A stretch of DNA of 64,000 nt from Streptomyces sp. NBC_00162 (lineage in GTDB: Bacteria > Actinomycetota > Actinomycetes > Streptomycetales > Streptomycetaceae). Below the pieces are notes generated by a model. That model had not been told where the DNA came from and made no database searches. It saw only the letters and a list, made by a program, of their open reading frames with translations. The position numbers and the translations under genes are program-made. Where the stretch lies: positions 8,432,001 to 8,496,000 of the forward strand of contig NZ_CP102509.1 of assembly GCF_024611995.1 (NCBI RefSeq), given 5' to 3'. Shown here in pieces: positions 1-64,000 of the stretch (its first letter is position 1; each line of letters opens with the position of its first letter).

Positions 1-1
1 C

Positions 2-697
2 CGGCTCCGCGAGGTCCTGACCCGGATCCCGGATGCCTACTGGCCCGACCAGTACAACAACCCCGACAACGCGGCCGGTTACCTCTCCATGGCCGCCGAA
101 CTCTGCGGGCAGCTCGACCACCTGGACGTACTCGTGTGCAGCGTCGGCACCGGCGGCCACAGCGCCGGGCTCATCGGCCCGCTGCGCCGCCGCTGGCCGC
201 GCCTGAAGGTGATCGGCGTCGACTCCGTCGGCTCCGCCATCTTCGGGCAGCCCGCCCGCCCCCGCCTGATGCGCGGGCTCGGCAGCAGCATCCACCCGCG
301 CAACGTAGCCCACCATGCCTTCGACGAGGTCCACTGGGTGGGCCCGGCCGAAGCCGTTGACGCCTGCCGCCGGCTCGCCCGTACCAGCTTCGTCAGCGGC
401 GGCTGGAGCACCGGAGCCGTCGCCCTGGTCTCCGCCTGGGCCGCCAGGGTCGAGGCCGGGGCGGTCGTGGCGACCGTGTTCCCCGACGGTCCCCACCGTT
501 ACCTCGGCACCGTCTACGACGACGACTTCTGCCACGCACACGGCCTCGACCGGGCCGAACTCGCCCTCCGCCCCCTGGAGATCGCGCACCCGCACGCGAC
601 CGAGGCCATCGGCTGGACCCGCTGCCGCACGGTCGTCGGCCCGCGCGCAACCGCTCGGCCGCACCTGCCCGCGCCGACGCGGGGAGGTGGCGCATGA
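2..697 (+). CDS. PLP-dependent cysteine synthase family protein (5' end outside window)
   Basis: The reading frame is open from the first bases of the window, so the gene starts upstream and only about the last 230 residues are seen. It belongs to the fold-type II PLP enzymes (cysteine synthase / diaminopropionate synthase type). Supporting motifs are the YNNPDN stretch near the start (family: Q-[FY]-x-N-P-x-N) and the glycine-rich phosphate-binding loop GTGGHSAG. The PLP lysine would lie upstream and is not visible. The stop overlaps the next start by 4 bp (ATGA), with GGAGGTGG as ribosome site for the next gene. In this operon it could make a diamino-acid or cysteine-like building block; that role is inferred only from context. 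Confidence 0.85.
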   Translation, partial: RLREVLTRIPDAYWPDQYNNPDNAAGYLSMAAELCGQLDHLDVLVCSVGTGGHSAGLIGPLRRRWPRLKVIGVDSVGSAIFGQPARPRLMRGLGSSIHPRNVAHHAFDEVHWVGPAEAVDACRRLARTSFVSGGWSTGAVALVSAWAARVEAGAVVATVFPDGPHRYLGTVYDDDFCHAHGLDRAELALRPLEIAHPHATEAIGWTRCRTVVGPRATARPHLPAPTRGGGA

Positions 698-1753
698 GAC
701 TCACCTGGCACACCACCGAGCTGGAACTGGCTGAGCCGCTGCGCATCTCCCGCTCGGTGATGGCCTGCCGCGACGCGGTCTGGGTCGCGCTCGAGCATGG
801 CGGCCTGACCGGCTGGGGCGAGGTGGTCAGTAGTGACTACCTCGGCCTGCCCACCGCTCGCATCGTCCGGCACCTCACCATGGCGCGCCCCGCCGTCGAA
901 CACCTTCCCGACCCCGAGACCGCGTGGGACGAACACGTGGCCGACTCGCTGGTCGGCTTGCCGGAAGCTGCCGGCCGGTGTGCTCGCCGGGATGGAGGCG
1001 GCCCTGCTCGACCTGGTCGGCAAGCGGGCGGGCCGGCCAGCCCACCAGCTCCTGGGTACGCACTCCGCACCGGCCGCGCAGACGGCCCGCACGATCGGCA
1101 TCGTGCCGCCCGTACCGGCGGCCGCACAGGCGGCCCGCCTCGCGCTGAGCGGATTCACCGTCATCAAGATCAAGGCCGGATCGCCCGATCCGGAGGAGGA
1201 CCTGGCCCGGGTGAGGGCGGTGCAGGTCGGAGCTCCCGGGGTGAGTCTGCTGCTCGATCCCAACGGGGCCTGGACCGAACGCCAGACGATCGACCTGCTG
1301 CCGCGCTTCGCCGAGTTCGGCGTCACCGCCGTGGAGCAGCCGATCGCGCCGGGCAGCCCCGACGCCCTGGCCCGCGTGGCCAAGGAGTCACCGGTACCCG
1401 TCATCGCCGACGAGGACGCCGTCTCCTGCGAGGACGCCGTCGCCCTCGCCGGACGGGTCCACGGAGTCAACGTCAAGCTCGCCAAGTGCGGCGGTGTACG
1501 GGCCGCCCTGCGCATCCACGACGCACTGCGCGGCAGCGGCACCGACCTCATGCTCGGCTGCCTCACCGCCAGCTCGCTCGGCATCGCACCCGCCGTGCAC
1601 CTCGCCGACCGGGCTCGCTGGGTGGACCTCGACGGGCACTTGCTGCTCGCCGACGACCCCTGGACCGGCATCGGCGGCACGGACGGCACCGTACGGGCCG
1701 CTGACCGGGCCGGACTGGGAGTCCGGCGCACCCACATGGCGGTCGTCAGGTGA
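694..1753 (+). pseudogene. enolase-superfamily epimerase (dipeptide epimerase-like), one frameshift
   Basis: Residues 1-90 read in one frame and the rest in another; the join lies near 961-970 (CCGGAAGCTG). Removing one base restores a single frame of 352 aa. The C-terminal barrel carries the hallmark residues of the muconate-lactonising / dipeptide-epimerase subgroup: K-x-K (IKIKAG), a metal ligand in LLLDPNGAW, EQP, ADED, and a second lysine motif NVKLAKCGG. These enzymes epimerise the alpha carbon of acidic or dipeptide substrates using Mg2+. Start ATG overlaps the upstream stop, and the end overlaps the MFS start as GTGA. As written the gene is interrupted. An assembly error is plausible because all active-site motifs are intact. 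Confidence 0.8.
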
Positions 1754-3024
1754 AGATCCTCAGCTCGATGAGGGGCTTCCCCCTCGCCGTGCGACTGCTC
1801 CTGGTCAACCAGCTGGGCGTCAACACCGGCTTCTACCTGCTGATCCCGTACCTCGCCACCCACCTCTCCGACGACCTGGGACTGTCGGCCGCCGTCGTCG
1901 GCGTCGTCCTGGGCCTGCGCAACCTCAGCCAGCAGGGCCTGTTCCTGATCGGCGGCTCGGCCGCCGACCGGCTCGGAGCCCGCGGGGTGATCATCGCGGG
2001 CTGCGCCCTGCGCACGGTGGGATTCGGCTTGTTCGCCCTCGGCGACAGCCTGCCGTTGCTGATCGCCGCGTCCATACTCAGCGGGCTGGCGGGGGCCCTG
2101 TTCAACCCCGCCGTGCGGACGTACGTCGCCCAGGAGGCCGGGGAGCGCAAGGCGGAGGCGTTCGCCCTGTTCAACGTCTTCGCCACCACCGGGGCGCTGC
2201 TCGGCCCGCTGCTCGGCACCCTGTTGCTGCTGGTGGACTTCCGGGCGGCAGCCGTCACCGCCGCCGGCGTGTTCGCCGTCCTGACCCTCGCTCAGCTGCT
2301 GGTGCTGCCGGCTGGTGAGGTACCGGCCCCCGACAGCAGCGTCCTCGCCGACTGGCGCGAGGCCGCGGGCAACCGCCGGTTCCTGGCGTTCTCCCTCGCC
2401 ATGGTCGGCATGTACGGCCTGGAGAACCAGCTGTACCTGTTGCTGCCCCGTGCGGCGACCGATGCCTCCGGCTGGGGCGGCTCGGTCGGCCTGCTTTTCC
2501 TCGCCGGGACCGTCGCCAACCTGCTGTTCCAGCTGCGCATCACCCGCGCCCTGAAGGCCCGGGGGAGCCGGGGGCGCTGGATCGCCACCGGCCTGGGCGT
2601 CATGGGCCTCGGATTCCTGCCCCCGATGCTCGTGGCGGGCACCTCCACCGCGCACCCCCTGCGCCTCCTGCCGGTGCTCGCCGGGGCCCTGCTGCTGCAC
2701 ATCGGTGTGATGGTCGCCCAGCCCTTCGTGATGGAGCTGATACCGGCCTTCGGGCGCACGAGCCTGACCGGCACCTTCTACGGCCTCTTCTACGCGGTCT
2801 CCGGAATCGCGGCGGCTGCCGGCAGCGCGGCCATCGGCTGGTCCATGGACACCGCCGGCCACACCGGCCTGACCTGGCTGCCGTACATCTGCTGCCTCGC
2901 GCTCGGCCTGACCTCGGCAGCGGCCGTGGCGCACCTGCACCGAAGACGAGCCCTGTCCGCCGACCGGGCCCCGAACCCCCTACCCCCTCGAACCCCAGCA
3001 CGCCCCCGAAGCGAGACCCGATGA
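1750..3024 (+). CDS. MFS transporter, probable exporter
   Basis: 424-residue protein with about 12 hydrophobic segments typical of the major facilitator superfamily. The conserved loop after helix 2 is present in the form GGSAADRLGARG (family pattern G-x-x-x-D-R-x-G-R/A-R). GTG start at 1750 overlaps the previous stop by 4 bp, and its own stop overlaps the methyltransferase start (ATGA at 3021). Its place between biosynthetic genes and a full ABC importer suggests it exports the small molecule made by the operon, comparable to the MFS exporters found in metallophore clusters. The substrate cannot be read from sequence. Confidence 0.85.
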   Translation: MKILSSMRGFPLAVRLLLVNQLGVNTGFYLLIPYLATHLSDDLGLSAAVVGVVLGLRNLSQQGLFLIGGSAADRLGARGVIIAGCALRTVGFGLFALGDSLPLLIAASILSGLAGALFNPAVRTYVAQEAGERKAEAFALFNVFATTGALLGPLLGTLLLLVDFRAAAVTAAGVFAVLTLAQLLVLPAGEVPAPDSSVLADWREAAGNRRFLAFSLAMVGMYGLENQLYLLLPRAATDASGWGGSVGLLFLAGTVANLLFQLRITRALKARGSRGRWIATGLGVMGLGFLPPMLVAGTSTAHPLRLLPVLAGALLLHIGVMVAQPFVMELIPAFGRTSLTGTFYGLFYAVSGIAAAAGSAAIGWSMDTAGHTGLTWLPYICCLALGLTSAAAVAHLHRRRALSADRAPNPLPPRTPARPRSETR

Positions 3025-3833
3025 CCAGCGGCAACCTGCTCACCGACCACCCCGCGCTCTACGAGGAACGCTTCCCCGACCCCGAACGGCTCGCCGCCCG
3101 CTGGACCGAGGACGTACTGGCCCGCCACGGTGCCGGTCCCCGCGTGCTCGACGTCGGGTGCGGCACCGGCCGCGACGCCGCCTGGCTGCACCACCGGGCC
3201 GGGCGCGAGGTCACCGGAATCGACACCTCGCAGGCCATGCTGGCCCACGCAGGCACGCACCACCCCGGCCCCGGCTACCACCTGGCCGACATGCGGGACT
3301 TCGACCTCCGGGCCACCTTCGACGCCATCGTCTGCCTGGACAGCGCCCTGCTCTACTGCCACACCAACGAGGACCTCACCGCTTTCCTCGCCCGCTGCCG
3401 CGCCCACCTCACCCCCGGCGGGCTGCTCGTCGCCGAAATGCGCAACGGGGCGTTCTTCCTCGGCAGCACCGAACTCCTCGACAGCCCGCGCACCGCCTCG
3501 TTTGCCTGGCGCGGCACCACGTACACCTCCCACACCACCCTGTGGATCGACCACGGCGCACAACTCCTGCGCCGCCGAAGGACCTGGGCCGCCGACGACG
3601 GCTCCCTCGCGGACGAGCAGCACTCCGCCTGGAGGCTCCTCTTCCCGCAGGAACTCCGGTACTTCCTCACCACCGCCGGGTTCGAGGTCCTCGCGCTGCA
3701 CGACGGACCCGGCCCCCGCACCGACCCGCCGTGGAGCGAAGACGAGGCCCCGCACGGGACCACGAGTGCCGACCGCCTCCACCTCATCGCCCGGCTCACG
3801 CCCCACCCCAGCAACGGAGACACCCCCGCATGA
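3021..3833 (+). CDS. class I SAM-dependent methyltransferase
   Basis: 270-residue Rossmann-fold methyltransferase. Motif I, VLDVGCGTG, lies at residues 42-50; the acidic residue ending strand 2 is in GIDTS, and the LTPGG loop follows later. No membrane segment is present. It overlaps its neighbours by 4 bp on both sides, so it is translationally coupled to the MFS exporter and the binding protein. A tailoring role on the operon product is likely but inferred. A small-molecule N- or O-methyltransferase is more probable than an RNA enzyme given the neighbours. Confidence 0.85.
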   Translation: MTSGNLLTDHPALYEERFPDPERLAARWTEDVLARHGAGPRVLDVGCGTGRDAAWLHHRAGREVTGIDTSQAMLAHAGTHHPGPGYHLADMRDFDLRATFDAIVCLDSALLYCHTNEDLTAFLARCRAHLTPGGLLVAEMRNGAFFLGSTELLDSPRTASFAWRGTTYTSHTTLWIDHGAQLLRRRRTWAADDGSLADEQHSAWRLLFPQELRYFLTTAGFEVLALHDGPGPRTDPPWSEDEAPHGTTSADRLHLIARLTPHPSNGDTPA

Positions 3834-5394
3834 ACGACGCCCGCTCCAGCCTCGCCCGCAGAGGCTTCCTCATCGCCACGGGCGCCACGGCCCTCGCCTT
3901 CACCGCCGCCTGCGGCACCGGCGCCACCACCCCGGACGCCAAGAACGCCGCAGAGGGAGCCCCCAAGCGCGGCGGCAAGCTGCGCGCAGCCTTCGCCGGT
4001 GGCGGCGCCAACGAGACGCTCGACCCGCACGCCGCCAACCTGTTCGTCGACGCCGCCCGCGCCAAGGCCCTCTTCGACAAGCTCGCCGACTTCGGCGCCG
4101 ACCTCGCCGCCGTCCCCAGGCTCGCCGAGCGCTGGGAGCCCAACGAGAGCCTCGACACCTGGCGCATCACCCTGCGCAAGGCCGCCTTCCACGACGGCAG
4201 GCCGGTCACCGCCGAAGACGTCCTCTACAGCTACCGCAGGATCGCGGACCCGAAGGGCACCTTCCGCGCCAAGGCATCCATGGAGCCCATCGACCTCGAC
4301 GCCAGCCGGGCGGTGGACCTGTCCACCGTCGAGTTCAAGCTCAAGCGCCCGTACGCCGAATTCCCCAACGTCCTCGCGGCCTTCGGCGCGTACATCGTGC
4401 CCAAGGACGCCACCGCCTTCGACAAGCCCATCGGCTCCGGACCGTTCACCTTCGTCTCCTTCAAGCCGGGCAGCTCCCTCGTCGTCAGGCGCAACGAAGC
4501 CTACTGGGAAGGCGCCCCCACCTGGAGGAGCTCGAATTCGTCGTCGCCGGCGAGGAGTCGGCACGCGTCAGCGCCCTGCTCGGTGGTCAGGTCGAGTACG
4601 CCCACGAGCTGAACCCGGCCACCGCCCGCACCCACGAGGGCAAGGGGAAGATCGACATCGTCCGCCTCCCGGGCAGTGCGATGCAGGGCTTCGTCATGAA
4701 GACGGACCGCCCGCCGTTCAACGATCCCCGGGTCCGCCAGGCCTTCTTCCTCATCGCCGACCGCAAGGAACTCGTCGACGGGGCCCTCTCCGGCGCCGGC
4801 GAGATCGGCAACGACCTGTTCGGCAAGGGATACCAGTACTATCCCGCCGGCCTTCCGCAGCGCGCCCAGGACCTCGACAAGGCCCGCGCCCTGCTCAAGG
4901 AGGCCGGGGCCGAGGGCCTCAAGGTCACCCTCGACACGGCCCCCGCCGCCACGGGCTTCGTCGAGGCCGCCGGCATCTTCAAGGAGCAGGCCGCCAAGGC
5001 CGGAGTCACCGTCGAGATCAAGGTCGGCAACAAGGACACCTACTGGAAGGACATCCTGAACACCGGCACCTTCGCCTCCTACCGCTCGGGCGCCATGCCC
5101 ATCGAGTCCCACATCTCGCAGCGGCTGCTGACCGGTTCCACCACCAACGCCACCAAGTGGCAGCAGAGGGACTTCGACGACCTCTACCAGCAGGCCCAGT
5201 CCACCCGCGACGTCACCCAGCGCGGCGCCCTCTACGAGCGGATGCAGCGCCGCCTGTACGACGAAGGCGGCTTCCTGATCTGGGGCTTCGCCGACTGGAT
5301 CATCGCCACCGTGCCCAAGGTTCACGGGGTGTCGAAGCAGGCCCCCGCCAACACCCTCGACTGGGCCCGCTTCGACAAGATCTGGCTCGCGTGA
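3830..5394 (+). pseudogene. ABC importer substrate-binding lipoprotein (oligopeptide/nickel type), one frameshift
   Basis: Family-5 solute-binding protein of 521 aa once one base is restored. The N-terminus has a Tat-like ARRGFLI motif, a hydrophobic stretch and a lipobox (TAAC), so it is a lipidated surface protein. FHDGRPVTAEDVLYSYRR is the family signature. The frame breaks at the C run 4515-4519: five C give a shift and six would read GAPHLEELEFVV without interruption. ATG at 3830 overlaps the upstream stop. As written, translation ends near 4612 in the first frame. The DppA/NikA/CntA-type family binds peptides, Ni-chelates or opine-metal complexes. Binding of the operon's own product is inference. 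Confidence 0.85.
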
Positions 5395-6338
5395 CACCGC
5401 ACCTTTCATGGATCGGCCGTCGCCTGCTCCTCGGCCTGGGGCAGACGGCGGCCGTCGTCCTGTTCATCTTTGCCCTCACCGAGGCGCTGCCCGGCGACGC
5501 GGCCGTCGCGCTCGCCGGGGACCAGCCCGATCCCGTCCGTATCGCCCGCATCCGCGAGACGATGGGCCTGGACCGGCCCGCCGCCGAACGCCTCGCCGAC
5601 TGGGTTGCCGGCCTCCTGCACGGCGACCTCGGCACCTCACTGGTCACCGGACGGCCCGTCACCGGCTACCTGGCCGCCGGACTCGGCTCCACCCTGCTCC
5701 TGGCCGCCGCGACCCTCGCCTTGCTCGTCCCCCTCGCGGTCGGCCTCGGGGTCCTGGCGGCCCGCCGCGAGGGCGGCCCGCTCGACCGGACCGTCAGCGC
5801 CCTGACCCTCGCCGTGCACGCCGTACCGGAATTCGCCGTCGGGGTCCTGCTCGCCACGCTCTTCGGACTGTGGCTGGGCTGGCTGCCGCCCACCGCCGCC
5901 GGCGCCGATGTGTTCACCGAGCCCGCCGTCCTGGTCCTGCCCGTCGTCGTCCTCCTTTCGCGGCCCGTGTGCACCATCAGCCGCCTCGTGCGCGCCGGGA
6001 TGATCGACGCGATGGCATCGCCGTACGTCGCCCAGGCCCGCCGCTACGGAGTCTCCGGCACCCGGATCATCTGGACTCACGCCCTGCCCAACGCGCTCGC
6101 CCCCGCCATCCAGCAACTGGCCCGCACCTGCGATTGGCTCCTCAGCGGGGTCATCGTCGTGGAGGCACTCTTCGTGATTCCGGGCCTCGGCACCGTACTC
6201 ATCGAGGCAGTCGCCGCCCGGGACCTCCCCGTCGTCCAGGGCATGGCCGTCGTCTTCGGCATCGTCACCGTGGCGGTCAACCTCGCCGCCGACCTGGCCG
6301 CCCGCCGTTTCGCACCCCGGTCCGAGGTGGCGGCATGA
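5391..6338 (+). CDS. ABC transporter permease (DppB/NikB type)
   Basis: 315-residue membrane protein. The N-terminal segment ends in EALPGDAA, typical of DppB-type permeases (family L-x-P-G-D-P). The cytoplasmic EAA loop reads ARRYGVSGTRIIWTHALPNA and contacts the ATPase. About six membrane segments are visible. The GTG start at 5391 overlaps the binding-protein stop (GTGA), and the ATGA at its end starts the second permease. It forms the translocation pore of the importer with the following permease. Confidence 0.9.
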   Translation: MTPHLSWIGRRLLLGLGQTAAVVLFIFALTEALPGDAAVALAGDQPDPVRIARIRETMGLDRPAAERLADWVAGLLHGDLGTSLVTGRPVTGYLAAGLGSTLLLAAATLALLVPLAVGLGVLAARREGGPLDRTVSALTLAVHAVPEFAVGVLLATLFGLWLGWLPPTAAGADVFTEPAVLVLPVVVLLSRPVCTISRLVRAGMIDAMASPYVAQARRYGVSGTRIIWTHALPNALAPAIQQLARTCDWLLSGVIVVEALFVIPGLGTVLIEAVAARDLPVVQGMAVVFGIVTVAVNLAADLAARRFAPRSEVAA

Positions 6339-7146
6339 AGCAGAAAAGACCATCGAGGTCCGTTCTCGCCCTCGTGCTGATCGGCCTCCCTGTCCTGCTC
6401 GCCCTGGTGGGACCCTTCGTGGCGGGCCCGTCCGGTCCCCGCTCGGTCTCCTTCGCCTCTTCCGAAGGCCACTGGCTCGGCACCGACTTCAGCGGACGCG
6501 ACGTATGGCACCAGGTGCTCCTCGGCGGTCGCTCCGTCGTACTCGTGGCGATCGCGGCCACCGCCCTCGCCTACCTCGTCGCCATCCCGCTGGGCCTCAC
6601 CGCAGCCCTCACCCGCCGCACCTGGCTGGAAGAGACTCTGATGCGCCCCCTGGACGTGGTCATCGCAGTCCCCTCACTCCTGCTGGTGCTGCTCGTCGCG
6701 GCCACCCTCACCCCGGGACCCGCCGGACTCACCGTCCTGGTCGGCCTGGCCGCCGTACCCGACGCCGCCCGGGTCGTGCACGCGGCGGCCGTCGAGATCG
6801 CGTCCCGGCCGGCCGTGGAAGCGCTGCGCATGCAGGGCGAATCCTGGTGGCGCACGGCCGTCGGGTACGTGGCCCGCTCCATGCGCCGCACCCTCGCCGC
6901 CGACGCCGGAATCCGGCTCACCGGAGCCCTCTACCTGGTCGCGACCGCCGCCTTCCTCGGCGTGGGCGTACAGCCGGACGCCGCCGACTGGGCGGTCATG
7001 GTCGACCGCAACCGCACCGGGCTGTTCCTCCAGCCCTGGGCCGTGGTCGTGCCCGCCCTGCTCATCGCAGCCCTGTCGATGGGCACCAACCTCCTGTTCG
7101 ACGCCGTCCTCCAACGGCACGGCCCCCGGAAGGAGCGACACGATGA
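6335..7146 (+). pseudogene. ABC transporter permease (DppC/NikC type), 3' frameshift
   Basis: The DppC signature HWLGTDFSGRDVW occurs near residue 46, and about six hydrophobic segments follow, with the EAA region around ALRMQGESWWRTAVGYV. As written the frame misses its stop and runs on across the ATPase gene to 8251. Restoring one C in the run 7123-7127 gives the natural ending RHGPPEGATR and a TGA at 7144-7146 that overlaps the ATPase ATG, as at every other junction of this operon. The corrected length is 270 aa. Only the last few codons are affected. Confidence 0.82.
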
Positions 7147-8642
7147 CCCTCGTCGCACACGTGCGGGACCTGCGCGTGGAGATCGGCGGACGGGCGATCG
7201 TGGACGGCGTGAGCCTCGCCGCACACGCCGGCAAGATCACCGCTGTCATCGGCCCGTCCGGCAGCGGCAAGACCACCACCGGGCTCGCCCTCCTCGGCGA
7301 ATACCCGGCCGGCGCCGTGGTCGACGGCGCGGTCCACGTACCCGCAGGCCCCGTCGGATACATACCCCAGCACCCGGCCTCCGTCCTCAACCCGGCACGG
7401 CGCGTCGGCGCCCTGCTCACCGACATCTCCGCCCGCCAGGGAGGCAGCCGGCGCGAGCGCAGGCGCCGCGTCGAACAGGCCCTGCGCCTCGCCCAGATTC
7501 CGGACCCCGAGGCCGTGCTGCGCCGCTTCCCGCACCAGCTCTCCGGCGGACAGCAGCAGCGGGTCGTCCTGGCCCAGGCATTGCTGCTGGGCGCGCGGGT
7601 CATCGTCGCCGACGAACCCACCACCGGCCAGGACGTCCTCACCAAACAGGGCATCGTGGCGGAGCTCGCCGCAGTGGCCGCACAGGGTATCGCCGTCATC
7701 CTGCTCAGCCACGACCTGGACGTCGTAAGGGAACTGGCCGACGAGGTCGTGGTGATGCGGGTCGGCAAGGTCGTGGACCGAGGGCCCGTGTCATCCGTCT
7801 TGGAGGATCTCGTACCGGAGAAGCCGCGCGTTGCGCGAACGCCCCGCCCGCGCGGTCCGAAGCGTCTGGAGACGCGGAACCTGACCGCACGGCACCGCAC
7901 CACGCAGGGAGCCGCCGAGGTGCTGAGCGACATCGAGGTCTCGCTCGCGACAGGGGAGTGCCTGGCGCTCGTCGGCCGTTCCGGCAGCGGCAAGACCACC
8001 CTCGGACGCTGCTTGGCCGGGCTGCATCGCGCGTACGAGGGCACGGTGCTGCTCGACGGGCTGCCGCTGCCGCGAAGTCTCCGTTCCCGCACGCGCGCCG
8101 AACTGGCCGCCGTGCAGTACGTGTTCCAGGACGCGAAGGCGGCCTTCGACGAGCACCGGCCGGTCCTGGACCAGGTCGCCCGCAGCGCGGTACGGCTCCG
8201 CGAAGCCGTACCGGCGGACGCGCGGCGTACGGCCCTGAGCACCCTCGGTGAGTTCGGCCTCACCGAGAGCCTCGCCGGGCGCCGCCCCGGAGAGCTCTCC
8301 GGCGGCGAACTCCAGCGAGCAGCGCTGGCCCGGGCACTGCTGGCGGAGCCGCGCGTCCTCATCTGCGACGAGATCACCTCCGGCCTGGACACGACCACCC
8401 GGACCACCATCCTGGACTCCCTCGCCCGGCTCAGGGACAACAAGGAACTCAGCCTGGTGTTCATCACCCACGACCTCGCCGCCGCCGGAGTCCTCGCGGA
8501 CCGGATCGCGGTTCTCGACGCTGGGCGCATCGTCGAGGCCGGCCCGGCCGATCAGCTGATCGAGATGCCGAAGCACACCATCACCCAGGAGCTGCTGTCC
8601 GCCTCGCTGACGGCGCTGCCGGACCGCGCGCCGAGACGCTGA
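7143..8642 (+). CDS. fused double ATP-binding protein of the ABC importer (DppD-DppF type)
   Basis: 499 residues with two complete nucleotide-binding domains. Domain 1 has Walker A GPSGSGKTT, signature LSGGQQQRV and Walker B VIVADEPTTG. Domain 2 has Walker A GRSGSGKTT, signature LSGGELQRA and Walker B VLICDEITSG. In most peptide/nickel importers these are two genes (D and F); here they are one polypeptide. It is the last gene of the operon, starting in a 4-bp overlap. It powers uptake through the two permeases. Confidence 0.93.
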   Translation: MTLVAHVRDLRVEIGGRAIVDGVSLAAHAGKITAVIGPSGSGKTTTGLALLGEYPAGAVVDGAVHVPAGPVGYIPQHPASVLNPARRVGALLTDISARQGGSRRERRRRVEQALRLAQIPDPEAVLRRFPHQLSGGQQQRVVLAQALLLGARVIVADEPTTGQDVLTKQGIVAELAAVAAQGIAVILLSHDLDVVRELADEVVVMRVGKVVDRGPVSSVLEDLVPEKPRVARTPRPRGPKRLETRNLTARHRTTQGAAEVLSDIEVSLATGECLALVGRSGSGKTTLGRCLAGLHRAYEGTVLLDGLPLPRSLRSRTRAELAAVQYVFQDAKAAFDEHRPVLDQVARSAVRLREAVPADARRTALSTLGEFGLTESLAGRRPGELSGGELQRAALARALLAEPRVLICDEITSGLDTTTRTTILDSLARLRDNKELSLVFITHDLAAAGVLADRIAVLDAGRIVEAGPADQLIEMPKHTITQELLSASLTALPDRAPRR

Positions 8643-8987
8643 AGGCGCCGGATGGCGCTCGGTCACCAGGTGGAGGGATGAGGTCACGATGCTGCTTCGG
8701 CGCTGCATGGCGGAGTCCGCCGTGAGGCTGGTCCGGCAGCCAAGGACCTCGTACGCGTCCAGTGTGCTCAGCCCGTCCGCGAGCAGCTATGCAAGCGCCG
8801 GGGTCCAGCGCTCGATACAGTCGGTTTCCGCGGCGTCCAGCCCGTCGAGAGCGGCCGCCAGGCTCGCGATCCCCGCCGTGTCGGCCGTGTTGGGGAAGGC
8901 GAGGACGCCACCAGGCTGCGGCAGGCCGGACAGGAAGACCGTGCGGCGTGTCGATCGAGGCGAGAAAGGCTCGAAGATCCACTTGAT

Positions 8988-9172
8988 CACAGAACGGACA
9001 GCCACCTGTTCCAGCAGGATGTGGGCAGCGGCGCGATCGCCCACATCCGCAGCGGTGACCAACACGCCCAGCAGCAGGCCGAGGGTGTCGAGGCCCTGCA
9101 TCCAACCCGGCACCGGCAGCAGCGGCCGCACCACCACCCACTCCGCGTCCGTCATGTCGCTCGGATACCGAC
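8988..9172 (-). pseudogene. IS5-type transposase remnant
   Basis: A short stretch encodes the N-terminal transposase motif YPSDMTDAEW...PLLPVPGWMQG fused directly to an internal one, LGLLLGVLVTAADVGDRAAA. This is what an in-frame internal deletion of an IS5-family transposase would leave. Downstream sequence to 8787 stays open but is unlike any transposase I know. No terminal repeats were found. The rest of the 8643-9420 gap shows no other convincing gene. Confidence 0.6.
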
Positions 9173-9420
9173 GCTCTCGCAGGCGATAGTCGGCAGCGTT
9201 TCCGAACCAGCGAGTCAGACAGTCACACTCCCGAGTACCCGCGGTGGACTGCACGGGCATCGGCACGCAAGACTGCGACACCAGGGCCTCCTGATGCTCG
9301 GTGATTCGACACCAGCGAGCTGTTCAGGCGGCCCTCCTCGCATGCGCCGAGCACCCGACGACCACCCAATCGAGATGGCCGTTCGAGCACCAGTCCCCAG
9401 AGCATTACGACAAAAGCTAC

Positions 9421-9924
9421 TTACGCGTCGGGGTGCTCCGGCAGCGCGAGCCAGTCCGACCAGGAGATCTCCCGGCCGAGGAAGCGCGGCTGCTCGAACG
9501 GCCAGTCGGCGGCGATCCACCGCGGCACCAGCTCGTCGAGGGCCTGCTCGACCTTGCTGTCCACCAGCTCGTCCACCACCCACCAGGAGATCTCGCCGTC
9601 CGCGCCGGCCCTCTCCGGTGGGTCGATGTAGACGCAGCCGAGCAGAGCTGTCTCCTCTGCGTCGAACAGCGCGTAGTTGAAAGACTGGTGTGCGGCGATC
9701 TCCTTCTCGTGCCGCAACAGGTCGGCCTGGTCGGCCTCGTAGGTCATGGTGGCCGCGGGCCAGCCCCAGGCTGGGCCGTAGATGGTCCACAGCCGTTCGC
9801 GCGAACCCATCACAGCCGGATAGTCGAGCGGGGTGTCCGTCTCCCGGATCGGCCGCAGGTGATGACCACTGCCCGGCAGCGGTACCAGGACGGGATGGAT
9901 GAAGATATCGGGGAGCCAGCTCAT
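9421..9924 (-). CDS. GNAT family N-acetyltransferase
   Basis: 167 residues from the ATG at 9924, chosen because the segment upstream is low-complexity and the fold begins at SWLPD. The central strand and helix carry family features: LLGCVYIDPPE (strand 4), EISWWVVDELVDSKVEQAL (helix 3/4 region) and a C-terminal DWPFEQPRFLGREISW. The protein resembles short acetyltransferases of unknown substrate. It is a single gene, transcribed opposite to the Fic operon. Confidence 0.75.
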   Translation of the reverse strand: MSWLPDIFIHPVLVPLPGSGHHLRPIRETDTPLDYPAVMGSRERLWTIYGPAWGWPAATMTYEADQADLLRHEKEIAAHQSFNYALFDAEETALLGCVYIDPPERAGADGEISWWVVDELVDSKVEQALDELVPRWIAADWPFEQPRFLGREISWSDWLALPEHPDA

Positions 9925-10148
9925 AGCGCCCGACCGTAGCAGCGCGCGGCCCTCCGTTCCTTTGGATTTTGCCCGTATACCGCCAGGCCCTGCTCGCATG
10001 CTGGGCAGTGCCCGCGATCACCCGATCGAGACTCCCGTTCGATCGACAGACTCCATGATCGGTATGGCAACGGCTCCGACAACGCGGCGAGGTGCCGTAG
10101 CTGGCGTCGTGCGCCCGCCGGGGATTGCGGGACAGCCCTTAGGCGGTC

Positions 10149-10991
10149 TTGAAAACCCTTCGCGATTCCAGAGGCCTCGGGCCGAGACTGGTGGGCGATC
10201 ACATCGGACAGGAAGAGTGGCCAGCGCTGACGTACAACCGTGACACCCTGCCCTTCCCTGCGAACCGTGTGCCCCGCATCACCTACGAGGGCATTCGGAA
10301 CTGGGATGAATTCGATCCGGCCCGCCACCCGTTCGCCTGGGATGAGGAGGAGGAAGACCACCTCCGTTCGCTGGTCCGCGAGTGGGTGCCACCCGTGCTC
10401 TCCGGTATGGCCGGCTGGTGGCAGGGCGAACGCTGGTGTGAAAGCCAGGTGGACGCGATCGTCCGGGAGCGATACGGCACCTGGGCCTGGGGATGGAGCT
10501 GGTGCTACCGCGACGGCGGGCCCATCGGCAACTGGGTCAGTGGGGCGAGCTCGGTGACGACCCCCGACGAGACCGCGGCGCGCGCCGTAGCCGCGCTGTT
10601 GGAGTGGCGGGAGTGGCTGGAGCGGACGGCCCGGCGCTTCGCCGAACTGGCACCGCCATCGGACGCCTCACCCGAGGACCGCAGCTGGCACCTGGAGCGG
10701 GCCTGCGTCCGGCTCGTGACCCACACGCTGGACTCGGGCGCGGAGGGCGGCTGGTACGGCCAGGCCTCGATCGTCCTGGGCTGGTTCCTCACCAGCACCG
10801 GCATGGACCGGGCCGAAGCCGCGCGGGCGGTGGGGAGCGCGATCGGTGGCCGGTTCAAGAGCTGGGTCACCCCGGAACGGACGCTGATCGAATCCGTCGG
10901 CGAGGACCTGGCCACCAGCCTCACCGGCCACGCCCCGTACCGTGACCACCGTGAGAGGGCGGCGCTGGAGGATCTCCATGACCGCTACTGA
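10149..10991 (+). CDS. hypothetical protein upstream of a Fic-domain gene
   Basis: Up to 280 residues, soluble, rich in Trp and acidic residues, with no recognised domain. The start is uncertain: the earliest candidate is TTG at 10149 and a GTG near 10191 is also possible. The end overlaps the Fic gene by 14 bp, so the two are probably co-translated. I looked for the (S/T)xxxE(G/N) inhibitory helix that Fic antitoxins carry and did not find it, so an antitoxin role is possible but not supported by a motif. Confidence 0.6.
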   Translation: MKTLRDSRGLGPRLVGDHIGQEEWPALTYNRDTLPFPANRVPRITYEGIRNWDEFDPARHPFAWDEEEEDHLRSLVREWVPPVLSGMAGWWQGERWCESQVDAIVRERYGTWAWGWSWCYRDGGPIGNWVSGASSVTTPDETAARAVAALLEWREWLERTARRFAELAPPSDASPEDRSWHLERACVRLVTHTLDSGAEGGWYGQASIVLGWFLTSTGMDRAEAARAVGSAIGGRFKSWVTPERTLIESVGEDLATSLTGHAPYRDHRERAALEDLHDRY

Positions 10992-11586
10992 CAGCCTTTC
11001 GGTCTGGCTGCGCGTGCGCCGTGAGGCCGACTGGCACAGCGCACCGGCCCTGCAACGGGTCCCGCGCGACCGCGACGGGTTCCGGTCCTGGTGCGAGGGA
11101 CCGGTGCGCCGGCGCGACCCGATGCGCGCCGAGCGCCTGCTCGCCGCCCACGCCCTCGCCCGAGAAGATGCCGCACGCCGCACCCCGCTGGACTTCGCCC
11201 TCCTGGCCGGTTGGCAGCGTGTAGTCCTCGCTGCAAGAGGGGCACCGTTCCGCGCGAGCGACGCCTATGCGAAGGCCGGCCGCGAACGCTACGGCCGGAC
11301 CCCTCACACGCAGGCCGACTTCGATTCCTGCCTGCGCGAGACGACCGACCCGGACATCCCGCTGGCGGCCCGTGCAGCCCGCGCCTACCTCGACGTGGCG
11401 TTCTTCCACCCATTCACCGATGGCAATGCCCGCGCCGCACTGTTGACCTTGGTCCACGTTCTGGCCCGTGAGGACATCGTCCTTCCCGAGGTCGGCCCCC
11501 TCCAGACCACCCGCTACGCGGATGACCCGGCCGGCGCCGCTGACCTTGCCGTTCTCATCGGGGTGCTCAACCGCCGCCGAGACTGA
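10978..11586 (+). CDS. Fic/DOC family protein
   Basis: 202 residues from the ATG at 10978, which overlaps the upstream stop. The catalytic Fic motif HPFTDGNAR is complete at residues 144-152: the His base, the acidic metal ligand in the D position and the NxR phosphate contacts. Fic proteins transfer AMP or other phosphate-containing groups to target hydroxyls, and Doc-type members phosphorylate EF-Tu. No inhibitory SxxxEG helix is seen within the protein, so it may be constitutively active or held in check by the neighbouring protein. The target is unknown. Confidence 0.85.
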   Translation: MTATDSLSVWLRVRREADWHSAPALQRVPRDRDGFRSWCEGPVRRRDPMRAERLLAAHALAREDAARRTPLDFALLAGWQRVVLAARGAPFRASDAYAKAGRERYGRTPHTQADFDSCLRETTDPDIPLAARAARAYLDVAFFHPFTDGNARAALLTLVHVLAREDIVLPEVGPLQTTRYADDPAGAADLAVLIGVLNRRRD

Positions 11587-11982
11587 AGCGTTCGGGCGAG
11601 AGCACCGACGACTTCCGCCAGGCTTCAACAAGCCATGGCGGGCTCAAGGGATCGACGCACCACTCACGGATGACCGGCGTGCTTTTGCCAGGGCCGGTCG
11701 GGGGAGCGGCGGTCCGTCCCGACGGCGAGTGGCCCGGGTCCGGAGGGTGAGGCAGCACGCTCTCCCAGCAGCGGGGCGCAGCGCACCAGGCGGCGCCGGT
11801 CGTGCACAAGGTGCCGGTCTGGGTACGTCCGCGTAAAGTCCAAGGTGGAGCACTTGGGGGCCTCCCCGACGCCACGCCGTGTCGCAGATTCACGCGGTCA
11901 TCGCCAGCGGGGGATATTTCGCCAATGGTCGCTTCCGGCTGTGCGTGCGTCGGTTGCGGGCCTTCAGAGAGGACAGCCACCG
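11587..11982 (+). other. intergenic region, no gene recognised
   Basis: The 396-bp gap after the Fic gene has only short overlapping frames. The last 20 bases before 11983 contain AGAGAGGAC, a good ribosome site for the lectin-repeat protein. No hairpin or promoter stood out. Confidence 0.5.
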
Positions 11983-14649
11983 ATGGCACCTCGACCTGAG
12001 CAAGTCTTTTACATCGTGAGCCGGGCGACGAACACCGACCAGACGTTCGTGCTGGGCGTCGACGGTGACGGGTCGCGGCCGGGAGCCGCAGTCACCCTCG
12101 GGCCGCTGGACCCCACCCGCGCGCAGAGCCAACTGTGGAACATGACCGTCGACGGTCGCATCCTGAGCCGGTTGAACGGTATGGCGCTCGCGGGCAACGA
12201 GCGGCGGCAGGTCGTGATGCAGACCGCCACCGACCGGCAGTCCCGCTCGTGGAAGGTGAACGGCGACGGGCGCATCACATGCCCGGGCGCCGACCTCGTG
12301 CTCGCGCTCGCCGGCGGTGCGAGTTCCGGCCAAGAGCTGCTCATGGCCCCGGAGGACGATCAGGACGTGGAGGGCCTGCAGCATTGGACCCTCGCGGCGC
12401 CACCGGCGCCATCGGCGCCAAGCACCGCGGTCCCGCCTCAATGGGTCTATATCAGAAGCGCGCTCACGCAGGCGGACGGAAGCGCGTGCCTGCTCAACAT
12501 CCCGGGCGGCTCGACCACTCCGGGCACCAGAACGATCGTCTGGCCGGTGCTGAGCCAAGTCGGCCCCAACGAACTGTGGCAGATCATGCCGGACGGCCGG
12601 ATCGTGAGCGCCCTCGACAGCAACCTGGTGCTCATGCTCGGCCCGCCCAACGACGGTGAAGGCGGGGGATTTTTCGTCAAGGTCGACACGCCGCAGGATC
12701 CTCTGCCCCTGACACAGGTGTGGGACCTGTCCACCATGCCGAACCGGATCCGCAACGCGTTCTCACTCCAATGCCTCGTTCCTCAGGGCGGCACGAGCGG
12801 GCCGATCACCCTCGACGGGAACAGCGTCCTGGCCGCGGCGGGCACCTGGAGCGACAGCTACGAGTGGACCGTCGCACCGGTCACCCGGCCCAGATGGGTG
12901 TTCTTCGAGAGCGCGCTCACGCAGGCGGACGGGAGCGCGTGCGTCCTCAATGTCCAGGGTGGGTCGACCACTCCGGGCAGCGACGTGATCGTCTGGCCGA
13001 TCACGCCCCAGTTCGGCTGCCCCAACGAGATGTGGATGCGGACGTTGGACGGGCGGATCCTGAGCGGTCAGAGCAACGGTCTCGTGCTCACCGCGGGTCC
13101 GACGAGCGGCGACGGCAACCAGGTCACCGTGGACTCGCAACAGGACCCGTTGCCGCAGACTCAATTGTGGGACCCGTTCACCGCACCGCCGCAGATCCGC
13201 AACAGGTCCACGGGGGAGTACCTCGTGCCGCAGGGCGGAACATCGGGCCCGATCGTCCTCGACGGCAACAACGTCCTCACCGCGCCGGGCACCTCGAACC
13301 CCAGCTACATGTGGTCCCAGGTCCCGTCCGCGTCGCTGGCGACGCTCATGGCGCAGCCGGCGGTGCCCTTCGTGACGTTCTCGGGCGGCCAGGCCGCCGC
13401 GTACGCATGCATCAACAGCAGGCTGGGCATCGCGTCGCTGCGCGCCGAGTACTACAACCTCACGGTCACCCTCGCCGACCACGGCTCTCGGATCGCGTCC
13501 TGGGCGCAGCCGCCCGACGGCCAGGGCATCTCGCAGACGGACTGGGATGCGGTCCGCGACCAGCTGCTCGTGGAGATCACCTATGCCGATGCCACGCGCA
13601 ACCTGTTCGCCAACTACGGGACCTTCCACATGGAGCTGTTCGAGGACGACGGCTTCCTGCTCAACAAGTTGATCTCGGACGCCGGCATGACGGTGGACGG
13701 GGGAAGCATCGTCCAAGGAATCATTTTCGCCGTCATGGACGGTCTGACGTACGCCGGGCTGAGCGCCATGGGGGACGAATTCGCGGTCGCGGGGAACCTG
13801 ATGCAGATGGGCGTGGAGGTGGGGGAGGCCGTCGGCTCGAGCGGCGCCATCTCGCCCAACCCGTTCCAGGTGACGGTTTCCGAATTGTGGAACCAGCTGA
13901 GCATCAGTTTCGAGGCGCTGCTGGACGGGATGGGGGTGCTGGAGAACGCGATTCTGCAGGACTGGGGGAAACTCCAGAGCCTGTACGCGATGACGCAGCA
14001 GCAGAGCGGGGGCGACAGTCTGTACTGGGACCCAAACACCACCGGACGGCTCGTCCGTGCCGCGCGCATCGGCTACACACGGTCCGCGCTACAGATCCTT
14101 CTGCCCGTCAAGTACCAGATCTACCACTGGAAAGGTCTGCAGGACCTGCCCGAATCCATCATGTGGCAAACGGATGGGACCACCTACTACATCGCGGAGA
14201 TCGCCAACTACGACGCGTACCCGACCGAAGACATGATGGATCAGGACGTCTGGAGCACAGGCGTGTCGAGGAGTGATTTCTTCCGGGACTCCGCCGACTG
14301 GGGATTCATCACGTCGACGGAAATCGGGAACGTCTGGTTCGTGCTGACGTTCTGCAACCAAACGCCGAATCTCCTGCGCCTCACCGGCTCCACCACGGGT
14401 AGCTTGGATGTGAACCCGTTCCAGCGCGTCAGCGTGAACTTCGCCAAGGACGTCGGCTGCCAGTACTCCGTGACGGACCAGAACAACAACGGCAAAGAGG
14501 TTGGGCAGTTCAAAGTGTTGCAACTCGAGAGCAGTTTCTACATCACCTCGCAGAGTGCTGTTTCCGGCTACTGCATTTCGGAGCCACTCGGCACCCAGGG
14601 CTTCGTCCGGTGCCCTCCGGCAGGGCAGATCACGCTCTCGCTCGGCTGA
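11983..14649 (+). CDS. ricin-type lectin-repeat protein with helical, toxin-like C-terminal domain
   Basis: 888 residues. The start ATG at 11983 follows AGAGAGGAC; there is no signal peptide. The N-terminal part has three beta-trefoil-like units, each with LW..DGRI motifs (for example LWNMTVDGRI, LWQIMPDGRI, MWMRTLDGRI). Units two and three are near-identical repeats of about 151 residues. From about residue 450 comes a mostly helical domain with a long hydrophobic, glycine-rich hairpin (GSIVQGIIFAVMDGLTYAGL, then AVAGNLMQMGVEVGEAVG), followed by a beta-rich tail with a few Cys. Lectin plus amphipathic or hydrophobic helices recalls pore-forming or cytotoxic proteins, but I know no exact match. 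It could equally be a carbohydrate-binding structural protein. Confidence 0.75.
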   Translation: MAPRPEQVFYIVSRATNTDQTFVLGVDGDGSRPGAAVTLGPLDPTRAQSQLWNMTVDGRILSRLNGMALAGNERRQVVMQTATDRQSRSWKVNGDGRITCPGADLVLALAGGASSGQELLMAPEDDQDVEGLQHWTLAAPPAPSAPSTAVPPQWVYIRSALTQADGSACLLNIPGGSTTPGTRTIVWPVLSQVGPNELWQIMPDGRIVSALDSNLVLMLGPPNDGEGGGFFVKVDTPQDPLPLTQVWDLSTMPNRIRNAFSLQCLVPQGGTSGPITLDGNSVLAAAGTWSDSYEWTVAPVTRPRWVFFESALTQADGSACVLNVQGGSTTPGSDVIVWPITPQFGCPNEMWMRTLDGRILSGQSNGLVLTAGPTSGDGNQVTVDSQQDPLPQTQLWDPFTAPPQIRNRSTGEYLVPQGGTSGPIVLDGNNVLTAPGTSNPSYMWSQVPSASLATLMAQPAVPFVTFSGGQAAAYACINSRLGIASLRAEYYNLTVTLADHGSRIASWAQPPDGQGISQTDWDAVRDQLLVEITYADATRNLFANYGTFHMELFEDDGFLLNKLISDAGMTVDGGSIVQGIIFAVMDGLTYAGLSAMGDEFAVAGNLMQMGVEVGEAVGSSGAISPNPFQVTVSELWNQLSISFEALLDGMGVLENAILQDWGKLQSLYAMTQQQSGGDSLYWDPNTTGRLVRAARIGYTRSALQILLPVKYQIYHWKGLQDLPESIMWQTDGTTYYIAEIANYDAYPTEDMMDQDVWSTGVSRSDFFRDSADWGFITSTEIGNVWFVLTFCNQTPNLLRLTGSTTGSLDVNPFQRVSVNFAKDVGCQYSVTDQNNNGKEVGQFKVLQLESSFYITSQSAVSGYCISEPLGTQGFVRCPPAGQITLSLG
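12433..13326 (+). repeat. tandem ~453-bp coding repeat (two beta-trefoil units)
   Basis: Two adjacent units (about 12433-12885 and 12889-13326) share long identical or near-identical stretches, such as GCGCTCACGCAGGCGGACGG and the codons for GGSTTPG, DPLPxTQ and VPQGGTSGPI. This indicates a recent in-frame duplication inside the lectin-repeat gene. Confidence 0.8.
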
Positions 14650-15433
14650 CCCTTCGTCCGCTACTGGGCACCGCGATGCCGGCTGCGCGCAGGTGTGCCT
14701 CGACCAGCGTGTTCAAGCGGGCGATGGACGGTGACTGGTCTTCCCGGTGGTGGTTGACCATTGCGTACCGGGAGGCGGCGTCGGACTGGTTCCCGAACCC
14801 GGTCGGCATCGCCAGCAGCTCACGGTTGGTCAGCAGCTTGTCGGCCAGGGTGGATGCCAGCTCCTCGATCCGTGGGTCGTCCGGATCCCAGGCCCTCGCA
14901 TCCCAGCCGCGCTTGGTCAGCTCGACGGACTCGGGATCGTCCAGCGAGTGTTCGAGCCGGGTCAGGAAGCTGTCGAAGATCTCCGGGACCAGCGCGCGGG
15001 CCAGCACCAGGGCCTCCCGTTGGCCGGCCACGTAGTCGGGGCCGAAGCCGAGTTCGGCGAGTCGTTCCAAGACCGCGCAGGCCCGGTCGGGCAGCAGGGC
15101 CCGGTCGCCGTGGTCGAGGCGCTGCAGCCTGTCGCGGCGCGCGATCAGGTCGTCGATCCGTTCGGTGAGCTGGTGATGTACGTCGTCCAGGGTCGCGGCG
15201 AACGTCCGGGGGTCGGCGTCGAGCAGGTCACCGATCTCGGCCAGCGGCACGCCGGCCGCGGCCAGGGTCCGTACCTGGACCAGCCGGAACAGCTCGCCCG
15301 ACCGGTAACGGCGGTAGCCGGAACCGTCGCGTTCCGGCTCGGCGACCAGGCCGAGCCGGTGGTAGTGCCGCACTGTCTTGATCGTGACGCCAACGAACGC
15401 CGCCGCCTGACCGATCGTGAGCCCATCTGCCAT
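14630..15433 (-). CDS. MerR family transcriptional regulator
   Basis: 267 residues from the ATG at 15433. The N-terminal winged helix-turn-helix is typical: LTIGQAAAFVGVTIKTVRHY (residues 4-23), then the wing GYRRYR, then the dimerisation coiled coil. The C-terminal domain of about 150 residues is larger than in metal sensors and resembles ligand-responsive or TipA-like regulators. It converges with and overlaps the lectin gene by 20 bp. It is divergent from the serine hydrolase, and the operator between them marks it as the probable regulator of that gene. Confidence 0.88.
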   Translation of the reverse strand: MADGLTIGQAAAFVGVTIKTVRHYHRLGLVAEPERDGSGYRRYRSGELFRLVQVRTLAAAGVPLAEIGDLLDADPRTFAATLDDVHHQLTERIDDLIARRDRLQRLDHGDRALLPDRACAVLERLAELGFGPDYVAGQREALVLARALVPEIFDSFLTRLEHSLDDPESVELTKRGWDARAWDPDDPRIEELASTLADKLLTNRELLAMPTGFGNQSDAASRYAMVNHHREDQSPSIARLNTLVEAHLRAAGIAVPSSGRRVSRARA

Positions 15434-15552
15434 CGGGTCGGCGTACCTCCGGATCGTGGGCGGCTGCGGTCTCGCGCACCGCGTCGGCGACGGCCGGGAA
15501 GTCCGGACGATCACTGGGGGCGAGGATAGCGCGATAGGGGGTTGATAGGGGA

Positions 15553-15584
15553 TTGACCTTGACCTTGGGTCAAGGCTGCAGGCT
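15553..15584 (+). promoter_or_regulatory. MerR-type operator/promoter for the serine hydrolase gene
   Basis: A perfect palindrome CCTTGACC-TTG-GGTCAAGG (15557-15575) sits between a -35-like TTGACC (15553-15558) and a -10-like CAGGCT (15579-15584). The spacing of about 20 bp is the overlong type characteristic of MerR-activated promoters. It lies between the divergent MerR gene and the hydrolase. Confidence 0.7.
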
Positions 15585-15661
15585 CTTCACATGGCCGCTC
15601 GAAGGGCCAGGCAGCCACCGGGGCCGCCGTGAGAACCAGCACTGTGAACAGGGGATTCATC

Positions 15662-16886
15662 ATGGGAACGAGCAACAGCGGCTTCTCCGACGCGGGGCTG
15701 CGCCGACTGCGCGAGGTGCTGGCACGGCACGTCGAGTCCAAGAAGATTCCCGGCCTCGTCGCCCTGGTCAGCCGCGGCGGCCAGACGCACGTCGAAGCGA
15801 TCGGGACGATGCGTTACGACGGTGGCGCGCCGATGCGCCGGGACACGATCTTCCGGATGGCGTCCACGTCCAAGCCGGTCACGATGGCGGCGGCGATGAT
15901 CCTGCTCGACGAGTGCCGGCTGCGGCTGGACGACCCGGTGGACCAGTGGCTGCCCGAACTCGCCGACCGGCAGGTGCTGAAGCGGCCCGACGGACCGCTG
16001 GACGACACCGTGCCGGCACAGCGCCCGATCACCGTACGGGACCTGCTGACCTCCACGTTCGGGCTCGGAGTGGACTTCGAGTCGATGGCTTCCCCGATCA
16101 GGGCCGCGACCTTCGAGCGCCTCGACTACAGCGTGGCATCCGGGCGGCGCCCGAGCCGGACGAGTGGATGCGCCGCCTCGGCGAGCTGCCGCTGCAGTAC
16201 CAGCCCGGGGTGCGGTGGCAGTACGACCTCAGCAACGAGGTGGTCGGCGTGCTCGTCTCCAGGGTCACGGGACGGTCGTTGGAGACGTTCCTGCGCGAAC
16301 GCGTCCTCGATCCGCTGGGGATGAAGGACACCGCCTTCCACGTGCCCGCCGACAAGATCGACCGACTGCCGCCCCTGTACGGGCCCGACCCGCAGACCGG
16401 CGAGTTCCTCGTGTGGGACGAGGCGGCAGGAGGAAGGGCCGGCATGCCCCCGCGTTCCAGGGCGCCGGCGGCGGGCTGGTCTCCACCGCCGACGACTACC
16501 ACGCCTACTTCCGGATGCTGCTGAACCACGGGATGCACGGGACCGAACGGATCTTGTCCCGGGCCGCCGTGGAGCTGATGACCACCAACCGTCTCTCGCC
16601 CGGGCAGCTGGCCGCCCGGGACGCCATGTTCGGCAACGTCGCCCACCTGTCGTCCGGCCAGGGGTCGAGCGGCGGCTGGGGCTTCGGTATGGCGGTGCGC
16701 ACCCATCGCGGCGACTACGCGCCCGTCGGCCAGTTCGGCTGGTTCGGCGGTACTGGCACCACCGCGTACGCGGACAGGACCAACCAGCTCACCGGAGTCC
16801 TGCTCACCCAGGTCGGACTCTCCACCCCGGATTCTCCGCGTGCCATGAACGACTTCTGGACCACGCTCTACCAGGCCATCGACTGA
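15662..16886 (+). pseudogene. beta-lactamase-like serine hydrolase, two frameshifts
   Basis: Class C beta-lactamase / esterase-type hydrolase with SxxK (STSK, about residue 74) and the YxN motif (YDLSN). The ATG at 15662 follows an AGGGG ribosome site. The gene is split by two single-base losses. One is near 16135 (GTGGCATCC; an extra G gives VGIRAAPEPDEW), the other at the C run 16447-16451 (six C would give MPPAFQGAGGGLV). Both corrections together give 408 aa. The family contains D-amino-acid amidases, esterases and penicillin-binding-like proteins; the substrate is unknown. It is probably controlled by the divergent MerR regulator. Confidence 0.8.
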
Positions 16887-17129
16887 CAGGGGCGCCCCGG
16901 GTGCTTCAGCCCCGCCCCCACCGGGGACCGCCGGACCCGCCCGGACCCACCGGACCGGGGGCGTCCAAGTCCGCCAGGCCCCGGCGCCGCAACCGAGTCC
17001 TGGCCCGCGAGGCGGGGCCTCTCCGGGGCTTCGGGTCAGAGCTTCACTTCCCAGTGCGTAGCGGTTGTCGTGCGCTGAGCGTCAAGGAAGGCTGCGCTGG
17101 GTGTACACCGTGGTCAATCCCGTTTTCCG

Positions 17130-17769
17130 AACGAGCTCGTGCATGGTTGGCGGTGCGACGCCAGATCTTGATCCCTGATCATGTTCGTGTGGTGGGGAAC
17201 GGGTCTCGTGCAGCGATCATCAGCGACCGGAGGATCACGGGGCTGTCTGCCGATATGATCGCCGAACTCGTCGCGGAGGTCGGTCCGTTGTGGCACGAAC
17301 GGCATCAGGCGGGACTGGAGTCCAGCCCGCGGAAGCGGGCCGTCGGCGCTGGTGCAAAGCACCGGCTGGTCTTCATCGACCGGTTCCTGGCCACGCTCAT
17401 CCACCTCCGCCACGGTGCCACACACGACGTGCTGGCCTGCTGGTTCGGCGTCGACCGCTCCACGATCACCCGGGCGATCGGCGAGGTGCGGCCACTCCTC
17501 GCAGCCCGCGGCTGCACCATCGCCACCGGCATCCGGCTCCACACCCTCGCCGAGGTCATCGACCACCTCGGTGCCAGCGGACAGGCCGGAATCATCGACG
17601 GCACCGAGATCCGAGTCCGTCGGCCCGCCGTCGGCCGCAAAGACCGGGAGCCATCGCCGGCCTGCTCTCACACCAACAGACCGCCACCCGCGGGCCCGAT
17701 CACCCACAGTGACCGCCGTGCCGACCTACACCTTTTGACGTCGCACCGCCAACCATGCACGAGCTCGTT
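17130..17769 (+). mobile_element. internally deleted IS5-family (ISL2-like) element with 31-bp perfect terminal repeats
   Basis: The element is bounded by perfect 31-bp inverted repeats at 17130-17160 and 17739-17769. Inside, from about 17255, is the N-terminal and middle part of a DDE transposase (motifs CWFGVDRSTITRAI and GIIDGTEIRV). It stops after GRKDRE and jumps to the right end, so the C-terminal half is missing. It cannot make a full transposase but could be mobilised in trans. No target duplication is clear. Confidence 0.8.
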
Positions 17770-17837
17770 AGGGCCTGTTGTGAAACTGCCGACGGGCCGG
17801 ACGAGGTGATGCCCAGGTCCGGCCCGTCCGCTCGTCT

Positions 17838-18743
17838 CTACAGGTCGAGCTGGTACTGCAGCGTCGTGTGCGTGGGCAGGTAGCCGAGGTTGTCGCTGAT
17901 GTGTCTCATGTGCGTGTTGCTGTCGGCGGTGTCGGTCAGGAGGCCGCCGAGGTCCGGGTAGCGCCCGTCGGCTTGGCGGATCGACTCGGCCTTCATCCAA
18001 CGGCCGAGGCCGTGTCCGCGGTGCTCAGGCAGCACGCCGGTGCTGTAGTGCTGGGCATCACCTGTGCCGCCGCCGGGCACGACGAGTTCGGTGAACCCGG
18101 CGATCGAGCCGTTGGAGGTGTCGATGGCGACAACGGTGTGCAGATGGTCGCCGCGCTGTTCGACGGCCTTCGCCGCAGCCCGGACCCGGTCCACGTCCCA
18201 GGTCGTGGTGCCGTAGTCGGTGTCCTCCATGGGCATGTCGTCCATGGCGCGACGTGAGTCGGCGAAGGTCTGGGCGAGATCGTCGGGGACGGTTCCCTGC
18301 CAGGACGCCAGCCGGTAGCCGGAATGCGGACGCTCAATGATCTCTGCCAGTGAGGGGATGTCCACATCGGCCAGGGGCAGGCGGGAGTACCTCAGGGTGA
18401 GGACCTTGCGGAAGCCGCGGGCCGGCAGGAAGTGGTCGCCGGGCGATCCGGCCCCGGCCTGCGCTACGACGCAGCGCCGGGTGTTGTCCCGGGCGGCGGC
18501 CACGGCAGTGTCGAGTAGCCGGGAGCCGACGCCCTTGCGGCGCTCCACGGGATGAACGTGGAGGGTCAGTTCGGCCAAGTGCGCTTGTCCGCCATCGAAC
18601 AGGCGCAGAAAGGCCGTCCCGACAGGGTTGGCATCGGCATCAGACGCCAACCATGCAAGGCGTCGGCTGTGCGCCCCGTGAGCGGGGTCGGTCAATGGGG
18701 TGATGCGGAGCGACAAGGTGTCTCCGTCGTGAGGAGGTGGCAA
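17838..18743 (-). CDS. double-domain GNAT acetyltransferase (mycothiol-synthase-like organisation)
   Basis: 301 residues with two acetyltransferase modules. Module 1 has HVHPVERRKGVGSRLL (acetyl-CoA loop R-x-x-G-x-G). Module 2 has VLPEHRGHGLGRWMK with the equivalent Q/R-x-x-G-x-G loop, and the end contains the NLGYLP motif. Tandem GNAT proteins of about 300 residues are common in Streptomyces, usually with unknown substrate. It is monocistronic, next to an IS derivative downstream. Confidence 0.85.
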   Translation of the reverse strand: MPPPHDGDTLSLRITPLTDPAHGAHSRRLAWLASDADANPVGTAFLRLFDGGQAHLAELTLHVHPVERRKGVGSRLLDTAVAAARDNTRRCVVAQAGAGSPGDHFLPARGFRKVLTLRYSRLPLADVDIPSLAEIIERPHSGYRLASWQGTVPDDLAQTFADSRRAMDDMPMEDTDYGTTTWDVDRVRAAAKAVEQRGDHLHTVVAIDTSNGSIAGFTELVVPGGGTGDAQHYSTGVLPEHRGHGLGRWMKAESIRQADGRYPDLGGLLTDTADSNTHMRHISDNLGYLPTHTTLQYQLDL

Positions 18744-18906
18744 AGGTCAGTACGCGGGCTCAACTGCTGGGCACTCCTGCGCATGTGCTCCACACCTCCT
18801 CGTCGACAGTGCCAGTCCGGATCAACATGGACGGCTGGGAGAACGTAGTTGGTCTATCGGCTCCTCGGCAAAGGGTTAACTGAGGGCTGCTGCGGCCGCG
18901 GGGTCA

Positions 18907-19090
18907 CAGCCACTTATTGATGGCCGCGACCAGCATGGTTGCTTCGTAGCGGACGGCGAGTTTGTCGTATCTCGTGGCCACGGCCCGGTGGCGCTTGAGG
19001 CGATTGATCCCGCATTCGACCGCGTGCCTCGCGCGGTAGTCGGCCTTGTCGAACGGCGGCGGCCGGCCGCCGCGGGAGCCGAGCTCCGTG
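18907..19090 (-). pseudogene. IS5-family transposase C-terminal remnant
   Basis: Encodes only the last ~60 residues of a transposase, with the conserved C-terminal motif [15 protein letters not shown]...[21 protein letters not shown] (E of the DDE triad). The rest of the element is absent. Confidence 0.75.
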
Positions 19091-19125
19091 CCTGATGGCT
19101 GCAGCGCTGCAGAGTCCGGACGCCA

Positions 19126-19159
19126 GTGGCGCCATCGCTCGATCCGGCGATGGCGCCAC
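19126..19159. repeat. 13-bp perfect hairpin
   Basis: GTGGCGCCATCGC and GCGATGGCGCCAC flank an 8-nt loop. It lies at the edge of the transposase remnant and could be a terminator-like structure or the relic of an element end. Confidence 0.5.
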
Positions 19160-19365
19160 ACATGTTGCACTCACTGCGGTGGGGGTTCCACCGGTGCTGG
19201 GCTGCATCGAGTCGTTCACTCCGGGCAGGGCGCCGGGCCCCGGCAGCCGCGGCACCCAGTCGTCGCGCCGAGACACCGGCTGGGTGGTTCAACCTTTTCG
19301 TCGCCCAAGCCCTGTAGTGGGCAGTCCGGGGCAGAGGGCCACGGAATGAGGCAGACGGAGTACCA

Positions 19366-19605
19366 GTGAATGTCGATCTCGTGGCGGTGCTGGCGCCTGT
19401 ACTGGTTGCCCTGGTTGGGTTGCTGCTCCGTTCCCGTGCTGGGAGCCCGAACCACTGGGACGTGCTGCACGAGCTGGCACGCGGGCGAGTGAGCGCGGGG
19501 ATGGAGAGGGAGCGTCGGTCTACCCTGAGGATGTTGCTCGAAAGCCCCCCTGACGACGGATTGCATGCGGAGAATACAGACGCAGGGAACGTCTCGCGGG
19601 GGTAG
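19366..19605 (+). CDS. small single-pass membrane protein (hypothetical)
   Basis: 79 residues from GTG at 19366. The first 22 residues form one hydrophobic segment (LVAVLAPVLVALVGLLL), followed by a charged amphipathic stretch (RGRVSAGMERERRSTLR). It is antisense to the broken 3' end of the phosphotransferase remnant. The coding call rests on composition alone, so confidence is low. Confidence 0.35.
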   Translation: MNVDLVAVLAPVLVALVGLLLRSRAGSPNHWDVLHELARGRVSAGMERERRSTLRMLLESPPDDGLHAENTDAGNVSRG

Positions 19606-20001
19606 GAGCCGAGGAGTTCGGGGGCCGGAGTTCCGGGGAGGAAGGACTGGATCATCCAGTCCCGTCCGATCGTCTCGTGTGACCAGTCCGCTCCCAGCAC
19701 ACGCGGCATGAGCGGTGCGATCGGGGCGAGCCACGGTACGGAGGCGTACTCGTTGCGCATCAGCTCTGGTTCGGAGTGGAACTGGCGGTCCGGGGCGGGT
19801 GCAGCCCGCAGCACGACGGGCTCCCGCTGCCCGGCCAGGTCGATGCGGTAGCTGGTGTTGTACCTCCCGCCGCCCAGCTCGGGTTGCGGCCAGCACCTCG
19901 GTGTCGGCGCCGAAGGCGCGACGGAACACGGCCAGGATCTCGCGATCGGTGAGGCCTTGCTGAAAGGCGTCGGCGGGGCGTTCGATGGCGTTCAGTTCCA
20001 T
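19585..20001 (-). pseudogene. aminoglycoside phosphotransferase family remnant
   Basis: The start MELNAIERPADAF (ATG 20001, ribosome site AGAAGGG) leads into an APH/kinase N-lobe: ELGGGRYNTSYRI (nucleotide-binding loop) and PVVLRAAP. The frame shifts near 19885 because one extra base is present. Homology then continues through SFLPGTPAPELLGSYPRE and stops near 19587. The catalytic HGD and DFD loops are missing, so no active kinase can be made. Confidence 0.75.
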
Positions 20002-20044
20002 GGGATTTCCCTTCTGCGCGGGTGAAGGAAGCGCTGGGCGCCCG

Positions 20045-20380
20045 CTACTGGCGGGGCTGGCGGCCGGTGGCCGAGGCAACCCAGGCGATCTCGCTGTCGC
20101 CGTAGGCGGTGCGTACCCCTGAGAAGGACATACCCTCGGCGCTGCCCAGATCCGTGAGCCGGTACGGGCGGGGCCGGGCGAACTCGCGTCCGTAGGCGAT
20201 CAGTCGGCGGATCTCGGTCTCGGCCTGCGCCCGGCGCTGCCGGGCGGAGTCGATGGCCGTCATCAGCGGCTCGTTGGCTTCGGGGTCCGCGTCCGAGGCC
20301 GCCTCCAGGTTGAAGGCCGTCTCCTTGCGGGAGGCCTCGACGTCGTCACGGACGGCCTCGTAGATCTCCGGGGTCAACAT
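20045..20380 (-). CDS. hypothetical protein with coiled coil and HTH-like tail
   Basis: 111 residues. The N-terminal two thirds are acidic and helical (VRDDVEASRKETAFNLEAAS...ARQRRAQAETEIRRLIAYG). The tail YRLTDLGSAEGMSFSGVRTAYG looks like a helix-turn-helix, and the end SATGRQPRQ is also typical of a small actinomycete regulator family. It lies just upstream of the phosphotransferase remnant in the same direction, so the two probably formed an operon. Confidence 0.6.
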   Translation of the reverse strand: MLTPEIYEAVRDDVEASRKETAFNLEAASDADPEANEPLMTAIDSARQRRAQAETEIRRLIAYGREFARPRPYRLTDLGSAEGMSFSGVRTAYGDSEIAWVASATGRQPRQ

Positions 20381-20808
20381 CCCCCGGTTCGTGCATCGGG
20401 TGCACGATCGCTGCGATCTCGGCGAAGAGGGTTCATAGCTTCAGTGCGCGCAAAGAATTGCGATCAACACAAGACATTTGCGCGGATCGCCACCCGGCTT
20501 CCGGGTGGCGCATCGCCGATGGCTGACCGCGCAGGCAACAGCGCCTCTGGCGTCAGCCGGCGCATCGAGGCAGTCGCGCCCACCGCCGCCGGTCTGGCCT
20601 CGCCCCTCTGGGCTGACGGCTGCCCCTTCCATCGCTAGTCGGCCGCGCTGCCTGCCGATGACGGTCTCACCGGCCTGGTGCGTATCGGCGTCGCCTGCCG
20701 GGGGTCGGGCGCAGCCGGGAGCAACCCCGGGCCCCCTGGCCTCCTCTTGACAGTAGCAAGGCGAGCCATTTGGTCTCCGCAATGCAGACATCTCAAGGAA
20801 GTCTGGTT
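20381..20808 (+). other. intergenic region, no gene recognised
   Basis: Frames here are short and lack recognisable protein. AAGGAAG ends about 8 bases before the ATG at 20809 and supports that start for the glycosyltransferase. Confidence 0.45.
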
Positions 20809-22635
20809 ATGACGCAACTGACCCTCTCGGACCCTGCCGGGGCCGAAGACGCCCGGTGCGCCGGGGATCCCTCGGCGGACAGCCGTACCCGCGCAGGGTG
20901 GTGGCAGGCCCGCTGGGTGGTGCCGTCGGCGCTCGCCGTCGGATACGTGCTCAACGTGCTCTTCCGGCTCTCCCTGGTCACCGATCAGGACTACCCGACG
21001 GTCAGCCCGGACGAGCAGATGTACCTGGTGATGGCCAGAATCATGGCCGGCAGACCGACGACCGCGATCCACGGCGATCAGATCATCCCAGGCGGGTACT
21101 CGCTGCTCATCTCGCCGGCCATGCGCCTCACCCAGGACCCGGTGCACGCGTACCACCTGATCATGGGCATCAACGCCCTCATCAGCTGCCTGATGCTCCC
21201 CGTCGCGTACTGGGCACTGCGCCGTCTGAACATCTCCCGGCCGGTCTCGTACGCCGCCGCCCTTGCCGCGGTGATGCTCCCGACCGTGCTCTTCTACACG
21301 CAGTACGCGATGGCCGACACCCCACTGCCGGTCCTGGTGCTGCTGTGGCTGACCGGTGTGCACGGCCTGTTCTCCGAGGGCAGCGGGCGCCGCAGGATCT
21401 GGTTCGGCCTGCTGGCCGGCCTTGCCGCCGGGTACTGCCTGCTCACCCACGACCGTGGCGGCGTGATCATCGCCTTGACCGCCGTGGTGCTGTTGGTGGC
21501 GCTGGCCTTCAACTGGGCACCACGCATGGCCAGTGCGCTGGCGCTGGCGGCGCTGGCCGTGATGTTCGTCGTCAAACAGCTGATGACCGCCTGGCTGATG
21601 TCGCGGATTGACGGGGCCCTCCCGAGCGAAGTCGGCAATGCCGTCTTCGAGACGCTGGCGAACAGCCAGCTGATGCGCCGCACCTTCATGCGGGCGACCG
21701 GCCACCTCTGGTACTTCATGACCTCCACGTGGGGTCTGGGTGCGCTGGCCCTCGTGGTCTGCGTGTACGCGCTGTTCAGCAAGCGCTTCAGCCTGGCCAA
21801 CCGTGTGACTGCCTTCCTCATGGTTGCGCTGCTGGGCGGCATCACACTGGCGGCGGCCGCTGGCCTGCCCGCCGACGGCCGGATCGACACCATCACCTAC
21901 GCCCGCTACCTGTCCCCGCTGGCCGCGGTGTACGTGCTGGTCGCGGTGGCGGCGCTCTACCACGTCCGCGGCTGGAAGAAGATCGTCGCGCTCGGCACGG
22001 CCGCCTCCGGTGTGACGCTGGCGCTCATGGCGGTGCTAGTCCACATGGCGGCCAAGGAGCTTCACGAGTCCTACTTCGTCGTCTGGGGCCTGCCGGACGC
22101 CACCTTCCTCTCCAGCCTCTGGACCGCCGAGGACAATTGGGGCAGCTTCCACGCCGGTCGCACCACGGTGGTCGCCCTGATCGTGCTCGCCGTCGTCCTG
22201 CTGCTGCGCCTGCTTGGCGGCAACCGCAGGGCCGCGCTCGCCACCGGCGCCGTCGCGGTGTCGCTGGCGGTGTTCGCCGGCGTCGGGAGCGTGGCCGTCA
22301 CCGACCACATCACCAAGCCCCGGACCAGATGGGCCGAAAGGATTGCCACCGGTTTCGTCCAGGAGGCCGGCATCCGGCCCGGCGACTGGGTGGTGATGGA
22401 CGATGGCCTCGTTTGGGAGATCCGCGCGACGCTGACCTTCCTGGTGCTCGACGGCCGGGTCTGGTCCCGCGCCCTGAGCAAGAACGGGGCCGTGCCGGCC
22501 GAGGCCAACGTCGCTGTGCTCCCCCTCTCCGACGAGAAGGCCCCGGCCACCGACAGCTGGCGCGACGCCCCGCCCGGCTGGCACGTCGACCGGGATGTCC
22601 GGGAGCACCGCTGCGTCATCTGGCGCCGAGGCTAG
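20809..22635 (+). CDS. GT-C type membrane glycosyltransferase (ArnT/PMT-like)
   Basis: About 608 residues with roughly 11-13 hydrophobic segments. The early extracytoplasmic acidic motif SPDEQMY just after the first segment fits the D-E catalytic loop of GT-C enzymes, which use polyprenyl-phosphate sugars on the outer face of the membrane. The C-terminus ends in a soluble domain (GDWVVMDDGLVWEIRATLTF). The ATG at 20809 is preferred over upstream TTG/ATG codons because it follows AAGGAAG. It stands alone; acceptor and sugar are unknown. Confidence 0.75.
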   Translation: MTQLTLSDPAGAEDARCAGDPSADSRTRAGWWQARWVVPSALAVGYVLNVLFRLSLVTDQDYPTVSPDEQMYLVMARIMAGRPTTAIHGDQIIPGGYSLLISPAMRLTQDPVHAYHLIMGINALISCLMLPVAYWALRRLNISRPVSYAAALAAVMLPTVLFYTQYAMADTPLPVLVLLWLTGVHGLFSEGSGRRRIWFGLLAGLAAGYCLLTHDRGGVIIALTAVVLLVALAFNWAPRMASALALAALAVMFVVKQLMTAWLMSRIDGALPSEVGNAVFETLANSQLMRRTFMRATGHLWYFMTSTWGLGALALVVCVYALFSKRFSLANRVTAFLMVALLGGITLAAAAGLPADGRIDTITYARYLSPLAAVYVLVAVAALYHVRGWKKIVALGTAASGVTLALMAVLVHMAAKELHESYFVVWGLPDATFLSSLWTAEDNWGSFHAGRTTVVALIVLAVVLLLRLLGGNRRAALATGAVAVSLAVFAGVGSVAVTDHITKPRTRWAERIATGFVQEAGIRPGDWVVMDDGLVWEIRATLTFLVLDGRVWSRALSKNGAVPAEANVAVLPLSDEKAPATDSWRDAPPGWHVDRDVREHRCVIWRRG

Positions 22636-22659
22636 CCCTGCCGAAGGTGTGGCATCGGG

Positions 22660-22811
22660 CAGCCGTGACGCCCGCCATCGTTGTCCTGCCCCGTCGCTGG
22701 GTCGTCGCACGCACGCCGACCTGGCCTATGCACGCCCGCCGCCACGCACGCAACTACAAACGACTCGTACAGCACAGTGAAGCCCTCATCACTGGGCCGC
22801 CGTCACTCTGA
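22660..22811 (+). pseudogene. IS5/IS4-type transposase C-terminal remnant
   Basis: Encodes VLPRRWVVARTPTWPMHARR...NYKRLVQHSEALI, the C-terminal 'PRRWVVERT...ARDYERL' motif of IS5-type transposases with several substitutions. It ends at a stop after ITGPPSL. Between here and 23301 I see no gene, only short repeats of GGGCAAGCC and its complement around 23128-23180. Confidence 0.6.
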
Positions 22812-23301
22812 TGACCCGCAGGATCGTTCAGAAGAAGATCTTCAGGGACTTCAGAGGACAAGCAAAGACTGCCGGAGGCGGATAGGGGTACCGGCACAGA
22901 ACCTGCAACGAGGTTCGCCACCCAGAACTGCTAGTGCTGATACCGCGAACCCTTGTCAGGTTGGGTGTTAGGCGGCTCTGATCGGCGTCGACGAACCGGA
23001 GCGGCACCGCGCCCGTTACCCCGAAGCGGTCGGCCGCTGACCGCCACGCACGATGCCGGGCACGTCCCGCTCGAGACACCGCGTGGGACGGATCGGCCCA
23101 CTGTGGGAGCCGGCATAACCGGCTGGGCAAGCCCAAGGGGAGCTTGGGCAAGCCGCCCTGAACAGCGGCTTGCCCAACGTTGCCGGAGCGCCTTCTCGGA
23201 GGACGGTTCGTGAGTTTTTGAGCGGCTCTGTCGTCGCTTGATGGTGTGGGTGCGGGGCGGAATCGGCTGGCCCGTAGGCGCTCGTCTGCTGGCGACGCCT
23301 G

Positions 23302-23706
23302 TCACAGCCGGTCCGGGCTCTCGCCCTCTCGACGTAGCCATTCCCTGACCGAAGGAGCATGGTCAAGGAGTTGGCTGACCTGCATGCCTTCTTCGCGTGA
23401 GGTCACCCTCGGCAGCGGGGCGAAGTCGTCGGGAAGTACGTCCAGCAGGCTCATCACTCGGTCTCCCGCACGCAGAGTGATCAATAGCTCGCACCGCAGC
23501 TGACGTGGAACGTCCGGGCGGTGGGGCAGGCTGTTCCACAGGGCTGGCCACAGGTAGTGGGTTCCATCGGGCGCCGCATTCGCTTGCACCCACGCTGGGT
23601 CCAATCGCTGGTTCAGGCTGAGGACAGACGCCCGCTCCTCCAGCCTGAACAACGAGGCCGAATCGACGACTTTGACCTCGTGAGGCAGCGGCTGATCGAA
23701 GTGCAT
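23302..23706 (-). CDS. hypothetical protein
   Basis: 134 residues from ATG 23706, soluble, with no recognised domain. It is rich in Leu, Pro and Arg with an ordered alternation (LFRLEERASVLSLNQRL, LRCELLITLRAGDRV). Its start lies immediately downstream of a patchwork of gene fragments, so its own upstream region may have been replaced. Confidence 0.5.
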   Translation of the reverse strand: MHFDQPLPHEVKVVDSASLFRLEERASVLSLNQRLDPAWVQANAAPDGTHYLWPALWNSLPHRPDVPRQLRCELLITLRAGDRVMSLLDVLPDDFAPLPRVTSREEGMQVSQLLDHAPSVREWLRREGESPDRL

Positions 23707-23729
23707 CGCCCCATGCTGCCCCACAGCAC

Positions 23730-23915
23730 TCTGATGCGCGCGGCGTCCTCGTCGGTCAGCTTGAGTCCCTTGCGGAAGAAGTGGCCGATGACTCCGCCTC
23801 CGACTGCGCCTCCGCCTCCGGCGGCTCCTCCGAGCAGGGAGAGACCGCCTGCCGGAATCGCCGCGACCACGCCCAGGGCGACGCCGACCCCCATGCCGTT
23901 CTTGCTGGCGCGTTT
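23730..23915 (-). pseudogene. glycine-zipper membrane protein fragment (DUF1269-like)
   Basis: A segment encodes MGVGVALGVVAAIPAGG followed by GGAAGGGGAVGGGVIGHFFRKGL and LTDEDAARI, the glycine-zipper plus short amphipathic tail typical of DUF1269-type membrane proteins. It is cut on the 5' side at the TetR-like fragment and loses similarity before the next gene. Confidence 0.5.
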
Positions 23916-23993
23916 TCGTCCAGCCCTGGGGGCGGAGGCTTTCGAAGCCGTCCAGGAGGAGGACCAGGGCGGATTCGAACTCGAACCTCGGCA
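23916..23993 (-). repeat. duplicate fragment of the TetR gene 3' end
   Basis: About 75 bp matches 24957-25031 with few changes and encodes the same C-terminal sequence (FEFESALVLLLDGFESLRPQGW versus FEFALDLLLDGFESLRRQGW). It is a detached copy of the last 25 codons of the TetR regulator 1 kb away, or of a close paralogue. Confidence 0.75.
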
Positions 23994-24118
23994 ACCTCGC
24001 CGCGGCGGACTTGGGCCAGATCACCCGGGCCGTGAAGCACCGGCTCAGACAGATTCAGTACCGCCCGGACCTGGTCGACGGCTGCCTCACCGGAACCGGA
24101 CTCACCCTCGTTGACCAG
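23984..24118 (+). pseudogene. IS630-type transposase C-terminal remnant
   Basis: Encodes NLAAADLGQITRAVKHRL...IQYRPDLVDGCLTGTGLTL. This matches the usual ending of actinomycete IS630-family transposases (IQYRP..LDGCLAGTGL). Nothing else of the element remains. Confidence 0.65.
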
Positions 24119-24156
24119 CCGAGACCGCATCGGATCAGCGCGACTGGAGCCGGTCG

Positions 24157-24618
24157 TCATCCCGGAGTAGCCGTTGCCGCTGACTCGGGCGGATAGAGGT
24201 CGAGCACGATGTCGAGCCCCAGCGCGCCAACCTCCGACAGCAGGCCAGCCGGCAGGACACAGCCTCCCTGACCGTTCTCGCTGCCAAAGCCAAGAAGCAG
24301 CTCCAGGTCACAGTCGGCGGACAGGTGCGCCAGCTCCTCGCGACACCTGTCGACGAGTCCGACCAGCGTTCGGACGTGATCCGCAAGCTCGCTGTCGTTG
24401 CACAGTCCGCTCCGTCGGATCCAGACACTGCTCTCCCGTCGAGCACTGGACGGATTGCGGGGACTCATCAGGCTGCCCCGCTCGAACTGCTCGTCGGCTG
24501 TGATCCCCAGGCGAACCGAGATCCCGCTGGCGCTGATTGCTCGGCTCGTGATCCGGATCGATCCGGCCGACCACTTCGTGACCGGCGCAACCGGCTGCAT
24601 CGTCAAGTCCTCTGGCAC
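24157..24618 (-). CDS. DUF4279 domain-containing protein
   Basis: 153 residues from ATG 24618 (a second ATG lies six codons in). The C-terminal half has the DUF4279 pattern: CDLELLLGFGSENGQGGCVL followed by LSEVGALGLDIVLDLYP. The N-terminal part has the strand IRITSRAISASGISVRLGI. DUF4279 proteins are small, uncharacterised and often found as stand-alone genes or near toxin systems. No operon partner is visible here. Confidence 0.75.
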   Translation of the reverse strand: MPEDLTMQPVAPVTKWSAGSIRITSRAISASGISVRLGITADEQFERGSLMSPRNPSSARRESSVWIRRSGLCNDSELADHVRTLVGLVDRCREELAHLSADCDLELLLGFGSENGQGGCVLPAGLLSEVGALGLDIVLDLYPPESAATATPG

Positions 24619-24940
24619 GTACTCACGATCGCAGGCCAGCCCGCAGTACGCGAACGTATTCCGCGGGCTCCCACATGCGCGGTCAACGAGACCGACACCA
24701 CGAGTTCAAGTTCAGTACCGAAGAGAAACGGATTAGTTGGGTTGCGAGCCCCACGTCATCGCGGACCAGGCATCCACCCGGCTGCCGGTGCCGGCGTACA
24801 TGTGACCAACACGTACGCCGACAGGTGTTGCCGGATCCGCGTGGGAACGGCGCCGAGCGCACGCGGGCCCGCGCGCAACCACTGGCCCCGGCTTGGCGGG
24901 GTTTCCCACTCCCTTCGACGCTAGATCAGCCCCCGCACCG

Positions 24941-25624
24941 CTATGCCTTCCGCGCGGACGTCCAGCCCTGGCGGCGGAGGCTTTCGAAGCCGTCCAGGAG
25001 GAGGTCCAGGGCGAATTCGAACTCGAACTGGTCGTCGCAGCCGCCACCGACCGTGGAGCCCCCGTCGTGTGCGGCGGTCGCGGCCAGTTCCGCGATGTGG
25101 GGGTAGCGCGCCGCCAGCCCGGGGTCCGGGGGGCCGGAGGGGCCCGAGGTGTCGAACAGTTCCTGGCTGAAGCCGAGCAGGCGGCTGCCCATCGCGTGCA
25201 TAACGTGGTGCGTGAGGTCGGCGGAGAGGCCGCCGTCCCGGAAGCTTCCGGCCATCGAGTCCAGGTACGCCAGCACGGCCGGGGTGGGGCCGGTCCGCGA
25301 CTCGATGACCCGGGCCGCCCAGGGGTGGCGCAGCAGGACCTGCCGGGCCGAGAGGATCCGCCCGCGGACCACGCGCTGCCAGTCGGGGCCTGCGGCCGGC
25401 GGGTCGATCTCGCCGACGACGGCGTCGGTCATGCCGTCGAGCAGCTCCTCTTTGTTGGCCACATGCTTGTAGAGGGCCATCGGTACGACGTCCAGTTCCT
25501 GCGCGAGCCTGCGCATGCTGAGCGTGTCGATGCCGGTGGCGTCGGCGAGCGCGACGGCTGCGCGCAGGACGCGGTCCCTGTTCAGGGGGATCCGTTGCGT
25601 GTGCGTGGCTTCCTGCCGGGTCAT
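24941..25624 (-). CDS. TetR/AcrR family transcriptional regulator
   Basis: 227 residues. The N-terminal TetR helix-turn-helix is complete: RVLRAAVALADATGIDTLSMRRLAQEL then MALYKHVANKEELLDGM (residues 18-65). The C-terminal domain is of the TetR_C type that follows this HTH. It is divergent from the DUF4386 gene, and two perfect 15-bp palindromes lie between them, so it very likely represses itself and the divergent gene. Its last 25 codons also occur as a fragment at 23916. Confidence 0.9.
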   Translation of the reverse strand: MTRQEATHTQRIPLNRDRVLRAAVALADATGIDTLSMRRLAQELDVVPMALYKHVANKEELLDGMTDAVVGEIDPPAAGPDWQRVVRGRILSARQVLLRHPWAARVIESRTGPTPAVLAYLDSMAGSFRDGGLSADLTHHVMHAMGSRLLGFSQELFDTSGPSGPPDPGLAARYPHIAELAATAAHDGGSTVGGGCDDQFEFEFALDLLLDGFESLRRQGWTSARKA

Positions 25625-25663
25625 TCCGGTTCGGCCCCTTCCCTCCTCGACAGCGCCCTCTCC

Positions 25664-25715
25664 TTGACGAGTGTACGCCGTACACCTATGGTTCTGTCAG
25701 GTGTACGGCGTACAC
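25664..25715 (+). promoter_or_regulatory. promoter with two TetR operators
   Basis: GTGTACGCCGTACAC (25671-25685) and GTGTACGGCGTACAC (25701-25715) are both palindromic and 30 bp centre to centre. The first lies in the 17-bp spacer between TTGACG (25664-25669) and TATGGT (25687-25692), a good promoter reading toward the DUF4386 gene. Binding of the divergent TetR protein would block it. Confidence 0.8.
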
Positions 25716-25742
25716 CACCATCGAGCGAGGGGTACCGAGAAG

Positions 25743-26447
25743 ATGAGTCCGGACCGGAGAACCGCGGTGGCCACCGGGTCGCTGTTCCTGCTGACCGAGG
25801 TCGCCGCGATAGCCGGGGCGGTTCTGTACCGCCCCCTGCTGGGCGCGGCGGACGGTCATCTCGCGCAGGGCGCCGACACGCGGGCGCTGCTCGGGGTGCT
25901 CTGCGAGGTGGTGCTGGTGGTGGCGGTGGCCGGTACCGGGGCGGCGCTGTTCCCCGTCCTGCGGCGCCACGGCGAGGGGCTCGCGCTCGGGTACGCCTTC
26001 GGGCGGCTGCTGGAGGCGGCCGTCATCGCCCTCGGGATCGTCGCAGTCCTGGCGCTCGTCACCCTGCGGCGGGACGCGGGGGCGGCGGCCGGCGCCGACG
26101 TCGCGCTGGCGGCCGTGCACGACTGGACGTTTCTGCTCGGGCCCAACATCGCCCTCGGCCTGAACACCGTCCTGCTCGCGTACCTGGCGTACCGCGCACG
26201 GCTCGTGCCGCGCTTCATCGCCGTGCTCGGGCTGGTTGGCGGGCCGCTGATCTGCGCCTCGGCCGTCGCCGTGATGTTCGGGGCCTACGCGCAGCTCTCC
26301 GTGGCGGGGTCGGCCGCCGCGCTGCCGGTGTTCGCCTGGGAGCTGGGGCTGGCCGGGTGGCTGATCGTCAGGGGGTTCGGGCCCGGATCGGGCGCCGCGT
26401 CCCGGGCAGACGGAGAAGTGGCTGATCCGGCAGGTGTCCGTCGGTGA
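25743..26447 (+). CDS. DUF4386 family membrane protein
   Basis: About 234 residues from ATG 25743 with five to six hydrophobic segments. It has the DUF4386 features: an N-terminal ATGSLFLLTEVAAIAGAVLY, a central LGPNIALGLNTVLLAYLAYRARLVPR and the following FIAVLGLVGGPLI. Function is unknown; the family is usually paired with a TetR-type repressor, as here. The start lies 27 bp after the second operator. Confidence 0.85.
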   Translation: MSPDRRTAVATGSLFLLTEVAAIAGAVLYRPLLGAADGHLAQGADTRALLGVLCEVVLVVAVAGTGAALFPVLRRHGEGLALGYAFGRLLEAAVIALGIVAVLALVTLRRDAGAAAGADVALAAVHDWTFLLGPNIALGLNTVLLAYLAYRARLVPRFIAVLGLVGGPLICASAVAVMFGAYAQLSVAGSAAALPVFAWELGLAGWLIVRGFGPGSGAASRADGEVADPAGVRR

Positions 26448-26635
26448 GGCCGACCCGAGGTTGACGGCGGTGCCGTCCGGGGCGACGCGCCAGCGCAGCT
26501 TCATGCGGGGATGCGTCCCTTCCGAAGATGATCAAGAGGTCACTGCGGGGCCGACCCTGGGCGGGCCGAGAGCGGCGAATCGATCCGCCGCGGGCCGTGG
26601 CACGGCGCCGTGTCCGCAACCGGCTGGGGCGCGGC

Positions 26636-26746
26636 TTGCGCGGCGGACGGCCGCCGAAGTCCGCCAGAGACGACTGCAAGCAGCGGCACGCTGTCGAGTG
26701 GGGCATCCACCGACTCAAACGACACCTGGCTTTGTTCACAGGTTGT
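26636..26746 (+). pseudogene. IS5-family transposase C-terminal remnant
   Basis: Encodes RGGRPPKSARDDCKQRHAVEW then IHRLKRHLALFT, the C-terminal Glu-containing motif of an IS5-family transposase. It runs directly into a small inverted-repeat element. The remainder of 26448-27038 has no convincing gene. Confidence 0.65.
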
Positions 26747-26888
26747 GGTTCTGGCTCAACTTCTGTGGTGACGGCTCGACGCTCAATACTTCGGGACGCT
26801 GAACAATGAGAACCAGCAGGTCGGCGCGTTGGCCCGACGGTGGGCACGAGCGCGCCCGGCGCAGCTCCACAGAAGTTGAGCCAGAACC
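26747..26888. repeat. 142-bp MITE-like element with 22-bp perfect inverted repeats
   Basis: The end sequence 26747-26768 (GGTTCTGGCTCAACTTCTGT plus GG) recurs exactly inverted at 26867-26888. The interior of about 98 bp has no coding capacity. It is either a miniature transposable element or a deletion remnant whose transposase is gone. Confidence 0.65.
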
Positions 26889-27038
26889 TTGAATTTGGCT
26901 CTGACCGCAGTTTCGTGAACGGCCTGGTGTCGATCAGCGGTCACGTACGAGGGCAGGAGGGCGCAAGTCCACTGGCCGATCCACCGCAGGCCCCTCCCGT
27001 GTCCTCAAGTGCCGTTCAGCACCCTGGGTGATTCGTGT

Positions 27039-27398
27039 CTACCAGGCATCCCAGAGCGCACCGTGACGGTGGCGGACTGGAGGGATATCTGTGTTGTCAA
27101 GGTCATGGCCGGAATGGTGCAGTCCACGTATCCGCTGGGCGTCGAGTCGCCCTTGAAGCCGGGCCCGGCCTTCAGCGGTAGCAATCTCAACGGAGAACGA
27201 GCCCTTCCTGCAGTAGAGCACCATCCACTGCCAGGAGGTGATCCTGCGCCGCGACTTCGTCGGGGCAGGGCGACGGCCATCGCGCGCGGCATCGGCAAGT
27301 TCAGCGTGCGTGTAGCGGAGGTCATACAGGGACATCGACTCCGATGCGCCTTCTTGGACGCGGAGTTGTCTGGGAGTCGTGCGGACGGTTCGGGACAT
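27039..27398 (-). CDS. conserved actinomycete hypothetical protein, separated from its promoter by an IS
   Basis: 119 residues beginning MSRTVRTTPRQLRV and continuing SMSLYDLRYTHAELADAARDG...RRRI, ending VRHRHGALWDAW. The N- and C-terminal pieces look like a conserved small Streptomyces protein I cannot assign to a function. The middle may be altered. The start codon ends exactly at the CTAG target site of the adjacent IS701-type element, so any native promoter and ribosome site have been displaced. Confidence 0.55.
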   Translation of the reverse strand: MSRTVRTTPRQLRVQEGASESMSLYDLRYTHAELADAARDGRRPAPTKSRRRITSWQWMVLYCRKGSFSVEIATAEGRARLQGRLDAQRIRGLHHSGHDLDNTDIPPVRHRHGALWDAW

Positions 27399-27402
27399 CT
27401 AG

Positions 27403-28803
27403 TACTGCAACGGTCTTTGCTCTGACAGGTTGGCAGTCTCTGGTGGTGTGTGGCCGCGTTGTTTGTAGTGGCTGGTGCGGGCCTGGAACTGTCGTCTGCG
27501 GCGCCAGTGTGACCAGTGCAGGACGTGTTCGACGGGTGCTGGTCGGCGGTGGGTGAGGCGGGTGATCAGGCGTCGGATTTCGGGGAGGGTGAGGGGTATG
27601 AGCTGGGAGGATCCGTTTCTGCTTTCCCTGTGTTGGCCTCGCGGGCCTTCAGGACGGTGAGGCAGACGTGGGCGGCCATGGCGAGGGTGATGTGGCGGTG
27701 CCAGCCGGGATATCGGCGGACCTGGTAGTCGTCCAGGCCGCATTCCTGTTTCGCGGTCTGGAAGCATTCCTCGACCGCCCACCGGCTGCCCGCAACGTGA
27801 ATGAGTTCGTCGAGGGTGGTCTCGGCGGGGCAGTAGGCGATGTAGAAGGAGATCTGGTCGGGCCGGCTCACGCTTCGGCGGGCGATGACCCAGTGCCGGC
27901 GGTCCTCGCGGTGCCAGGGCCGGACCTCCACGCGTGCCCAGTCGTAGACCCGCGGGCCGTGGGCGCCCATCCCGCAGGAACGACGCTTCCACTTCTGCCT
28001 CGCAAGGCCGTTGAACAGGTCGTGGACCGGGTGGTCCATGGCCCAGCGGGAGACGACAGTGTCGTGCCGGGTGGTGGCCATGACGTGGAAGACATCAGCC
28101 CGCTCCAACTCGGTCCGCCAGCCCTTGGAGAAGCCGTAGGCAGCGTCCGCGGTCACCCAGCGGAACGGGATCTTCTCCGCGATCGCCCGGCGGACCATCG
28201 CCTTGGCGATGACCACTTTCGTCTCGAAGGCGACCGTGTCCTCGATGCCCGCGGCCCGGCACCGTTCCCGGTCATCGGTCCACGACGTGGGCAGATACAA
28301 GCGGCGGTCGATCAGCGTGCGACCGCGTTCGCCGGCATAGGCGAGGAAGACACCGACCTGGCAGTTCTCCGTGCGGCCCGCCGTTCCCGAGTATTGGCGC
28401 TGGACGCCGGCCGAGCGGATGCCCTTCTTCAGGAAGCCGGTGTCGTCCACGATCAGGACCGCTTCGGGGTCACCGAGATGCTCGAAGACGTAGTCGCGGA
28501 CGTCGTCGAGGACTTCATCAGCGTCCCAGTCGCACCGGTTCAGCAGCCGGTGCATGCGGTCCGGGCCCCCATGCCCAGCCTCTTCCGCGAGTGTCCAGCC
28601 GTTCTTCCGCTCCAGCGGAGATACCAGACCCCGCATATACGCCAGTGCCGACTCACGCGGCTCCGACCGGGCAAACCGGTGCACGAACCGCTCATGCACC
28701 TCACCCAGACCCGCCGCCCACGCCCTCACATCACCAAGTACCCCACCCATATCCAGACCAACGACCAACCTGGCCACCAGTCACACCAAACGCCGTTGCA
28801 GTA
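27403..28803 (-). mobile_element. IS701-family element
   Basis: Terminal inverted repeats TACTGCAACGG (27403-27413) and CCGTTGCAGTA (28793-28803) are flanked by CTAG at 27399-27402 and 28804-28807, the 4-bp target duplication typical of IS701. It contains one transposase gene and is 1401 bp long. The right-hand CTAG has been split by the next element. Confidence 0.88.
27566..28777 (-). CDS. IS701 family transposase
   Basis: 403 residues, full length. DDE residues are recognisable in the IS701 context: VLIVDDTGFLKKG (first Asp), WVTADAAYG (second Asp) and SRWAVEECFQTAKQECGLDDYQVRRY (Glu, with the usual C-terminal pattern). The frame is uninterrupted, so the element may be active. Confidence 0.92.
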   Translation of the reverse strand: MARLVVGLDMGGVLGDVRAWAAGLGEVHERFVHRFARSEPRESALAYMRGLVSPLERKNGWTLAEEAGHGGPDRMHRLLNRCDWDADEVLDDVRDYVFEHLGDPEAVLIVDDTGFLKKGIRSAGVQRQYSGTAGRTENCQVGVFLAYAGERGRTLIDRRLYLPTSWTDDRERCRAAGIEDTVAFETKVVIAKAMVRRAIAEKIPFRWVTADAAYGFSKGWRTELERADVFHVMATTRHDTVVSRWAMDHPVHDLFNGLARQKWKRRSCGMGAHGPRVYDWARVEVRPWHREDRRHWVIARRSVSRPDQISFYIAYCPAETTLDELIHVAGSRWAVEECFQTAKQECGLDDYQVRRYPGWHRHITLAMAAHVCLTVLKAREANTGKAETDPPSSYPSPSPKSDA

Positions 28804-28806
28804 CTA

Positions 28807-29809
28807 GGCACTGTTTCTCGGATCTCCTGACGTGGGTGGGGTGTTGGGGTCAGGCTGGCTGCATGGGCCGTGGGGATCTGACGAACGCGGAGTGGGACCG
28901 GCTGGAGTCGTTCCTGCCTCCTGGTGGCGCCCGTGGGGGCCGGTGGAGTGATCACCGCCGGGTGATCAACGGGGTGCTCTACCGGGTTCGGACGGGCGTG
29001 CAGTGGCGGGATCTACCGGAGCGGTTCGGGCCGTGGGAGACCGTCTACAAACGCCATCGCCGCTGGTCAGCCGATGGAACGTGGACGATGCTGCTGTCCC
29101 GGATCCAGGCGACCGAAGACGCCACGGGCCAGATCGACTGGGACGTCTCGGTGGACTCGACAGCGGTGCGGGCCCACCAGCACGCCGCCGGCGCAAGGAA
29201 GGCACCGACGGCCCCGGCTCCCCAAAGGGGAACGTTGGGGGGACGAACCAGGTCGATCCGGCATTGCGGAAACTGGCGGTCCGGCTCGAGGAAGTGGTCA
29301 GATCGGCGAGTGCCTGGGACGCTCCCGCGGCGGATTCACCACCAAAATCCACCTCGCCGCTGACGGGCGATGCCGGCCTCTCGCCCTCGTCCTGACACCC
29401 GGACACTACGGTGACGGCCCGCAATTCGAGCGGGTACTGGAGCAGGTCTCCGTGCCCCGTATCGGAGTGGGACGGCCCCGCACCCGGCCCGACCATGTCC
29501 TGGCGGACAAGGCCTACACATCCCGGAAGAACCGTCGCTACCTGCGACGACGCGGAATCCGGCACACCATCCCCGAACGCCGCGACCAGCAAAGACACCG
29601 CAGGAACCGCGGTTCCCGAGGCGGCCGCCCCACCGGCTTCGACAGCGAGCGCTACAAGAAACGCAACACCGTCGAACGCGCCATCAATCGCCTGAAGGGC
29701 TTCCGCGCCGTCGCCACCCGTTACGAGAAACGCGCCTACATCTACCTCGGCACCGTCACCCTCGCAGCCCTCATCATCTGGCTCCGCACATGATCCGAGA
29801 AACAGTGCC
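28807..29809 (+). mobile_element. IS5-family element (IS427-group-like)
   Basis: Perfect 18-bp terminal repeats GGCACTGTTTCTCGGATC (28807-28824) and its complement (29792-29809). TA is present on both sides (28805-28806 and 29810-29811), consistent with a 2-bp duplication. It is inserted precisely into the CTAG target duplication at the right end of the IS701 element. Length 1003 bp. Confidence 0.88.
28863..29793 (+). CDS. IS5 family transposase in two frames
   Basis: The first part starts MGRGDLTNAEWDRLESFLPP and runs through the first Asp (VDSTAVRAHQHAAGARK). The second part, in another frame, carries GRSRGGFTTKIHL, VLADKAYTS (second Asp) and the Glu motif NTVERAINRLKGFRAVATRYEKR. The change occurs between about 29195 and 29320. 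Many members of this group express two frames by programmed frameshift, so the element may be functional. Two unrelated base losses are the alternative. Confidence 0.8.
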
Positions 29810-29814
29810 TAGAG

Positions 29815-29857
29815 CCTCCGTAGGTACCTCTGGGCACTCCAGAGGTACCTACGGAGG
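29815..29857. repeat. 19-bp perfect hairpin
   Basis: CCTCCGTAGGTACCTCTGG pairs exactly with 29839-29857 across the 5-nt loop GCACT. There is no T-run. It lies five bases from the IS5 right end, in what was the target region before insertion. It could be a terminator, a REP-like palindrome or a site recognised by a protein. Confidence 0.75.
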
Positions 29858-30140
29858 GTGCGTATTGGTCAGCACGACTCAGCCCCCTCGTTGGTCGGGA
29901 CGATCTACCCAGCAGCACATTAGTCGTGCGGAGGCACGGAGGCCGAGATTTTCTGCTTGCCCCCGTTGCGAAGTCAAGCCGCTCCAAGATCCTTCACGGA
30001 ACTGCGGTCAGAGCCTGACAGGTTCTGGCACACATTCCGTGAACGATCTTGACTCGGGCTCCATCAGCCTCCCGCGACATCCAATCCGCGCAGCTCACGT
30101 GGTGCGCACCACCATGCTGTGTTAGTGGCCAGTTGAGATT

Positions 30141-30165
30141 CCCCACCGACGGCCAGTCGGTGGGG
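30141..30165. terminator. 10-bp GC-rich hairpin
   Basis: CCCCACCGAC-GGCCA-GTCGGTGGGG forms a perfect stem. The flank AGTTGAGATT before it recalls ends of some IS elements, so this may be a relic rather than a working terminator. The 390 bp from 29858 to 30248 otherwise contain no gene I can support. Confidence 0.45.
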
Positions 30166-30248
30166 AGCCATCTGGCCGTCACGGATCACGGTCGGTGATC
30201 GACTCGCGGGCTGTCGCGATGGCACCCCGGCTGGCAGGCTCTCCAGCC

Positions 30249-30787
30249 ATGGCGAACAGCGGACTGTGGGTCGGTATCCTCACCGCGCTGACCGCACTCG
30301 GAACCAGCTACATCACCGCGCGGGCGACCTTGCGCGCAGCGCAGGCCCAAGCCCGAACAACCACAACGGCAGAGGCCCTGCGTGAACAGCGTGACCGGCG
30401 CCGATCCGCCTACCGGGAGATGATGAGCTGCGCGCATGCATTCAACGCGGTCACATGGCAGATCGACGACGTGACGCGGGGCGCGACCGTGAGAGCAAGG
30501 ACCGGCTCCTGACGCAGATGTACGAGCACATCGGCCCGGCCATCGGGGACATGAACAGGGCAATGCATGAGGTCCGGCTCGATGGTCCTGCCGAGGTCTC
30601 CGACGCGGCGGATCACGTGCGGAAAATGGCGCGGTGCGTCCAGCCGCTGCTCAAGGCACTCATCGGTGACGACAGTCCCGAGCGGCGGGACGAGTACGAC
30701 GCTGCCTACCGGGATTTCCGGGAAGCCTACGTCACGTTCATCGGCGTGGCACGAGGAGCGCTGGAGGTCAAGGACGTGGACAGATAG
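30249..30787 (+). pseudogene. small membrane-anchored coiled-coil protein, one frameshift
   Basis: The first part (MANSGLWVGILTALTALGTSYITARATLR) has a single N-terminal membrane segment followed by a charged helix with repeated Arg/Gln/Ala. The second part, in another frame, continues DRESKDRLLTQMYEHI...AYRDFREAYVTFIGVARG. Adding one G to the run 30478-30481 joins them as VTRGRDRESKDR, giving 179 aa. Proteins of this architecture are common and unassigned in Streptomyces. Confidence 0.6.
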
Positions 30788-31073
30788 CCGATAGCCCCTC
30801 TTCCTCAGTGTGATCAGATGCGCGCAAGCCGAGCGGCCTTTCGCCCGCCGTCAGTGCTGCCGGACCGCGAGGCGGAGGGCGGCCACAAGACGGAGCGTCC
30901 GGTGTGTTTTCGGCGCGGTGAACGAGAGCCATGTGGGCGGTGGTTGTGGGAGCCGCTTTGGTCCGTCTGCGCAGGCGACGGACAGCGGTGCAGGTTCATG
31001 ATCGGCGGCGAGAATGGGAGCCACCCTGATCGAGTGACGTGTGGGTGGGAGTGTCTGCAGTAGCGGCGGGGGT

Positions 31074-31394
31074 ATGGGCCCGATGGCCGAGCAGCTCATC
31101 GAAGCCCTGAGCATGGAGTGGAACCCAGAGGAGTTCCACGACACGTTCCAGGAGAGGGTCGCCGCCCTGATCGAGGCGAAACGGGCCGGCAAAACCGTGG
31201 AGAAGGCCGAGCCGGCGGCGAAGGCGACAGGCGCGGTCGACCTCATGGAGGCCCTGCGCGCCAGTGTCGAGCGGGCCAGGAGCCCCAAGGCCACCGGAGG
31301 CAAGGCCGCTGGCCCCGGAGTGATTGCGGAGAAGAAGCCCGGGGCGAAGAAGCGGATCCGCTCCACACCACCCACGGACGGAAATGGCGGTTGA
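31074..31394 (+). pseudogene. C-terminal fragment of a Ku protein
   Basis: 106 residues from ATG 31074. The sequence AEQLIEALSMEWNPEEFHDTFQERV...LIEAKRAGK then VDLMEALRASVERAR is the characteristic C-terminal region of bacterial Ku (dimerisation tail plus 'VDLMEALRASV' end). The DNA-encircling core is absent. It therefore cannot bind DNA ends like complete Ku, and only the tail that contacts LigD or DNA could remain. A ribosome-site-like GGCGGGGG precedes the ATG. Confidence 0.7.
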
Positions 31395-31509
31395 ACGCTC
31401 TCGGATTCCATGGCTCACGACTGCTGTGCAGGCATCAATCCGCCGTCATGCGGACGTAGGCAGTCCGACGTAACTTGGAACATGAGATCGACTGCCATTG
31501 GGAGTCCCT

Positions 31510-32022
31510 ATGCACAGACTCGGGGTGGCGCTTCTGCGCGCGGTCATGCTCCGGATCGGACAGAAGTCCAGTCCTGCCCTTCGCAGATTCATCGTCGTCA
31601 TGAGCGTGCTGCATCTCGGCGTCTATCGACGAACGGGTGGTCTGCTGGGACGACTGGGTCTGAAGCACGGCAAGATCGTGATCATCACGACGACGGGCCG
31701 TAGGACCGGCGAGCCGCGGACGGTTCCCCTCCTCGCTGTCGAGGACGGCGAAGACCTCGCGGTCATCGCTTCTCATGGGGGCCTGGACCAGCCGCCGGGC
31801 TGGTGGCTGAACCTCGGAGAAAATCCCTTCGCGACGGTCGAGATCAGAGGTCGCACCTTCCATGTCAGGGCCGAGCAGGCTGACCAACGGAAACGTGCGG
31901 AACTGTGGCTCCGGTTCGTCAAGGCTTTCCCCGGGTACGAGGATTACCGGCAGCGCACAGCCCGAGGGCTTCCCATTGTAATTCTCCATCCCGTGCCCGG
32001 ACCGGCCGTGACAGCAGGCTGA
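31510..32022 (+). CDS. deazaflavin (F420)-dependent nitroreductase-family protein
   Basis: 170 residues from ATG 31510. The DDN-type fold is recognisable by IVIITTTGRRTGEPRTVPLLAVEDG (residues about 55-80), the WWLNLGENPFATVEIRG motif and a C-terminal PVVLHPV-like strand. Family members use F420H2 to reduce activated alkenes or nitro groups. The stop is 10 bp before the PLP-enzyme gene, so they form an operon. Confidence 0.85.
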   Translation: MHRLGVALLRAVMLRIGQKSSPALRRFIVVMSVLHLGVYRRTGGLLGRLGLKHGKIVIITTTGRRTGEPRTVPLLAVEDGEDLAVIASHGGLDQPPGWWLNLGENPFATVEIRGRTFHVRAEQADQRKRAELWLRFVKAFPGYEDYRQRTARGLPIVILHPVPGPAVTAG

Positions 32023-32032
32023 GGGAGCAGGT

Positions 32033-33025
32033 ATGCGCGACCACAACGGAATCCAGCGCATTCTGGAGGCCCCGTTCGTCCCTCTGGGACAGTGGCCGAC
32101 GCCGATCTCGGCAATCTCCCGATCAAACGGGGTGGATGTCCTGGTCAAGCGTGACGACCTCTCCGGTCACGGCCGCGGAGGCGTCAAGACACGTAAGATC
32201 GAGCATCTGGTCGGGCACATGCTGGAGAAGGGGTACGGCAGCCTCGTCACCCCGGTGGGCAACGTGACCAACCTCGTACACGACATCCTCCCGGTTCTTC
32301 GACGGTTCGACATCGCATGGGAAATCGTCGTCGCTGACGTTCCGCCTCTTCCTCTCGATCAACGACGGAGGATGTTCGGCGGTCTCGGAAACAACGTGCG
32401 TCTGATCGGTCCGGGCCACATCGAGGCAGCCGGTGCGCTGGCCGGTGCCTATCACCGGAGCCGCAGAGCGGGACGGCGGCCGTTCTTCGCCCCGCCGAGC
32501 CTCGCACATCCCGCAGCGGTGATCGCTGCTGCGCGCGGTTTCCTGGAAATGGTGGGTCAGGTCGAGGCCATGGGGGTGCCGCCGCTGCAGACGGTGTTCA
32601 TCACGGCCGCGTCGGGCACCGCGTTCGCGGGTTTCGTGCTGGCGGAGAACCTCCTGCGCCTGCAAGGACATCGTCCGATCCATGTCGTCGGCGTTCAGGT
32701 TTACCCGGGCCCAGCACGCTGGTGGATCCACGGACTCGTCCGGTGGACCGAGAACCACTTGTCGGTGTCCGACCGGGTGCCCAGTGGACGCATCGACCTG
32801 AGGACGACCAGGATCTATCGCGAATTCGGTCGCTACCCAACCGACTTGGTCGAGCTGTGCACATCCGTGAAGGACGAGACAGGACTGAAACTCGACCCGG
32901 TATTCGGAGGTAAGACCTGGTCGATCATGGAGTTTTGTCTAGCCCAGGGGCGCAGCAATGGTTCCGTGTTGTATTGGCACTGCGGCTACACGCCGGACTG
33001 GGAGGTCGTGCCCGCGGCTTGTTGA
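32033..33025 (+). CDS. ACC deaminase / D-cysteine desulfhydrase family PLP enzyme
   Basis: 330 residues. The family motif VLVKRDDLSGHGRGGVKTRKIEHL lies at residues 36-60, with the PLP lysine in VKTRK. A glycine-rich phosphate loop (TAASGTAFAGF) and a C-terminal substrate loop (HCGYTP, usually HTGG) follow. Family members break C-S or C-C/C-N bonds of D-cysteine or 1-aminocyclopropane-1-carboxylate. Several positions differ from the classical enzymes (GNVTN instead of GxxSN), so the substrate may be different. The locus also has a predicted 3-amino-3-carboxypropyl transferase, making a C4 amino acid substrate an attractive but unproven idea. Confidence 0.8.
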   Translation: MRDHNGIQRILEAPFVPLGQWPTPISAISRSNGVDVLVKRDDLSGHGRGGVKTRKIEHLVGHMLEKGYGSLVTPVGNVTNLVHDILPVLRRFDIAWEIVVADVPPLPLDQRRRMFGGLGNNVRLIGPGHIEAAGALAGAYHRSRRAGRRPFFAPPSLAHPAAVIAAARGFLEMVGQVEAMGVPPLQTVFITAASGTAFAGFVLAENLLRLQGHRPIHVVGVQVYPGPARWWIHGLVRWTENHLSVSDRVPSGRIDLRTTRIYREFGRYPTDLVELCTSVKDETGLKLDPVFGGKTWSIMEFCLAQGRSNGSVLYWHCGYTPDWEVVPAAC

Positions 33026-33052
33026 GGTGGGCCGGCCCACGTCACTGAAGGT

Positions 33053-33985
33053 CTATCTCGACGGGGATCTGCTCAGCTGCCTGGCAAGCAGCGCGTCGAA
33101 GACACGTGTGGGCAGAGCGGTGGACAGGGCCACCCCCGCGCGTGCCTCCGCGCCCATGAGATAGACGGCCTTGGGATGTCGCGCATAGAGCGCATGACGG
33201 GCGGCACGGGCGACCACCGACGGTGAGATGCTCCGTCCCGCCGCGGCGGAAGCCACGTATCGCCGCATGTTCTCCAGTGTGCTGCCGTACAACTCCTTCG
33301 CTCTCGTCGGCAGTCGGTCCGTCAAGCCCTGCACAGAATGGTCTGCCTTGCTCCAGATCGGGGTCGCCACCGCTCCGGGCACGAGGACGGACACGCGGAT
33401 GTTCCATGGCCGCAGCTCGCGTCGCATCGACTCCGCTATGCCGTTCAGTGCGTGCTTTGACGCGGCGTAGGGTCCGAAGCAGGGTGCGGCGATGTGTCCT
33501 GCGATAGAGCTCGTGAAGAGTACGCGTCCGTCCCCGTGATCACGGATCAGGTCAAGAACCGCCTGAGTCACGGCCAGCTGGCCGAAGACGTTGACCTCGA
33601 ACTGGTGTCGCATCTCATCGATGGTCACGTATTCCAGGGGGCCGCCTGTCGCGGCGCCGGCGTTGTTCACCACTCCGCGGAGGCGCTGCCGGCCCAGGAG
33701 CCGGCGGATCGAATCGGCCGCCTCCGCGATCTGGCTGCCACTGGTGACGTCCAAGAGGATCTCGTGCACCGCACCTGGTAGTCCGTCGCCCTTCGGCGCG
33801 TCCCCGGCCCTACGCACACCGGCGAATACGGTCACACTTCGCCCGGCGAGGTCCAGAGCGATTGCCCTGCCGATCCCGCTGGATGTACCGGTGACGAAGA
33901 CTGCTTCGTCTCTGGTTTCCTCGAGGTGCCGACCAAAAGGTGAGTGACGCCTCACGCGGCGGCCTCCTCGACTGCTCATGAACAA
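33053..33985 (-). CDS. SDR family oxidoreductase
   Basis: 310 residues (ATG 33985; other ATG codons lie close by). Classical short-chain dehydrogenase motifs are the cofactor loop TGTSSGIG, NNAG, the catalytic Ser region FTSSIAG and YAASK. NAD(P)H-dependent oxidation or reduction of a carbonyl/alcohol is expected. The C-terminal extension (RAGVALSTALPTRVFDALL) is typical of SDRs acting on lipids or steroids. It is transcribed opposite to its neighbours and divergent from the glycosyltransferase. Confidence 0.88.
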   Translation of the reverse strand: MFMSSRGGRRVRRHSPFGRHLEETRDEAVFVTGTSSGIGRAIALDLAGRSVTVFAGVRRAGDAPKGDGLPGAVHEILLDVTSGSQIAEAADSIRRLLGRQRLRGVVNNAGAATGGPLEYVTIDEMRHQFEVNVFGQLAVTQAVLDLIRDHGDGRVLFTSSIAGHIAAPCFGPYAASKHALNGIAESMRRELRPWNIRVSVLVPGAVATPIWSKADHSVQGLTDRLPTRAKELYGSTLENMRRYVASAAAGRSISPSVVARAARHALYARHPKAVYLMGAEARAGVALSTALPTRVFDALLARQLSRSPSR

Positions 33986-34152
33986 AGAAGCGGAGCGAAA
34001 CGGTTGCGAACAGTTACGTCACCATGATGAGTGAGAACCCACCTTTGCTCCCCTGTCTCCACCGGGAGCTCGTCGGCTCATCACCCGAACGCACCACTGT
34101 CGCGTCAGTAAGCCGGCGAGCACTTATACGGAATTCGGGTTAGACTGATGGC

Positions 34153-35642
34153 ATGCTGGTGATAGCCCTTTCCGCCATGCTGGCGTTCTTCGCCATAGCT
34201 CAACTGCGGATACTGGTCATTCATGCATATTCCCAGATGAAGGGTGTCGGAGGGCAGGCCATCGAACTCACCCGGCCGACCAGTTGCTCCTGGCCGACGG
34301 TCGTGGTGCAACTCCCCATTTACCGAGAACACAAAGTTCTTTACCGACTGCTCACGGCGGTAACGAACCTCGACTATATGGATGGCCGACTCGCGGTGCA
34401 AGTTCTGGACGACTCCGAGGGGGAAGAGGCCGAGCTGGCCAAGGCCGTCGTCGACGCACATCGCGGAGGCTCCGTCCCGATCGAATACGTCCACAGGACA
34501 AGCCGCGACGGGTACAAGTCAGGGGCGCTCAACCACGGTACGCGGATGGCCGATTGCGACCTCGTGGTGATTTTCGACGCGGACTTCACACCTGATCGTG
34601 ACTTCCTCATTAAAACCGTGCCCCTGTTCGAGGATGCTCGCGTCGCTGCAGTCCATACGCGGTGGCGGCACCGCAACGGTCTTTCGTCCACTCTGACGCT
34701 GTTCCAAGCGGCGGTCATCGACAGCCTGTTCTGCTTTTCGAGTGGGATCCGCCAGGCCAGGGGGAGTCCACCATATATCTGGGGACCAGTGGGGTCTGGC
34801 GGAAGCGCGCGATCGAAGAACTCGGCGGGTGGCGCGAAGCACCGTTCACCGACGACGGCATCGACCTCAGCTTCCGTGCCCAGCTCGCGGGATGGTCGGT
34901 CGTCTTCGTCAACGAGGCATTGGCCAGCAGCGACCTTCCCGACACCTACCTCAGCTACAAAAGCCAGCAACGCCGCTGGGCGCGCGCGGCATTCCGGCTC
35001 TTCCTCGACTATGGGAAGAATGCGCTCAGTCCGCCACAGGGCAAGAGACGTCGATTTCTTGAGCTTTCTTCCTTGCACCTGGTTCTGGGTACACCGGTAC
35101 TCGTCCTGACCGGAGTGCTCTCCAGTGCATATGTCGTTCTCGGGCTCCCACGCACTCCGTACTGGGCGATCACCCAAGTCGGTCTCAGCGCGTTTCTCGT
35201 ACTGTTCCCGCCGCTGCAGGAATGCGTGCTCTCGCAGAGAATTCTGTACGACGACTGGGCGCGGCGGTGTCTGCGTCTCCCACTGTCGTTGCCGCTCGCC
35301 ATCGGCGTATCGGTCTCCATCCTGGCCGGCTTCCGGGACACGATCAAGCGAGACGAGCCGGAGTTCGTGAGAACCCCCAAGGAAGGGTCGTTGGGCATTA
35401 TCCGGAAGAGCGAAGCGAAGTGGGTCGCAACCGCCTCGCGGATCGCATGGTGTGAACTGGGCCTGGGTGTCGTGTTCCTCTCGGCCGGGCTGCTGTCCGT
35501 CGTGCGCGGGTACGCCGAATCGTGTTTCCTGCTCGCGTCCCTGGCAGGGGCTTTCCTGGTCGCGAGTGCGAGGAGCGGATCGGAGATCCGACGAGCCGGT
35601 CACCGGCCGGCTACCCCGGCCTCCGCAGGCACATCAGATTGA
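34153..35642 (+). pseudogene. family 2 membrane glycosyltransferase (cellulose-synthase-like), one frameshift
   Basis: 496 residues when corrected. An N-terminal membrane segment precedes a GT2 domain with VQLPIYRE, the DDS motif, FDADF, TDDGIDLSF and the QQRRWA acceptor motif. Several membrane segments follow. The frame breaks at the G run 34760-34764; one extra G gives QARGESTIYLGTSGVWRK, exactly where the family has a conserved GTxGVWR. No strong ribosome site precedes ATG 34153. Processive enzymes of this type make beta-glucans or mannans or glycosylate lipids. It converges with and overlaps the FkbM gene by 32 bp. Confidence 0.82.
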
Positions 35643-36561
35643 CCCGCCCGTTTCCCTGGCGACGGATCTCCCGCCGGATGGCGTCCCGGTCCTGGGGGAA
35701 CGTCACCGGTCGAGGAGGGGGCCCCGCCAGGGAGACGTCGTCGAATCCGCATGCGGCCAGGGCCGCCCAGAACGAGTCGATCGACTCACCTGCAGCGGCC
35801 AACGTCCGCTCGTTGAGCTCGATGATCAGAACCAGACCGGGATTTCGACGGCTCAGCTCCCGCATACCGGCCAACGCCGCGACCTCATGCCCTTCAATGT
35901 CGATCTTGACCAGATCCACTCGGGGCCACAGACTCTGTTCGGCCCATGCGTCCAAGGTGGTGCACGCAACGGTCTCCCTCGGCCCCGGACCATCGCCAGC
36001 CGCCGCTGCCCGGTGGATGCTGGACAGCATGCTGTCGGGCGTGCCCGCGAACAGCGTCACTGCACCGACCGAATCTCCCACGGCACTCGGCACCACGTGG
36101 ATCTCGCCGCCGACGTCGTTCTCCGCCACGTTTCTCCGCAGGATGGGGAGCAGTGCCGACGACGGCTCGAACGCCCAGACCGTGCTCGCCGCTCCGCCGA
36201 GGCGCGCGCACAGCAGCGTGAAGTAGCCGAGGTGCGCACCGACGTCCACGACCGACATGTTCGGCCTGACGAGGTGCCGGATGAGTGCCGCGACGTCGCG
36301 GTCGTGCATGCCCATCGCCAGCATCTGCAGGTGATACGAGGGGCGCCCTTCGTGGTAGAGCCGAAAGCCGTCGACCTCGACGGGGATCCCCGGATCCGTC
36401 AGAAGCGAGTGGGGAAACAGCCACCGATGCAGGGGTGCGCCGAGTTCGGCAAGGAGTGGCGCAAGGGGACCAGAGCGGTCGAACCCCCAGGCTCCGGCTC
36501 GATGAATAGCGCGTGTGCCGCGCAGAGTGAATGCGCGCAGCGGTGATGCGGGACGTGGCAC
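35611..36561 (-). CDS. FkbM family methyltransferase
   Basis: 316 residues. SAM-binding motif I VVDVGAHLGYFT, the acidic loop AFEPSS, and the FkbM-specific VDLVKIDIEGHE followed by LIIELNE are all present. FkbM members mostly O-methylate sugars or polyketide-type hydroxyls. The gene is last in a five-gene - strand operon and starts 8 bp after the CPBP protease gene. Its 3' end overlaps the convergent glycosyltransferase. Confidence 0.9.
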   Translation of the reverse strand: MPRPASPLRAFTLRGTRAIHRAGAWGFDRSGPLAPLLAELGAPLHRWLFPHSLLTDPGIPVEVDGFRLYHEGRPSYHLQMLAMGMHDRDVAALIRHLVRPNMSVVDVGAHLGYFTLLCARLGGAASTVWAFEPSSALLPILRRNVAENDVGGEIHVVPSAVGDSVGAVTLFAGTPDSMLSSIHRAAAAGDGPGPRETVACTTLDAWAEQSLWPRVDLVKIDIEGHEVAALAGMRELSRRNPGLVLIIELNERTLAAAGESIDSFWAALAACGFDDVSLAGPPPRPVTFPQDRDAIRREIRRQGNGRVNLMCLRRPG

Positions 36562-36569
36562 GAGCGGAC

Positions 36570-37334
36570 CTACTTAACTACGAGGGCAACAACAATGGGG
36601 GCGAGGACGATGTTCACCCCGTGTGTCGCCATGCAGAGCCACAGAGAGCCCGTCCGTGCGTGCACCCAGCACCAGATCATGCTCACGCCGAAAGCCCATA
36701 CAAAGTATGCTGCGCCGGCCACATACGGGTATGCAGGCAAAAGGTAGACCAGTTGGGCCGAGTGGCGGAGTCCGAACAGGGTGGACGTGACGACCGAAGC
36801 GATCGGCAGCGAGTAGCGCCCCAACAGCGAGCCTTGGAGGAATCCCCGGTAGAAGAGTTCCTCCCCGAACATGGGCCACAGTCCCAGGAAGACGTACGCG
36901 ATGATCAGCGCGAACCAGCTTCCATAACGCGCGGCGTACAGATCCGCGAACTTCCCATAGGTCGCAAGCAGGTTCCATGCGGGATCCCGCGTCTTGCCGA
37001 GGACGGTCATAGCGAGGCTGTAGAGAAGGATGAAGCCGCCGATGAACGCGATGGCGGCAGCAAACGGTCGGCCCTGCTTCGGAAGATGCGCCCGAATCTC
37101 AGGCCAGGGTCGACCGGTGGGGCGAACCCGAAACCAAAGCGGGATGACAATGGCGAGGCACGCGTGAAAGACAGGAAACGGCGCGTAGGGCCAGCCTTGC
37201 CATGACTCCGGAAGGGCGACCGCGGTGACCAGTACACCGATGCAGAGAACGGTGAGCGGGTGGAGTCCGCCGACGGGTGCGGTGGGGTCGGCGGCTTGCG
37301 CGTCCGGAACCGCGGGTCTCCTTACGTTCGCCAT
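36570..37334 (-). CDS. CPBP family intramembrane metalloprotease (Rce1-like)
   Basis: 254 residues with about seven to eight membrane segments. The catalytic motifs are EELFYRG (EExxxR), FGLRHSAQ (FxxxH) and a late His in THGVNI. CPBP enzymes cleave prenylated or membrane substrates, or protect producers from their own bacteriocins. It lies 11 bp downstream of the hydrolase gene and 8 bp upstream of the FkbM gene, so it is part of the same operon and could act in self-protection or maturation. Confidence 0.9.
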   Translation of the reverse strand: MANVRRPAVPDAQAADPTAPVGGLHPLTVLCIGVLVTAVALPESWQGWPYAPFPVFHACLAIVIPLWFRVRPTGRPWPEIRAHLPKQGRPFAAAIAFIGGFILLYSLAMTVLGKTRDPAWNLLATYGKFADLYAARYGSWFALIIAYVFLGLWPMFGEELFYRGFLQGSLLGRYSLPIASVVTSTLFGLRHSAQLVYLLPAYPYVAGAAYFVWAFGVSMIWCWVHARTGSLWLCMATHGVNIVLAPIVVALVVK

Positions 37335-37345
37335 GGTCTCATCAG

Positions 37346-38212
37346 CTACTCCACGCTTGAGATGAAGCGGCGAACGGTCTCGTTGACGAATGAGTCGTCT
37401 ACGTAGGTGATGAAGTGCTCACCACCTGGCTTGATGACCGCTGCACCCGCGTTGGGAAGCAGCGCGGCCATGCGGCGGGCCTGGGCGACCGAGACGATGT
37501 GGTCGTTGTCGCCGGAGATGACCAGGCTCGGCACGTGAACCTCGCCCGGCGTCGGGCGATGCTCGGTCAGGTTGGGAAGAATGCTGTGCTTGAACAGCGC
37601 CGTCAACCGAAAGACGACCAGCGCCTCCTGGACGATCCACTCCGGTTTGATCTGGGTCCCTCCGACGAAGCGCCCAAGGAGTGTCGCAAACACACGCGAT
37701 GACACCACTCGCTCGATGGGAAGGTGTTCCAGCATCTTCAGCCAGAAGCCGTAGGGTTGCGGGAACCGGTAACGGTCGGCCAGCCCGACGAAGACCATCG
37801 AGCGACACAACTCGGGGTGATGCTTGGCCAGATAATAGGCTGCCGCACCCGTGTCGCCCCACACGACGAAGTGCGCGCGGCTGATACCGAGGGCGGAAAG
37901 CAGGCAGCGGACCTCGTGGGCCCTGTCCTTGATGCCGACTCGCGTGTTCGTGCTGAGCAGCGGTTCATAGAGCACGACGCGGTGGTCGCGCTGGAACTCT
38001 GCGATTTGAGGTGCGTAGACGAAGTTCAGTTCGGTGACCATGGGCAGGAGTACAACGGCGTCCCCCTCTCCGCAGTCGAGTACGCGGAGTGTTCTGCCGT
38101 CGGGAAGCGTGACGGGACGCATGGCCGCCGCGATCGCTCTTTGGTCCTCGGTCATCCTCGTGCGAAGCGAGTCCGAGACGGGAGGTCGCACCCATGTGCG
38201 CGCGTCAGTCAT
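37346..38212 (-). CDS. alpha/beta hydrolase with Asp nucleophile
   Basis: 288 residues from ATG 38212, which overlaps the upstream stop by 8 bp. The nucleophile elbow reads VVWGDTGAAA with Asp at about residue 120 in the place of Ser. This is the arrangement of haloalkane dehalogenases, epoxide hydrolases and OleB-like beta-lactone decarboxylases. The acid is in VISGDNDHIV and the His in GGEHFITY. Coupling to a KAS III-like gene recalls OleA-OleB pairs of long-chain olefin synthesis, although no OleC-like ligase is present. Confidence 0.82.
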   Translation of the reverse strand: MTDARTWVRPPVSDSLRTRMTEDQRAIAAAMRPVTLPDGRTLRVLDCGEGDAVVLLPMVTELNFVYAPQIAEFQRDHRVVLYEPLLSTNTRVGIKDRAHEVRCLLSALGISRAHFVVWGDTGAAAYYLAKHHPELCRSMVFVGLADRYRFPQPYGFWLKMLEHLPIERVVSSRVFATLLGRFVGGTQIKPEWIVQEALVVFRLTALFKHSILPNLTEHRPTPGEVHVPSLVISGDNDHIVSVAQARRMAALLPNAGAAVIKPGGEHFITYVDDSFVNETVRRFISSVE

Positions 38213-39230
38213 TGCACCCCGCCTCACCGGGCAGGAGCTCGATTGCCGCTGCGCCGCAGGAGAACCCGAGGCCGAAGGCGAGAAGCAACAGCTTTTGCCC
38301 TGAACGGAGTAGGCCTTCGTCTCTGGCCAGGGAGAGATTCACCAACAGGCTGGCCGGGCCCATGTTCCCCAGGCGGCTGGCAGGCATCGGAAAAATCTCC
38401 GGCCGGAAGCCCAGAGCCTCGATGAGAACGTGCAGCATGCGAACGTTCGGCTGATGGGAGATGACGAGGTGGACGTCGTCGTGGCACCACCCGGCTTCTT
38501 CGAGTACACGGGAAACCAGGGGAGGGATGACGCGTACCCCCGTACGAACCAGGCCAGAGCCGTCCATGTCGTAGAAACCCGCTTGCACGCTGACCCCTTC
38601 GGGGCCGGCGTTGTAGCCCAGTACCGGGATGCTCCCGAGGGCCGCATGGTCGGCGTGAGTCACCCACTGGATGCTCATGACCTTCGCCGACATGCCCTGT
38701 GACGTGGTGTGCCGCTCGACCACGACCGCGCCCGCACCAGCGCCGAAGAGCCCGACCGTGCCCCTGTCCTCCGAGCTGATGATCGGCAGGAAATCCACGC
38801 TCGACGAGATGACGACCCGACTGCAACGATTGCTCGACAACATGAGCACAGCCATCTCGAACATGGCCACAGGTTCAGCGCACACTCCGTCAACGGAGAG
38901 CACTCGTAGACCCTTGAGCCCCAGCGCATTCGCCAAGATGACCCCGGACGGCGGGGTGAAGGCCGTCAGGCCGTTCTGGATGTGAAGGAGAACTGTTTCG
39001 GGGCCCAACATGTCAGGTCTCAGCCCACTCGACTGGAGAGCCGACTCGACAGCGGACACCGCCAGCGTGAGTACGTCCTCTCCTTCCCCGCAAACCCGTC
39101 GTTCATCAATCCCTGTTCGCTTCGTGAACCAATCCGTGGACAGCCCCATCGAAACAGCCAAGCCGGTGTTCGAGACAATCCTGGAGCCGACGGCATGACC
39201 GGTGCCTGAAATACTGAACTGCTCGAGCAC
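38205..39230 (-). CDS. 3-oxoacyl-ACP synthase III family condensing enzyme
   Basis: 341 residues from GTG 39230, chosen because GAAGGAG lies just upstream and the fold begins at FSISGTGHAVG. The thiolase-fold triad is intact: Cys117 (VDGVCAEP), His259 (ISHQPN) and Asn289 (LGNMGPAS). It is therefore predicted to be a working Claisen-condensing enzyme or acyltransferase of the KAS III/OleA/HMG-synthase superfamily. It shows clear divergence from primary-metabolism FabH (for example GVCAEP instead of ACAG). It is translationally coupled to the Asp-nucleophile hydrolase. Confidence 0.88.
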   Translation of the reverse strand: MLEQFSISGTGHAVGSRIVSNTGLAVSMGLSTDWFTKRTGIDERRVCGEGEDVLTLAVSAVESALQSSGLRPDMLGPETVLLHIQNGLTAFTPPSGVILANALGLKGLRVLSVDGVCAEPVAMFEMAVLMLSSNRCSRVVISSSVDFLPIISSEDRGTVGLFGAGAGAVVVERHTTSQGMSAKVMSIQWVTHADHAALGSIPVLGYNAGPEGVSVQAGFYDMDGSGLVRTGVRVIPPLVSRVLEEAGWCHDDVHLVISHQPNVRMLHVLIEALGFRPEIFPMPASRLGNMGPASLLVNLSLARDEGLLRSGQKLLLLAFGLGFSCGAAAIELLPGEAGCND

Positions 39231-39321
39231 GACCTCACTCCTTCGGGGGTGAAAGTTGGTCCGGCATCCGGCCAGGAGAAGCGAGCTGCATCTGACCTGT
39301 GAAGGTGTGGCTGGCCCAAGG

Positions 39322-40479
39322 TTACGTCCGGTGCAATTGATCCGCGACTCGCTGCTGGTCAATTCGGTAGATGTAGAAGCTGCTGTACGTAAAGGACCGG
39401 TCCCGCGCGAAGAGCCGGTGGGCGAGATCGTCCTCGCTGACCACCGCACTTCGGAGCTCCGGAGGGACAGGAAGTGAGCGTACGAGGGAACGGTAGATGA
39501 AGCGGCCGCCTGGCGTACCAGCCCTGAGCACGCTGCGCACCGTCGTATGGAGGGACTCCCGGCTCATCCAGTCAAATATGTCCAGAAGGTTGAACTTGTC
39601 GACCGACGACTCGGGCAATGAATCGAGGTACTCGGTGAGCCAGGCCGTGACGTTGACTACGCGATCAGCCGTTTGCTTCAGGGTGTCGAAGTTCCGTTCG
39701 AGGAGGTAGGGAGGAACGTTCTCCGCGTCCAGGTAGGCGCCAAAAAATGCCTGGGCGATGAAATAGTTGTCACGTATCGGGACGGTGGTCAGCACATATT
39801 CCACGCGATCGCGTATGTATCGCCCTATGTCATGACGGTCTTGAATCAGGTCATACTGGGAGGGGTGCATGCCGGCGCAGGCAAGTACCCATCGGGAGCC
39901 GAGGATTTTGAGTACCGAACCGCGCAACAACCGCGGGTGGATCTCGCGGTAGTAGAAATCGCGCTGGTCATCGATGTCGTCAACCTCGAAGAACTGGCGC
40001 ATCCGTCGCTCTCCGAGTTGGCATCGCATATAGCGGCGAATCCACTTCAAGAAGAACCCCAGCTTGCCCTGGGCAAGTATCCCGCGTTCCAGTACCCGAG
40101 TGTTACTGTCCCAGTAATTTCGTGCGTCATCAGGCAACTTTGCTCGCAGTGCTCGCCGGTAGATGTCCACCGCCTCTGTGCTGCCACAGGACGTGAGGAG
40201 AGAGCAGAAGTCGGCATGGTCAAGGTGTCGGATGCCTGCCAGCTTGAGGTCGAGCAGGTACGTCTGAGCGGGGTTGGGGTCGACGCAGATGAGCTGGCGG
40301 GGCCGTAGGCAGAGGAGGTTCAGGCAGTTGCAGCCACCCGACGTGATGGACAGAACGGTGTCCTGGTCCGCCGATATGCGGAGCGCCTCACGATCGAGAA
40401 GCGGATCCTCCCAGGACTGGTTGAATACCAATCCGCGGAAGTAGGTGCGTTCTATCAGTCGATTGAGCGTGCTCTTCAT
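39322..40479 (-). CDS. DUF3419 / BtaA-like S-adenosylmethionine 3-amino-3-carboxypropyl transferase
   Basis: 385 residues from ATG 40479. FNQSWEDP at residues 19-26 matches the BtaA signature. The SAM-binding segment SITSGGCNCL and the acidic LICVDPNPAQ follow. The C-terminal part has LLDIFDWM and GGRFIYRSL, also typical of the family. BtaA moves the 3-amino-3-carboxypropyl group of SAM to diacylglycerol in betaine-lipid synthesis. No BtaB-like N-methyltransferase is next to it, so another acceptor is possible. It is first in the - strand operon, 91 bp upstream of the condensing enzyme. Confidence 0.85.
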   Translation of the reverse strand: MKSTLNRLIERTYFRGLVFNQSWEDPLLDREALRISADQDTVLSITSGGCNCLNLLCLRPRQLICVDPNPAQTYLLDLKLAGIRHLDHADFCSLLTSCGSTEAVDIYRRALRAKLPDDARNYWDSNTRVLERGILAQGKLGFFLKWIRRYMRCQLGERRMRQFFEVDDIDDQRDFYYREIHPRLLRGSVLKILGSRWVLACAGMHPSQYDLIQDRHDIGRYIRDRVEYVLTTVPIRDNYFIAQAFFGAYLDAENVPPYLLERNFDTLKQTADRVVNVTAWLTEYLDSLPESSVDKFNLLDIFDWMSRESLHTTVRSVLRAGTPGGRFIYRSLVRSLPVPPELRSAVVSEDDLAHRLFARDRSFTYSSFYIYRIDQQRVADQLHRT

Positions 40480-40807
40480 AACGCGAGCCCCATCGCCGGC
40501 CTGGTCCTGTCGAGATGAGGGCAGTAGCACCCATTGCCCCTACTGCCCCACCCCTCCCTGTTGGTAACATTTGTCACCAGATGCTACTCCGAGTGACTCT
40601 TATTCGCTCCTTGACGCGGCGGTCGCCACCCTGCCGCCCTGCTTCCGGGCGTCCTGGACGCACCGGGCCCGGGGTCTCCTGGCTGACGGCACCCCCGGCA
40701 TGGCAGATGTGGAGTGGGCCGAAGGGTGCGCGGTGGTGCCGGCGTCAAATGGCCAGCGCTGACCGCTGATTGCTCTTTCGTCCGGCTGACCTCTCTCGGT
40801 CTGCTCG
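40480..40807 (+). other. intergenic region, no gene recognised
   Basis: About 330 bp upstream of the DUF3419 gene. AT content is higher than around it near 40550-40610 (GTTGGTAACATTTGTCACC), a likely place for the promoter of the - strand operon. A frame reading SLLDAAVATLPPCFRASW on the + strand may be a gene fragment but could not be assigned. Confidence 0.4.
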
Positions 40808-41137
40808 ATGAGCATTCCGTACGAGCTGAGAGAGGTCCTCGGGACGCCGCCGACTGCTTACGTCGCCTACACCCCTGACTCCGCCAGACCGCCCGGTGAA
40901 ACGCTCAAGGATCAGCTCGACGCTGTCGGAATGCCGGAGGCCGACCTGGCTCGGTGTACCGGTTTCCCGTGGGGAACCAGTCGGAGTCCGCCTGGCGTCG
41001 CCGACCCGAGGTGGCCGAAGGCCTGGCGCAGCTACTGGACCGCGTTCCGCCGTTCACCGTCTTGGGACCACTTCTTGATCACCGTCTTCCGCGAGTTCCC
41101 TCACATCCGAGGGGGATCGGAATCGAAGCAGAAGTGA
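40808..41137 (+). pseudogene. HigA/XRE-type HTH fragment
   Basis: Starts MSIPYELREVLG and contains PPGETLKDQLDAVGMPEADLARCTG, the N-terminal half of a HigA-like or XRE regulator helix-turn-helix. The recognition helix and everything after it are lost, and the remaining frame is unrelated. No toxin gene is adjacent. Confidence 0.4.
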
Positions 41138-41253
41138 ACGCTTTCCCGAATTTCCTGTCAGTCCTTTTCCAGCGCTTCGACGCGTACGGCTGAGTCGGCC
41201 AAGCCGGCACTTGTCACTGATAGTGGCTGGCCAGGTACATAGTGTCCGCGTTT

Positions 41254-41275
41254 GCCTGCCTTCAGTAGGGCAGGC
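41254..41275. promoter_or_regulatory. hairpin upstream of lspA
   Basis: GCCTGCC-TTCAGTAG-GGCAGGC, a 7-bp stem with an 8-nt loop, about 57 bp before the start of the signal peptidase gene. It may be an operator or a weak attenuator. Confidence 0.4.
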
Positions 41276-41331
41276 GCTATTGTGTCGTAATGCCGTCTCG
41301 TCATGGCGGCTCGGTATCAGTGGAGTGAATC

Positions 41332-41916
41332 ATGACTACCAGCAGTTCCTCGCAACCCCAGCGGGAGACAGCAGGGACCGAAACCGGCGCCCGAGCTCTG
41401 AGCAAGAGCCATCTGGCCGCATTGCTGGCAGCAGCTGGTCTCACCTACGCATTGGACCTGGGCAGCAAGCTCCTGGCCGTCTCGCGGTTGGAGAACCACG
41501 AGCCCGTCGGCGTAATCGGCCGCGTGCTCACTCTCCAGGTGATACGCAACTCGGGCGCGGCGTTCAGTATGGGCCAGGCGGTCACTGCTGTGTTCACGGC
41601 GATCGCGCTCGTGGTCGTCGTGGTCATCGTGCGTGCCTCACGCAAGCTCCACAGCCTCCCGTGGGCTCTCGCCCTGGGCCTGCTGTTGGGGGGTGCGCTC
41701 GGCAATCTGACTGACCGGATCTTCCGGGCACCTGGGGTCTTCCGAGGGCACGTCGTCGACTTCATCTCTGTTCAGCACTTCGCGGTCTTCAATCTCGCCG
41801 ACTCGGCGATTGTCTGCGGGGGAGCCCTGATGATCCTCCTTTCGTTCTTGGGCGTTTCCCTGGGCGGAACCGCCCCGCAAGACCGCCGGGACAGCGGCAT
41901 CGTCGTCCCGGGGTGA
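41332..41916 (+). CDS. lspA: signal peptidase II (lipoprotein signal peptidase)
   Basis: 194 residues with four membrane segments. Catalytic Asp motifs are complete: GNLTDR (first Asp) and FNLADSAIV (second Asp), plus the conserved NSGAAFSMG. It cleaves the prolipoprotein signal peptide before the lipidated Cys. Streptomycetes carry a housekeeping copy elsewhere next to rluD/ileS. This one stands alone beside an IS3 element, so it is probably an accessory copy. Such extra copies can confer resistance to globomycin-like inhibitors, but nothing here shows that. Confidence 0.92.
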
Positions 41917-41988
41917 CACGCATCCCCACCGCGTAGCAGATCCTGGAACCGCACCCCACCGGGCCTTGACCCCGGATCTTGAACACGT

Positions 41989-42891
41989 CTATGCGGCTTG
42001 GGCCAGGGTAGTTGCTGCTTGTTGTAGGGCGTTCTCGTAGGCGATCGGGGACCGCTGACCGAGACGGGAATGCCGGCGTCGGGTGTTGTATCGGGTCAGC
42101 CAACAGAAGGCGTCGAGTCGCGGCTCGCGCTCGTCCGACCAGCCCTTCCTGCTCTTGAGGGTCTCCCTCTTGAAGGCGGTGTTGAAGCTTTCCGCGGCGG
42201 CGTTGTCCGCGTTGGACCCGACCGCACCCATGCTCTGCCGGACCCCTGCTGACCTGCAGATTTCAGCGAAGATCTTACTCGTATATTGCGACCCGTGATC
42301 GGTGTGCATCACCGCTGCGGCCAAGCTCCCGCGGGTCCGCTCAGCTACCGCCAGGGCGTCGATGACGAGCTGGGTGCGCATGTGGTCGGCGATGGCCCAC
42401 CCGGCGAGCCGGCGTGAGGCGAGGTCGACGACGGTCGCGAGATAGAGCGGCTTCCCACCGCTGACCGGCGGGTATGTGATGTCGCCGACGTACTTCGTGT
42501 TCACCGCGGCCGCGGTGAAGTCACGTCCGATCAGATCCGGTGCCTTCGGCGCCGCCTGGTCCGCGACGGTGGTGCGGTGCCGGCGGCGCAGACGCACTCC
42601 CTCGAGCCCGATGGTCCGCATGATCCTGGCGACGCGCTTGTGGTTGATCACCGGGCCGCCCTCGTCGCGGAGCTCGGCGGTGATCCTGGGGGCTCCGTAG
42701 GTTCCGTCGGAGTCCTGGTGGGCCTTGCGTATCCGGGCTGCGAGCCCGGCCTCGACGGCCTGCCGGGCCGCCCTCGCGGCTGCGGTGCGGCGCCAGTAGT
42801 AGAAGCTCGAGCGGGCCAGGCCGAGAATGTCACAGAGCCGCTTGACGCCGAAACGGCGCTGGTGATCTTCAACGAACTGGCAGCGGTTCAC
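41989..42891 (-). CDS. IS3 family transposase OrfB
   Basis: About 300 residues from GTG 42891. It has an HTH_21 region (RKAHQDSDGTYGAPRITAEL) and an rve integrase core with YVGDITYPP (first Asp), MHTDHGSQYTS (second Asp) and NAAAESFNTAFKRE (Glu). In IS3 elements it is usually made as an OrfAB fusion by -1 frameshift at the overlap (42869-42891). Confidence 0.92.
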   Translation of the reverse strand: MNRCQFVEDHQRRFGVKRLCDILGLARSSFYYWRRTAAARAARQAVEAGLAARIRKAHQDSDGTYGAPRITAELRDEGGPVINHKRVARIMRTIGLEGVRLRRRHRTTVADQAAPKAPDLIGRDFTAAAVNTKYVGDITYPPVSGGKPLYLATVVDLASRRLAGWAIADHMRTQLVIDALAVAERTRGSLAAAVMHTDHGSQYTSKIFAEICRSAGVRQSMGAVGSNADNAAAESFNTAFKRETLKSRKGWSDEREPRLDAFCWLTRYNTRRRHSRLGQRSPIAYENALQQAATTLAQAA

Positions 42892-43252
42892 CAGCGCGCG
42901 TCTCCGTCGCGAAATACCGGGCCGCCTTGCGGTGAATGTCACGCTCTTCCTCAAGCTCACGGATCCTCTTCCGGGCAGCGGCCAGATCTGCCTGAACGTC
43001 GCCACCGCCCACCTGCACAGCAGCCAGCCGAGCGGAGTCAGTGCCGGGCTGGCGCCCGTCGGCGGCCCGGATCCAGTTCCGCAGCGTCTCGGTGTTCACC
43101 CCGAGATCGCCGGCGACGGACTTGATCGTCGCTCCCGGCCTCGACCGGTACAACGCGACCGCGTCCGCCTTGAACTCGGCGGGGTAATGCTTCATCCCCA
43201 CGGGGACTCCGTTCTCCTGGACCATCAAGAACCAAGTGTCTCCGGTGTCCAA
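42869..43252 (-). CDS. IS3 family transposase OrfA
   Basis: DNA-binding OrfA with KHYPAEFKADAVALYRSRPG, the helix-turn-helix TIKSVAGDLGVNTETLRNWI and the leucine-zipper region AARKRIRELEEERDI. The likely start is ATG 43195 (MKHYP), although the frame is open from 43252. Confidence 0.88.
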   Translation of the reverse strand: MDTGDTWFLMVQENGVPVGMKHYPAEFKADAVALYRSRPGATIKSVAGDLGVNTETLRNWIRAADGRQPGTDSARLAAVQVGGGDVQADLAAARKRIRELEEERDIHRKAARYFATETRAGEPLPVR

Positions 43253-43272
43253 AACCCGGGGTCAGGGCCCCC

Positions 43273-43667
43273 GAGGATTGCCCCCGCAGCCAGTCACGCT
43301 GTACCGCTCCCCCCACAGAGGAAACAAGGCTCTAGAGGCGGACGGACTCGATCCTTCTCTTCACCCACCAACCGCCGAGGGTGGCCCCGGAACGGCCTAT
43401 CTGGTCGAGAGTGAAAAGGTCGTACAGAGATACGCTGAACAGGGAATCATGGAAGATGGATACCATGAGTGGGTGATGAGGCCGGGATTTTTGGAGGCGT
43501 TCCCGCCGGGTGGTCATCCCGATGGGCCCAAGCTTAGGATCCCGCATGACGGTCGACCGGATGAATGGCAGTGGGTCATCAAGCAGGCGGATATCCCTCA
43601 CTTCAATTCGTTCATCCAGGACAAGAAATGGATCAACTTCTATCAAGGGTATCGTTGGGAAGATTGA
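43273..43667 (+). pseudogene. C-terminal fragment, toxin-like, truncated by IS3
   Basis: The open frame enters directly from the IS3 right end and ends YRWED at 43667. The sequence QRYAEQGIMEDGYHEWVMRPG then RIPHDGRPDEWQWVIKQADI and FNSFIQDKKWINFYQGYRW is compact, aromatic and charged, like the C-terminal domain of a secreted or polymorphic toxin. I cannot assign it to a family. GC content drops here relative to the flanks, continuing through the next gene. Confidence 0.5.
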
Positions 43668-43730
43668 TCGCACGCGTGATGCGGAGCAGTACCTTCTGTC
43701 TGCAAGTCGTTGATTTTTGTGAAGGTGAGC

Positions 43731-44237
43731 ATGGACCTTGAGCCTGGTCAAGTGTGTAGGGGGGTAATTTCCGGCGTGGATGATTTCTGTTTGACGGTCA
43801 CTCTCGAGGGAGGGGTGCATGGGAGGGTCTCCGCGGCCAACCTTTCATGGAAAAGAGTAGATCATCCATCGCAAGTCGCTAGCGTCGGGGAAGAAGTCAC
43901 AGTCGTCTTCATGAGTTTCGACCCCGACCGAAATGATATCTCTCTTTCCATTAAAGACCTTACTGTCGACCCTTTCATCGAATTTGCACGTACACAGCTG
44001 GGTGAGACTTGTCTCGGGCGGGTCGCTAAAATCACTCCCATCGGATTTTTTGTGCGCCTCCCTTCGGGAATCGAAGGCCTTCTGCCAGGTTCTAGTCCGG
44101 TCGATGTCGGGGTCGGGCACGCTGAAATCGGTGATGAAGTTGCAGTCAGGGTTGACTACATAAACCTCCAGCGCCGACAAGTGCGTGTTTCGCTGGTCAA
44201 TGGCGCAAATGAAGAACAGCAGGCACATCCGAGCTAA
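43731..44237 (+). CDS. two-S1-domain RNA-binding protein
   Basis: 168 residues from ATG 43731, preceded by GAAGG. It has two S1 (OB-fold) domains: residues about 5-75 (GQVCRGVISGVDDFCLTVTL...GRVSAANLSW...VTVVFMSFDPDRNDISLSIK) and 85-160 (GETCLGRVAKITPIGFFVRLPSGIEGLLP...VRVDYINLQRRQVRVSL). Base composition is less GC-rich than neighbours. Located 60 bp after a toxin-like tail, it may be an immunity or accessory protein, but free-standing S1 proteins also occur alone. Confidence 0.8.
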   Translation: MDLEPGQVCRGVISGVDDFCLTVTLEGGVHGRVSAANLSWKRVDHPSQVASVGEEVTVVFMSFDPDRNDISLSIKDLTVDPFIEFARTQLGETCLGRVAKITPIGFFVRLPSGIEGLLPGSSPVDVGVGHAEIGDEVAVRVDYINLQRRQVRVSLVNGANEEQQAHPS

Positions 44238-44437
44238 GGGCTGTCCCGTAACTGATCTTTGGCATGAGAGTGGTCGGCTGTGATCGGTTCCTGGGTCCCA
44301 CTCTGTGGAAGAGGCGCCGGCCTCGGTTCACCCCTGTGACCGCACGAGACAGCAGCGGATGCCAGGGGCCGTCCTCCCGGCAACGTGTGGATCCACCCGC
44401 CCGGGGAGATGAGCAGGGCCCCTGTTATCGTGCGCCG

Positions 44438-44869
44438 ATGTCAACGATCAAGCAGTTCCAAGTGACCTTCGACTGCGCGGAACCTGCGCGCCTCGCCGCC
44501 TTCTGGTGCGAGGTGCTGGGGTACGTCGTACCGACAGTCCCGGAGGGCTTTGCCACGTGGGAGGAGTACCACCACTCGCTGCCGCCTGAGGACGAGGTCT
44601 ACTTCGCGTGCGCTGATCCCTCGGGTGTGGGCCCGCGCGTGCTCTTCCAGCGAGTTCCCGAAGGCAAGGTCGTCAAGAACCGGGTGCATCTTGATGTGCG
44701 GGTCGGCACAGGGCTTGTGGGTGACGAGCGCCTGGCCACACTCGAGGCCGAATGCGCACGGCTGATGGCGCTCGGCGCGAAGCACGTGCTGACGCAGCGC
44801 GTCGATGGCGTCAACGAGTCGTGCATCACGATGCAGGACATCGAGGGCAACGAGTTCTGCCTCGCCTGA
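44438..44869 (+). CDS. VOC / glyoxalase family protein
   Basis: 143 residues from ATG 44438. The vicinal-oxygen-chelate pattern is seen in QVTFDCAEPARLAAFWCEVLGY (first module) and in NRVHLDVRVG...MQDIEGNEFCLA (second module with the metal-ligand His and Glu). Members with this FDCAEPARLAxFW start are common in Streptomyces and of unknown substrate. No partner gene is adjacent. Confidence 0.85.
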   Translation: MSTIKQFQVTFDCAEPARLAAFWCEVLGYVVPTVPEGFATWEEYHHSLPPEDEVYFACADPSGVGPRVLFQRVPEGKVVKNRVHLDVRVGTGLVGDERLATLEAECARLMALGAKHVLTQRVDGVNESCITMQDIEGNEFCLA

Positions 44870-44936
44870 TTCTCCTCCGAGACTGCGAGGGGGAGCCGTC
44901 TCCCGGGGACCTCTCAGGTCTCGTATGCGGCAGAAG

Positions 44937-45333
44937 CTATCCCGTGAGAGCGAGGTTGTGCAGTCGGGCGATGCCGAGCATGGCGTGTCGGACCCCGTCG
45001 CCCTTGGGACGGCAGTCGCGGAGGATCTTCCAGGTCTTCATGCGGGCGAAGACGTGCTCGACGCGGGCCCGGACCTGTTTGTGCGAGCGATTGTGCTCGC
45101 GCTTCCAGCCCGGCAACTCTTCGCCCGGGGTGCGGCGGTGGGGCATGAGGAGGCCGATGCCCGGATTGCCGCCGTCGGCCATCGTGAGGGTCCTGCCCAC
45201 GGCGGCCTTCGCGCCAGACTCCTCCCATGCCCGGCAGTCGTTGCGATTGCCGGGCAAAGGCTCACCGACCACCACGACCAGGTGGGTATCCGCATCAATG
45301 ACGACCTGGTGGTTGGTGGAGTACCGGTAGTTC
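44937..45333 (-). pseudogene. IS5/ISL2-like DDE transposase C-terminal remnant
   Basis: Encodes NHQVVIDADTHLVVVVGEPL...GNRNDCRAWEESG and the C-terminal HNRSHKQVRARVEHVFARMKTWKIL, the Glu-containing motif of transposases with a DDE_Tnp_4-type core. The N-terminal half is absent. It borders a truncated GNAT gene, so the two truncations may share one event. Confidence 0.75.
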
Positions 45334-45476
45334 TAATAGGTCATCGGTAAGCTCGAGCACGGAAGTGCAAGGGCTTCAATGCGAGGTGGAAGCCTGCCCC
45401 CGTTCCGGGACCTGGATCTCTGTGTCCCTGGTCCTGCTCCTGACCTCGCAGGACAGGTAACGGCCGGCGTCTCCAC

Positions 45477-45797
45477 GGGCGAAGGGACGAGTCGCTGGTC
45501 CTGCTCGCCGACGCGCCGGGCATCGGCACGGTCGGCTTCGCGCAGGTCTACCGGGCGTTCTCCTCGCTCAGCATGGACACCGCCTGGGTGCTCAACGACC
45601 TGTACGTGGCTCCCGAAGGCCGCCGCACCGGCGCCGGCCGGGCGCTGCTGCGCGAGGTGCTGCGCCGGGCCCGCGAGGCCGGGGTGGCCGGCGTGCAGCT
45701 GGAGACCGCGTACGACAACACCGTCGCGCAGGGGCTGTACGAGGCGGAGGGCTTCGTCCGCGAGGATTTCCACGTCTGCTTCCACGAACTCGGGTGA
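45477..45797 (+). pseudogene. GNAT acetyltransferase, 5' truncated
   Basis: The frame encodes RRDESLVLLADAPGIGTVGFAQVYRAF then the acetyl-CoA site NDLYVAPEGRRTGAGRALL and the C-terminal ETAYDNTVAQGLYEAEGF. About 40 N-terminal residues expected of a GNAT are missing and the upstream sequence is transposon debris. The only late ATG (45573) would lose more. Confidence 0.7.
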
Positions 45798-45852
45798 AAC
45801 ATTCCCCGGTCTCCGTCGCGTCGATGGGGTGAGACGACGCGAGGGGGAGTAC

Positions 45853-46380
45853 ATGCGGCAGGGTCGCGGAGACGGGTTCCGTGAGTTCGCGGAGGGCAGA
45901 TCGGGGCACCTGTACCGGTCGGCCTGTCTGCTGGCCAGCGGGGACACCCATCTCGCGGAGGACCTCGTGCAGGAGACCCTGGGCAGGATGTACCTGCTCT
46001 GGGGGCGTGTTTCCCGTATCGACAATCCGGCGGCGTACGCACAGACCGTGCTCGTACGGGCCTTCCTGACCCACCAGCGCCGGCGGTCCGCGGGAGAGCG
46101 CCCGGTCGGGGAGTTCCCCGAGTCGGGCGCGGCCGCCGCCGGATCCGGGTCCGGCGGCGGCGATCCGGCGTTGCGGCTGACGCTGCTGGAGGCCCTGGGG
46201 CGGCTCGCGCCCAAGGACCGGGCGGTGCTCGTGCTGCGGTACTGGGAGGACCGCAGCATCGAGGCGACCGCCGACGCGATGAACACCAGCTCGGCGGCGG
46301 TCCGTACCAGGACCTCGCGGGCGCTCGGCCGGCTCAGGGAGCAACTGGGCGGCAGCATCAGTGAGTTCGCGGGCCTTTGA
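45853..46380 (+). CDS. SigE-family RNA polymerase sigma factor (ECF type)
   Basis: 175 residues from ATG 45853, with GAGGGGGAG as ribosome site. Region 2 reads LYRSACLLASGDTHLAEDLVQETLGRMYLLWGRV; region 4 reads LRLTLLEALGRLAPKDRAVLVLRYWEDRSIEATADAMNTSSAAVRTRTSRAL. A Gly/Ser/Ala-rich linker joins them. It starts directly after the truncated GNAT gene. The downstream membrane protein, 88 bp away, is probably its regulator or first target. Confidence 0.9.
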   Translation: MRQGRGDGFREFAEGRSGHLYRSACLLASGDTHLAEDLVQETLGRMYLLWGRVSRIDNPAAYAQTVLVRAFLTHQRRRSAGERPVGEFPESGAAAAGSGSGGGDPALRLTLLEALGRLAPKDRAVLVLRYWEDRSIEATADAMNTSSAAVRTRTSRALGRLREQLGGSISEFAGL

Positions 46381-46467
46381 GAACGGAAATGGCCAGGCCG
46401 CCGGTGGGCGGCCCCGTGCCGGTGTGGTCCTCTGCACTCCCCCTGAGAACGGAAGGTTTGGTTCCCC

Positions 46468-47289
46468 ATGCCCTTTGAAGACGAGCTCGGCGAAGCCCTC
46501 CGGCGTGCGGGGGACGGTTTCACGGCCGACCGGCACGCCCTGGTGGAAGCCGGTGAGCGGCGCGGACGGCGGCTCGTGGCCCGCCGCCGGGCCGCCGTGA
46601 TCGGCGGATCGGTGCTGTCCCTGGCCCTGATCGGCGCGGTCGGTGCCTACGCCGGGGGGCTGCTGGACGGAACGGGCCGGGTCGAGATCGCGGCGCCGCC
46701 GGAACCGTCGGGCGGAGGGTCCGGCGGGGGCGGCGCCCCGGAGCTGCCGCCCGGCGGTACCGGCGCGGTCTCCGCGGCACAGCTGGTCGAGGTGTTCAAG
46801 GGGTTGCTGCCGGGAGGGACTCTGTCCGTAGAGCATGCGAACGGTACCGACGGCCACGGCGCGGGAGTCGCCGGCGTGTACGACGACGGCAAGGGCGGAG
46901 TGGCGATCAGGCTCACCCTGGTCCCGGTGGACCCGAACGGCAGCTTGGCCAACATCGCGACCCTTTGTACGAAGAAGGATGTGCGGCCGGACGACGCCTG
47001 CACGACGGAGCAGCTGGCCGACGGCTCCAGGCTGCTGACCCAGCAGGGCTACGTGGCCCAGAACCCCGCCATAGACATCAAGGAATGGCGGGCCGTGCTC
47101 GTGACCCGGCAGGGGTTCCTGGTCGAGGTGTCCGAAAAGAACGCTCCGCCGATGGAGACCACGACGTCCTCTCGCCCCAACCCGCCCTTGAGCCCGGCCC
47201 AGTTGAGGGCGGTGGTCACCTCGGACAAGTGGCAACCGGCGCTGAACGACATGCCCCCGGCCGTGCGACTGCCGGGCCGGACGCCCTGA
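46468..47289 (+). CDS. membrane-anchored protein, putative anti-sigma partner
   Basis: 273 residues. A short cytoplasmic N-terminus (DELGEALRRAGDGFTADRHALVEAGERRGRRLVARRR) is followed by one membrane segment (AAVIGGSVLSLALIGAVGAY), a Gly/Pro-rich linker and a soluble extracytoplasmic domain with two Cys. This layout is usual for the gene after a SigE-type sigma factor in Streptomyces. The 3' end is close to a truncated IS256 element, so the native C-terminus may have been altered. Confidence 0.75.
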   Translation: MPFEDELGEALRRAGDGFTADRHALVEAGERRGRRLVARRRAAVIGGSVLSLALIGAVGAYAGGLLDGTGRVEIAAPPEPSGGGSGGGGAPELPPGGTGAVSAAQLVEVFKGLLPGGTLSVEHANGTDGHGAGVAGVYDDGKGGVAIRLTLVPVDPNGSLANIATLCTKKDVRPDDACTTEQLADGSRLLTQQGYVAQNPAIDIKEWRAVLVTRQGFLVEVSEKNAPPMETTTSSRPNPPLSPAQLRAVVTSDKWQPALNDMPPAVRLPGRTP

Positions 47290-47359
47290 TCCCCGAACGC
47301 GCTGCGGGATCTGAAGACAGCGGAGCAGCTGCAGAGCATCGACTACCACCCCAAGTGGC

Positions 47360-48241
47360 ATGAACTGGGTCGTGCCGGCGATGGAGCAGTTCCTGGGCTC
47401 CTCAGCCGGACTGGCGCCGGCCACGGTGACCCGGCTGACGAAGCAGTGGACCGCCGATCAAGCCGCCTTCCAGCGCCGTGACCTGGCCGAATCCGACTAC
47501 GTCTACGTGTGGGCCGACGGCGTCCACCCCAAGATCCGCCTGTCCGAGACCCACTCCTGCCTCCTGGTCCTGATGGGTGTGCGGGTGGACGGCACCAAGG
47601 AACTGATTGCGATCGCCGAGGGCCTGCGCGAGTCCACCGAGTCCTGGGCCGATCTTCTGCGGGACTGTCGCCGGCGCGGGATGCGCGCCCCGATGCTCGT
47701 AGCCGGCGACGGCGCGATGGGGCTGCGGAGGGCATCGGCGGAGGTGTTTCCGCAGGCCAGGCACCAGAGGTGCTGGGTCCACAAGACCAGGAATGTCATG
47801 AACGCACTGCCGAAGTCCGCCCAGCCCGGGGCGAAGAAGGCCCTGCAAGAGATCTACAACGCCGAGGACCGCGACCACGCCGAGAAGGCGATCACCGCGT
47901 TCGACAAGGCATACGGGGTGAAGTGGCCCAAGGCGGTGAAGAAGATCACCGGTGAGGCTGATGAGCTGCTGGCGTTCTACGACTTCCCCGCCGAACACTG
48001 GGTCCATCTTCGGACCACGAACCCGATCGAGTCGACCTTCAGCACCGTGAAACTCCGGACCAAGGTCACCCGCGGCGCCGGCCGCCCCACCGCCGCCCTC
48101 ACGATGGTCTTCAAGCGCGTGGAATCCGCCCAGGCCCGCTCGCGAGCAGTCACCGCACCTCACCTCGTCGCGCTCGTCCGAGCCGGCGCCCACTTCGAGA
48201 ACGGTCACCTTGTCGAACGCCCCGAGGACCTCGCAGCATGA
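47360..48241 (+). pseudogene. IS256-family (Mutator) transposase, 5' truncated
   Basis: 293 residues of the mutator-type core. The first Asp is in VYVWADGVHPKI, the second in MLVAGDGAMGL with the RCWVHKTRNVMN motif, and the Glu in NPIESTFSTVKLR. Roughly the first 110-120 residues of a normal IS256 transposase are missing, and the left side joins the sigma/anti-sigma locus. The right end (CAAGTCTTGACCATTAC, 48260-48276) is present. Confidence 0.82.
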
Positions 48242-48297
48242 TCCACCTCAACCGACCTGCAAGTCTTGACCATTACGCGGGCAGGTAAGTTGGTGGA

Positions 48298-48636
48298 ATG
48301 GCAAGGTACTACCGGGATGAGCGGGCGGCGAAGCGTCAGCCCGCGTCGTTGCCAGTACGGTCGCAGGAGGTGGACGAGGGCTACCGTCTTGTTGGCCCTG
48401 GCGGCACGTTGTCGCCTGTCGTGGCGCACGTACAGTGGCTGGACAATCACCGGGCCGGACCAGACACGCACGTGATGATCTCGTTCGAAGACGGCACGAA
48501 AATCGAGTTCCCCTTCGATGCACTCCTGGCTGCCGTCTGGCATGACGAGCAACGCGCGATCAACGAGCATGAGCTCAGCGCTGCCGCTCCCGCGGTATGG
48601 GGCAAGGCGGAGGCGTCCTGGGGAGAAGGGCCGTGA
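48298..48636 (+). CDS. hypothetical protein between two IS256-type ends
   Basis: 112 residues from ATG 48298 (GTTGGTGGA upstream). Soluble, with HVMISFEDGTKIEFPFDALLAAVW as the most structured part, resembling a small beta/alpha domain. No family recognised. It lies between the right end of the IS256 remnant and a second copy of that end sequence at 48653-48669. Confidence 0.5.
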   Translation: MARYYRDERAAKRQPASLPVRSQEVDEGYRLVGPGGTLSPVVAHVQWLDNHRAGPDTHVMISFEDGTKIEFPFDALLAAVWHDEQRAINEHELSAAAPAVWGKAEASWGEGP

Positions 48637-48683
48637 TTGCCGAGCTGATCCACAAGTCTTGACAATTACTCGGGGACTGGCAC

Positions 48684-48815
48684 ATGCAGGCACTGCGGCA
48701 CCTGTTCAACCGGATGCTCGGCCAGCTCCACCACTGCCTCCTGGCGCGCACTCCCTTCGATGAATCGATCGCCTTCCCCACAGAGCCGCTACCAGCAGGA
48801 ACAGCCGCTACGTGA
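48684..48815 (+). pseudogene. transposase C-terminal remnant (IS110-like)
   Basis: 43 residues, MQALRHLFNRMLGQLHHCLL then ARTPFDESIAF, similar to the 'LRALxNRLVGILHGCL...YDE' ending of IS110-type transposases. Only the tail remains. From here to 48974 nothing else is recognised. Confidence 0.4.
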
Positions 48816-48974
48816 AATGAACGGGACGGCTCGTCCAGGGGCGAGAGGAGCGACGACCACGCCCATGAGACCCCCAGTGCAGACGACCGCTGCCCGGACC
48901 ATCGCCCCGTCCTCCGAGTGACCGCTGTCCAGCCCACACGATGAGGCGATACCGGAAGATGCGACCATCGTCGG

Positions 48975-49704
48975 ATGCGAGGGATCGATGAGCTGGTCAA
49001 TGTGGACGATCCGGCGTGGCCGGAGCTTCAGGGGTTCTCAGCGCGAGCTCCGTGCCGGTTCAAGTGCTGCCCGGAGACATCAACGAGGGCCGCCGATGCC
49101 TTCTGCAGATGCAGGTCACCGGGCGATCGGTGCTGGGTGCACTGGCGTTGCACACCGGCGGATTGCTCGTGGACGACGGGTGGGTGCGAGTGTTCGGCGG
49201 GGTTCGGGTTCGGTCGCGGATGGGCGACTCCCGAGTCTGGCGCAGGTCAACCGCTTCCCCACGGACTTCGACCCTGGCTGGCATCCCGCGACAGGTCTTG
49301 TCGTCGGCCACGACATTGTCGGAGGGGTCTTCGCATTGAACGGTGGCGATCCCGCGGCCGCGGGCCGCCCTGGGGCACCCGGCCAGATGACGTATTTCGC
49401 TCCCGATGCTCTGGAGTGGGAGGCGATGGAGATGGGCCACTCCGGGTGGGTCTCCTGGCTGCTCTCGGGCAGGCTGGAGACGTTCTATGACGGAATGCGC
49501 TGGCCCGGCTGGCGTGAGGAGACCGCAGCTCTGGCTGTCGGGCAGGGTCTTTCCGTGTATCCGTTCCTGTGGTCCGAGGAAGCTCACGCCGATCTCGCGG
49601 CCACGAGTCGGCGGCCTGTGCCGATGCGCGAGGTACTCGGAGTCGCAGCAGACTTCGCCCGGCAGATGGGGCCCTCCGAGCCTGGGTTCCTGGGCGACGT
49701 GTGA
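48975..49704 (+). pseudogene. DUF2625 family protein, two frameshifts
   Basis: Three consecutive frames give one DUF2625 protein. They are MRGIDELVNVDDPAWPELQG; then VQVLPGDINEGRRCLLQMQV...LGALALHTGGLLVDDGWVRV; then DGRLPSLAQVN...GLVVGHDIVGGVFALNGG and YFAPDALEWE...LSVYPFLWS. Adding one G to the runs 49031-49034 and 49199-49202 yields a continuous 243-residue product (LQGVLSAS and FGGGSGSVADG at the joins). DUF2625 proteins are uncharacterised. All conserved blocks are present. Confidence 0.8.
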
Positions 49705-50005
49705 CTGGCTTCGCTGTCGGTCCTGGTGTGTCAGCGAAGGTCCGGAGCCGGGGGACTGGGACGAGGTTCTGCGGGCGCGATGGGGCGGCGAACACACCAC
49801 GGCTTGACGGCTTAACTGCATGAGGTGTCTTTCCACGCGGAGCCGAGGGAAGAGGTCTGCATCGAGTCCGGGGTCGCAGTCCGGACTATGTGTGCGCTGC
49901 CATCTTCTCTGCACTTCGCTGGACGAGGACACGATGATGCCGTGTACCGCCGAGAAGCAAGCCGTCCGGAGACGACGGATTCGGCCGTGCTCACTCGCAC
50001 GACTG
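49705..50005 (+). other. intergenic region, no gene recognised
   Basis: About 300 bp with only short overlapping frames and no hairpin or promoter that stands out. Confidence 0.4.
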
Positions 50006-50416
50006 TCAAGTCGACCGGTCTTCCAGGGAAGAGCGTTGGGCGGTCTCAATCCAGGAAATTTCGTGACGGTTGTCCGTGATCTCTCTGAAGTTGTGGGCGG
50101 CTAGGGTGACGGTCGGCCGACGCCTGGTGTTTGGTGTGGTGCTCAGCAGGACGGACACGGCTGTTGACAGCGATTTGAACGCCACGTAGGGCTGGAATCC
50201 GGAGGACCACCAGTCGAGCGGTTCACCCCGCTGGATGGTCCGCCGGACGGCCTTGAGCGCTTGGCGGACACCGCCGAGCACGTCGACCTCCTCCCCGGTC
50301 AGCACGCGTTCGGCGGCCACTTGGGCCAGGAGGGCCTCGATCTCTCCTTCGGCTGCGGTCGCCCGCTCGAGGCATGCTGACCTTCGTTCACTCACCCTCG
50401 CCGAGTGACTTTGCAC
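50006..50416 (-). CDS. hypothetical protein
   Basis: 136 residues. The first half is a predicted coiled coil (SACLERATAAEGEIEALLAQ, VLGGVRQALKAVRRTI), then PLDWWSSGFQPYVAFKSLSTAVSVLLS. No known domain. It could be a truncated gene because a transposase remnant begins 25 bp upstream. Confidence 0.4.
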   Translation of the reverse strand: MQSHSARVSERRSACLERATAAEGEIEALLAQVAAERVLTGEEVDVLGGVRQALKAVRRTIQRGEPLDWWSSGFQPYVAFKSLSTAVSVLLSTTPNTRRRPTVTLAAHNFREITDNRHEISWIETAQRSSLEDRST

Positions 50417-50441
50417 GTCAGACGGTGCGGCCCCACCGCCG

Positions 50442-50900
50442 TCAGCGATTGACTTCGAGGTTCGTCAGGACGAGCAGGGCGCGCAGGAGCTGGGTGGCGT
50501 GAGCGGGATCGGTGCGGAGCTTGGCGAGGATCCGCCAGTTCTTCAGGTGGGCGAAGCCGTGCTCGACTGGCGCGCGTCCGATGGCGAGGACTCGGTTGGC
50601 GTTCTTCTGACCTGCGGTCAGCTTGTGGGTGCGGCTGGCATGGAAGCCCGTGACGATAACGGGGTCGCGGACGTCGTTGTCCAGGCCGCGGAAGCCGAGG
50701 TCAGCGAGAGCGCCGAGGCCGGTGGCGCGCAGGTGGGCCGGGATGTGGTCGTGGCGGGCGGCGGTGTTGTCATGGGTGCGGCCGGGCCGGGCGGCCGATA
50801 TCCAGATCAGGCGGCCTCTCTCGTCGGTCAGGGCGAGGAAGTGCAGGCCGTGACTGTGGTGTTTGAGCACGGTTCGGGTCTGGGCAAGCAACGCTGGGTC
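50442..50900 (-). pseudogene. IS5-like DDE transposase C-terminal remnant
   Basis: Encodes LHFLALTDERGRLIWISAARPGRTHD then ALADLGFRG (Asp) and the Glu motif NRVLAIGRAPVEHGFAHLKNWRIL. The N-terminal half is lost near 50880, where the similarity stops. Confidence 0.75.
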
Positions 50901-51041
50901 GTGGAGCGCGCGTTCGCCCACCTGCACTGGTTCCGCCGCCCTGCGGATCCATTGGGAGATACGCGACGACATCCACGAAGCCTTCCTCCCCCTGGGATGC
51001 GCACTCATCTGCTGGAGGCGTCTGAACTCAGCTGTCGCTCG

Positions 51042-52598
51042 CTAGCTCTTCTGCAGGGTGCGGGTGACACCCGCGATGACGGCGGTCGTCAGTACCCAGC
51101 CGAAGACGATCAGCAGGTAGGCCAGCGCCTGGAGGCTGCCGTTCGACCAGTACCAGGCCGTGCGCTGGCCCAGGCCACCGATGGGGATCAAGAGGTCAAG
51201 TGTGTAGACAAGGGGCTGGAACGGGGCGCCCTCGCCTTGTTTGACAGGGTTGGGGGAGCGAGTGCCGAAGGACAGCGTGCCCAGCAAGGTCAGCGCGAGC
51301 AGCCAGATGCCGGCCAGCCAGGGGCGGTAGCCGTAACCGACGGTTGCCTCGAGCAGGTGCCCCCACACGCGCGCGGCCGGGGGCAGAGTCTGACGCCGAT
51401 GGCGCTGTTTGGCCAGGAGTACGCGGCGGGCGTCGTCGTCGTGGCCGGCCTTCCGGTACCAGCTCGCCAACTGCTCATAGGGCTGGGGGTTGTAGCCCGG
51501 GCTGCGTCGTATCCACGCCACGCGGCGGGCCACCGAGTCCCGCCGTCCCACGGCCTCCCGCCGCTCGCCTGCCTCATCCACCTTGATGGAGCCGTAGACG
51601 AAGCCGTCCAGCTCGACCACCTCCGGCCAGCTGTGGTCGCTGTCGTGCAGGTAGGACACCTGCGCGCCCCGCAGGTCCACGGCGGCGGACGGTTGCCGGG
51701 CGAGGGTGAAGTCGAAGTCGACCGCCTGCATCAGCAGGGCGACCAATGACGGGCCGTGGCCGTCGGGCGGCCCGTTCAGGACGGCTCCTTCAAAGGTCAG
51801 GTTGTCCGAGATCCGGGCACCCCGCAGCCGTACGGTCCCGTTGGCGACGAACCCGTCGGAGAAGTCGAGCGTCGAGGCCACGGCGTTGTCCAGGGCGAGC
51901 GCCACCCCGCGCCGGCCGGGGCGTTCCAGTAGTGCGCCCCGCATGTGCAGTCCGCCTGGCAGCTGTGCCCCCATGAGACGGACTTCACCGCGCGCCACGA
52001 ATCCGTCACCGCAGTAGAGGCCGCCCTCCGCGACCAGTCCGCCGGCGGACACGGCCCACTCCTCGGGTGCGCTGATCTCGGCGCCGCTGAGGTTCACGGC
52101 GCCGCTCACGTGGGCGTTGATGAGCGACAAGGCGGTGACCCTGCGGTGGAAGGGCGAGGCAGAGCCACCTCCCAGGCGGGAGCGCCGCATGTCGAGGCGT
52201 CCCTCGATGCGGATCAAGCCAGCTTCCACGCCCGGTACTCGGCTGCCCACGATCGCAATCGACTGGGTCGACGCTCCGGAGAGGTCCACGCCCTCCTCGA
52301 ACCAGCAGTCCTCCAGCCAGAGAGTGTGAGCGATCTGCGCGCCAGCCAGGTTGAGGTGCCCGGATATCCGCGCTCCGGCGAGCCTCAGGCAGGCGACGGC
52401 GCCCGTCTGTACGGTGTTCGCGCCCTGAAGGAGCGCCACGATCACGGCGGCCCGAACCGTCCGCCCGGGGCCCCACTGCCCACCCTCGGAGACACGGTCG
52501 TCCTCGGGCACACCCGTGCGCAGGTCCACGCGGGATCCCTCGGGGAACAGATCCCACAGCTCACGCTCGGGTGAAGTCAACTGGTCGTATGAGAGCAC
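51042..52598 (-). CDS. membrane protein with beta-helix (pentapeptide-like) repeats
   Basis: 518 residues. From about residue 60 to 330 it has repeated beta-helix rungs with the pattern A-x-I/L-x-G-x-L-x-L (for example LAGARISGHLNLAGAQI, LINAHVSGAVNLSGAEI, LRGARISDNLTFEGAVL), related to pentapeptide repeats. A helical region (YEQLASWYRKAGHDDDARRVLLAKQ) and two to three C-terminal membrane segments follow, with LLIPIGGLGQ between them. Such proteins are often annotated 'membrane-associated oxidoreductase' without evidence. It is probably a scaffold or channel-like membrane protein. It is monocistronic. Confidence 0.7.
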   Translation of the reverse strand: MLSYDQLTSPERELWDLFPEGSRVDLRTGVPEDDRVSEGGQWGPGRTVRAAVIVALLQGANTVQTGAVACLRLAGARISGHLNLAGAQIAHTLWLEDCWFEEGVDLSGASTQSIAIVGSRVPGVEAGLIRIEGRLDMRRSRLGGGSASPFHRRVTALSLINAHVSGAVNLSGAEISAPEEWAVSAGGLVAEGGLYCGDGFVARGEVRLMGAQLPGGLHMRGALLERPGRRGVALALDNAVASTLDFSDGFVANGTVRLRGARISDNLTFEGAVLNGPPDGHGPSLVALLMQAVDFDFTLARQPSAAVDLRGAQVSYLHDSDHSWPEVVELDGFVYGSIKVDEAGERREAVGRRDSVARRVAWIRRSPGYNPQPYEQLASWYRKAGHDDDARRVLLAKQRHRRQTLPPAARVWGHLLEATVGYGYRPWLAGIWLLALTLLGTLSFGTRSPNPVKQGEGAPFQPLVYTLDLLIPIGGLGQRTAWYWSNGSLQALAYLLIVFGWVLTTAVIAGVTRTLQKS

Positions 52599-52683
52599 TC
52601 GTGCAGAGTAGTGATCTTCCTTCGCACCCGCCTGCCCTATGGCGCACGGATCGGAGGGCGGCTCATTCTGTTAGGAGTTCTAA

Positions 52684-53630
52684 GAGGGCATCTGATCAAC
52701 GTTCATATGGTTGTGAATGGGATGTCCGTTTCGATTCGCCAGGTTGGTGACGATTCTCCGGTGAGCTCACGGCTCATTTTGTTAGCCATGGCCCAGTGGA
52801 TCATCGTGCGGGATCTCTGAGGTAGGGCTTCGTAGTCACGTGCCAGGCGGCGGTGCTGCATCAGCCAGCCGAAGGTCCGCTCGATCACCCACCGCTTGGG
52901 CAGCGGCCGGAAGCCCTTCACGCGCGGTCGCTGCACTACCTGAACATCGATCCCGAGGCCGGCGCCGTGCTGGATCACGCTGGTCTGGTAGCCGCCGTCG
53001 GCCCACACCTTGGTCACGCTCGGATGGGCCGCTGCCAACTCGGTCAGAGCCTGCTTGCCGCCGACGGAGTCGTGGACCGAGGCGGCGGTGACGAGGACTG
53101 TCAGGACCAGTCCGAGGGTGTCGGTGATCAGGTGACGTTTGCGTCCTTTGATCTTCTTGCCGGCATCGATGCCCTGACTGGCTTCGGAGACATTGCTCGA
53201 GGTCTTCACGCTCTGCGCGTCCACCACGGCTGCGGACGGCTCGGCGCTTCGAGCGTTCGCCCGGCGGGTCCGGTCACGCAAGAGGTCATGGACCAGCTCG
53301 GTTGTTCCGTCCGCCTCCCACTTGGCGAAGTAGTCGTAGACGGTCTTGAACGGCGGGAAGTCGTGGGGCAGGTACTCCCACGGAATACCGGTGCGGTTGA
53401 CGTACAGGATCGCGTTCACGATCTCTCGCAGGTCGTGCACCCGCGCTGCGGTACCGGGCCCTGATCTTGCGGCCCGCCAGGCGACGAACACCGGCTCGAT
53501 CAAGGCCCAGCGGGCATCCGAGACGTCACTGCGATACGCACGCCGAGCACTCATACCCCAGGCAACGACCACCGGCACGTGCAGTCACAAGAACATCCCA
53601 AAACACCAACTACCTAGATCAGATGCCCTC
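52684..53630 (-). mobile_element. IS5-family element, complete
   Basis: Terminal repeats GAGGGCATCTGATC (52684-52697) and GATCAGATGCCCTC (53617-53630), with TAA duplicated on both sides (52681-52683 and 53631-53633). 947 bp with one transposase gene. It interrupted the 3' part of a - strand gene whose remaining piece begins at 53634. Confidence 0.9.
52703..53578 (-). CDS. IS5 family transposase
   Basis: About 283-291 residues (likely start MSARRAYRSD at 53554). N-terminal DUF4096-type domain (RSDVSDARWALIEPVF...GIPWEYLPHDFPPFKTVYDYF), catalytic VVDAQSVKTS (first Asp), VWADGGYQ (second Asp) and PKRWVIERTFGWLMQHRRLARDYE (Glu). Intact. Confidence 0.93.
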   Translation of the reverse strand: MPVVVAWGMSARRAYRSDVSDARWALIEPVFVAWRAARSGPGTAARVHDLREIVNAILYVNRTGIPWEYLPHDFPPFKTVYDYFAKWEADGTTELVHDLLRDRTRRANARSAEPSAAVVDAQSVKTSSNVSEASQGIDAGKKIKGRKRHLITDTLGLVLTVLVTAASVHDSVGGKQALTELAAAHPSVTKVWADGGYQTSVIQHGAGLGIDVQVVQRPRVKGFRPLPKRWVIERTFGWLMQHRRLARDYEALPQRSRTMIHWAMANKMSRELTGESSPTWRIETDIPFTTI

Positions 53631-53633
53631 TAA

Positions 53634-53810
53634 GAGTGAGATCCGGGCGGCGAGCTCGCGCTGCAGCTGAAACTGCTCCGGAGTCTTCGGGCCGTAGTAG
53701 CCGGGGACGAGTGGGTCGGTCGCGAAGGTCATCGAGCCGTCGAGATGGAGGAGCAGGGCGAGGTAGAGCCCGGCTCGCCTGTCCCACAGGTCCTTCGACG
53801 CGCCCGTCAC
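53634..53810 (-). pseudogene. hypothetical protein fragment cut by IS5
   Basis: About 59 residues remain: DLWDRRAGLYLALLLHLDGSM then PLVPGYYGPKTPEQFQLQRELAARISLLE. The C-terminus is lost at the TAA target site of the IS5 element, and the N-terminal side runs into an ISL3 transposase remnant on the other strand. Family not recognised. Confidence 0.45.
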
Positions 53811-53817
53811 CTACCAG

Positions 53818-54230
53818 ATGGTCCGCGCCCACATCGCCACCCTCCGCGGGGCTCCGGCCGGCCAGCCGCCCCGGCCTCCGACGGTGCGCCAGGTGACCGG
53901 CTGGCTCACCCGACACCCCACCGCGCTGAGCGAGGACGACCGCGACGGCCTGAAGGATGTCCTGGCCCGCTGCCCCGAACTGGACACGGCCGCCGGGCAT
54001 GTCCGCGGGTTCGGCGAGATACTCACCGGCCGCCTCGGCTCCACACTTCCCACCTGGATCGACGCGGTCGAGGCCAGCCAGCTGCCCGGGCTCACCGCTT
54101 CGCACTCCACCTGCTCCGGGACCTTGACGCCGTGACAGCCGGGCTCACCCTGGACTGGAGCTCGGCAGCATCGAGGGCGCCGTGAACCGGATCAAGAAGA
54201 TCAAGCGACAGCTCTACGGTCGAGCCGAGT
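53818..54230 (+). pseudogene. ISL3-family transposase remnant
   Basis: PPTVRQVTGWLTRHPTALSEDD...DVLARCPELDTAAGHVRGF and TWIDAVEASQLPGLTA, followed in other frames by LHLLRDLDAVTAGLTLDWSS and NRIKKIKRQLYGRA, together form the C-terminal part of an ISL3 transposase with two or more frame changes. From 54231 to 54562 only small gene scraps are seen, including an AraC-like tail on the - strand near 54230-54325 (GWLRALADERVAPALRL). Confidence 0.7.
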
Positions 54231-54562
54231 CGCAGAGCAGGGGCGACGCGCTCGTCGGCGAGGGCTCGGAGCCACCCGGTGGGATAGGCGTCGGACTTCG
54301 CTTCGGTCAGGAAGGCGCGCAGCACCTAGACGAAGAGCAGGCCCGCTGGGTGAGCGGCGTCGCTGGGCGGGGAATCACGCTGCGTCAACCAAACCTGACC
54401 TGACCGGCGGACGGGGTCACCACTCCGCCGACGTTCTTGAGTTCTTCGGCGGTGAACTCCTGGCCACCGCCGCGCGACCACCCGGCCGACAGCGGCGACA
54501 TAGGAGCGTCGGATCCGATCGGGACCAGGCTCTCATCGTCCGGTCCGGCTGATCAGCGCCGT

Positions 54563-56683
54563 TCAGGAGGCGGTGACGGGTTTTCGCCATGGTGCGGGTG
54601 TCCACCAGTTGGCGGGGCCGAGTGCTGCCATGACGGCAGGGACGAGGATGCCGCGGACGAGAACGGCGTCGACCAGGGCGCAGATGGCGATGCCGACGCC
54701 GGTGAATTTGAGGAGGCTGACGTCTGAGGTGCCCATGGCTGCGGCGGACAGGGCGAGGGCTGCGGCGGCACTGCTGACGAGGCGGCCGGTGCGGGCGATG
54801 CCGTCGATGATGGCGGTGCGGTTGCTGCCGGTGCGGTCGTATTCCTCGCGGATGCGGCCGAGGAGGAAGATCTCGTAGTCGATGGACAGGGCGAGGGCGA
54901 CGAGGAGAGTGAACAGGAGCATGGGGGTGTCGAGGGTTCCTGTCACGGTGAAGTTGCCGAGCAGGGTGCGGCCGTGGCCGTCTTGGAAGAGGACTACCAG
55001 GATTGCGAGGCTGGCTCCCAGGCTGGCCATGGCGACCAGGAGGGCTTTGAGCGGGGCGATGATCGTGCGGGTGTAGGCAGCGAGGAGGGTCAGGAGTGCG
55101 CAAGCCAGGAGGAGGAAGCACAGGGGCATGGTGTTGCGGATGGCCGTGATGGTGTCGGTGACCTCTGCGGCCCGGCCGCCCACCAGGACGGCCCCGGGTG
55201 CGGTTGTGGCGCGTACGGCCCGTACGACTGCTGCCGCCTGCTCGGTGCCTGGGTCGGCGGCGGAGGCGAGCAGGAGCACGGCGGCGAGGGAAGGACGGTC
55301 GGTATGGCTAGGTCCGTTCGCGGGCTGGGCGGGGCGCACGATGCGGACGCCGATGATGTGGGGGACGCGGGCCAGTCGTTCCGTGTAGGCGGGCAGGCCT
55401 TGGGCGGTATCGGGGCCAGTGACGACCAGGGTCAGCAGCCGTTCGGGTGGGGCGGCGAAGGTGTCCCTCACGTGCTGGGCGGCGGCCGCCGCCGGGGCGG
55501 AGGGCGGCAAAGTGCGCTCGTCCGCCAGGCCGAGCCGGGCGTGGCCAAGCGGCAGGGTGATCACTCCCAGCAGGACGGCCGCGAGAGCGGTGGTGAGCAG
55601 GGGACGTGTGGTGACCGTGCGGGCGGTGGACCGCCAGAATTTGCTGCCGTTCTCGTGGTGGGTGCGTCGCCACCGGGACAAGGGGTCGAGAGCGTAGGTG
55701 TGCGGACCGAGTAAACGCAGGAGAGCGGGTAGCACTAGCAGGGCAACGGCGGCGGACAGGATCGAGACGATCATGCCCGCCATGGACAGGGCGCGCAGTA
55801 CCGGTACGGGCACCACCAGTGCGGCCGCCAGGCAGGCGGTGATCGCGGCGGCGGAGAAGACGATGGACCGCCTGGTGGAGTGCAGCGCGGTGGACAGCGC
55901 CTGCTGTGCGCTGTCGCCTCGTGCACGCTGCTCGCGGACCCGGGCCAGGAGGAAGAGGCTGTAGTCGACTGCGAGTCCCGCGCCGATCGCCGAGGCGGCG
56001 TTGACCGCTGCCCAGGAGACTTCGGTGACCTGGGCAAGCAGTCCCAGCACAGGGATGGTGCAGCCGACTGCCAGCACGGCCACCAGGACCGGCAGGAGGG
56101 CGGCTACCAGGGAGCCGTAGGCGAAGATCAGCAGCAGAAACAGTACGGGGGCTGTGATCAGCTCTGCGCGCATGAGGTCGCGTGCGCTTGTTTCGTCGAT
56201 TTCCTCGTTGGCGGCAGCTGGACCGCTGGCCTCCACCCGCAGGCCGCCGGCCGCCGTGCGGGCGGCTTTGATCAGACGGGAGACATCAGGCGGGGGCTGC
56301 CCGTCCACCCCTTTCAAACGGGCGGCGACCAACATGGTCTCGCCATCCCGGGAGCGCAACCACGCGTTGTCGCGCGCGGTGGGGGCCCACACGCCGGCCA
56401 CTTCGCGGTCGCCGGCCAGGGCTGCGGCCACTGCCACGACGCCGTCTTCCAAAGGCGGCTGCGCCGGGTGCGCTCCGGCGCGGGACAGGGCTAGGAACAG
56501 GTCTGGAGAGGGAACACCCAGCCGTTCGGCCCGCCGCTGGGCGTGCACTGCTTCGATCCCGGTGGCCACCGAGCCGCCGGTGGTCAGCGATGCCATCGCA
56601 GCCGGCGCCAGGACACCGGCGCACACCGCGGCCAGCATCGCCAGGACCACGGTCAGCCAGGCTCGTCGTCTCGACGGTTTCAT
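54563..56683 (-). CDS. MMPL/RND family transporter
   Basis: 706 residues from ATG 56683 (AGAGGG upstream), about 12 membrane segments in the duplicated MMPL layout. Each half has a large extracytoplasmic loop, with the family motifs AIGAGLAVDYSLFLLARVREQ and LALSIDYEIFLLGRIREEY (the G/S-x-D-Y proton-relay region). MMPL proteins export lipids, polyketides or terpenoids and can give self-resistance. It is 303 bp downstream of the terpenoid operon in the same direction, so it may export its product. Confidence 0.9.
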   Translation of the reverse strand: MKPSRRRAWLTVVLAMLAAVCAGVLAPAAMASLTTGGSVATGIEAVHAQRRAERLGVPSPDLFLALSRAGAHPAQPPLEDGVVAVAAALAGDREVAGVWAPTARDNAWLRSRDGETMLVAARLKGVDGQPPPDVSRLIKAARTAAGGLRVEASGPAAANEEIDETSARDLMRAELITAPVLFLLLIFAYGSLVAALLPVLVAVLAVGCTIPVLGLLAQVTEVSWAAVNAASAIGAGLAVDYSLFLLARVREQRARGDSAQQALSTALHSTRRSIVFSAAAITACLAAALVVPVPVLRALSMAGMIVSILSAAVALLVLPALLRLLGPHTYALDPLSRWRRTHHENGSKFWRSTARTVTTRPLLTTALAAVLLGVITLPLGHARLGLADERTLPPSAPAAAAAQHVRDTFAAPPERLLTLVVTGPDTAQGLPAYTERLARVPHIIGVRIVRPAQPANGPSHTDRPSLAAVLLLASAADPGTEQAAAVVRAVRATTAPGAVLVGGRAAEVTDTITAIRNTMPLCFLLLACALLTLLAAYTRTIIAPLKALLVAMASLGASLAILVVLFQDGHGRTLLGNFTVTGTLDTPMLLFTLLVALALSIDYEIFLLGRIREEYDRTGSNRTAIIDGIARTGRLVSSAAAALALSAAAMGTSDVSLLKFTGVGIAICALVDAVLVRGILVPAVMAALGPANWWTPAPWRKPVTAS

Positions 56684-56986
56684 CCGCGCCCTCTCTGGTG
56701 TGTCGCAGGGCCTGTCCAACGATCACGTTGTCGGCCCGGTACGTGCCTTGTTCTGCCTCTTCTGCTCTGGCTCGTCCGGCCGGGCCAGCGCAGCAGAGGC
56801 AGGCGGGTACCGCGGAGCATGAGCCGTCGCGACGCCGCCGGTGATCTGGCGGCTGTGCGGCCAAGGGGGAGCCGGCCGAGGTGGCGAACGCCGTAAGGCA
56901 GCGGCCGGTCATTCCCGGACCGTGGAGGCGCTCGCCGCGCGCTGTGCCGGCCAGGTCGGTTGGCACCGCAGCCGTGGGCGGCCCGG
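56684..56986 (-). other. intergenic region upstream of the MMPL gene
   Basis: About 300 bp between two - strand genes. No gene or clear hairpin recognised; it presumably holds the promoter of the transporter. Confidence 0.4.
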
Positions 56987-58330
56987 TCACTCGACGGGCC
57001 CTGTCCCAGGTTCCTGAGGTCGCAGTGCCCCGAGGAGAACGCGTGGGCGCATGAGCGCGGTCGGCCGGTCGATCAGCCCTGCGACTCGCATCAGGGCATT
57101 GGTGACGGCGGGGTCCTTCGCCGCCGCATGATGCAACCGCGTCACGTACGCGTTCCCCATCCGCGCGGTGAGCCCACGATGCCCTGCCATTCCGTTGTAC
57201 TTGAGGTCGCTGGTCGTCGAGATGAACCACGGCTGGTTTACGATCCGCCCGACGTCGCGCATGAACGCGATGGTGCTCGGCGTGCCGCGTGACAGGTGCC
57301 GTTGCAGGGCCATCACTTCCATGGCCGCGACGGTCATGCCCTGGCTGTAGTTGGGGTTGAGGCTGCACACTGCGTCGCCGAGCACGAGTAGCCGCTCGGG
57401 AAGGCGAGGCAGCCGTTCGTAGTGTCGGCGCACGCTCGCCGGGAAGCGGAAGCAGACTGGGTCGCTCAGCGGTTCGGCGTGCCGAATCTGCTCGTAGACG
57501 TCAGCGACGGGCAGGGACCTGGCGAATGCGAGAAATCCGCCGGGATCGGTCGGTGGATGGTCGCCGAGGATGCCGGTCAGCGACACGATGCAGGTTTCGC
57601 GGTCGACCTGACCGAAGAACGCCCCTCGCGGGAACTCGCGTGATGCGATGCAGTTGATGAACTGCGTACCGTTGAGCATGTCCAGGCCGCGGCGGTAGAG
57701 CCGTGTGGTGTAGGCCAGACCGATCGTCATCCGCTGCTCGACCGGTCGCTCGTACCCCAGCTCCTCGAGCCATACCGGCGTGCGCGATCCGCGGCCGGTG
57801 GCATCGACGAGCAGATCGGCATCGAGATCGAATGCGCTTCCGGCATCCGCTGCAGTCGAACGCAGCCGGACCCCGGTCACCTGTCTGCCGTCCGGTGTGG
57901 AGAGAAAGCCGAGAACCTCAGTCCGCTCCAGGAAAGTGACGTTGGGCAGCGCGGCGACTTTGTCGCGGAAGTACTCCTCCAGCACGGGCCGCTGGGCAGT
58001 CACGGACGGCAAGCCGGTCCGCGTGGACCGGAACGGCCGGGCGTTGAAGTACCAGCGCTGCTCGCCCAAATCCCCCACGGGAAGTTGTGCGTGCCGTATG
58101 TCCCGAAGCAGGTTCGGAAAGAGTTCCTCCAGGATTAGGCAGCCGCGGGCGTGCAGTCCGTGGGCATGCCCGGCATGGGGAGTGCCGCGCCGCGGCCGGC
58201 TCACGCTGACCACCCGGTCGCGGTCCACGACGATGACTTCACGGTAGAACTCCGAGAGGACCCTGGCCGAGAACGTTCCGGCGATGCTTCCTCCGAGTAC
58301 GACAGCCCGGTCGCCAACGCTTTGGTTCAT
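56987..58330 (-). CDS. FAD-dependent monooxygenase/epoxidase-like enzyme
   Basis: 447 residues from ATG 58330, overlapping the UbiA stop by 4 bp. The N-terminal dinucleotide-binding motif is VVLGGSIAGTFSARVL, the DG/ATG motif is LLVDATGRGS and the C-terminal FAD motif is LLVLGDAVCSLNPNYSQGM. This resembles the PHBH-fold hydroxylase and geranylgeranyl epoxidase groups. In a terpenoid cluster it may epoxidise a prenyl chain to trigger cyclisation or hydroxylate the product. Confidence 0.88.
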   Translation of the reverse strand: MNQSVGDRAVVLGGSIAGTFSARVLSEFYREVIVVDRDRVVSVSRPRRGTPHAGHAHGLHARGCLILEELFPNLLRDIRHAQLPVGDLGEQRWYFNARPFRSTRTGLPSVTAQRPVLEEYFRDKVAALPNVTFLERTEVLGFLSTPDGRQVTGVRLRSTAADAGSAFDLDADLLVDATGRGSRTPVWLEELGYERPVEQRMTIGLAYTTRLYRRGLDMLNGTQFINCIASREFPRGAFFGQVDRETCIVSLTGILGDHPPTDPGGFLAFARSLPVADVYEQIRHAEPLSDPVCFRFPASVRRHYERLPRLPERLLVLGDAVCSLNPNYSQGMTVAAMEVMALQRHLSRGTPSTIAFMRDVGRIVNQPWFISTTSDLKYNGMAGHRGLTARMGNAYVTRLHHAAAKDPAVTNALMRVAGLIDRPTALMRPRVLLGALRPQEPGTGPVE

Positions 58331-59286
58331 GAGGGGCGCCCCGTCAGGAGCGCGGTGGCGAGGCCGAGGAACCCGAGGTCGATGGAGATCAGCACGAGGA
58401 ACCGGGCCTTGCGCAACTCGCGGCGATACACCCCGTAGTACAGCTGGGCGAGTTGGAGTGCCACCGCTGGAGCACTGAGCACGATGAATCCCGCGTTCAG
58501 CCGTGTCGTGGTGAAAAGCAGAACAAGCAGTACGGCATTGACCGCGACCAGCACATGAAGTACGACGGCGAACGCCATGGGTGGCAGGACGACGGCAAGG
58601 GTTTTCCGGGAGACGGCAGCGTCTCCTGCCCGGTCGGAGGCGTTCCCGTACGACACCACCAGGAGCAACCACAGTCCGAACAACGCACTCATGAGGAGCG
58701 TCTCACGGCTGACGGTTCCGGCGGCGAACCAGTAGGGCACGAGTACGGTGCAGACACCAGTGAAGAAGATCGTCGACTCGAGTCCCAGCGGCCGGTAGCT
58801 CAGCTTGATACCGCAGGAGTACTGGACAGCGAGAGCGGGCACACCGAAGGCGACCACCAGGGCCGGTAAGGGAACCCGCCAGTCAAGAACGCCAGCGGCA
58901 AGCGAGATCGCGAGCATCCCACCGATCCACGCGGCGACGGCGAACCGAACCGCCTCCGGCAAGGCCAGCGCACCGGTGAGCAGTGGTTTCCTCACCATCG
59001 TCACCAGTGGCCGTCCCGCGTAGTTACGGGCGTCACTGCCGTTCAGGAACCCGCTCACGTCGTCGGCGGCTGACGCGCTCCACTGGATGGCCAGCGTGCC
59101 GACAAGCATGAATGCCATGGCGAGCAGCGTGCCGCCGCTCAGGAAACCGTCCGACCGCAGGAGCAGCAGCCCTAGGGCCCAGCCATAGGCATAGTGATAG
59201 ACCCGGGCCTTGGCGAGCCTGAGGTAGCTGATGATTTTGGGCCGGGGCCTGATCGAGGCGGCGATCGGTGTTTGCGTGGCGGTCAC
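58327..59286 (-). CDS. UbiA family prenyltransferase or terpene cyclase
   Basis: 319 residues, eight to nine membrane helices. The two Asp-rich motifs are present in modified form: ADDVSGFLNGSDARNYAGRP (family NDxxDxxxD) and GNASDRAGDAAVSRKT (DxxxD). It is coupled by 4-bp overlaps to the methyltransferase upstream and the FAD enzyme downstream. UbiA proteins transfer prenyl chains to aromatic or other acceptors, and some bacterial members cyclise prenyl diphosphates. No aromatic acceptor gene is visible, so cyclase activity is possible. Confidence 0.88.
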   Translation of the reverse strand: MTATQTPIAASIRPRPKIISYLRLAKARVYHYAYGWALGLLLLRSDGFLSGGTLLAMAFMLVGTLAIQWSASAADDVSGFLNGSDARNYAGRPLVTMVRKPLLTGALALPEAVRFAVAAWIGGMLAISLAAGVLDWRVPLPALVVAFGVPALAVQYSCGIKLSYRPLGLESTIFFTGVCTVLVPYWFAAGTVSRETLLMSALFGLWLLLVVSYGNASDRAGDAAVSRKTLAVVLPPMAFAVVLHVLVAVNAVLLVLLFTTTRLNAGFIVLSAPAVALQLAQLYYGVYRRELRKARFLVLISIDLGFLGLATALLTGRPS

Positions 59287-60035
59287 GCGCTCCTCCGCTC
59301 ATCGCGGACGCCGGCGGCCTCAAGCAGTTGGAACGTCACTGGAACGTCACCAGCTTGGCGGGTCGTCTGTTCCTGCTCCGTGAGCCGCACACCGCACCGG
59401 GCGGCCAGCGAGTTCAGCCGGCCGGGGTCACCGAGGCTGTTGAACCCAAGGAACAGGCGACCCGAATCGGTCAGCCGTGCCAGGCCTTCACGCAGGTACC
59501 TGTGGTGCGTGGCATAGCCACGATCGAAGATCGCGTGCTGCATGGGGGATGTATAGACGAACTCCTCGGGGGCGCAGATGACGTTGGAGTTCCAGAACAC
59601 CACGTCGAACTGTTCACCGGGCGCCAAGGCGTCGTACAGATCGCTGTGCAGCACGTTCATCCGGTCGGTCACACCGTGGCGGGCGGCGTTGAGCTCGGTG
59701 TTGTGTACCGCCTCGGGGTTGATGTCCACCGCGGTGACCCTCGAGCACCCCGCCAACGCCGCCATCACCGCGGTGACGCCGGCTCCGCAGCCCACCTCCA
59801 GAAAGCTTCCCCCGACGGGGAACGGCAGCCATTGGGTGAACAGCTGGGTGGAGTCGGTGTGGACCGGAGCGAACACCTGGGGAATGAGATCCCACCGCAA
59901 CCCAAGCATCTCGAATTCCTGCGGCTTCCTTCCTCCGTCGTGCCTCTCCACCAGCTGCAGGCCGACATCGAAGAGGGCGTCGCCACCCGGCGCAGCAGCA
60001 GGGGCGAGGAGTGAGGGGACATACCGACTTGCCAT
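59283..60035 (-). CDS. SAM-dependent methyltransferase (MTS/PrmA-like fold)
   Basis: 250 residues. Motif I is SFLEVGCGAGVTAVMAAL, motif II TAVDINPEAVHNTELNA, and the active-site loop is VVFWNSNVI in place of the NPPY of N-methyltransferases. This change suggests a small-molecule substrate. It sits between the polyprenyl synthase (30 bp away) and UbiA (4-bp overlap). It could methylate a prenyl diphosphate or the final product. Confidence 0.85.
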   Translation of the reverse strand: MASRYVPSLLAPAAAPGGDALFDVGLQLVERHDGGRKPQEFEMLGLRWDLIPQVFAPVHTDSTQLFTQWLPFPVGGSFLEVGCGAGVTAVMAALAGCSRVTAVDINPEAVHNTELNAARHGVTDRMNVLHSDLYDALAPGEQFDVVFWNSNVICAPEEFVYTSPMQHAIFDRGYATHHRYLREGLARLTDSGRLFLGFNSLGDPGRLNSLAARCGVRLTEQEQTTRQAGDVPVTFQLLEAAGVRDERRSA

Positions 60036-60065
60036 GACAGTTCCTTGTTCGGGGTGATGGCCTGT

Positions 60066-61145
60066 TCAGCGGTCGCGGCGGGTGGCCATGTCGGCCAGAT
60101 GCCTCAGGGATGCGGCCGCGGCAGCCGGGAAAGGAAAGCCGTCGAGAACAGCCAGGGCACGCATCCGGCGTTGGGCGATCATGTCTTCGACGGCGTCGCG
60201 TGCTCCCGTGGCGACGAGAATGTCGCGGATGTCCTGGGCACCGGTACGGTCGAGACGGGCGTTCCCGATCAGGGCGCGCAGAGCGCCGGCCTGGACCGAG
60301 TCGGCACGTTGCCTGGCAATGGCCAGCAGCACGGTGTGCTTGCCGTCACGCAGATCGTCGAGATCCGATTTGCCGGTGGTTCCTGGATCGCCGAAGACCC
60401 CGAGCAGGTCATCGCGGAGCTGGAAGGCTTCACCGAGCGGAACACCGTAGGCGCTGCACGCGTCCAGCATGCCCTCGTCGGCGCCCGCCAGTTGCGCACC
60501 GGCCATCAAGGGATACTCCACGGTGTAACGGGCGGTCTTGGCACGGCAGATGGCAAGCGCTTCCTCGACAGCGATGTCGGAGCTCCCCGCTGCGAGAAGG
60601 TCGAGATACTGGCCGGTCACCGCCTGCATGCGCATGGCGTCCAGCAGGGCTCTCAGCATTCCTGCCCGAGGGGTGGCCAGCTCGGCGACATGGATCAGGT
60701 CGAAGGACCAGCACATCGCAAGATTGCCCAACAGGATCGCCGTGCTCACCCCGAAACGGTCAGCCGAGGGATGCCGGCCATGGCTTTCGGCGAGCGAGCG
60801 GTGCACCGTCGGACGGCCCCGCCGGATGTCGCTGCCGTCCATGACGTCGTCGTGGATCAAAGCGCCGGCGTGGAACAGTTCCAACGCGGCACCCAGATGA
60901 GTCACGGCGACGGTACTTCCGTGCCCACCCGCGGCTTGCCAGCCGTAGTAACACAGCAGCGGGCGCAGCCGCTTGCCACCGGACAGGAACCCTTCCAGCA
61001 GTTCCACGAACATCGCGATTTCGGGACCGCCCGATGCCTGCTCCTTGTCGGCGAGGAACCGAGCAAGCAACCCATCAACCGCCGAACAGTCCCACGGCGC
61101 AGGTGCATCCGCTCGTACGGTGCCGTGGGATGTTAAAAGCGACAT
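60066..61145 (-). CDS. polyprenyl (probably geranylgeranyl) diphosphate synthase
   Basis: 359 residues from ATG 61145. The first Asp-rich motif LIHDDVMDGSDIRRG and second QLRDDLLGVFGD are complete, with GGKRLRP near the start. The residues before the first motif (AALELFHAGALI) are large to medium and fit a C15-C25 product, but the chain length cannot be fixed by eye. It is the first gene of the four-gene operon and supplies the prenyl substrate. Confidence 0.92.
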   Translation of the reverse strand: MSLLTSHGTVRADAPAPWDCSAVDGLLARFLADKEQASGGPEIAMFVELLEGFLSGGKRLRPLLCYYGWQAAGGHGSTVAVTHLGAALELFHAGALIHDDVMDGSDIRRGRPTVHRSLAESHGRHPSADRFGVSTAILLGNLAMCWSFDLIHVAELATPRAGMLRALLDAMRMQAVTGQYLDLLAAGSSDIAVEEALAICRAKTARYTVEYPLMAGAQLAGADEGMLDACSAYGVPLGEAFQLRDDLLGVFGDPGTTGKSDLDDLRDGKHTVLLAIARQRADSVQAGALRALIGNARLDRTGAQDIRDILVATGARDAVEDMIAQRRMRALAVLDGFPFPAAAAASLRHLADMATRRDR

Positions 61146-61394
61146 GCAAATCCTCCAGGTGGGCAAACCGAAGAGACAGGCAAGCGGTAAGACGCCCGTC
61201 ATCGTGAACGCCGGAACCACTCGTCTGCCGGTCACATGGCGGGTGAGAGGACCGATCAGGCTTCGCTGTGTCGAAATCCATGACCGCAAACGATGCCGCG
61301 AAGTCGACTGCTGATCACGCGTACACATTCGCACCGTATCAGTCCGGACACGAAGCGTGACAACCAGTCATTCGGGCGTATGATCTGCTGGAGC

Positions 61395-62108
61395 CAATGA
61401 GGCGACGGTGGTCCGATGCCGACGGCGCAGACGGACCCCCTCGAGCCCGATGGCCCGCATGATCCTCGCGACCCGCTTGTGGTTGACCACCGGGCCGCCC
61501 TCGTCACGGAGCTCGGCAGTGATTCTTGGGGCGCCGTAGGTACCGTCGGAGTCCTGGTGGGCCTTGCGTATCCGGGCTGCGAGCCCGGCCTCGGCAGTCT
61601 GCCGGGCCGCTCTTGCGGCCGCGGTGCGGCGCCAGTAGTAGAAACTCGAGCGGGACAAGCCCAGGATGTCGCAGAGCCGCTTCACGCCGTGACGGCGCTG
61701 GTGATCTTCAACGAACTGGCAGCGGTTCACCAGCGCGTCTCCGTCGCGAAATGCCGGGCCGCCTTGCGGAGAATGTCGCGCTCTTCCTCGAGCTCACGGA
61801 TCCTCTTGCGTGCCGCGGTCAGCTCCGCCTGAACGACGTCACCTCCGGTCTGGGCAGCGGCCGGCGGCGCGGAATGAGCGCCGGGGCGGCGTCCGTCGGC
61901 GGCCTTGATCCAGTTCCGCAGCGTCTCGGTGTTCACCCCGAGATCAGCCGCGACCGACTTGACCGTCGCTCCCGGCCTCGACCGGTACAACGCGACCGCG
62001 TCCGCCTTGAACCCGGCGGGATAGTGCTTCATCCCCACGGGGACTCCGTTCTCCTGGACCATCAAGATCCAAGTCTCTCCGGTGTCCAAAATCCGGGGTC
62101 AGGGCCCC
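61395..62108 (-). mobile_element. IS3-family element, truncated
   Basis: Contains a complete orfA (61727-62089, HTH TVKSVAADLGVNTETLRNWI) and the first 105 or so codons of orfB (RCQFVEDHQRRHGVKRLCDI to RRRHRTTV), then stops near 61410. The right end CCGGGGTCAGGGCCCC is intact and the left end is gone. It is about 90% like the complete copy at 41961-43272. The break is adjacent to the terpenoid operon promoter region. Confidence 0.85.
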
Positions 62109-62117
62109 AAAGGGTGG

Positions 62118-62580
62118 TCCCCCTCCCGCGCTCAACTTCGAGCCCGGCGCCTACAAGATCGACGTCCCCGGCAAGCCCTTGAACTGGAGCGCACCGCTCC
62201 TGGCCAACGACGGCATCCGCCTGCGCGTATCTACATTCTTCAGCGCCCACCTGGACAACTGGCGCCTGTGCAACGTGACGGAGAACAACGGAGTCCTCGA
62301 GGCGTCCCTGTGGAACTGGGGCAACGGCGGATGCGCGACCATCCCGGCGAACATCGCCAACCAGGAGCAGGCCTACCTGACGACGGCCATCTGCGGGGAG
62401 GACGACCTCCAGCGGTTCTGCATCTACCGCGACGTACCCGGCAGCTCGAAGATCGGTGTGCAGAACAAGTGCACCGGCTCCATGATGGGCCACGACCGGT
62501 ACGCGGACGGGGAGTTGATCCGCCAGTACTCCAACGGCAGGCAGGACGGTACGGGTACGTACCCCCTGACCGGAGTCTGA
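62118..62580 (+). pseudogene. C-terminal fragment of an unknown protein with paired cysteines
   Basis: The frame enters from the IS3 end: FEPGAYKIDVPGKPLNWSAP to RQDGTGTYPLTGV, about 153 residues with five Cys and many Asn/Gly, in the style of an extracellular protein. The 5' part was lost to IS3. No family recognised. Confidence 0.5.
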
Positions 62581-62599
62581 CGGCCCACACCCCGTGATC

Positions 62600-62643
62600 G
62601 GCCCCGCACGTGAACCCCCGACCTCCCGGTTCCGTGCGGGGCC
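62600..62643 (+). terminator. probable transcription terminator
   Basis: An 11-bp perfect GC stem (GGCCCCGCACG / CGTGCGGGGCC) with a 22-nt loop, 20 bp after the stop at 62580. The T-run is absent, as usual in actinomycetes. Confidence 0.6.
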
Positions 62644-62836
62644 CTCCGCGTCCCTACTCCGGTTCTGCCGGGTCAGGCGGCTGTGCCGAAACCGGAGCGG
62701 TCGGCTCCATGGGTCCTTTGCATGATTCGCCATGGGTTTCGACGCCGTCAGCACCAACGCTTCCTACGACGGCTGCCGGGGCGGCGTACACACGCCCGGA
62801 TCCCAGGATTAGCAACGGTCCAGTTAATCCTCGCGC

Positions 62837-62886
62837 CGTCCACCCCTCGCGCCGGCTCCTCCTGGAGTCGGCGCGAGGGATGGACG
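62837..62886. terminator. probable terminator of the endonuclease gene
   Basis: Arms 62837-62854 and 62869-62886 pair at 17 of 18 positions around a 14-nt loop. It starts 17 bp beyond the stop of the - strand nuclease gene. Confidence 0.65.
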
Positions 62887-62902
62887 GGACGGGATCGTCA
62901 GG

Positions 62903-63991
62903 TCAGGGCCAGGCACCCGCGAAGTCGATCTGCTCGGCCCACTCCGGGTGGTCTATCAGCGGATTGCGGTTGCCTTGCATTTCGGCTATCGCCGCGTTGC
63001 GGTGCTGCTCGTAGATGCCCACCGGATTGTCCCTGTGCCAGTTCAGCAGCAGCTCAAGGCCGGCCCGCTGGAGTTCACGCGCCTCGTCGCCGATCTTGCC
63101 GGGGTAGCGGAGCAAGAAGTAGAGCGTCGCCCTGGCGACCGGCCCCTTGCCCTTCGAGGGCTCGAACTTACCCGGCTCCCGGCGCCCGCAGCCGTGCATA
63201 ACGACCTCGTCGAAGTCCGGGAAGTCGAAGTAGGGGATGTTTCCGCGGAAGCTGTTGCACGGGGGCTCGCAGGTGAAGAGATGGTGCAGGTCTCCGCGCA
63301 TCGGCTCCTTCTTGGCGAACCAGGACTGGGGTACGACGTGTTCGCAGTTGAAGGGCAGCGACGCCTCCAGGAGGTCGAGCTCGGCTTCGATGGCCTCCGG
63401 GCCGGGCGCACTCTCGTGGAGCATGAACTCCTGCCAGCGTCCGATCCGCGCGGCCTCCACCGCCGCGTCGGCCTCCATGAGCTCCTCCGGGGTGAAGCCC
63501 TTGCCCGAGTAGATGCCGTGGAGCTTCTCGTCAGGCTGCAGGTCCACCCACGGGTAGAGCAGACGCATCGGCTTGTACGCTGGCCGGCGCTCGTGCGTGG
63601 ACTCCAGGCGCTGGGTGAGCGCCAGGCGCAGGGCTGTGGGGTTGCCGGCGTGAATGCCCGCGTAGTAGGCGTCGCGTGCCGTCAGGTCCGCGGCCTCGTC
63701 GTAGTAGGGGCGGGCCCTGAAGGCCGCGAGGTTGACCAGGGCGGCTGCCAGGTCCCGCTCGGCGGGCGACTGACCGTCGATACTTCCGATCCCGGCCAGC
63801 GACCCGACGTACGAGGTGGTGGTCGCATGGTGCGCCGGTGCCGCAGCAGGTGATTCGGCCCGGGGCTGCAGGGCGTCGGCGTCGAGGCTGACGCTGATGT
63901 GCAGGGGGACGCTCCAGTGGACGGATCCTGCCGTGGCGGGCTGCTCACCGCTCCGGTCCATCGTGGTGTTCTGGGGCGCGGCGCCATTCAT
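62903..63991 (-). CDS. endonuclease I family nuclease
   Basis: 362 residues from the ATG at 63991, near the window edge, so an earlier start is possible. The EndA/NucM-type core is present: CEHVVPQSWF (metal-binding His), DLHHLF, CNSFRGN and a C-terminal Asn/Arg-rich helix with HRNAAIAEMQGNRNPLIDHPEW, which closes the family domain. The N-terminal 150 residues are variable. No obvious signal peptide is seen, although many relatives are secreted. Confidence 0.85.
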   Translation of the reverse strand: MNGAAPQNTTMDRSGEQPATAGSVHWSVPLHISVSLDADALQPRAESPAAAPAHHATTTSYVGSLAGIGSIDGQSPAERDLAAALVNLAAFRARPYYDEAADLTARDAYYAGIHAGNPTALRLALTQRLESTHERRPAYKPMRLLYPWVDLQPDEKLHGIYSGKGFTPEELMEADAAVEAARIGRWQEFMLHESAPGPEAIEAELDLLEASLPFNCEHVVPQSWFAKKEPMRGDLHHLFTCEPPCNSFRGNIPYFDFPDFDEVVMHGCGRREPGKFEPSKGKGPVARATLYFLLRYPGKIGDEARELQRAGLELLLNWHRDNPVGIYEQHRNAAIAEMQGNRNPLIDHPEWAEQIDFAGAWP

Positions 63992-64000
63992 TCGGTCCGT

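Follow-up and report, generated by a model that had tools for sequence, protein, structure and literature searches.

Proteins of the BtaA family are known from phosphorus-free betaine membrane lipids, and BtaA together with BtaB makes the betaine lipid DGTS. Signal peptidase II (LspA) recognises S-diacylglyceryl-cysteine, and the antibiotics globomycin and myxovirescin carry a 'blocking hydroxyl' near the scissile bond. Additional lspA copies are described in the producer genomes of both compounds, in the sections of a review cited here (PMC8689077): the globomycin producer has two copies, and the myxovirescin cluster holds lspA3/4, which are thought to be protective. The locus considered here, from a 64,000-nucleotide stretch of the genome of Streptomyces sp. 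NBC_00162 (the window), shares features with both systems. It contains a BtaA-family (DUF3419) gene and, as in the globomycin and myxovirescin systems of that review, a second intact lspA, here within a candidate biosynthetic block and found only in its carriers among 12 genomes; unlike those systems, it holds no NRPS or PKS gene. A literature search found no report of this locus. We hypothesize, at a probability of about one half, that it is a horizontally moving ten-gene locus for an amphiphilic, probably glycosylated and methylated product containing a SAM-derived C4 amino acid, with the extra LspA likely protecting the producer.

Extent, conservation and composition of the block

The window and its 20-kb flanks were compared by blastn with two further genomes of the same genus, G1030 and G1340 (the window's own genome being G000), and a block of identical gene content and order is common to all three (Table 1). 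Identity to the window is 97.7% in G1030 and 96.9% in G1340 over the main segment, and 93.7% and 95.4%, respectively, over the right-hand segment that includes lspA. The left edge falls at 31409 or 31427 and the right edge at 41937 or 42004, and a stretch at 40.9-41.2 kb within the block is not conserved. A comparison at E<=1e-20 that covered 104 kb of G000, 75 kb of G1030 and 39 kb of G1340 gave, beyond the block, a single further match of 0.6 kb, with G1030. The block is probably an island acquired from elsewhere.

Table 1. Coordinates in the window, strand and basis of assignment for the block and its ten genes
Feature	Position	Strand	Basis
Whole conserved block, ten genes	31409-42004		blastn against G1030 and G1340; GC3
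F420H2-dependent quinone reductase / deazaflavin nitroreductase family	31510-32022	+	Pfam PF04075, 112.8 bits; NCBIfam TIGR00026
Fold-type-II PLP enzyme, distant from ACC deaminase and D-cysteine desulfhydrase	32033-33025	+	Pfam PF00291, 47.4 bits; homologues; solved-structure comparison
Short-chain dehydrogenase/reductase (SDR)	33053-33985	-	Pfam PF00106, 136.5 bits, match from residue 28
Family-2 glycosyltransferase (GT2), frameshifted	34153-35642	+	Two overlapping ORFs; Pfam PF00535 and PF13632
FkbM-family methyltransferase	35611-36561	-	Pfam PF05050, 64.4 bits; TIGR01444, 96.8 bits (cut-off 37.7)
CPBP / Rce1-like intramembrane protease family protein	36570-37334	-	Pfam PF02517, 62.3 bits
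Alpha/beta hydrolase without GxSxG	37346-38227	-	Pfam PF00561, 35.1 bits; esterase alignments; motif check
KAS III-like enzyme, separate subfamily	38205-39263 (exact start not fixed)	-	Pfam PF08541 and PF08545; homologues; alignment
DUF3419 / BtaA-family SAM 3-amino-3-carboxypropyl transferase-like protein	39322-40479	-	Pfam PF11899, 290.9 bits; alignment; tree; model
Second lspA (signal peptidase II)	41332-41916	+	Pfam PF01252, 113.7 bits; TIGR00077, 87.8 bits (cut-off 73.95)

A first-pass annotation had proposed nine genes here, in a biosynthetic locus built around the BtaA-like and KAS III-like enzymes. All nine exist at about the positions it gave, and their families are matched above the Pfam gathering scores (F420H2_quin_red, PALP, adh_short, GT2 in two frames, FkbM, Rce1-like/CPBP, alpha/beta hydrolase, ACP_syn_III and DUF3419). 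The proposal of a locus is supported by the block common to three genomes and by the recurrence elsewhere of the DUF3419, KAS III and PLP families; the count of nine was incomplete, as the shared block includes lspA as a tenth gene.

In the three-genome alignment nine of the ten genes have open frames in all three genomes, and the GT2 gene in two. Estimates of dN/dS, each based on few differences per gene, are 0.11-0.46 for seven genes, 0.26-0.93 for CPBP, 0.30-0.60 for lspA and 0.36 for GT2 (one usable pair); the frames are under mostly purifying selection. Each of the ten genes, the island lspA among them, has a GC3 within 0.72-0.80; the housekeeping lspA, by comparison, has 0.898, and two KAS III-like genes located elsewhere on the chromosome have 0.96. 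Low GC3 is not peculiar to the block: values are 0.73 and 0.75 in the window genes at 56987-58672 and 60066-61334, 0.53 in an S1-domain gene at 43710 and 0.83 in an IS3 gene.

The block comprises five transcription units of alternating direction, which makes it less like one tight cluster. Five minus-strand genes (DUF3419, KAS III, hydrolase, CPBP and FkbM) are nevertheless packed together as the operon originally proposed, with a 23-nt overlap between KAS III and hydrolase followed by gaps of 11 and 8 nt; the remaining genes had been described as facing this operon, which is wrong for the SDR gene, since it shares the operon's strand. No NRPS, PKS or terpene core synthase is matched among the ten genes, and Pfam and NCBIfam profiles recognise no carrier protein, ligase, exporter or regulator either there or in the three plus-strand ORFs of the gap before lspA. 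The earlier remark that PKS, NRPS and terpene genes are absent therefore holds within the block; a polyprenyl synthase is encoded in the window beyond it, at 60066-61334.

The BtaA-family protein and its partner genes

The DUF3419 frame is open as far as 40530, with a likely ATG at 40479. Its predicted model (pLDDT 92) has a class-I SAM-enzyme fold, and the protein is probably an active transferase, because it has all 40 residues conserved across its own clade, the planctomycete-type group and the BtaA group. In the tree, the island protein and the six DUF3419 rows linked to KAS III or PLP genes fall in one 27-row clade (SH-aLRT 97), which stands apart from four BtaA proteins with a BtaB-like neighbour and lies near the planctomycete-type clade, the fork between these two not being resolved. 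Of 13 group-specific positions, 11 set the window clade apart from classical BtaA, and at 10 it agrees with the planctomycete-type group.

Family membership, conserved residues and predicted fold are thus shared with the BtaA of betaine-lipid synthesis; what differs is the setting. Of 25 planctomycete loci, 23 have a BtaB-like gene next to DUF3419, as do four other loci. No BtaB adjoins DUF3419 in the window, where the only matches are weak (E 4e-5 and 8e-5) and lie at 3.0-3.3 kb of the window, 36 kb away, and the genome has no match at E<=1e-10, whereas the same query recovers the planctomycete partners at E 6e-29 to 8e-16. Ordinary DGTS synthesis with unrelated neighbours, which the first-pass annotation had itself set against its proposal, would suit a clear BtaA-family member with the family's conserved residues that the tree places near a clade whose sampled loci carry BtaB; it is disfavoured by the lack of a BtaB match at E<=1e-10 and by the ties of the island clade to KAS III and PLP genes instead, and we consider it very improbable. 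Judged from its predicted genes, the locus differs from an ordinary btaA-btaB pair, and an enzyme akin to one of membrane-lipid synthesis seems to have been turned to making a different, lipid-like compound.

Linkage outside the block was judged from family members on contigs of identical length. Such contigs join DUF3419 with KAS III in four cases and with PLP in four, where chance predicts 0.10 for either pairing, and KAS III with PLP in two, where it predicts 0.13; all three families occur together on two contigs. Apart from planctomycete-type rows and the cluster of the window itself, ten DUF3419 relatives lie on contigs of 9 kb or more; five of these have neither KAS III nor PLP on a same-length contig and two have PLP alone, so KAS III is not an obligatory partner. 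Neither of the two refuting conditions named in the first-pass annotation overturns its proposal: rather than lying in unrelated contexts, the genes travel as a whole block in three genomes and the three families recur together elsewhere, although half of these relatives lack such a partner. Six of the nine genes originally noted were compared solely within copies of the same block; beyond those copies, the predicted linkage holds for DUF3419, KAS III and PLP only, and one recently moved block is no proof that the other genes belong to a single pathway.

The block could accordingly be a mosaic, in which these three families form a unit and the other genes, lspA included, hitch-hike with separate roles. 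The several transcription directions, the restriction of wider linkage to three families, the frameshift in GT2 and the variable DNA ahead of lspA are all in keeping with this; the similar composition of all ten genes including lspA, the unchanged gene content and order across the three genomes and the tight packing of the five-gene operon argue against it, and on balance we regard it as rather unlikely.

The KAS III-like enzyme shares with FabH its thiolase-type Pfam domains and an intact Cys-His-Asn triad, as had been noted from the first (C128, H270 and N300, invariant in 29 aligned rows). It differs in scoring below the fabH model cut-off (142.4 against 292.1 bits), in being only 28-32% identical to FabH-like rows, and in the sequence around the active-site Cys, which reads GVCAEP in 22 of the 29 rows and a close variant in five, as against AGCTGF and AACSGF in the two FabH-like rows.

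In ACC deaminase, the Tyr-Glu of the DPVYEGK motif are active-site residues. The island PLP enzyme resembles ACC deaminase and D-cysteine desulfhydrase in fold family and in a lysine region, KTRK, but at this motif it reads DPVFGGKTW, where solved ACC-deaminase chains have DPVYEGKS (1rqx), DPVYTGK (1j0a) and DPVFEGKS (1j0e); the F and the following G of DPVFGGK are invariant in 27 rows. It falls far below the cut-offs of all curated family models, so that the label 'ACC-deaminase-type' is right for the fold family only (54.1 bits against an ACC-deaminase cut-off of 392).

These partners raise the alternative that the acceptor is not diacylglycerol: the DUF3419 protein would alkylate a beta-keto acyl nucleophile from the KAS III-like enzyme with the C4 unit of SAM, and the PLP enzyme and reductases would convert the adduct to a small amino acid or an alkaloid, such as an alkyl piperidine carboxylate, decorated by GT2 and FkbM. 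The recurrence of KAS III and PLP genes with DUF3419, the two reductases of the block, the intact triad and the departure from classical BtaA at 11 of 13 positions are consistent with this, as is aminocarboxypropyl transfer to varied small-molecule nucleophiles by other enzyme families, described in the part of PMC10491745 cited here. The agreement at 10 of 13 positions with the planctomycete-type group, whose sampled loci carry BtaB, suggests a lipid acceptor instead, and the best-matching models for the GT2 protein are those of membrane GT2 enzymes, CelA and PgaC among them, with scores far below their cut-offs; a small-molecule product seems to us unlikely.

The remaining enzymes and the second lspA

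The F420 reductase frame is open from a TTG at 31498 and probably starts at the ATG at 31510, because the upstream TTG is no start codon in G1340. The first codon of the SDR frame, TTG in the window, is TAG in G1340, where the frame is open from a later start; the true start is probably downstream of 33985. The GT2 gene was assigned to the right family by the first-pass annotation and is split by a frameshift in this genome: the window is one base short in a G run near 34760, which may reflect a real mutation or a sequencing error, and the gene is open in G1030 and G1340. The hydrolase lacks GxSxG and its elbow reads WGDTGA, the Asp of which, named as nucleophile in the first-pass annotation, is a possible one; in alignments with two esterases, however, their Ser faces the Gly and the Asp follows one residue later.

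The island lspA, 63% identical to the housekeeping copy, is set apart by about 0.8 kb of poorly conserved DNA. All three carriers of the block (G000, G1030 and G1340) have two lspA copies and each of the nine non-carriers compared has one, which makes it plausible that the extra copy confers self-resistance on the producer, and we think it the best clue to the purpose of the locus. It might instead aid lipoprotein processing in a membrane containing a new lipid. This would fit a full LspA above its curated cut-off and similar to the housekeeping copy, in a block with a second membrane-protease family gene (CPBP); it sits poorly with the extra copies that PMC8689077 describes for the producers of globomycin and myxovirescin, the myxovirescin cluster itself holding two that are thought protective, and with the lack of a lipoprotein gene among the block's Pfam calls, which did not specifically seek lipoproteins. 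We consider it improbable.

A more specific proposal, which we hold to be a long shot, is that the locus makes a new kind of lipid antibiotic that mimics the LspA substrate, the second LspA giving self-resistance. Homoserine on diacylglycerol would resemble S-diacylglyceryl-cysteine, and a beta-hydroxyacyl group, placed on the amine by KAS III and SDR, would set a hydroxyl near the scissile bond, like the blocking hydroxyl of globomycin and myxovirescin.

Proposed product and significance

Our best reading is that the locus makes a non-betaine, SAM-derived aminocarboxypropyl (homoserine-type) lipid that is tailored by the other enzymes; its product, enzyme order and acceptor are what we infer from the predicted families. 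The BtaA-family enzyme would move the 3-amino-3-carboxypropyl group of SAM onto diacylglycerol or a comparable lipid alcohol, so that a homoserine-ether lipid results. With no BtaB match in the genome at E<=1e-10, the amino group would escape trimethylation and remain available to the PLP enzyme, and it could be acylated or condensed in a step in which the KAS III-like enzyme takes part. Keto or ene groups may then be reduced by the SDR and F420 reductase, while GT2 would add a sugar and FkbM methylate it; the hydrolase, the CPBP protein and the second LspA may serve in trimming or immunity.

Here a BtaA-family enzyme has apparently parted from its methyltransferase partner and now shares a mobile block with KAS III and PLP enzymes; that block is without the core synthases expected as targets of cluster-finding rules. 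The DUF3419-KAS III-PLP trio is probably no single-strain oddity, since the same families recur on environmental contigs. If our reading is true, it would open a class of homoserine-derived specialised lipids, and the hypothesis of LspA self-resistance would direct attention to a medically interesting target.

Extent, surroundings and maintenance of the block

All nine genes that the first-pass annotation had described as a biosynthetic locus, built around a BtaA-like transferase (the DUF3419 protein) and a KAS III-like condensing enzyme, lie where it had placed them and belong to the families it had named; with lspA they make up a ten-gene block. The window covers 8.432-8.496 Mb of the 8.635-Mb contig. 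The 16S gene of this genome points to Streptomyces: in the plasmid collection its top-ranked match is a Streptomyces record (96.1% identity over the full length), followed by Pseudarthrobacter (91.4%), and one record at 99% or more stood outside the eight listed, which are ranked with weight on coverage. Stretches of 104 kb from this genome, 75 kb from G1030 and 39 kb from G1340 (two other carriers of the same genus) were compared at E<=1e-20. The extent common to the three genomes begins at 31409 (or 31427) and ends at 42004 (or 41937), and identity to the window is 97.7% (G1030) and 96.9% (G1340) in the main segment, and 93.7% and 95.4%, respectively, in the right-hand segment with lspA. Beyond the block, the compared stretches gave a single 0.6-kb match to G1030 (44311-44903) and none to G1340 at this threshold, and the surroundings therefore differ between genomes. 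The interval between the DUF3419 gene and lspA is variable among carriers and holds no recognizable gene (Pfam gave nothing below E 0.22 for the three open reading frames tested).

Features of the block and its surroundings, in window coordinates
Feature	Position	Strand	Remark
F420 reductase		plus	
PLP enzyme		plus	
SDR		minus	between PLP and GT2 genes
GT2		plus	
FkbM, CPBP, alpha/beta hydrolase, KAS III, DUF3419		minus	closely consecutive
lspA	41332-41916		tenth block gene, absent from first-pass annotation
Transposase genes of several different families	27566-29793, 41989-43252, 47360-48241, 52703-53578		around block
MMPL transporter, FAD-binding protein, class-I methyltransferase, polyprenyl diphosphate synthase	54563-61334	minus	outside block

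Transposase genes flank the block within the window, and the IS3 element at its right edge is closely related to sequences in 61 plasmid records (60 from Streptomyces). Carriage of the block itself on plasmids was rejected, as no plasmid record holds it at the DNA level; in these records the DUF3419 protein has just 14 matches (24-33% identity) and the PLP enzyme, a fold-type-II protein, just 2 (both Pantoea, about 24%), and KAS III and the hydrolase have none at the limits used. Viral carriage was likewise rejected (no match to the DUF3419 pattern in viral contigs), as was a role in anti-phage defence (PADLOC matched none of the five proteins submitted). We found no repeats within either block edge and no words of at least 9 bases, direct or inverted, common to both, and thus no mechanism of mobility.

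Nine of the ten block genes are open reading frames in all three carriers, with the SDR frame of G1340 beginning beyond the first codon. The exception is GT2, which is broken in the window: a G run near 34760 lacks one base compared with the two relatives, whose copies are open, and this frameshift may be a genuine mutation or a homopolymer sequencing error. Estimates of dN/dS, each resting on few differences, are 0.11-0.46 for the F420 reductase, PLP enzyme, SDR, FkbM, hydrolase, KAS III and DUF3419 genes, 0.26-0.93 for CPBP, 0.30-0.60 for lspA, and 0.36 for GT2 between its two intact copies. GC3 is 0.72-0.80 across all ten genes; it is 0.898 in the housekeeping lspA and 0.96 in two other KAS III-like stretches of the genome. 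Such values are consistent with a source other than the core chromosome, though they are not specific to the block, low values also being found at 56987-58672 (0.73), at 60066-61334 (0.75) and in an S1-domain gene at 43710 (0.53).

Rarity and co-occurrence of the block genes

The DUF3419 protein had matches in two genomes of a sample of 150 (its own and G006, at 36%) and in two of a sample of 396 (its own and G533, at 35%); no other genome in these two samples has a close relative, and G1030 and G1340 surfaced in later samples. At E<=1e-40 the KAS III subfamily turned up in 2 of 394 class-level, 3 of 391 order-level and 3 of 372 genus-level genomes, in overlapping samples that include its own genome; its bearers are this genome, G1030, G1340 and G385 (48%). 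The relative in G385 (locus L043, 9980-16634) has a differing neighbourhood, with an SDR, a ketosynthase and a P450-reductase fusion. For the PLP enzyme, the one positive among 281 genomes of the phylum was its own. More near-identical copies probably exist, since the closest protein clusters in the DUF3419, KAS III and PLP homologue lists hold 21, 17 and 15 member sequences.

Co-occurrence was inferred from homologues of different families on contigs of identical size in bases, among the closest 34 (DUF3419), 59 (KAS III) and 40 (PLP) rows with a stated contig size, of 111, 120 and 120 shown (111, 169 and 252 found). Within these rows DUF3419 shares four sizes with KAS III (11801, 4212, 49163 and 15438) and four with the PLP enzyme (100095, 9957, 49163 and 15438), and KAS III shares two with the PLP enzyme (49163 and 15438), about 0.1 being expected by chance for each pair; the two proteins from the 100095-base contig are both labelled Chloroflexota. 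Two more DUF3419-PLP coincidences (3000 and 3267 bases), noted by eye among further rows, may be chance. The proposal that the genes belong together is supported by these contigs for DUF3419, KAS III and the PLP enzyme, three of the ten block genes; judged in this way the link is recurrent but not obligatory, because 5 of the 10 DUF3419 relatives whose contigs measure 9 kb or more, a count that omits planctomycete-type rows and the window's own cluster, lack such a partner (26694, 331216, 22874, 858275 and 13860 bases). A scan of genome contigs gave DUF3419 loci from planctomycetes only, 25 in all and many on short contigs; at these loci none of the remaining block genes searched for (every one except lspA) has a match at E<=1e-5.

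The DUF3419 protein and betaine-lipid synthesis

One alternative is that the DUF3419 protein serves ordinary betaine-lipid (DGTS) synthesis together with BtaB, the N-methyltransferase partner of BtaA. A BtaB-like methyltransferase directly adjoins the DUF3419 gene at 23 of the 25 planctomycete loci (absent at L004 and L025), and a class-I methyltransferase also follows it in S. meliloti, R. leguminosarum, G006 and G533. There is no BtaB in the island, and a BtaB query that works on the planctomycete loci had no match in this genome at E<=1e-10, in a search run without a positive-control genome; ordinary DGTS synthesis, which the first-pass annotation had named as a finding that would undo its proposal, was rejected accordingly.

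Phylogenetic analysis places the island protein and all six contig-linked proteins in one 27-row clade of a 114-row tree (SH-aLRT 97), and the BtaA proteins with a BtaB neighbour fall outside it, in a tree built by a quick method and containing several long branches. The S. meliloti row of the tree, a faulty translation matched in two pieces and lying on a very long branch, was omitted from the comparison of conserved residues. Every one of the 40 residues that the three compared groups have in common is retained in the window protein. Of 13 positions that tell the groups apart, its clade shares 10 with the planctomycete-type group and 2 with the classical BtaA group; because of these agreements we expect an active transferase, whose acceptor is probably still a lipid. 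The structure is predicted with confidence (pLDDT 92), has the fold of a class-I SAM enzyme and contains a long helical stretch; the DUF3419 profile had no match among PDB chains at E<=1e-3.

Other arrangements of the family were also observed. G006, of the same genus, carries a btaA-btaB-like pair (loci L044 / L002), so probable betaine-lipid genes do occur in the genus. On a Mycobacterium riyadhense plasmid (L058, 3485-6202), a partial DUF3419 match has no btaB beside it, an exception outside the planctomycetes to the btaA-btaB rule, and adjoins genes for an iron-containing redox enzyme, a GNAT acetyltransferase and an RND transporter. In four proteins of 615-631 residues (P0067, P0073, P0075 and P0081), DUF3419 is fused to a PF04191 (PEMT-type) methyltransferase domain.

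Remaining enzymes, the second lspA and the product

The Cys-His-Asn triad claimed for KAS III is present in the sequence. Its subfamily carries GVCAEP at the active Cys in 22 of 29 aligned rows, with a close variant in 5, and identity to the window protein is 37-75% among the listed members (99% for one cluster) against 28-32% for FabH-like rows; the protein may condense or acylate. Identity of the PLP enzyme as an ACC deaminase was rejected, its score being far below the model cut-off, as it also is for D-cysteine desulfhydrase. Its motif reads DPVFGGKTW against DPVYEGKS in the ACC-deaminase chain 1rqx, DPVYTGK in 1j0a and DPVFEGKS in 1j0e, and because these chains differ there, the DPV motif alone is not decisive for ACC deaminase. 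The alpha/beta hydrolase, annotated as having an Asp nucleophile, does lack a GxSxG motif and has WGDTGA at the elbow, but in alignment with two esterases the esterase Ser falls on the Gly next to the Asp, so that the Asp is a possible nucleophile. For GT2 the scores against models such as CelA and PgaC fall far short of the cut-offs; from these matches and its hydrophobic stretches, we read it as a putative membrane enzyme.

An intact housekeeping lspA lies at 6.187 Mb and is 63% identical to the island copy; this genome, G1030 and G1340 have two copies each, and nine other genomes of the genus one each. A review credits the globomycin producer with two lspA copies and places two of the four copies of M. 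xanthus in the myxovirescin cluster, with a presumed role in protecting the producer (PMC8689077). By analogy with these extra copies, a role for the island lspA in self-resistance, as a target-type copy, is plausible.

No published account of such a locus was found in titles or abstract openings, most subscription journals being outside the coverage. The accessible portion of a review of SAM chemistry names BtaA for betaine lipid only (PMC10491745), and that of a review of actinomycete products mentions the aminocarboxypropyl group for arsinothricin only (PMC12159101). Outside the block, the MMPL transporter group is perhaps an isoprenoid locus; the best matches of its polyprenyl diphosphate synthase, below cut-off, are mycobacterial prenyl synthase and encapsulin-cargo prenyl transferase models.

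The block is a real, mobile and under-described biosynthetic locus. The boldest reading of its product, a substrate mimic directed at LspA, is improbable; on the best reading, to which we give a probability of about one half, the product would be a SAM-derived homoserine-type lipid.
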